Below, piece after piece: positions 1 through 28,223 of a stretch of DNA of 28,223 bases. The stretch's first letter is position 1, and every line of letters begins with the position of its first letter. The DNA lies in IMG/VR virus record IMGVR_UViG_3300031774_000108, positions 1-28,223 of that record; one strand, given 5' to 3'. Below the pieces are notes generated by a model. It worked only from the letters and a program-made list of their open reading frames with translations, was not told the origin of the DNA and made no database searches. Position numbers and translations under genes: made by a program. This stretch comes from a virus.

Positions 1-2997
1 TGTACCAAATCCTTCATCTATAACAAGGAAATTTGGTCTTGGAAGGTTACATACGTTGATTAGAGCAACTCTGATTGCCAAACCACTAATAAACCTTTCC
101 ATACCACTACACATTTCCAAACTCCATCTTTGGTCACCATACACAAGATATGCATTAATGTTCTTACCATCGATTTCTAGTTGCATTCCGAAATCTACAA
201 TCTGTCCTAAGATATTGTTTACTTCACCTTCTAACATAGGTAAAGCCTTTTCAATCAACTCATATGATACACCATCTCTACTTAATGCATTTAAATAGTA
301 ATCATACAACTTACTTTGAGATTCAAGGTTTTTAACCTCATTTATCCTATCTTCGATTGTTTCTTTTTGATTTTGAAGTGCAGATATTTTACCATTTAAT
401 TTTAGAATATCTGTATTGTATCCTTTAAGTTCATCTTTTACAATTGTAATTTTTTCTCTAACACCAGATATATCATTTCGTATTTCTTTGTTCTTTTGTA
501 TCTGTTTTTCGTGTTTGTAGTACTCTTGTACAAGATACTCTTGCTGGGAGATTTGTGATTGAAGCTTGTATTCTTCGGTTTCTGTTGTTGATAACTTGTT
601 AATAAGTGTACTTATTTCTCTATCAATCTTATCTTCTTTTTCTTTTGCCTCTTTTAAGTTTTCCCACTCTTTTTCGTAACTTTTTAAAGAATCGATTTCG
701 ATATTCAAATCTAACTTTTGTTTTTCAAAATCTTGTAAATAACCTTCACCATCTTTTATTTTTGTTTCTACCTCTGATTTTGTTTCTAAAATAGATTTAG
801 AATTTTCCATACAAATATCACATTCTTCATTGTATTTATGTGAATCTAGGTGTTGTTTTCTTTCATACAAAGATTCTAGTTTAATGTTAACTTTTTCTAT
901 TTCTGTATCAACATGCGTTAAATCTGTTTGTAATCTTTTTAATTTTGTGATTCCTTCTTCTAAATCTTCTTCATCAAATTTATCAAGAATTTCATCTAAA
1001 TCTATGTGTAATTTTTCTCTATGGTCTAATCGTTCTTGTAGAGATGTTTTCTGTTTTTCAACAGATTCTTTTTTATTTTTTAAATTATTTAATCTTTTTT
1101 CTAATTCTTCAATCGATACACCACTATCAGAATTTAGTTTAACAATCTTCTCATTTAGTGATAAAAGTCGTTTATTCAGTAGTTCATCCTCCTCGTTTAA
1201 TGCCTTTTGATTTAACTCTAAAAGTTTATAATCGTTTTTGTTTTCTTTTAATCGAGTATCGATGTCGGCAAGTTTTTGAGTGAAATCATCACTCTTAAAT
1301 TTTCTGATAAGTGTTGCATTATCTCTGTTTTCATCACTTGCTAGTTGATATAGTTTATCGAAGATATCTACACCAATAAATTGAGAAAGAGTTTCTTTTC
1401 TTTCCGATTGTGATTTATCAATGAACAATGCGTTGTTACCTTGTAGTGAAAGTGTTGTTAGTACAAAGTCCTCGAATTTACCTAAATACTTCTCAATATT
1501 CTTATTAGTTTCTCTACGTTGTTCACCATTAAGAGATTCGATTATACCCGCATCTTCTTTCCAAAAGTTTACATCAACTTTTAAATTAGTACCTCTTCGT
1601 GTCCATTTAGCAGTTCTCTCAATATAGAAGTTTACACCATCTATTTCAAAATTAAACTTACAATAGAACTTATCCTTACGATTGTTTAGGATGTTTTTTG
1701 ATGAGGCAGTACGAGATGTTTTATCGTAAATACAGAAACAGAGTGCATCAAATAACGATGATTTACCACTTGCGTTTGGTGCAAAGATTCCGATGATTCC
1801 TTGTCCTCTATCGAATCTAACTAGGTTATTTTCACCATATGAGAACATATTAGAAAACTGAAAATCCTTTGGTGTCCATAAAATGTTTTCAGCAAATTCG
1901 TGATTTGAGAACTGAGAATTTAGTTCTGTATTTATTTCTTGTATCTTATCTAGTTCTTCTGGTTCTAGTAAATATTGTCTTTGTAGGTAATCTCTGATTA
2001 ACTGATTCTGAAAGGTCTCTTCTCTAACATTACCAACAATATTTTTATTTATCTTAGTGTTTGTTTTTAATTGTCCTATTGTATCAGTTCTTGTTACTGT
2101 AACCTCTTGTACCTTGAATAATTTCTTTAATTCAGTAATACAACGTTTCATATCACTAGCTTCTGTTTTAGTGAAACGTAAACGTAATCTTGGGTGTTTT
2201 GGAAGTTTTGTACCAATCTCATCATAAACCCATTGTGGTATCTTACCATCAACTACATCAACAGTTAAGAACCCATAATCATTATGAATGTGATGTTCTG
2301 TAAATGTTCGTGTTGGAATATCCCAAAGTAAGTATCCATGATTCTCTAGTAACTCACCATGATTTTGTTGAACCATAGAACCAGCATATGCAACGTGCTC
2401 ATATCCTTCACCAAACGTTTGTCTCTTATGAATATCACCCAACATGGCCATATCGAATCCATCAAACATATCTACATGAAATGAGTTTGATGATACGGTA
2501 TAGCCGATATCAGTTTGGGCTTTGTTTACTGGTCCATGAAATAAAACGATTTTATTTTCTCCATCAATGGTATCTCCTTTAGGCCAATTTTCCTTGTTAT
2601 CCAATATAGAATAAACGCAGAAAGTAAGATTATGGATATTATAGACACCAGTATCACGAAGATAATGAATTCGATTATTTCGAAGGTTTTCGATAATAGG
2701 TGTGAGTACATCGAGTCTATGGGAATTATTTAGGTTACAATCATGGTTACCTGTGATTAATACTACCTCTCTTAACTTTGCACATTCTGATAAGAACCAA
2801 CTTATTTCATGTACAAGTTCAGGTGACATCTCTGTTTTGGCATGAGCAATATCACCCGCAATATAGATGAGAGAATCCTCTATATTATCTTCTTTAACTT
2901 GTTTTAAAAAATTCTTGAATATGATTTTATATTCTTTGTGTCTTTGGAGATTTCTGATATGTAAATCTGCCAAATGATAAACTTTATTAATTATCAT
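1..2997 (-). CDS. SbcD-SbcC (gp47-gp46, Mre11-Rad50) recombination nuclease fused in one chain, 3' end cut by window edge
   Basis: This is one uninterrupted frame of 999 codons from ATG 2997 to the window edge. Residues 1-340 are an Mre11/SbcD metallophosphatase: DLH at 11-13, AGD at 47-49, GNHD at 83-86, FHG at 153-155 and GDIH at 187-190. From about residue 373 a Rad50/SbcC ATPase follows, with Walker A APNASGKSS around 406-414. Long coiled-coil arms surround a zinc-hook Cys-Asp-Ile-Cys at 726-729. An ABC-signature-like CSGMER lies at 963-968, and Walker B LVIDE at 991-995. The family resects DNA ends for recombination and replication and degrades host DNA; in T4 the two parts are separate proteins (gp47, gp46). 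No stop or separate ATG marks a second gene at the junction, read triplet by triplet. The start overlaps the upstream stop in ATGA. Only the last few tens of residues should be missing. Confidence 0.93.
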   Translation of the reverse strand, partial: MIINKVYHLADLHIRNLQRHKEYKIIFKNFLKQVKEDNIEDSLIYIAGDIAHAKTEMSPELVHEISWFLSECAKLREVVLITGNHDCNLNNSHRLDVLTPIIENLRNNRIHYLRDTGVYNIHNLTFCVYSILDNKENWPKGDTIDGENKIVLFHGPVNKAQTDIGYTVSSNSFHVDMFDGFDMAMLGDIHKRQTFGEGYEHVAYAGSMVQQNHGELLENHGYLLWDIPTRTFTEHHIHNDYGFLTVDVVDGKIPQWVYDEIGTKLPKHPRLRLRFTKTEASDMKRCITELKKLFKVQEVTVTRTDTIGQLKTNTKINKNIVGNVREETFQNQLIRDYLQRQYLLEPEELDKIQEINTELNSQFSNHEFAENILWTPKDFQFSNMFSYGENNLVRFDRGQGIIGIFAPNASGKSSLFDALCFCIYDKTSRTASSKNILNNRKDKFYCKFNFEIDGVNFYIERTAKWTRRGTNLKVDVNFWKEDAGIIESLNGEQRRETNKNIEKYLGKFEDFVLTTLSLQGNNALFIDKSQSERKETLSQFIGVDIFDKLYQLASDENRDNATLIRKFKSDDFTQKLADIDTRLKENKNDYKLLELNQKALNEEDELLNKRLLSLNEKIVKLNSDSGVSIEELEKRLNNLKNKKESVEKQKTSLQERLDHREKLHIDLDEILDKFDEEDLEEGITKLKRLQTDLTHVDTEIEKVNIKLESLYERKQHLDSHKYNEECDICMENSKSILETKSEVETKIKDGEGYLQDFEKQKLDLNIEIDSLKSYEKEWENLKEAKEKEDKIDREISTLINKLSTTETEEYKLQSQISQQEYLVQEYYKHEKQIQKNKEIRNDISGVREKITIVKDELKGYNTDILKLNGKISALQNQKETIEDRINEVKNLESQSKLYDYYLNALSRDGVSYELIEKALPMLEGEVNNILGQIVDFGMQLEIDGKNINAYLVYGDQRWSLEMCSGMERFISGLAIRVALINVCNLPRPNFLVIDEGFGT

Positions 2998-4247
2998 ATA
3001 ACTTGTTTGTTTATTATTTCTCTGAAAGCACTTACTTGTCTATGAGATAAAGATTTCATTAATTCTTGATTGTGTTGTAAATCTTCTCTACATCTCCAAT
3101 ATCTGCTGTGTAATTGTTTTATGGAAAGTTTTCCTATTTCTTTTACGTTTTCTAATGCCATCTTTGTTCGTGTAAGATGACAATCTATTTTATCATAACT
3201 TAAATCTATCAACCCATCGAAATCTAATTTGAATCCAAGTTTTTGTAATACTTCAATCAATCCTTTTTGACCTATAAAGATTGGTATTAAGAAAGCCATA
3301 AATGGTTTAAATATTTTTTCAGATGTATATATCTCATCTCCATCACCACTCAAACTAGTACATCCAATTATTTCTACATACGAATTAGAAGTGTATGGTA
3401 GTGTAAATGCATATTGGTCTACATTGGATAAATTAGGAATATAATCTAAAACCACTGGCAGTTGTTTTAAGAGAGCTTCATGTTCTTCGTTAGTATAATA
3501 TGGTTTTATATCTTGTTCGATGAACTCATCTAATCTAAGTGATGGATTCACATCTCTATTAAAAAGTATTTGTGTAAAGTTTTTATAATCAATTTCCCAA
3601 TCTTTGTTATGATTACAATTTTCATCGAAGATATTGTATGCATTATATGAGAAGAAAGAATCTTTCATTAAATCATTATCTTCTAATGTTTTTTGAATTA
3701 GAGTCCTCTGTATTTTATATACTCCATTATGTGATAAAAACTTCTTTGCTCTTAACATTTGTTCATATCTATGGAAAACCATTTTAGATAACCATCGTAT
3801 ATCTTGATAACCACCATTGAACAAATAAAAATTGTAAGAATCTTTTATTGTATCATCACTCCAATTTTTTAAAGAGTATGTTGGAGATATTATTTTTAAT
3901 TTGTTTTTACTATATGCATCATTAGCACTGTAACCAGTATCGGGATGCATTACAATAATATTTTCAGAATTTAACTTTTTTGAAAACTCATACAACTGAG
4001 GATATGGTAAGTGTTCACCATTAGCTTTTCTTGTAAATGATGAATCTATTATTAGTGTATCCTCTGGTTTACACTTAGAGTTGATATAATCAATTTGTTT
4101 TTGTTTTGAAAGATATTCATCAAAGTTCATATCTATTTCTAAATTATCAATCACAATTGATTCGTAGGGTAAATTAGTTGCTTTTAACATATCTACCCAT
4201 TGTACATACAACCCTTGATTGTATGGTTTATCTATAATGTATATCAT
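2994..4247 (-). CDS. putative glycosyltransferase, GT10 (fucosyltransferase)-like C-terminus
   Basis: This 417-residue protein has no signal peptide or membrane segment. The clearest family signal is at about residues 310-350: Thr-Ser-Glu-Lys-Ile-Phe-Lys-Pro, then a hydrophobic stretch with Pro-Ile-Phe-Ile-Gly, Leu-x-x-Leu-Gly-Phe and an acidic Asp-Leu-Ser-Tyr-Asp. That resembles the nucleotide-sugar-binding half of GT10 fucosyltransferase-like proteins common in marine phages. The N-terminal half (MHPDTGYSAND near residue 99) is not one I can assign. If the call is right, it transfers a sugar to a phage or host glycan; donor and acceptor cannot be told. It overlaps the primase stop and the SbcD-SbcC start by 4 bases each, so the three genes are one operon. 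An unrelated phage protein with chance similarity remains possible. Confidence 0.55.
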   Translation of the reverse strand: MIYIIDKPYNQGLYVQWVDMLKATNLPYESIVIDNLEIDMNFDEYLSKQKQIDYINSKCKPEDTLIIDSSFTRKANGEHLPYPQLYEFSKKLNSENIIVMHPDTGYSANDAYSKNKLKIISPTYSLKNWSDDTIKDSYNFYLFNGGYQDIRWLSKMVFHRYEQMLRAKKFLSHNGVYKIQRTLIQKTLEDNDLMKDSFFSYNAYNIFDENCNHNKDWEIDYKNFTQILFNRDVNPSLRLDEFIEQDIKPYYTNEEHEALLKQLPVVLDYIPNLSNVDQYAFTLPYTSNSYVEIIGCTSLSGDGDEIYTSEKIFKPFMAFLIPIFIGQKGLIEVLQKLGFKLDFDGLIDLSYDKIDCHLTRTKMALENVKEIGKLSIKQLHSRYWRCREDLQHNQELMKSLSHRQVSAFREIINKQVI

Positions 4248-5188
4248 AAACCTTTTAGTTTCTGTAACACCACATCTTCAAACATGGTTTTTTTAGTATC
4301 TTTTAGTATTTTATTAACGTCAGAGAATCCCATTTCTCCTGCATCTTTTTCGGTAGGTAGTACATTTGTAACTGTAATTCCATTGTTCATAAAATAATTT
4401 ACATAATAAAGTGCTTGGTTTTGTGCATCTTTATCTAATAGAATTTTTATTTCTTTTATCCCCTTTTTATATATACTATCCATTAGGGTTTTTGGTATAA
4501 ATTTACCTAATAAAGGAATAGCATTTCTTTTGATTGCTATTGCATCAAAAACTCCTTCACAAAGTGTAATAGGTTCTTGCCAGTTGATTTGATTTTCGAA
4601 TATGGTAACATTCTTCGATACTGGCGGATTTTTGTATTTAAACTTTTCCTCAGAGAATACAGACCTTGCGATGAAGTAATTGAGTCTACTATCTCCATCA
4701 TAACTCGGAATAATAATACGATTGGTGTAAATACCACTATCACAATAACCAATATTATAACGAATAATATCTTCCTTAGTAATACCTCTCTCCTTTGCAT
4801 ACTGAATAGCCTTTTTGTATGTAGGATTGAATAATCCTTTTGGTTTTTCTAGTAGAGATTTAAACTCTGAGGGTAACCTTAGTTCTACCTTTTCTTCTTT
4901 GGTAGATGTTGATGAAATAATATAATCATCACCATATATTTCGTAAACTTTTCTAATTCTCTTAGAATCAACATGCAATCGTTTTAAGAGAGTTTGAATC
5001 TTTTTACCTTTTGCATCACAAACCCAACAATGCCATTGTTGTGTATTTAAGTTTATTTGTAATTTCTTTTTATGATGATGACAGAATGGACAATGATGTG
5101 CTTGTTCATCACCCTTCATAGAAGTACCTACTCCTAATATATCATCCAATATGTTAATTATAACCGACTTATCTCGTTGTGATAGCAT
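4244..5188 (-). CDS. DnaG-type DNA primase (zinc finger plus Toprim)
   Basis: The protein is 314 residues, short like the T4 primase gp61 rather than full bacterial DnaG. An N-terminal zinc-binding element has CPFC at 33-36 followed by three histidines, then CWVC at 54-57. Residues 110-200 look like the RNA-polymerase basic region, including RGITKEDIIRYNIGYC and an NRIIIP segment. The Toprim domain has LCEGVFDA at 209-216, with the catalytic Glu at 211, and the metal-binding LLDKDA at 250-255. It should make RNA primers for lagging-strand synthesis at the phage fork. No helicase domain is attached, so a separate gp41-like helicase is expected outside this window. A possible promoter lies 23-50 bases upstream, and the gene heads a unit with the glycosyltransferase and SbcD-SbcC. 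Confidence 0.88.
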   Translation of the reverse strand: MLSQRDKSVIINILDDILGVGTSMKGDEQAHHCPFCHHHKKKLQINLNTQQWHCWVCDAKGKKIQTLLKRLHVDSKRIRKVYEIYGDDYIISSTSTKEEKVELRLPSEFKSLLEKPKGLFNPTYKKAIQYAKERGITKEDIIRYNIGYCDSGIYTNRIIIPSYDGDSRLNYFIARSVFSEEKFKYKNPPVSKNVTIFENQINWQEPITLCEGVFDAIAIKRNAIPLLGKFIPKTLMDSIYKKGIKEIKILLDKDAQNQALYYVNYFMNNGITVTNVLPTEKDAGEMGFSDVNKILKDTKKTMFEDVVLQKLKGL

Positions 5189-5210
5189 TATTTGTACAAT
5201 TTACAGAGCT

Positions 5211-5238
5211 AATATAATAAAAATATTTGAAAGCTCAA
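5211..5238 (-). promoter_or_regulatory. possible sigma70-type promoter for the primase operon
   Basis: In the 71-base gap before the primase, the minus strand reads TTGAGC (5238-5233), a 16-base spacer, then TATATT (5216-5211). Transcription would start near 5204 and give a leader of about 16 bases. No Shine-Dalgarno-like run precedes the ATG; an 8-base palindrome TTGTACAA does. The gap lacks the ATATTTATA element found at the other operon heads, so this may be an early or middle promoter read by host-type sigma. In sequence this AT-rich such matches arise easily. Confidence 0.35.
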
Positions 5239-5259
5239 TGGCATTTTTAATTTTTTTTG

Positions 5260-5661
5260 CTAAAATTCTAAATCCTTTCTAAAAAACTTACCTAGTAGAT
5301 TATCATTTAATGATTCTTCTCTTTCTAAACAATCATGTCTAAATTGTTCTTTTAGTTCGTAATATGTTAGTGATTTTTTAGTAGTACAGTATTTTAGAAT
5401 TTGTTTGTGTGTCTCTAACCACCCTTGTACTTCTTTATTAGAAGAGTTGTAATCAACCCATTTAGATTCTTTTATAACTTTTCTTTTTCTTTTATATCCT
5501 TTTAATGGTGGTAGTGTTCTATGTGAATATAAAGATTTTTTACCAATATAGAATTGGCCAGTTTCTTTGTTTGTAATTTTGTATATGAATCCGATAGTAC
5601 CATCTGGCATATCTGAAAGTTCATTTACTGGTTTACCATTATAGTGCCATGCCATAGTCAA
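5260..5661 (-). CDS. GIY-YIG family endonuclease, Seg-like
   Basis: The protein is 133 residues. The nuclease core is at residues 24-44: GFIYKI, a short loop, then FYIGKK, which are the two tyrosine-bearing strands of the GIY-YIG fold. Arg48 in the following helix is a candidate catalytic arginine. The C-terminal half is basic and charged and may hold the rest of the fold and DNA contacts. Phage proteins of this type include free-standing homing endonucleases (T4 Seg proteins). The reading starts at 5661, but Met3 (ATG at 5655, giving Met-Ala-Trp) may be the true start because related phage proteins tend to begin that way. Either start lies inside the end of the sulfotransferase gene. No recognition site or insertion boundary could be identified. 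Confidence 0.75.
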   Translation of the reverse strand: MTMAWHYNGKPVNELSDMPDGTIGFIYKITNKETGQFYIGKKSLYSHRTLPPLKGYKRKRKVIKESKWVDYNSSNKEVQGWLETHKQILKYCTTKKSLTYYELKEQFRHDCLEREESLNDNLLGKFFRKDLEF

Positions 5662-6202
5662 AATTTTGGAAATCCTTTCTGTATTTATTTCTTACGAATT
5701 GTACAACTTTAGGATTTGTGTAACATCTTTTTTTGTAATAATCATACATATCCATATTTGGAAATGTATCTTTTATAGTATTCTGATTTAGATATGGTAG
5801 AGTTGTTGGTTCTATATCAATCTTGTCAAAAATATATTTTAAACTTGAATCAAGATTTTCATACTTTCCAACATAATCTATTCTATCTAACTTTCCATTA
5901 TATTCCAACCAATCAGTTTGAGTATCAAAAAAGTAATCCCATTCTTGATGGTTTTCTATAAATTGCTCAATAGGAATCTTTCCATGTTCACGAATATGTG
6001 AATAAAACAATGATGCAAATCGTGTAAATGGGTTTCTAACGAATCCAAATACAAATTTGTTCCCCAAGTTCCTTTGAGAGTTTAAACGTCCATGTGTTGA
6101 AAGAAAATCACATTTATACTTTTGTAAAATGTGAGACAACGATGTACCTCCTGTTTTGGGTACATGAACGTATAACCATTTATCCGATGATAAAAGTGCC
6201 AA
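5639..6202 (-). CDS. sulfotransferase (PAPS-dependent, Sulfotransfer_2-like)
   Basis: The protein is 187 residues, near the minimum for a cytosolic sulfotransferase domain. VPKTGGTSL at 14-22 is the 5'-phosphosulfate loop, with the expected Lys16. FVRNPFTRFASLFY at 54-67 is the 3'-phosphate-binding region, with Arg56 and Ser64. His37 in a Ser-Thr-His-Gly segment is a candidate catalytic residue. The family moves a sulfuryl group from PAPS to a hydroxyl or amine, usually on a carbohydrate; the acceptor cannot be read from sequence. No signal peptide or membrane anchor is visible, so it should act in the cytoplasm. It follows the 60-codon gene by 3 bases and overlaps the GIY-YIG gene by 23 bases. 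Together with the glycosyltransferase and carbamoyltransferase here it suggests glycan decoration. Confidence 0.85.
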   Translation of the reverse strand: MALLSSDKWLYVHVPKTGGTSLSHILQKYKCDFLSTHGRLNSQRNLGNKFVFGFVRNPFTRFASLFYSHIREHGKIPIEQFIENHQEWDYFFDTQTDWLEYNGKLDRIDYVGKYENLDSSLKYIFDKIDIEPTTLPYLNQNTIKDTFPNMDMYDYYKKRCYTNPKVVQFVRNKYRKDFQNFDYGMAL

Positions 6203-6205
6203 GTA

Positions 6206-6388
6206 TTATCTTTTTACTGAATCGGAGTATTTGCTGAGGTTTACTTTACCGCCTCTAGCTCTTTCTAGGTTTGACTCTTTTCTCAATTCTTTACCACCAT
6301 CAAGTTCGATAGGAGTTTTATCCTTATCTTTACCTAGTGGATATTTTGAGTAATCTGAGCCTTTATATAAATCTTCTATTGATGCCAT
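6206..6388 (-). CDS. small hydrophilic protein of unknown function (60 aa)
   Basis: I do not recognise this 60-residue protein. It is highly charged, with many Lys, Asp and Glu and a run of Gly-Lys-Asp-Lys-Asp-Lys, and lacks any hydrophobic segment, so it is soluble and possibly disordered. It lies 2 bases after the stop of the 57-aa gene and 3 bases before the sulfotransferase, a packing typical of co-translated phage genes. Its position directly behind a structural gene could mean a minor virion or accessory role, but nothing in the sequence shows one. Confidence 0.6.
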   Translation of the reverse strand: MASIEDLYKGSDYSKYPLGKDKDKTPIELDGGKELRKESNLERARGGKVNLSKYSDSVKR

Positions 6389-6390
6389 GA

Positions 6391-6564
6391 TTATTCTACG
6401 AGTTTAAATACTTTTGCGTCTGCGTTACCTGAGATGTACTCTGCGTCAAAAATTCCATCATCATAAGCATAGATTTGTCCTTCACCTTGTGAAGTAATCC
6501 ACTCCTCGATATTTTCAACAGTTTCTAATACGTTTTGGTCTTTGTCTAAAATTTGATAAGCCAT
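6391..6564 (-). CDS. small acidic protein of unknown function (57 aa)
   Basis: This is a 57-codon reading frame from ATG 6564 to TAA 6391-6393, fitting exactly between neighbours: its ATG is 2 bases after the stop of the 385-aa structural gene and its stop is 2 bases before the next ATG. The product begins MAYQILDKDQNVLETVENIE and continues with a Trp-Ile, a Tyr-Ala-Tyr-Asp-Asp-Gly turn and Val-Phe-Lys-Leu-Val-Glu at the end. It is acidic and looks like a small alternating helix/strand domain. I cannot assign a function. The tight fit and protein-like composition are the main reasons to call it. Confidence 0.65.
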   Translation of the reverse strand: MAYQILDKDQNVLETVENIEEWITSQGEGQIYAYDDGIFDAEYISGNADAKVFKLVE

Positions 6565-6566
6565 AA

Positions 6567-7724
6567 TTATGTGTCCAGTTTTATTAAAAAATTAATTGGA
6601 TAATCAGGAAGTATTTTTACAGGTCTTGCAACTTTTGCAATTGCCAATAACTCCGAATCATCATTATATAACCCTATGGATGTAACATAAGTTGTTAAAT
6701 ACGAACCGGTTGGGTCATATGAACTACTTGCATTGTAGTCATCAAAACTACCTGTTGCATTTCCATAGCTACTATAAATATAGGATTTTTTTCTAGGAGT
6801 AAAGTTTTTTATATTTTCAACATAAGGATTACCTCTTTCATCTGTTTGTGTATGTTCAAAAGATTGAGTTGTTATGTTAAAATAATCTACTGCTGTTGGG
6901 TTTGTTGATGTTGTAAACTCTCCAGCATCTATACTAACTAATACTTCTAGTTCTGATATTGTTGTTGTTGATTTAAATTTTAATTCGAATTCTTGTAACA
7001 TATCTGGATTAGTACCAGTATCAAGAATTAAATCACCACTTTGTTGGAATAACTGTCCATAGGTTTCTGTTGCACCATCTACTTGGTCTAATATTGTTAA
7101 TGGTGTAGAAAATGAGATTTTATTAGAACCTTGATTTAACGTTACCAATGTTGGATTTGGTGATTCACTTACACCATCATAAGATACCTCAACCTCGCCA
7201 GTGTTAAAATCAATAGATTCAATTAATATTTCTGTATTGTCATCATCATCTAATATCATAATACCAGTTGAAAAATCAAACGATGTGTAATTGTATTCTG
7301 GTGAAGTATTTGTTATTGTACTACTATCTTCGTTATCAACGATAGTTAATCCACTACCACTATCTACTAACTCAAATGAACCAGGTAATATTGCCTCACC
7401 CCTTACACATTGTGAAAAGGAAAGAACACTCATTGTTGTTGGTGCCTCAGTTACATATACTTGTTTACTTGTAAATCCTCCTGCGTGTTCAAATAATGAA
7501 GCAGATAGATTATAATATCTAGCTTTTGTTGAATTGTAAATTGCTCGTTTAGAGAATCCAACAAAACTTCCACTCGCTCCAACGACCGGGTCTGTATCTA
7601 CATCATATGCACCAGCAACATCATGTACTTGATATACATCAACATCATCTTGAGTTAACTTTACTTCCTTGTTAACTTGAAATGTTCTACGAACTACTTG
7701 GTCTTGTGGTATTTTTTTAAACAT
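6567..7724 (-). CDS. virion structural protein, tail/baseplate-associated (385 aa)
   Basis: This 385-residue protein is rich in Ser, Thr, Asp and Gly, with alternating strand patterns and no signal peptide, typical of beta-rich virion proteins. The C-terminal 40 residues (from about 343) carry TSIGLYNDDSELLAIAK followed by a proline-containing beta hairpin. Nearly the same module ends the 397-aa protein encoded just upstream, so the two are paralogous at least there. An upstream ARYYNLSASLFEHAGG region (about 68-83) is unlike the partner. It is the first gene after a strong terminator and has its own ATATTTATA promoter-like site 15 bases before the ATG. A fibre, decoration or baseplate-rim role is plausible; the exact place in the virion is unknown. 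Confidence 0.7.
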   Translation of the reverse strand: MFKKIPQDQVVRRTFQVNKEVKLTQDDVDVYQVHDVAGAYDVDTDPVVGASGSFVGFSKRAIYNSTKARYYNLSASLFEHAGGFTSKQVYVTEAPTTMSVLSFSQCVRGEAILPGSFELVDSGSGLTIVDNEDSSTITNTSPEYNYTSFDFSTGIMILDDDDNTEILIESIDFNTGEVEVSYDGVSESPNPTLVTLNQGSNKISFSTPLTILDQVDGATETYGQLFQQSGDLILDTGTNPDMLQEFELKFKSTTTISELEVLVSIDAGEFTTSTNPTAVDYFNITTQSFEHTQTDERGNPYVENIKNFTPRKKSYIYSSYGNATGSFDDYNASSSYDPTGSYLTTYVTSIGLYNDDSELLAIAKVARPVKILPDYPINFLIKLDT

Positions 7725-7739
7725 ATAGTTATCCCTCTA

Positions 7740-7747
7740 TATAAATA
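7740..7747 (-). promoter_or_regulatory. putative phage late promoter, TATTTATA box
   Basis: The minus strand reads ATATTTATATAGAG at 7748-7735, ending 15 bases before the ATG at 7724. The box begins about 7 bases after the T-tract of the terminator that closes the preceding unit, exactly where a new promoter is expected. An AGAGGG run then lies about 8 bases before the ATG and can serve as ribosome binding site. The same core occurs at five other operon heads in the window. Confidence 0.6.
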
Positions 7748-7753
7748 TGTAGA

Positions 7754-7781
7754 AATAAAAAACCCCACTCGTGGTGGGGTT
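7754..7781 (-). terminator. intrinsic terminator closing the tail operon
   Basis: An 8-bp perfect stem (AACCCCAC at 7761-7768 paired with GTGGGGTT at 7774-7781) with a 5-base loop is followed on the minus strand by a T-rich tract (TTTTTTATTT). It begins 20 bases after the stop of the 397-aa structural gene. GC-rich pairing in an AT-rich genome makes this a confident rho-independent terminator. Confidence 0.9.
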
Positions 7782-7801
7782 AGTAGTTTGAGAAGTTACT
7801 T

Positions 7802-8995
7802 TTAGAAATCAAGTTTTACTTTGATTAGAACTTCTTTGTCGAATGATTTAGCAATCGGCTTTGATGTTTTTGCAATTGCAAGTAATTCAGATGCATCGTT
7901 ATATAAACCTACTGAAGTAATAAATACTTTAGGGTCTTTCTTGAATGCCTCGTATTTAATTGAACTATCTGAACCACTTATGAATGTTGGGTTATTAGAG
8001 TAGTTAAACTCTCTGTTAGTTGCTCTTACGAAGTAATGTGAGGTAGAAACGTTTTCTGTTCTTCTTGCTTCGAAATCTCCTCCACTAACGATTGCGTTAT
8101 ATAATTGTCCATGATTTTCATATTCAGCATTTACTGCCAAGTTTGGTTCAACACCAATTGAAGCAGATACTGCAGTTGGGTTAAGAATAATTAACCCTTG
8201 GTCTGGATAAAATTTACCAAATCCTTGTCCATTTGAAGCAGTTGTAGAATGTACTGTTGCAGCTACATCAGTTCCTAAGTTAAGAGAACCACTTACTACA
8301 TCAAATACTCTACCGGCTTTTCCAACTTTATCCGAAAATTTCTTTCCACTATTATCTATAAGTGTTGTAACGAATGGTGCATGTGAACCACTAAGTTTCA
8401 ATGACCAGTTACCAGCATCCATAGATTCTTTATATCTTGCTCTTGCAACATTGATTACATAGATATCTGGAATATCTACTGAATCTGTACCATCAGAACC
8501 TAATACTGTAAATAAAGTATCTGTTTGGTCAAGTAGTACACTTCTATATTGGTTGTAAGTAGCTTTTGAAGGAAAGGTTGCGTCATCACTATTGGCCAAG
8601 GAAATAGAACCACTACCACTAACGTGTCCATATGCTACAGCAAACTGATTAGATGAAGTGGCAGCTGAATTATATACGTTGTAGTAATAATCACCACTTG
8701 CAGCAGTTGTTTGATTAGATGCAGTAAAGAAAGATGTTAACGAACCAGTATCGCCAGTCCAAAGACCAGTTGTTACTACTTCTATCTTACCCGATACTGT
8801 ATCGAACTCTCCAAATTTCTTGAAGATACCATTGTTGATGTTCCCACCTGCGGTTGAGATTTTATCACCACCTTGTAGGTATTGATTTAAAATGTTAACT
8901 AACTGTTCAGATGCAACTGCACCACCAGTCTGATTCAAATAATTTTGAATTGCTGATGTTAGATTTCTTCCGTCTTGTCCTGTTACTGTGGCCAT
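7802..8995 (-). CDS. virion structural protein of marine T4-like phage type (397 aa)
   Basis: This 397-residue protein has alternating beta strands with many Gly, Ser and Thr. Recognisable segments are TGLWTGDTGSLTSFF near residue 76, VAYGHVSGSGS near 119, ATYNQYRSVLL near 145, ARARYKESMDAGNW near 184, KFYPDQGLIILNP near 260 and SNNPTFISGS near 336. This pattern matches my recollection of a virion structural family in marine T4-like phages. It ends in the TSVGLYNDASELLAIAK module shared with the 385-aa protein. It is the last gene before the terminator and is preceded by AAAAGGAAAAAT as ribosome binding site. The likely role is a repeated tail or baseplate-periphery component; the exact location is not known. 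Confidence 0.75.
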   Translation of the reverse strand: MATVTGQDGRNLTSAIQNYLNQTGGAVASEQLVNILNQYLQGGDKISTAGGNINNGIFKKFGEFDTVSGKIEVVTTGLWTGDTGSLTSFFTASNQTTAASGDYYYNVYNSAATSSNQFAVAYGHVSGSGSISLANSDDATFPSKATYNQYRSVLLDQTDTLFTVLGSDGTDSVDIPDIYVINVARARYKESMDAGNWSLKLSGSHAPFVTTLIDNSGKKFSDKVGKAGRVFDVVSGSLNLGTDVAATVHSTTASNGQGFGKFYPDQGLIILNPTAVSASIGVEPNLAVNAEYENHGQLYNAIVSGGDFEARRTENVSTSHYFVRATNREFNYSNNPTFISGSDSSIKYEAFKKDPKVFITSVGLYNDASELLAIAKTSKPIAKSFDKEVLIKVKLDF

Positions 8996-9012
8996 ATCTT
9001 ATATTTTTCCTT

Positions 9013-9636
9013 TTATGCTACATATTTTACTGTGACTGGTATTGTTTGTGACCCTCCGGTCTCATTACCATAAACAGTAATAGTAGTTTGAATAGTTGAT
9101 GTTAAATTAGGGTTTGGTATAAACTTAAATACTCTACCCGTAACTACGGCTGCTGTTGTTGTTACTTCATCTCCTAAGAAGATTGGTGAAGTTCCAGCAG
9201 AAGTTGTTGTACCACTTCCGATAATACTTCCAGCTTCTTTGTTTGCCAATACAACAGTATAACCTGCAGTTGTGTTACCACTTGGTGAAGTAGTTGGTGT
9301 TAATGCAACTTCTCCCTCATCTTGACTAACAGAAATGTTAGGTACACCAAAAGAAACTTTTGGAATACGAGTTGTATTCTTTGGTAGTGTTACCAATTTA
9401 TATCTCATTACTTGAGTTTCATCTGGTGAAGCTTCAAGTACTGGTATTGCTTTAATTGCTGAATCATAAAACGCTGAGCCTTTTGGATGAGCTGGTTCGT
9501 ATAAACCATAATCAATCTCGTCATCGGCCAACGCAAATTGTGTAATGTTCAATCCTTGTCCGGCAGCTAATTTCTCTCTACCTTTCTTTGTTAGGATTGC
9601 ATCTACTGTTATCGAAGTATTGTCTAAGTAAGCCAT
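9013..9636 (-). CDS. virion structural protein with Ig-like C-terminus (207 aa)
   Basis: The N-terminal 90 residues contain SITVDAILTKKGREKLAAG (8-26), then ITQFALADDEIDYGLYEP (31-48), HPKGSAFYDSAI, and MRYKLVTLP near 77-85. I recall this block from a conserved structural family of marine phages, where it also begins Met-Ala-Tyr-Leu-Asp. Residues 95-207 are Thr/Gly/Val-rich strands resembling one or two Ig-like folds, often surface-displayed in phages. Start context: an ATATTTATA box lies 28 bases upstream, and AAAAGGAAAAA, almost identical to the next gene's site, supports ATG 9636. It probably sits on the tail or baseplate next to the 2160-aa protein. Confidence 0.75.
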   Translation of the reverse strand: MAYLDNTSITVDAILTKKGREKLAAGQGLNITQFALADDEIDYGLYEPAHPKGSAFYDSAIKAIPVLEASPDETQVMRYKLVTLPKNTTRIPKVSFGVPNISVSQDEGEVALTPTTSPSGNTTAGYTVVLANKEAGSIIGSGTTTSAGTSPIFLGDEVTTTAAVVTGRVFKFIPNPNLTSTIQTTITVYGNETGGSQTIPVTVKYVA

Positions 9637-9664
9637 AGTTTGTTTTTCCTTTTACCTTTCAGTA

Positions 9665-9672
9665 TATAAATA
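9665..9672 (-). promoter_or_regulatory. putative phage late promoter, TATTTATA box
   Basis: The minus strand reads ATATTTATATACTGAAAGG between the giant gene's upstream-facing neighbours, 28 bases before ATG 9636. It shares the full 11-base ATATTTATATA with four other sites. It would let the three small structural genes be expressed independently of the long upstream tail transcript. Confidence 0.6.
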
Positions 9673-9694
9673 TAACATTTTTTAATTTTAAATA

Positions 9695-16177
<6,483 letters not shown>

Positions 16178-16189
16178 CCTTACTTCCTA

Positions 16190-16546
16190 CTAATATGTAC
16201 CCCATCTGTTACTACTTCCTCTTGCAGAACCTGGTAGTTTAAGACCTGTGCCTGTATATCCTATATCACCAAGTACATTGTTAAATCCTAAATCAATAGG
16301 CCCGAAATCGAAATCAAAATCGAAATTAAAATCCAAATCACCTAAGTCAAATGGTTTTATTACGATATCATCAAAATCAATTGGACCTAAATCAATTGGG
16401 TCAGGTGGAGTATCATCTATTCTAATATCATCTAGTTGTGGTGTAAGTGTTTGTTTAACCACGATAGATTTGGTATCCCCCTCTTGATTCGTAAATGTTA
16501 TCTTTACTCTTCTAAAATTTTTTATTATGTTAGTTGGTGCAATCAT
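16190..16546 (-). CDS. small baseplate-region protein with half BACON-like strand pair and Asp-Phe repeat (118 aa)
   Basis: I do not recognise this 118-residue protein as a whole. Residues 11-32 (FRRVKITFTNQEGDTKSIVV) look like the last two strands of a BACON-type sandwich, ending in the usual Lys-Gln. Residues 38-90 are acidic and repetitive, with four PIDLG/FDLG-type units and an Asn-Phe-Asp-Phe-Asp-Phe-Asp-Phe run. The end is Gly/Ser-rich. The start codon lies 6 bases after an ATATTTATA box and an in-frame TAA lies two codons upstream, so no longer start exists. It sits between the 452-aa protein and the giant, 12 bases before the latter, so it is probably a small tail component or linker. 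Confidence 0.65.
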   Translation of the reverse strand: MIAPTNIIKNFRRVKITFTNQEGDTKSIVVKQTLTPQLDDIRIDDTPPDPIDLGPIDFDDIVIKPFDLGDLDFNFDFDFDFGPIDLGFNNVLGDIGYTGTGLKLPGSARGSSNRWGTY

Positions 16547-16552
16547 CTCTTA

Positions 16553-16560
16553 TATAAATA
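16553..16560 (-). promoter_or_regulatory. putative phage late promoter, TATTTATA box, nearly touching the start codon
   Basis: The minus strand reads ATATTTATATAAGAG immediately followed by the ATG at 16546. Only 6 bases separate the box from the start codon. If the box works at the usual -10 distance, transcription would begin at or next to the ATG and give a leaderless message. The box lies wholly in the 19-base gap after the 452-aa gene. Confidence 0.5.
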
Positions 16561-16565
16561 TCTCA

Positions 16566-17924
16566 CTACCTTAATTGTTCGAACTGTTTTGGTAATCTAA
16601 ATCTTTCTTCTTCAGGTAAAGGTCTACTTCCGCCTCCTCCTCCTCCACCTCGTGGTGGTGGTGGTGGTGGCCCATCATCTATTCTAGGTGAAGGTTGTCC
16701 ATTAAACTTTATTGGGAATAATGTACTACCAGCTGGTAAACTTGTTACTAGTGATTTAGCCCAAGCACTACCATAATATCCACCTTCATCTAATAGGTCT
16801 ATTCTTATTGTAACTGGTGATGTTGATTCAACATTAAATTGTTTCCGTCCTCCTTCAATACCAACAGTCATTTGTACAGGTGTCACCTTTAAACTAGATG
16901 GTGCATCTACAATCTCATCCTCTTCCTCTTCAGTTTCTTCTTCTGTATAATCATCAACTGTATTATCTTCTTCAGTAACTACTGGTTCATATGTGGTGTC
17001 ATTTGTAAGTTCTGTTATAAATTCTCTTACATCAACCGATGGGTCAAACGCTGTAGTTACAAAGTTATCATCTTGTACATTTCTCTTAGGTAATAACATA
17101 TCAACAATATCACAAGTTATTCTTAGGATATTTTTTAAGATATCATTAATATCTAAAAACACATCATCAACTTGGTCTGCAGGAAGTGGTTTCCCATAAT
17201 TTATTGATTTTGGATTGTAATCTTTACCATCCACATAATACCTTACTGCCTCTCTAACCTTTAGAGTTACATTTTGTATAAGTTGTTCAAAGTTTTGTAC
17301 ATTAAATTCTTTTTTTATTTGGTCTACATATGCTCTACCAAATCTACTTATCATTTTTTCAATTACATCATTGAACTTTATACTATCTAAAAATTCATCT
17401 ATATAATAAACTACATCATCTCTAAATGTTTTACCTGATGTAAATCCATCATATCTTTTAAATAAATCCTCATCAACTGTACCATCTGGATTTGTAACTG
17501 GTACTAATCTAACCTCAGTTCGTGATGGTGCAATTTCATGGATATATAGTTTTTCAGTATTATATCTACCTACTCTATTATTTAGTAATTGAAATTGTGT
17601 TTTAAATAATCCTTGATTATATCCAGCTTCTCTAATTAATTTTTCTACATCTACAAAATATTCTACGATATCATCACCTGAATCTTTTACTAGAAAGTAT
17701 TCAGTTATGTTTAATTGATTCAAAGATATATGACGTGTTAATTCACCACTATCTCCTTGTGGTAATTGGTTATCAGATGCATCATAAAGTGTAAACTCTA
17801 AAAAATCTTCTTTACCAGAGCCAAACCTAGAAAGCTTCTTACCTCTTTCGATAATAGCTCTATCTTTATCTAACACTCTAAACGCCGTGCGTTTATCTAT
17901 ATTTTTAAAATCTTCTACTGCCAT
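16566..17924 (-). CDS. baseplate/tail structural protein with acidic and Pro/Gly-rich C-terminus (452 aa)
   Basis: Residues 1-145 form a domain with YFVDVEKLIREAGYNQGLFK at 89-108 and IHEIAPSRTEVRLVP at 128-142. I recall the [IV]SPSRTE[IV]R pattern from large structural proteins of marine phages. Residues 150-285 are mostly helical. Residues 317-340 are strongly acidic, with about fifteen Glu/Asp. Residues 344-415 resemble the first half of a BACON-type sandwich (KVTPVQMTV, then GGRKQFNVES) but stop before the last strands. Pro6-Arg-Gly7 at 419-432 and a charged tail end it. It is 2 bases downstream of the coiled-coil gene. A structural role in the baseplate or short fibres is inferred from neighbours and composition. 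Confidence 0.7.
   Translation of the reverse strand: MAVEDFKNIDKRTAFRVLDKDRAIIERGKKLSRFGSGKEDFLEFTLYDASDNQLPQGDSGELTRHISLNQLNITEYFLVKDSGDDIVEYFVDVEKLIREAGYNQGLFKTQFQLLNNRVGRYNTEKLYIHEIAPSRTEVRLVPVTNPDGTVDEDLFKRYDGFTSGKTFRDDVVYYIDEFLDSIKFNDVIEKMISRFGRAYVDQIKKEFNVQNFEQLIQNVTLKVREAVRYYVDGKDYNPKSINYGKPLPADQVDDVFLDINDILKNILRITCDIVDMLLPKRNVQDDNFVTTAFDPSVDVREFITELTNDTTYEPVVTEEDNTVDDYTEEETEEEEDEIVDAPSSLKVTPVQMTVGIEGGRKQFNVESTSPVTIRIDLLDEGGYYGSAWAKSLVTSLPAGSTLFPIKFNGQPSPRIDDGPPPPPPRGGGGGGGSRPLPEEERFRLPKQFEQLR
16629..16670 (-). repeat. Pro6-Arg-Gly7 low-complexity tract
   Basis: This encodes six prolines, an arginine and seven glycines (residues 419-432 of the 452-aa protein). On the plus strand it appears as a run of CCT/CCG followed by GGT. 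It is the second proline-rich tract within 800 bases and lies in the C-terminal tail after an incomplete beta-sandwich. Confidence 0.9.
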
Positions 17925-17926
17925 TA

Positions 17927-19072
17927 TTAATTACCTGTTGCTGATACATCAACTCCCTCTTCTACTGTATGTACTCTTGGACCTGGATTATCTTGTGCAT
18001 AAGCCTTAACCTTGTAATCTCTTGAGTATGAGTAGAATAATTCTAATGAATCACCCTTGTTATTTGTAAACGTTATATCTAAAGTTGGGTATCTTCTCCA
18101 ACCAGTTGTATTATCTTCTTTCCATCCACCAGGTCTTTTAAATCCACAATTGATTGATGTGGCACCAGGTGTTGCTGTTTTTCCTAAATCTTCATTGTAC
18201 CCAATACCCGCAGGGATTGAGAATGAACTCGGTAAAGATATTGTACCAGGTTGTCCGCTATGTCCTTGTGGGTGTACTTTACTTACACTAACTGTCATTG
18301 GTTGTTCAGTAAAGTTATAGAATACCAACTCTCCACCATTAACCTTTTTATAGTTACCATAATCCCAATTGATAAACAATCCACCTTTTTGAGGATTTGT
18401 AATATTCAGTGCAGGAATCTTATATGCAAAATTATTTTTTTCTTGTTGTAGTGATGAGTTCAAGTAGTTAGTTTCTATCTCAGCTTCTATTTGAGCTTGT
18501 TGTGCCTCAATCGCTAATAGAGATGCTTCTAATCGAGCTCGTAGTGCTTCAAATCTTGCTTCAAGTGATACTCTTTCAACTGCCTCTTGAGTTGAACGTT
18601 CAATTGCTTTTTGAAGTTCTAATACAGTTTCTCTAAATTGGTCTGATAATGCGATATATAAGTTTTCTAGTTCTGCCAATGCTGTTTCTGCAGCAATTCT
18701 TTGTTCTAATTGTGTATCTCTATCTGCAGTCATTGCTATTAACTGAGAAGTTAAATCTTGAACGTTTGTTTCTAGTTCTGTAATTCTTGCATTTGCAGTT
18801 GCTAAATCTGCAACTACTTCATCATATACTGATTTTAGAACAACTGCCGGTAAATCTTTTCTATTTCTTACAAGTTCATCAACACCAATATCAATTGCTT
18901 TTTCAATCTCTTCTGGTATATACTTGGGTACTTCGAGAAAGGCAACAGATTCTCCATCCTTCTTATTTGCTGCAAGATGGATTTGTCTAGTATTCTCTTC
19001 GTAATACTTGACAGTTTCCGAACTATTCTTTTCGATTAATTCTTGTGCTCTTTCTTTATCTCCTAATGCCAT
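17927..19072 (-). CDS. coiled-coil tail/fibre protein with C-terminal beta domain (381 aa)
   Basis: Residues 1-80 are a small mixed domain. Residues about 84-212 are a long heptad-patterned coiled coil rich in Ala, Glu, Leu and Gln, with no prolines, long enough for a rod of roughly 18-20 nm if continuous. Residues 213-381 are beta-rich, with Gly/Trp/Tyr-containing strands and a TLDITFTNNKGDSLELFYSY segment that resembles the closing strands of the 118-aa protein. The layout (head, stalk, beta tip) is that of a trimeric tail fibre or baseplate strut. The start codon shares one base with the stop of the DNRLRE-like gene (TAATG). I cannot name a family. Confidence 0.7.
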   Translation of the reverse strand: MALGDKERAQELIEKNSSETVKYYEENTRQIHLAANKKDGESVAFLEVPKYIPEEIEKAIDIGVDELVRNRKDLPAVVLKSVYDEVVADLATANARITELETNVQDLTSQLIAMTADRDTQLEQRIAAETALAELENLYIALSDQFRETVLELQKAIERSTQEAVERVSLEARFEALRARLEASLLAIEAQQAQIEAEIETNYLNSSLQQEKNNFAYKIPALNITNPQKGGLFINWDYGNYKKVNGGELVFYNFTEQPMTVSVSKVHPQGHSGQPGTISLPSSFSIPAGIGYNEDLGKTATPGATSINCGFKRPGGWKEDNTTGWRRYPTLDITFTNNKGDSLELFYSYSRDYKVKAYAQDNPGPRVHTVEEGVDVSATGN

Positions 19073-20130
19073 TATTTAACCACTTCAAATGTTATATCAT
19101 CATCAAAATATTCAACAGTATCACTTCTTTCAACTTTAAATTCAACTTTATATTCTCTGTTAATTTCAAAGTTTGTAAGATTTACTTTAAAATAATTACC
19201 ATTTGCATCACATGATAGTTTTGAATAATCACCAAATGGAATTATAATATCGTTACTGTTTAAATCAGATATTTGATAATATGATGAAGTTGGTAAATAA
19301 TTTACATCGTTGTATGCAAAAGTATTTGAGAAAGTTCTAGCAGGATATAATTCCCTACCATGAACTTCAATTTTTGGAGTTGTACCTACTTTGTATGATT
19401 TTTTTAATCGTTTTGTATTTAACTTAATATCTTCTGTAAGAGTTAATGCTGATAATGAACCTGTTTCGAATACTGAATCATCCCAACCTATTTTTATTTT
19501 TGGTTGATGAATCGTATGAGTTTCTTTACTAAAGAACTTAAGTTGGCCATAATCATTATTATCATTCTCAAATGCACTTGTATGTTTAAGAATAAACCCT
19601 TCGTTTGTTAGAGAACCACTAATCCATGAATCTACTGCAGAAAGAACATCCATATTAATATCACTAGATTCATATGCAAAAGATTGAGTTGCAGCAGAAC
19701 CAGTAAACCAAGTACCTCCCTTACCATTGTAAGAACCACTTGATTCTGGACTCATATCACCTACTAACCAATCACTACCATCTGTTCTCTGATTCCATGT
19801 TACACCATCAGTTGTAATATCATCAAACCTAGTACCTATACCCATTTCCCAAGATTGTGAAACTGGATATGCCTCAATTGTATATTCAAGAGGAATCTCG
19901 GTTGATTCACATTCTCTAAGAATAAGTTCTGCAGAACTCATTGTTACTGCACCACTTGCAAGTGATGATGATAATCCATTAATATCAAATTTAATCAATG
20001 AACGTGCTGTATCTTTTAAAGAACCATAATATACTTTGGACACTTCAAGTACTTCATCCAAACCTGTATTTTGAGTTGGTTGTTGTAAATATAAACTCGC
20101 GTCCTTCGATGATGTAACGAAATAATACAT
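19072..20130 (-). CDS. DNRLRE-domain-like baseplate/tail protein (352 aa)
   Basis: The first 200 residues fit the DNRLRE pattern: SSKDASLYLQQ near 7-17, Asn-Thr-Gly then Leu-Glu-Val-Ser near 21-32, RSLIKFDI near 43-50, SSAELILRECES near 64-76, and further on TWNQRTDGSDW and VLSAVDSWISGSLTNEGFIL. DNRLRE modules are beta-sandwich carbohydrate-binding-like domains often found on secreted bacterial proteins. Residues 225-352 are a second beta-rich part ending in a GNYFKVNLTNF strand and an acidic tail. It sits directly after gp6, sharing one base at each gene junction, so it is probably a baseplate-attached receptor-binding or wedge accessory protein rather than a free enzyme; no catalytic motif was seen. 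Confidence 0.65.
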   Translation of the reverse strand: MYYFVTSSKDASLYLQQPTQNTGLDEVLEVSKVYYGSLKDTARSLIKFDINGLSSSLASGAVTMSSAELILRECESTEIPLEYTIEAYPVSQSWEMGIGTRFDDITTDGVTWNQRTDGSDWLVGDMSPESSGSYNGKGGTWFTGSAATQSFAYESSDINMDVLSAVDSWISGSLTNEGFILKHTSAFENDNNDYGQLKFFSKETHTIHQPKIKIGWDDSVFETGSLSALTLTEDIKLNTKRLKKSYKVGTTPKIEVHGRELYPARTFSNTFAYNDVNYLPTSSYYQISDLNSNDIIIPFGDYSKLSCDANGNYFKVNLTNFEINREYKVEFKVERSDTVEYFDDDITFEVVK

Positions 20131-22157
20131 TATATGATTCTCCCTTTTATATCTTGGTTTGGATACTTCAGTTCAAATACTGATGGGTCTAACGAAGGAT
20201 ATATGATGTTGCTCCTTGTTGCCTCTTCAAAGTTATATGAACGTGCAGAATAGTTTCCTCCACATTTATTTTTAAATTCTAATTTTGAAACAGAAACAAC
20301 TCCTTCTATGTTTGCAAGAATTAATTCTACTTCATTTATGTTGATTGTATCGTTGAATGTCCAATTATCAATATTAAAGTAATCTTGTAATGCAAGGTTA
20401 CAATTAGTAAGAACTTCTCTTCTGTTGTACCCCGTCAGAGCAGTTACATCGAACTCTATCGCAAAATTGATAACATACCCATCAATGATATTAATACCAT
20501 CTGTAATCATCTTATAATTGTTTAGATATCTTTTTAAGTTCTCTTTAACTGCAGAGTTTAGGATTGTTAAGTTTTTACTTGAGTTATATCCAAGAGTATA
20601 GATGTTAATACTAAATGGATTTGATTTATCATTTGCTCTGTTCTTCTTACCTGCTAAGAATAAATCAACATTTCTTTTTATCTCACTTCGTTGTAAGGTT
20701 CTGTTTTTATCAACCAAATCTACAAATTCTTTTTGTGATTCTGGTGCTGCAATAACTGAAGCTGGTGAGTTGGCATCTAATTTGTTATCTTGTATAACAA
20801 ACGCCTTTGCAACAGAACCAAACTTTGCCGGCATTGCCAAACATCTAACTACATAATCTTGAGCAGTTACGGCTCTGTTCTGAGCTCCAAAGTAAGCCAA
20901 TGCGTTTTCTTTTATTTCTTTTATAGTTTCTGCACCTCTACCTCCTGTTGCTGGAATTTCGTTTTCACAAGCAACTGAGTTAATTACAGTACTATATAAT
21001 TGTTTTTCTGCATCGGTGAATGATGCGATATCAGTATCATACTGAATATCTGTTATTTGTTTTACATCACCTTTCTTAACATTTGATTGAATTCCACCAC
21101 CTACAAAGTACTTAACTGTAACTGTTGTGTTGGTTGGTGATTGTCCATATGATTTTGTTTTTAAGAAGTTTGCAGGGTCATAGTATTCAGATAATCTATT
21201 ATTTGAATTAGTTAACCCTAATCCTATATTATCAAAGTTTGGTACTATCAACTCATCACTAACGTTAGAATCACCAGAACCAAATTGAATTGTAGTTGTA
21301 AAATCTTCATTAACTACTGTTGTAAATCTTCTTGGTGTTCTTAATGTTTTTAATATTGATGGTACATCTTCTCTAAACTGAAATAAATCAGGTTCGTTTG
21401 CTGCTGTATTTGGATAATCTATATAAACAAGTTCTTGTCCAAGATAAGGTACTTCATAATATTTGTTTGCGTTTGCATCTCTAACATCATATATTGATAT
21501 TACATTTGTATCTTTTAAATCTATTTTGGCAAAATCTGCACGAGGGCCGAAGTCAATATCAATTTCTTTTAGAGTTGCAGACATTGCTTTTACTTTTTTC
21601 TTAACCAAATAGAACTCTGGGTCATTAGTACTAGTATTTCTTGAATATACTGTAATTTCTCTATTAGCAGATTCGTTGAAATCTAATAACTCTTGAGTTA
21701 CAAATTGTATTCCATCTACCGATGTTGCAACCATACCTTGTTGAACTCTAAGATAAAATTTTGTATCTGGTTCATAATCATTTGCAGAACCAGCTTTATA
21801 TTTTGATGGTACAAGTTGATATATAGTTAATTCGGTAACCGCTGGGGAAGTTACTTTTGTTTTATATCCTAAGTACTTGGCAAGTGATAAAACGTTTCTC
21901 TTATCCTCTGCATACGGCATTAAGGATTCTTTTAAGGTATCATCAATATAGTATCCTAAAACATCTCCAATATACGATGCCATTTCAATGAACATCATAC
22001 CTGGTGATGATTCATTAAAATCTGCATGAGTTTTTGGAAAATAAGTTTTAGCAAATTCTATAAGATTTTGTCTAAAAGACCCAAAGTCCTTGTTAAGGTA
22101 TTTTAATGATTTACCTTTATCCTTAAAGTTCGAATTTACATTATTATTTATTGCCAT
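20130..22157 (-). CDS. 6: baseplate wedge protein gp6-like (baseplate J family)
   Basis: At 675 residues it is close to T4 gp6 (660). The N-terminus (LKYLNKDFGSFRQNLIEFAK at 18-37, then YFPKTHADFNESSPGMMFIE) is the hallmark of phage gp6/baseplate-J proteins, followed by SYIGDVLGYYIDDTLKES. The middle has a Gly-Arg-Gly-Ala-Glu-Thr segment and AYFGAQNRAVTAQDYVVR near 414-431, a conserved landmark of the family. The C-terminal third (INEVELILANIEGVVSV near 620) dimerises wedges in T4. gp6 links the six wedges into the baseplate ring and transmits the switch that triggers sheath contraction. It starts 1 base after the gp25 stop and is followed by the DNRLRE-like gene, so a single translated string of baseplate genes is clear. 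Confidence 0.92.
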   Translation of the reverse strand: MAINNNVNSNFKDKGKSLKYLNKDFGSFRQNLIEFAKTYFPKTHADFNESSPGMMFIEMASYIGDVLGYYIDDTLKESLMPYAEDKRNVLSLAKYLGYKTKVTSPAVTELTIYQLVPSKYKAGSANDYEPDTKFYLRVQQGMVATSVDGIQFVTQELLDFNESANREITVYSRNTSTNDPEFYLVKKKVKAMSATLKEIDIDFGPRADFAKIDLKDTNVISIYDVRDANANKYYEVPYLGQELVYIDYPNTAANEPDLFQFREDVPSILKTLRTPRRFTTVVNEDFTTTIQFGSGDSNVSDELIVPNFDNIGLGLTNSNNRLSEYYDPANFLKTKSYGQSPTNTTVTVKYFVGGGIQSNVKKGDVKQITDIQYDTDIASFTDAEKQLYSTVINSVACENEIPATGGRGAETIKEIKENALAYFGAQNRAVTAQDYVVRCLAMPAKFGSVAKAFVIQDNKLDANSPASVIAAPESQKEFVDLVDKNRTLQRSEIKRNVDLFLAGKKNRANDKSNPFSINIYTLGYNSSKNLTILNSAVKENLKRYLNNYKMITDGINIIDGYVINFAIEFDVTALTGYNRREVLTNCNLALQDYFNIDNWTFNDTININEVELILANIEGVVSVSKLEFKNKCGGNYSARSYNFEEATRSNIIYPSLDPSVFELKYPNQDIKGRII

Positions 22158-22158
22158 T

Positions 22159-22590
22159 TTATGTACCCAACGTAAATGTTACTGTTTGTAAATCTAAAGT
22201 TTCCCCTACTTTAAATTTAATTTCAACACCTACTTTATTTCTGTCTTTATTACTATCAGATATATCTATAAATATATCGTCAATTGTTATATATGGTAAC
22301 CATTGAGAAACTGATTCAGTAATTGTATCAGAAACTCGTGTTTCAAATGTTTCATCTATTGGTTCAAATAAAAGAGTTTGTAATCCACTACCAAACTCTG
22401 GTTGTAAAAATCTTTCTCCCTTTTTAGTTAACAATAGATTTCTTAAATTACTTTTTGCTTGGTCAAATGTATTGAAATTTTGTTCAAAGAAACCACCATT
22501 ACCATTTTTAATTGGCAAAGATAATCCTACTGCATAATCGTTAAATTCTTCAGTATCAATTACTACTTTCTTTGAAATCTCGTAAGCCAT
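22159..22590 (-). CDS. 25: baseplate wedge protein gp25-like
   Basis: At 143 residues it is close to T4 gp25 (132). Family features are a Gly-Gly-Phe-Phe near 32-35, the KSNLRNLLLTKKGERFLQPEFG region (47-68), GLQTLLFEP at 70-78, and ITIDDIFID near 100-108. gp25 sits at the inner rim of the baseplate, initiates sheath assembly by handshake with the first sheath ring, and has homologues in P2 (gpW) and type VI secretion (TssE). Its gene lies between the 175-aa gene (3-base gap) and gp6 (1-base gap). The usual neighbourhood and length leave little doubt. Confidence 0.95.
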   Translation of the reverse strand: MAYEISKKVVIDTEEFNDYAVGLSLPIKNGNGGFFEQNFNTFDQAKSNLRNLLLTKKGERFLQPEFGSGLQTLLFEPIDETFETRVSDTITESVSQWLPYITIDDIFIDISDSNKDRNKVGVEIKFKVGETLDLQTVTFTLGT

Positions 22591-22593
22591 TTA

Positions 22594-23121
22594 TTATTCC
22601 TGACCAGGTCTCCAATTTTTCTTTTTATCAAATGCTTTTACCAAAGAACTATTATCTCTGTTTAAAACTCTATCCAATCCAGCCAATCCTGTCTGAACTC
22701 CTAAACCTGTTGATTTAGATGCACCACCCATATTCATATTACCATACCCCATTTGTGCTGCCATTGAATGTTGCAGGTTCGGTGGTACACCTCCTCCCAT
22801 CGCAACGTTATGTCCTCCGAATCCTACTGTTTTATCCATTTGTTCAAATGGTTTAGTATTTTGTAACGCCTCATTTAACGCTGGATTGTTGGAATACGTT
22901 TTAGTATTTGTTTGTTGTCTATCATCTTCCAATACAGCTGTTGCAAGGGAGAATGGGTCAACATCTTGTTGATTTGTTATTGGTTGTTTTGATTCTTGAA
23001 TTCTTTTTATTTCTTCTTTAAGAATCTTGGGAAAGGTTTTACTCAAAAACTTTTCTTGTTGTTTTGCAACCTCTGCCTCTACCAATACCTTCACCAATTT
23101 AGCTAATTTTTTCGCTTCCAT
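22594..23121 (-). CDS. unknown tail-module protein, helical N-terminus (175 aa)
   Basis: I do not recognise this protein. Residues 1-45 are an amphipathic, Lys/Glu-rich helix (AKLVKVLVEAEVAKQQEKF) with coiled-coil potential. Residues 48-110 are Gln/Asn-rich and probably disordered. Residues 115-150 are rich in Gly, Met and Asn (including MGYGNMNMGG). The C-terminus, LDRVLNRDNSSLVKAFDKKK, looks like a short helical docking segment. Lying between gp5-like spike genes and gp25 and behind its own promoter-like box, it may be an assembly chaperone, tail-length or baseplate-hub accessory protein. That is inference from position only. Confidence 0.6.
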   Translation of the reverse strand: MEAKKLAKLVKVLVEAEVAKQQEKFLSKTFPKILKEEIKRIQESKQPITNQQDVDPFSLATAVLEDDRQQTNTKTYSNNPALNEALQNTKPFEQMDKTVGFGGHNVAMGGGVPPNLQHSMAAQMGYGNMNMGGASKSTGLGVQTGLAGLDRVLNRDNSSLVKAFDKKKNWRPGQE

Positions 23122-23158
23122 AATTAATTAAGTTTGTTTAAACTAAGTTTTCTCTTTA

Positions 23159-23166
23159 TATAAATA
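23159..23166 (-). promoter_or_regulatory. putative phage late promoter, TATTTATA box
   Basis: The minus strand reads ATATTTATATAAAGAGA in the 67-base gap, 37 bases before ATG 23121. It would drive the 175-aa gene, gp25, gp6 and the following genes. The gap also holds AT-rich sequence with TTAATTAATT just before the start and no clear Shine-Dalgarno. Confidence 0.6.
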
Positions 23167-23188
23167 TTGATTCTTTATTTTTTGGATA

Positions 23189-23746
23189 TTATCCAGGAAT
23201 TTGGTATCCTTTCCAAGTTCTAACACCTGGCCCTGGCAAAGGAGTAGGTGCTGTTGGATACAATGATGTTGTTATAATAATTCCCTCTACTGTCATTAAG
23301 TGTGCAACTATTGCCAAAGCTAATACATCTACGAATGATTTTACTGAGTTAGTTGGTGGTGTTGGAATATTTGTTGACCATTGACCTGGATTTATAATTA
23401 AGTGAACTTGTGATGATATATTTTGTATTGTTCCATCTGCAGGAATAGCAGGTGGTGGAAATAATCCTCCTTGTGCACCTAACCAATATGCCTTAAACGC
23501 AGGGCCCCAATCTTGAATGTTTAATGTACCACTCTGTTTAAAGTTATTCATTCTAAAGAAACCTTTTAATATTAATTCCATTGTTGCAGTATTTCCCGTC
23601 TGAAGTGGTACTGCATTTAAAAGGTCAGTTCCTCGTTTTACTGCTCCATCATATTGTGATGTTAAGTATTCAGCAAAATCATCACTTGAGTCTGGTTCAG
23701 TACTCATGTATCTTATTAAATTACTTTTAAATAGATTTAGTGACAT
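23189..23746 (-). CDS. unknown tail/baseplate-region protein (185 aa)
   Basis: I do not recognise this protein. Residues 1-60 are mixed helical (SLNLFKSNLIRYM at the start). The middle contains NIQDWGPAFKAYWLGAQGG near 76-94. A hydrophobic helix-like segment spans about 134-156 (VDVLALAIVAHLMTVEGIII), and the C-terminus is Pro/Gly-rich (APTPLPGPG). The hydrophobic segment has no flanking charge pattern typical of a membrane span and may be buried in a fold. The start codon shares one base with the spike gene's stop, so it is translated with the gp5-like protein; a spike-associated tip, hub or chaperone role is possible but unproven. Confidence 0.6.
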   Translation of the reverse strand: MSLNLFKSNLIRYMSTEPDSSDDFAEYLTSQYDGAVKRGTDLLNAVPLQTGNTATMELILKGFFRMNNFKQSGTLNIQDWGPAFKAYWLGAQGGLFPPPAIPADGTIQNISSQVHLIINPGQWSTNIPTPPTNSVKSFVDVLALAIVAHLMTVEGIIITTSLYPTAPTPLPGPGVRTWKGYQIPG

Positions 23747-25029
23747 TAGTTTGTGAAATTAGCAGGTGATAATATATTTTTTAATTTACTTTTTATAGAA
23801 TTATATTTTGGTGCATTTACAGGTGGACCAGATGGGCCTGCAGGAGTTGGATGTGTTTCAGATGCTAATTCTGTAAGTAATTCATCTAATAACTTTACCA
23901 ATTCATTTCCTCTTACAAGTTGTTCATTAGAATCATCTCCAATGTGTATTTCACCTGAACCTGCGAATAAATTAAAATCATTATCGGTGGTTACTATGTT
24001 TATATTATCACCAGTTGTAATATCAATTCCAAGTGCATTATCAATTGACATTCCTTTATCTGATATAAATCCATAGTTACCTTTAGAATAAAAAATCATT
24101 TCAGCATTTTTTGATGAAAAGATTAATCTTCCACTACTAATTAAAATTTGGTCACCTGTTAAATCATCTGCAGAAGGATAATCTTTAAATGTATCAGGTG
24201 TTGTTTCAAAATCAGAAGTACCTTTATCATCAACAGTACCTGGTATGAAGGGTAGTTGATAATCTCGTGAACCCATTACTATTGTAGAACCATCTCTATT
24301 GACATCTTCTAGTGTTGTTCCACCGATTTTTTGTGATGAAAACTCTCCTTGAGATTCTCTTGATGGGTCTGATTCTCTGTTTCGTATAATAGTTGTTGGT
24401 GAGAATTTATTATCATCGTTGTTGTATCCACTAAATCTTAGTGATTGACCAAAACGAGATTCTATTATAGTATCACCTTCAAATAATTTTAATCTATGTA
24501 TCTTGGCATCTGCCTCAAAATAATCACCATAATCTCCTTGATTACTAGTACTACCTCCTTGTGGTTGTGATACACCAGTAGATGAATTATCACCATAACC
24601 ACCTCCACCACCACTTTTATCTGAACTACCAAATGTTTCTCTATAAAGAACTAAACCTTCGTTTGATACGTTTGGTGTACCTGCAATATTAAATTGACGA
24701 TAAAACTTTTTACCTGCCATTCTAATTATCTGAACTTCTTCTCCCAAGACTGGAAGAGTTCTAATTGTTGCGTCAAGTGGATATACTATTGGAAGGTCTT
24801 CGTCTTGAACTTCTGAATTAGATAATGTTCTTACTCTAACCCCACCTATCTTACCAGTATGTATATCTGATGCGTCAATGCCATCTACCTGTCCTACTTC
24901 TTTGAACTTAGGTAATGATTTATTAGTTTCATCTAAAATTACATCTATTACAATACCAGTATCACTTCTACTTTTGGATTGTGTTCTTTGTTTAGATGTT
25001 TGTACGTTGTTGTCACTAAATTTAAACAT
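23746..25029 (-). CDS. 5: baseplate central spike protein, gp5/VgrG-like, without lysozyme domain
   Basis: This 427-residue protein has an N-terminal OB-fold-like part (about 24-125, with IVIDVILDETN and VLGEEVQIIRM), as in gp5/VgrG/gpV spikes. A Gly/Ser-rich linker is at about 136-170. Then comes KLFEGDTIIESRFGQSLRFSG (about 180-200), a motif that recurs in spike proteins, and an Ile-Ile-Arg-Asn. Residues 300-365 carry repeated short strands (ISSGRLIFSSKNAEMIFYSK, then ITTGDNINIVTTDNDFNLFA), typical of the triple-stranded beta-helix needle. The end, HPTPAGPSGPPVNAP, matches spike C-termini I recall. T4 gp5 also has a lysozyme domain between OB and needle; here only a glycine-rich linker occupies that slot. 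It should form the trimeric hub needle that punctures the outer membrane. It overlaps the preceding gene by 8 bases. Confidence 0.8.
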   Translation of the reverse strand: MFKFSDNNVQTSKQRTQSKSRSDTGIVIDVILDETNKSLPKFKEVGQVDGIDASDIHTGKIGGVRVRTLSNSEVQDEDLPIVYPLDATIRTLPVLGEEVQIIRMAGKKFYRQFNIAGTPNVSNEGLVLYRETFGSSDKSGGGGGYGDNSSTGVSQPQGGSTSNQGDYGDYFEADAKIHRLKLFEGDTIIESRFGQSLRFSGYNNDDNKFSPTTIIRNRESDPSRESQGEFSSQKIGGTTLEDVNRDGSTIVMGSRDYQLPFIPGTVDDKGTSDFETTPDTFKDYPSADDLTGDQILISSGRLIFSSKNAEMIFYSKGNYGFISDKGMSIDNALGIDITTGDNINIVTTDNDFNLFAGSGEIHIGDDSNEQLVRGNELVKLLDELLTELASETHPTPAGPSGPPVNAPKYNSIKSKLKNILSPANFTN

Positions 25030-25438
25030 TTTTATTTACCTTCTGTTTTAATTCTTCAACTTCGTTTGTTAGTTCATCAACCTTTGTATCGTGTTCATCG
25101 GAAACTTCTGCAATGGTATCTTCTAGTTGTGATAGTAATTGTTCTTTTTCTTTATCTGTTAAGAATCCGCTATCTCCTTCTGCTTTGTTTTGAGCTCCAA
25201 TCATTCTTTGTGCAATTGCTGCCATTTTGATTAATGATTCATCATTTCGAACTGAAGTATCAACTAAATCTTTTATGATTGGTCCAATTACTGCCATATC
25301 ACCAGAATGTCTAATTACCTTCTTCATTTCGGCAATCAATTCTGATATTCTTGATTTTTTATTTTGCTGGTTATCGTAGATGTCTTTAAACAATCCACTT
25401 AAATCTTTACCAGGAAATAATTCAAAGTTTGTACTCAT
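25022..25438 (-). CDS. unknown helical protein preceding the spike gene (138 aa)
   Basis: I do not recognise this protein. It is almost entirely helical. Residues 15-60 include SRISELIAEMKKVIRHSGDM, residues 60-85 include IKMAAIAQRMIGAQNK, and residues 93-136 are a strong Glu/Lys/Leu coiled coil (LLSQLEDTIAEVSDEHDTK onward). It has no membrane span. It begins the tail transcript behind an ATATTTATA box 22 bases upstream and overlaps the spike gene by 8 bases. Coupling to the spike suggests a chaperone, hub or tape-measure-associated factor, an inference from position. Confidence 0.65.
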   Translation of the reverse strand: MSTNFELFPGKDLSGLFKDIYDNQQNKKSRISELIAEMKKVIRHSGDMAVIGPIIKDLVDTSVRNDESLIKMAAIAQRMIGAQNKAEGDSGFLTDKEKEQLLSQLEDTIAEVSDEHDTKVDELTNEVEELKQKVNKNV

Positions 25439-25460
25439 AATTTTTATACATTATCTCATA

Positions 25461-25468
25461 TATAAATA
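25461..25468 (-). promoter_or_regulatory. putative phage late promoter heading the tail module, TATTTATA box
   Basis: The minus strand reads ATATTTATATATGAGA 22 bases before ATG 25438. It begins about 10 bases after the T-tract of the terminator for the 76-aa gene, so the 138-aa gene and the spike cannot easily be served by read-through alone. This is the cleanest terminator-to-promoter junction in the window together with that at 7.75 kb. Confidence 0.65.
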
Positions 25469-25477
25469 TCATAAACG

Positions 25478-25505
25478 AAAAAACCTCACTTTTTCAAGTG
25501 AGGTT
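25478..25505 (-). terminator. intrinsic terminator after the membrane-protein gene
   Basis: A perfect 10-bp stem (AACCTCACTT at 25482-25491 with AAGTGAGGTT at 25496-25505) and a 4-base loop are followed on the minus strand by six T residues. It lies 33 bases downstream of the stop of the 76-aa gene. Confidence 0.92.
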
Positions 25506-25538
25506 AGTTCTTAAACGCGTTATGTTAATCAATAGTTA

Positions 25539-25769
25539 TTACTTTTTGATTATGTGGTAAAGTACGAAAGCACCAACAAGTCCTAATAGACCTTCAGCAC
25601 TCAAACCTCCTAAAATGCCCATGATGTTATCAACTACTGATACCTCTGGCCAGAATGGGATGTCTGCACCTTTGAAGAGTACTTCAAGTACAACTCCTAA
25701 GGCTATGATACTAATACCAATTTTTGTAAGTTCTTCAGCCCAAGAGCCGATTTTTTTCAAAAATTCCAT
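25539..25769 (-). CDS. small two-helix membrane protein, holin-like candidate (76 aa)
   Basis: The product has two hydrophobic spans, about residues 17-33 (IGISIIALGVVLEVLF) and 54-73 (GLSAEGLLGLVGAFVLYHI), with a 20-residue loop containing two prolines and Trp40, and a double-lysine end. The N-terminus is short and amphipathic. Size and layout fit a class II holin, and I recall similar small membrane proteins near tail genes of marine phages, but no lysis partner (endolysin, spanin) is seen here, so the role is open. An AAAGGAGA ribosome binding site is 7 bases before the ATG. The gene is monocistronic: a terminator upstream at 25.93 kb, one downstream at 25.49 kb, and a roughly 150-base leader of its own. 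Confidence 0.75.
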   Translation of the reverse strand: MEFLKKIGSWAEELTKIGISIIALGVVLEVLFKGADIPFWPEVSVVDNIMGILGGLSAEGLLGLVGAFVLYHIIKK

Positions 25770-25877
25770 ATGCTTCTCCTTTGTTTTAATTAGAAAAATA
25801 ACTTTCTCATATTACAAAACGTCGGACATGTCAGTAATAACTATGGTATATATGAAGTAAAAAGTATGTTTTAGAAT

Positions 25878-25896
25878 TTCACACCGATTGTGTGAA
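25878..25896 (-). repeat. inverted repeat in the leader of the membrane-protein gene
   Basis: Perfect 7-bp arms TTCACAC and GTGTGAA flank a 5-base centre. It lies 108 bases before ATG 25769, between the upstream terminator and the gene. No T-tract follows on the minus strand, so it is not an intrinsic terminator. It could be an operator or an RNA hairpin. A TTGACA (25912-25907) precedes it, but I find no convincing -10 at 16-18 bases, so I do not call a promoter. Confidence 0.6.
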
Positions 25897-25916
25897 CTAT
25901 ATCAGGTGTCAATAAG

Positions 25917-25943
25917 AAAACCCAACCTTACGGGGTTGGGTTT
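25917..25943 (-). terminator. intrinsic terminator after the secreted-protein gene
   Basis: A perfect 10-bp stem (AAACCCAACC at 25918-25927 with GGTTGGGTTT at 25934-25943) with a 6-base loop ends on the minus strand in TTTTCTT. It starts 24 bases after the stop of the 123-aa gene and separates it from the membrane-protein leader. Confidence 0.88.
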
Positions 25944-25967
25944 CTATCTAATCACTTTGAATTACGA

Positions 25968-26339
25968 TTAGTCATTTAGAGCCACAATCGCCTTCAATCT
26001 TTTGATTTCAGCCTTCATTTGTTCGTACTCTATCTGTTCATAAGTATAACGAGGTTGTCCTTTTGGTTTAATCCAAACCAACTTTCCTCTCTTATACAAC
26101 GCCTTTGTACCTACATCATCACTCCAATAAGAGTGGACTAATAGTTTGCCATCTTCTGTTCCGATGTATGTTCCCTTTTGATGTATAGAACCATCTTCGT
26201 TGTAAGCTCTATACTCGTAAAGATTGTTGTCTATCTGTGTAATAACTTTGGTTTGACCAAAGAGGGATAGTGAACACAGAGATAATACTAGGATTGCTAT
26301 TATTTGAACAATCTTTACTTTTGGTAATTGTTCTTTCAT
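25968..26339 (-). CDS. secreted/periplasmic protein with MORN/YwqK-like repeat (123 aa)
   Basis: Residues 1-29 look like a signal peptide: Lys-rich start, hydrophobic IIAILVLSLCSLSLF core, then Gly-Gln, a cleavage pattern common in Bacteroidetes exported proteins. The mature part has NLYEYRAYNEDGSIHQKGTY then a Trp-Ser-Asp-Asp strand and a LYKRGKLVWIKPKG strand, which resembles MORN-2/YwqK-type beta repeats. The C-terminus (EYEQMKAEIKRLKAIVAL) is a short coiled coil. Export to the periplasm or outer surface of the host is inferred. It could be a superinfection-exclusion or lysis-related factor, or cargo captured from a host. A textbook AAAGGAGG lies 6 bases before the ATG, with an ATATTTATA box 14 bases upstream. 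It ends at its own terminator. Confidence 0.75.
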   Translation of the reverse strand: MKEQLPKVKIVQIIAILVLSLCSLSLFGQTKVITQIDNNLYEYRAYNEDGSIHQKGTYIGTEDGKLLVHSYWSDDVGTKALYKRGKLVWIKPKGQPRYTYEQIEYEQMKAEIKRLKAIVALND

Positions 26340-26353
26340 AATTCCTCCTTTAG

Positions 26354-26361
26354 TATAAATA
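26354..26361 (-). promoter_or_regulatory. putative phage late promoter, TATTTATA box, variant flank
   Basis: The minus strand reads TATATTTATACT, then AAAGGAGG and the ATG at 26339, with 14 bases between box and start. The 9-base core ATATTTATA is intact, but the flanking TA of the other five sites is CT here. It lies in the 57-base gap after the carbamoyltransferase. Confidence 0.5.
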
Positions 26362-26396
26362 TACCAATGTTAAGAAATTGTTATGTAAATGTAAAA

Positions 26397-28115
26397 TTAT
26401 TGTATTTTTTTTGTAAGAAATACGTTCCCTAATACTAAATAATCCATATCACATTTCATAAACGTATCAATGGCCTCTTGTCCATCTCTAACCATAGTTT
26501 GGTCTTTTAGATTGAATGAAGTATTAAGTAGTATTGGATATCCAGTCAGTTTTCCATACTCTTGTAACAATCGATGTATTCTTGGATTAAATTTATTGGT
26601 AACTGTTTGTACTCTTGCAGAACCATCAGTATGTGTTATTGCTGGAAGTTTATCTTGGTGTTCATCATTTACTCGTATGATTTGATTCATATAAGGTATA
26701 TGATATGGTGGATTAAAAAATTTAGTTCTATGTTCTAAGGTTACCATTGGTGCAAACGGTCTAAATCCTTCTCGTTTTTTTACAACCATGTTTACCCTCT
26801 TCTTCATTTGTGGGTCTCTTGGGTCTGCTAAGATAGAACGATTACCCAACGCTCTTGCACCAAACTCTAACCTACCTTGAACCCATCCAATAATATTTCC
26901 TTCAGATATTAGTTTAGAAACTTTTTTAAATAAAGTATTATCAGGTATAACTTCCCAATGAACTCTTTTATCATTTTTACATAATTCAATAAAATCTTTA
27001 TTTGTTTGTTCTGGTCCTAAGAATGGTGTTTTGTTTGAAACTCGTTTATTATTACTTCTATTGTAATGAAACGCTAAAAGTGCACCAATTGCAGAACCGG
27101 CATCAGAAGGAGCTGGTGGAATCCATAATTGTTTAAATTTTGTTCTTTCTAAAATCTTTCCATTTGCAGTTCCATTATATGCACAACCACCACTTAAACA
27201 TAAATTATTAGATTTAGATTCAACTTGTAGTTTATCTAATAATCTAAAGAATAAAAATTCATATGTATTTTGCAATGCTGCTGCTATATTTCTGTGTATA
27301 TCATTTATTGGTTCTTCTGGTAATCTATTTGGAATTTCAAATAACTCTGATAATTTAGAATTAAACATTGTCTTATCTGAATATTCGTATGTAAAATATT
27401 TCATGTTTAATCTAAACCCACCATCATCAGTTAAGTAAAATAATTTTTGAAACTTTTTGTGATGAAATAAATGTGTACCATATGGTGCCAATCCCATAAC
27501 TTTATATTCACCCTCGTTTGGTTTAAATCCTAAGAATGCTGTTATTGTAGAATATAATAATCCTAAAGAATGTGGAAACTCAATCGATTGTATTGGAATG
27601 TTTTGGTTACCATTGAAAACTGAAAGTGTAGTTGTTTCATATTCCCCAACACCGTCAACAGTAAGTACTGCAGAATCTTTAAATGTAGAAGTATAATAAG
27701 CATATGCTTTATGAGATAAGTGATGGTCTCCATATACTACTTCTATATTTTTATGAAAGTATTTTCTGATACTATTATAAACATCATCTTTTGAAAAAAG
27801 TGAATTTATTAATATCTTACTATTACCTATTGGATTTTTAAAAAATGTTCTTTTGGCAACATCTTTTATTCTATTCTTTTTTTCAGATGGATTCTCATAA
27901 TAACAAACAATTTCTATATCATGTATTGTTAGATTATTACTTTCTAAAATCCAGTCAATAGAGTTAGAGGGAAACGAGTTATCGTGCTTGATACCAGTAA
28001 ATCTTTCTTCTTCTACTGCAGATAAGATGTGTCCATCTTTCATTAATGCAGCAGCAGAATCGTGATATCCAAATGATAATCCGATTACATATTTACCCTT
28101 CCCAACTAAACTCAT
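26397..28115 (-). CDS. NodU/TobZ-type O-carbamoyltransferase
   Basis: At 572 residues it is full length for the NodU/TobZ/CmcH family. The N-terminal Kae1-like domain has GLSFGYHDSAAAL at 12-24 and EEERFTGIKHD at 35-45. DHHLSH at 130-135 holds the metal-binding histidines (H131, H135), and VDGVGE at 153-158 follows. LSGGCAYNGTANGK (about 308-321) and PPAPSDAGSAIGA (about 334-346) are nucleotide-site landmarks. The C-terminal YrdC-like part has GRLEFGARALGNRSILADPR (about 415-434) and GFRPFAPMV. The family uses carbamoyl phosphate and ATP via carbamoyl-AMP to carbamoylate a hydroxyl group, on sugars or antibiotics in bacteria; I recall one phage member reported to act on 5-hydroxymethylcytosine. 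The target here is unknown. The start codon overlaps the preceding partial gene by 23 bases. Catalytic motifs are intact. Confidence 0.93.
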   Translation of the reverse strand: MSLVGKGKYVIGLSFGYHDSAAALMKDGHILSAVEEERFTGIKHDNSFPSNSIDWILESNNLTIHDIEIVCYYENPSEKKNRIKDVAKRTFFKNPIGNSKILINSLFSKDDVYNSIRKYFHKNIEVVYGDHHLSHKAYAYYTSTFKDSAVLTVDGVGEYETTTLSVFNGNQNIPIQSIEFPHSLGLLYSTITAFLGFKPNEGEYKVMGLAPYGTHLFHHKKFQKLFYLTDDGGFRLNMKYFTYEYSDKTMFNSKLSELFEIPNRLPEEPINDIHRNIAAALQNTYEFLFFRLLDKLQVESKSNNLCLSGGCAYNGTANGKILERTKFKQLWIPPAPSDAGSAIGALLAFHYNRSNNKRVSNKTPFLGPEQTNKDFIELCKNDKRVHWEVIPDNTLFKKVSKLISEGNIIGWVQGRLEFGARALGNRSILADPRDPQMKKRVNMVVKKREGFRPFAPMVTLEHRTKFFNPPYHIPYMNQIIRVNDEHQDKLPAITHTDGSARVQTVTNKFNPRIHRLLQEYGKLTGYPILLNTSFNLKDQTMVRDGQEAIDTFMKCDMDYLVLGNVFLTKKIQ

Positions 28116-28223
28116 CTCTACTATCGGTTGTAAATTCTCCTACTTCTAGGTATTCATTTAAAATCTTTCTCTGATGTTGTTTCATTACGTTAACTACTTT
28201 TGTTATGTAATGTGTTTTAACAT
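28093..28223 (-). CDS. 3' end of an unknown gene, cut by window edge
   Basis: An open frame enters from the window edge and ends at TAA 28093-28095, covering the last 42 residues or, if the ATG near 28185 is used, a 30-residue peptide (MKQHQRKILNEYLEVGEF...). It is hydrophilic, with a final Ser-Trp-Glu-Gly. The overlap with the carbamoyltransferase start (23 bases) fits the translational coupling seen elsewhere here. I cannot assign it and cannot exclude that it is only a chance frame. Confidence 0.4.
   Translation of the reverse strand, partial: VKTHYITKVVNVMKQHQRKILNEYLEVGEFTTDSRDEFSWEG

What the first reader, a model, noticed from the sequence alone, without database searches (positions are those of the whole stretch)
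7735..26361. Six operon-head copies of ATATTTATA: a late promoter that is the reverse complement of the T4 late box
Reading the minus strand, ATATTTATA occurs just upstream of six starts (boxes at 7740, 9665, 16553, 23159, 25461 and 26354), extended to ATATTTATATA in five, at 6-37 bases from the ATG. Two follow directly behind strong terminators, so they are placed where promoters must be. T4 late promoters read TATAAATA in the direction of transcription; here TATAAATA is found on the opposite strand and the sense strand reads TATTTATA. By eye I find one other copy of the box in the same orientation (6773-6780, inside the 385-aa gene) and none in the opposite orientation. This looks like a diverged late sigma (gp55-like) specificity.
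Basis: partly seen in the sequence, partly recalled or inferred. Interest (0 to 1): 0.75.

Follow-up and report, generated by a model that had tools for sequence, protein, structure and literature searches.

The report
Altered T4-type late promoter in phages
A group of T4-like phages, one of which was isolated on Flavobacterium, appears to switch on late genes with its own sigma factor and a TATTTATA start signal that differs from the classic T4 signal at its two central letters, so a well-studied phage control system seems to have changed its DNA preference across a lineage.

Summary
In the 128-kb contig containing the window it is 25 sense, 0 antisense, 18 of 25 within 60 nt of a start. Upstream of one orthologous tail-region gene ATATTTAT is in 62 of 74 distinct regions versus 10 of 1251 control segments; TATAAATA in 0 of 74. 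Distances to ATG match T4 late promoters. The boxes lack the TTG of a separate host-type promoter class in the same genomes. A gp55-like sigma gene runs off the window's right end (last 42 codons 28093-28221); homologues are in 16 of 16 large records. "Reverse complement of the T4 box" misleads: TATTTATA differs from TATAAATA only at two central positions. Best reading: a gp55-like, -10-only late promoter of shifted specificity; a new variant of a known kind. The sigma has an extra C-terminal helical domain. Weak points: no RNA 5' ends; sequence link to gp55 weak; the late timing rests on immuto and tail-region synteny, since none of 10 box-headed genes scanned elsewhere in the contig matched a virion family.

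The parts
26354..26362 (-). box ATATTTATA, 14 nt before the start of the 123-aa gene (26339)
25461..25469 (-). box ATATTTATA (ATATTTATATA 25459-25469), 22 nt before 25438, directly behind a terminator-like stem-loop
25482..25505 (-). terminator-like stem-loop before the box at 25461
23159..23167 (-). box (ATATTTATATA 23157-23167), 37 nt before the 175-aa gene (23121), followed by the gp25-like gene (22590-22159) and a baseplate-wedge-like gene (22157-20130)
16553..16561 (-). box (ATATTTATATA 16551-16561) only 6 nt before ATG 16546: predicted leaderless mRNA for the 118-aa gene, upstream of the 2160-aa gene
9665..9673 (-). box (ATATTTATATA 9663-9673), 28 nt before the 207-aa gene; ATATTTAT found before 62 of 74 distinct orthologous regions
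7740..7748 (-). box (ATATTTATATA 7738-7748), 15 nt before the 385-aa gene, directly behind a terminator-like stem-loop
7761..7781 (-). terminator-like stem-loop before the box at 7740
22267..22275 (-). copy of the 9-mer inside the gp25-like gene, 109 nt before the next start; not counted as a promoter
6773..6781 (-). copy of the 9-mer inside the 385-aa gene, 208 nt before the next start; not counted as a promoter
28093..28221 (-). last 42 codons and stop of the gp55-like sigma gene (243 aa in the 128-kb contig, bases 63724-64455)
5208..5216 (-). TATATTAGC, -7-like element of a host-type promoter before the DNA primase gene (ATG 5188)
5236..5238 (-). TTG (-33-like element) of that promoter, starting 22 nt before TATATTAGC

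Best explanation
The boxes are promoters of a T4-type late system. The phage makes a divergent gp55-like sigma (243 aa in the window's genome) that binds host RNA polymerase and reads a -10-like element, ATATTTAT followed by A or T, without a -35 element; transcription starts a few bases downstream and most ATGs follow 14-30 nt after the box. Other genes use a different, bipartite host-type promoter (TTG about 20 nt before TATATTTAG, TATATTAGC or TAnnTTTG, depending on the phage), and in the window's genome such a promoter lies about 0.9 kb before the sigma gene. Specificity has moved by the exchange of two adjacent central bases (AA to TT) against T4, not by inversion. Shown: the boxes, their strand bias, position and conservation, the second promoter class, the sigma homologue and its predicted region-2 fold. 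Inferred: that this sigma is what reads the box, that the genes are expressed late, and the position of the RNA start.
For: Window-containing contig: 25 sense, 0 antisense; a second contig 36:0; phage immuto 16:1. Within 60 nt of starts: 18 of 25, 25 of 36 and 10 of 17, against 7-8% of the coding strand. A count of all upstream words puts TATTTAT (7-mers) and ATATTTAT (8-mers) first in two of the three genomes. Before one orthologous gene: ATATTTAT in 62 of 74 distinct regions vs 10 of 1251 control segments; TATAAATA 0 of 74. ATG distances peak at 20-23 nt; T4 TATAAATA 13-34 nt. No TTG excess about 20 nt before the box. Two classes in immuto: TTG-N16-20-TATATTTAG 20 sites, 0 in virion-gene arcs; ATATTTATA 16 sense sites, 11 in those arcs, p = 7e-6; seven of the 16 lie before genes annotated terminase, tail sheath, tail tube, baseplate hub, tail spike or tail fibre. 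Sigma: immuto gp118 and a G008 protein match the gp55 family phrog_234 weakly (E 0.008 and 2.6e-5); T4 gp55 matches the new family's profile co-linearly over residues 13-159 (15.1 bits, E 6.5e-7 for a search of that one sequence); model vs T4 gp55 7d7c_F Z 10.1, rmsd 5.4 over 118 residues; sigma in 16 of 16 records. 21 of 79 distinct sigma loci have ATATTTAT within -20 to +90 nt of the sigma stop (about 2 expected from 0.023 per stretch).
Against: No RNA 5' ends. Outside the window, none of 10 box-headed genes of the 128-kb contig matched a virion family (three matched thymidylate kinase, DNA methyltransferase and cytidyltransferase families), and one of 8 genes behind the host-type promoters matched a tail family, so the late/early split is shown in immuto only. 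The immuto arcs were drawn by me from the annotation after I had seen the sites; five of 16 sites lie outside them. The window genes 207 aa, 385 aa and 175 aa behind boxes match no PHROG. The link to gp55 is weak: hhalign of 16 sequences against one T4 sequence gives probability 4.5, E 0.009; phrog_234 rings in 2 of 18 records at E<=1 and also in 7 of 14 control genomes; Foldseek 7d7c_F rank 42, E 1.2, probability 0.96; the aligner's note says Z under about 13 can be a common arrangement for helical proteins. Strand bias is weak in some relatives (9:6 in G006, 4:2 in G017). In T4 itself 6 of 13 ATATTTATA copies have an open ATG frame within 45 nt, at least one overlapping a TATAAATA.
Confidence: 0.82

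Rival explanations
1. The box is a variant of the host sigma-A -7 element (TAnnTTTG; compare TATATTTA), read by host sigma and not by a phage sigma.
For: TATATTTATA shares TATATTT with the Flavobacterium -7 box TAnnTTTG, which lies at -12 to -5 (passages of PMC9723704). None of 10 box-headed genes scanned outside the window in its contig matched a virion family.
Against: No TTG excess at the -33 spacing, whereas a separate class with TTG about 20 nt upstream exists in the same genomes: 20 of 21 TATATTTAG sites in immuto, the 13 TATATTAGC sites of the 128-kb contig (TTG seen by eye), and 49 TTG-N17-21-TAnnTTTG, 20 of them near starts, in G003. A gp55-like sigma accompanies the box.
Confidence: 0.1
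2. The boxes are ordinary T4-type TATAAATA late promoters on the opposite strand, firing antisense to the genes.
For: TATTTATA on one strand is TATAAATA on the other.
Against: In the three genomes examined nearly all genes that I called lie on one strand (154 of 163, 279 of 297, 213 of 225). The box keeps the T4 distance to the sense ATG, two window copies follow terminators that end sense transcripts, and the conserved A/T steps lie upstream in the sense direction.
Confidence: 0.03
3. The box is an A/U-rich translation or mRNA-stability element in the leader, not a promoter.
For: It lies close to start codons, and Flavobacteria lack Shine-Dalgarno sequences (start of the abstract of PMC6847099).
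Against: The distance to ATG is not fixed (3 to about 40 nt, two modes); two window copies follow a terminator with little room for another promoter between; A/T-rich steps recur upstream of the box.
Confidence: 0.04

Closest known systems
T4 late promoter TATAAATA with gp55, gp33 and gp45
   Same: One -10-like box, no -35 element, ATG about 13-34 nt downstream, a small phage sigma with a region-2 fold, bipartite host-type promoters beside it.
   Different: Two central bases AA to TT; the sigma is about 240 aa (T4 185) with an extra C-terminal helical domain; repeated A/T steps upstream of the box; no gp33 found by profile; a gp45 relative found in only some records.
Aeh1 late promoter CTAAATA with its diverged gp55 (PMC1524935, passages)
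   Same: Published in-silico precedent for a diverged late box in a T4-like phage together with a diverged gp55.
   Different: The change there is at -12 (C) and -13, the central AAA is kept; here, in the same register, -12 A is kept and the centre changes.
Caulobacter phage Cr30 gp55
   Same: Shares FSYFT in region 2 with the new sigma.
   Different: Its most enriched upstream word in the 49 kb examined is ATAAGTA (6 of 12 copies near starts); the central AA is kept.
Flavobacterium sigma-A promoter (TTG ... TAnnTTTG)
   Same: Resembles the second promoter class of these phages.
   Different: The ATATTTAT boxes have no -33 TTG.

Membership tests
T4-type late promoter | Single -10-like box, no conserved -35 | tested here: met
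   No TTG excess about 20 nt upstream; the box is the only stretch of high information
T4-type late promoter | Sequence TATAAATA | tested here: not met
   TATTTATA core; TATAAATA 0 of 74 before an orthologous gene
T4-type late promoter | Located at heads of late (virion) genes | tested here: inconclusive
   For: immuto 11 of 16 in virion arcs vs 0 of 20 of the other class, seven before annotated virion genes. Against: 0 of 10 box-headed genes of the window's contig outside the window match a virion family
T4-type late promoter | RNA starts about 6 nt after the box | not testable with these tools
   No RNA data; purine-rich at nt 4-5 after the box
gp55 late sigma | Sequence homology to gp55 | tested here: met
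   Family profile vs T4 gp55 15.1 bits, co-linear over residues 13-159. Weak elsewhere: phrog_234 2 of 18 records, 7 of 14 control genomes ring too; hhalign probability 4.5
gp55 late sigma | Sigma region-2 fold as in gp55 | tested here: met
   7d7c_F Z 10.1, rmsd 5.4, 118 aligned of 137, model 13-140; sigma-E region 2 (4lup) 2.4 A over 91. Other sigmas are close in Z, so this says sigma region 2, not gp55 alone
gp55 late sigma | Promoter-contact residues Y97 and T99 (PMC7892883 section 8) | tested here: met
   Aligned Y95 in 50 of 50; T97 in 44 of 50, S in 6
gp55 late sigma | Contacts to A(-9): N13 and H95 | tested here: not met
   H95 position F in 50 of 50, but F also in P-SSM2, S-RIM8, Cr30 and Moby gp55; N13 position T, K, L, E, S or M in 46 of 50 (the other four not printed), register set by eye
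T4 late activation | gp33 co-activator | tested here: inconclusive
   phrog_254 0 of 8 records (4 of 14 control genomes ring); a small divergent protein could be missed
T4 late activation | gp45 sliding clamp | tested here: inconclusive
   phrog_223 1 of 18; with that clamp as query 10 of 16 records, not G001, G005, G006, G025, G026 or immuto
Sigma region 4 | C-terminal domain folds as region 4 | tested here: inconclusive
   Four-helix, HTH-like domain; SigR region 4 (5fgm) Z 5.1, 3.2 A over 65, tied with unrelated proteins

The most novel reading that the evidence does not exclude
These phages carry a self-sufficient late sigma: a gp55-like region 2 that reads ATATTTAT, fused to a C-terminal HTH-like domain that takes the place of gp33 and/or region 4 and contacts the A/T steps at -5/-6, -13/-14 and -21 to -24 before the box (8-9 bp apart), so that late initiation need not depend on the replication clamp in members such as immuto.
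Probability: 0.22. Interest if true: 0.72.

Novelty: new variant of a known kind. Interest (0 to 1): 0.55.

Why it matters
T4 late transcription is the textbook case of a phage sigma coupled to DNA replication. Here a lineage seems to keep the logic but to have changed the DNA preference at two central bases and enlarged the sigma. That offers a natural pair for finding which residues set the specificity of a minimal sigma, gives operon annotation for many viral contigs (534 distinct copies of the box examined), and lets one ask whether late transcription can run without gp33 or the clamp.

Tried and rejected
'Reverse complement' as a mechanism: rejected, see the report. H95 to F as the specificity switch: rejected, because the gp55 of Cr30 and P-SSM2 also has F while the central AA is kept in Cr30's enriched word ATAAGTA and, on few copies, in P-SSM2 (ATAAATA 5 of 8 before an open ATG frame). 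A C-terminal aromatic (FW-type) tail of the sigma as a clamp-binding motif lost together with the clamp: not supported, since the sigmas of G021 and G022 (L278, L282) lack that tail while their records hold the clamp (the tail of L282 itself was not printed, that of its close relatives L278, L279, L272 was). Sigma-70-type promoter scan: uninformative, 99 found vs 99.3 in shuffles. PDB sequence search with the sigma profile: only a TrpR-like protein, E 0.56. Foldseek with the C-terminal domain alone: best E 2.0, no family. Host-type TTG-N16-22-TAnnTTTG in the window: three matches, all inside genes. TTG-N17-23-TATATTW within 2.5 kb upstream of the sigma: 44 of 61, no control made, so not used. 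P-SSM2 gave no enriched upstream words in my simple test.

Literature: nine searches on late promoters, gp55, TATTTATA, immuto and Flavobacterium or Bacteroidota phages; among the titles listed (12 of 127, 10 of 11, all in the others) I saw none on a late promoter of these phages; one search was for host promoters. Papers seen: PMC2988020, PMC9723704, PMC1524935 in passages; PMC7892883 in passages and section 8; PMC8776804 searched for four terms, none found; all others, PMC6847099 included, as listings with the start of the abstract. One search listed four papers that mention immuto; I opened none of them.

Full report
What was checked. The six boxes are present at the stated places and distances, all on the strand that carries the genes, and five are extended to ATATTTATATA. 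None lies on the other strand. The 8-mer count alone is not unusual (8 vs 6.1 in shuffles); the 9-mer count is (8 vs 2.4, 0 of 100 shuffles; 1.2 expected on the coding strand under a third-order model), and so is the position before starts (6 of 8 within 60 nt of 23 starts chosen by me that cover 4.9% of the window, p = 3.5e-7). Composition cannot explain the strand bias: the coding strand has more A than T (38.9% A, 29.3% T in the 128-kb contig), which would favour TATAAATA.

Whole genome. The window matches bases 64325-92547 of a 128,139-base IMG/VR contig, read in reverse, at 99.986% over its whole length. There ATATTTATA occurs 25 times in the gene direction and never in the other; 18 of 25 lie within 60 nt of a start, against 7.5% of that strand (starts from my own simple gene caller). 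A 237-kb relative gives 36:0 with 25 of 36 near starts, and Flavobacterium phage immuto 16:1 with 10 of 17. In 17 related contigs the two strands give 25:0, 37:4, 36:0, 7:1, 25:2, 9:6, 18:1, 12:0, 18:5, 4:0, 16:3, 15:0, 16:0, 9:1, 10:2, 14:0 and 4:2 (larger count first). A count of all upstream words puts TATTTAT (7-mers) and ATATTTAT (8-mers) first in two of three genomes; in immuto the word ATATTTAG of the other promoter class is first among 8-mers.

Conservation. The N-terminus of the orthologue of the 207-aa gene (start 9636) was found in 109 loci, which give 74 distinct upstream regions of 80 nt. In these ATATTTATA occurs in 39, ATATTTAT in 62, TATTTAT in 69 and TATAAATA in none; in 1251 control segments of the same loci the counts are 6, 10, 36 and 8. 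The conserved core is thus ATATTTAT, followed by A or T. Many of the 74 are close relatives.

Anatomy. Pooling the fetched relatives, 534 distinct contexts of the 9-mer were examined, of which 416 have an open ATG frame within 45 nt downstream and 118 do not. ATG distance peaks at 20-23 nt; a small second mode at 3-6 nt (36 of 416) would give leaderless mRNAs and includes the window box at 16553. Leaderless mRNAs make up 5.5% in F. psychrophilum (passage of PMC9723704). As a control, the same test on T4 finds 23 of 31 TATAAATA copies before an open ATG frame at 13-34 nt; for T4 ATATTTATA it is 6 of 13. The 416 sites show A/T-rich steps at -5/-6 (about 0.9), -13/-14 (0.92-0.95) and -21 to -24 (0.78-0.85) before the box, 8-9 bp apart, with troughs at -3, -18 and -29; the 118 others do not, a subset of 252 sites without a T-run upstream keeps the pattern, and in the 23 T4 sites the positions that match -13/-14 are 0.78 and 0.57.

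Two promoter classes. In immuto 20 of 21 TATATTTAG sites have a TTG 16-20 nt before them, and none of the 20 lies in the virion-gene arcs (48% of the genome) that I drew from the annotation after seeing the sites; ATATTTATA has 11 of 16 there (Fisher p = 7e-6). Seven of the 16 lie before genes annotated as terminase, tail sheath, tail tube, baseplate hub, tail spike or tail fibre. The 128-kb contig has 13 TATATTAGC sites, each with a TTG about 20 nt upstream by eye; one is in the window, before the DNA primase gene (5208-5238), and one lies before a short run of genes that ends in the sigma gene (62799; sigma 63724-64455). G003 has the plain host form TTG-N17-21-TAnnTTTG (49 copies, 20 near starts). 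The boxes show no TTG excess at that spacing. Against a clean split in the window's genome: of 10 box-headed genes outside the window none matches a virion family (thymidylate kinase, DNA methyltransferase and cytidyltransferase families are matched), and of 8 genes behind TATATTAGC sites one matches a tail family. 'Late' is therefore inferred from immuto and from the tail-region synteny of the window.

The sigma factor. A search for the gp55 family phrog_234 gave weak hits in 2 of 18 records, one being immuto gp118, annotated only as hypothetical; the same search at that threshold also rang in 7 of 14 control genomes. From gp118, phmmer found 23 stretches, immuto counted twice, and an iterated profile 104 stretches in the loci then held, some from the same contigs, including the window's genome, where the last 42 codons lie inside the window at 28093-28221. 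In 16 large records all 16 have it; nine of these were picked as sigma loci and immuto supplied the query, so the six picked by tail genes are the fair count (6 of 6). T4 gp55 matches the family profile co-linearly (15.1 bits), though hhalign with a small alignment is weak. The AlphaFold2 model (mean pLDDT 80.3, pTM 0.45) aligns with T4 gp55 in its promoter complex (7d7c_F) at Z 10.1, rmsd 5.4 over 118 residues, rank 2 of the list, and with sigma-E region 2 at 2.4 A over 91. Other sigma factors score close to it, so the structure says 'sigma region 2', and the sequence match and context say 'gp55-like'. The new protein is longer (about 240 vs 185 aa) and has a C-terminal four-helix, HTH-like domain (pLDDT 82.5); its best matches include SigR region 4 but are tied with unrelated proteins.

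How it most likely works. In T4, gp55 stacks A(-12) on Y97, holds A(-9) by N13 and H95, and A(-8) by T99 (PMC7892883 section 8); T4's box runs from -13 to -6 (PMC1524935, passage). If TATTTATA is laid on the same register, A(-12) and A(-8) are kept and only -10 and -9 change from A to T. The family keeps Y (50 of 50) and T or S (44 and 6 of 50) at the positions aligned with Y97 and T99, while the N13 position, N in 8 of the 9 gp55 proteins that I aligned, is T, K, L, E, S or M in 46 of 50. H95 is F throughout, but gp55 of Cr30 and P-SSM2 also has F, with the central AA kept, so H95 alone is not the switch. The N13 idea rests on an alignment set by eye. Precedent: phage Aeh1 has a changed late box together with a diverged gp55 (PMC1524935).

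Clamp and gp33. A relative of the gp45-type clamp of G002 is found in 10 of 16 records, mostly the longer ones; it was not found in the window's contig (which may be incomplete) or in the 160-kb immuto genome, which has family A DNA polymerase. gp33 was not found by profile in 8 records. Whether late transcription is coupled to replication here is open.

Novelty. A gp55-driven late promoter is known, and in-silico variants are known; this is a new variant, with a central AA to TT change, a larger sigma and repeated A/T steps upstream, spread over a group of phages with a cultured Flavobacterium relative. In the searches listed under Tried and rejected I saw no paper that describes it.

Noticed in passing
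window 5208-5238 (-): A host-type promoter (TTG starting 22 nt before TATATTAGC) before the DNA primase gene, the only TATATTAGC on the coding strand of the window.
   Followed up: yes
window 16551-16561 (-) and 36 of 416 boxes in relatives: Boxes only 3-6 nt before ATG, which predict leaderless mRNAs.
   Followed up: partly
window 9695-16177 (-): A 2160-aa ORF with a long proline run near its start; function not assigned.
   Followed up: no
window 26397-28115 and 5639-6202 (-): Carbamoyltransferase and sulfotransferase genes in a phage tail-gene region (Pfam matches).
   Followed up: no
immuto (NC_055915.1) 22092-76214: Most of the 16 TATATTTAGGTA promoters share a conserved stretch after it (TCAATAATTAAAA in ten or so), possibly a common leader.
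   Followed up: no
G002, G003, G004 and immuto: Phages with the same sigma differ in polymerase: family B in three of 8 records (G002, G003, G004), family A above cut-off in immuto and G004.
   Followed up: partly
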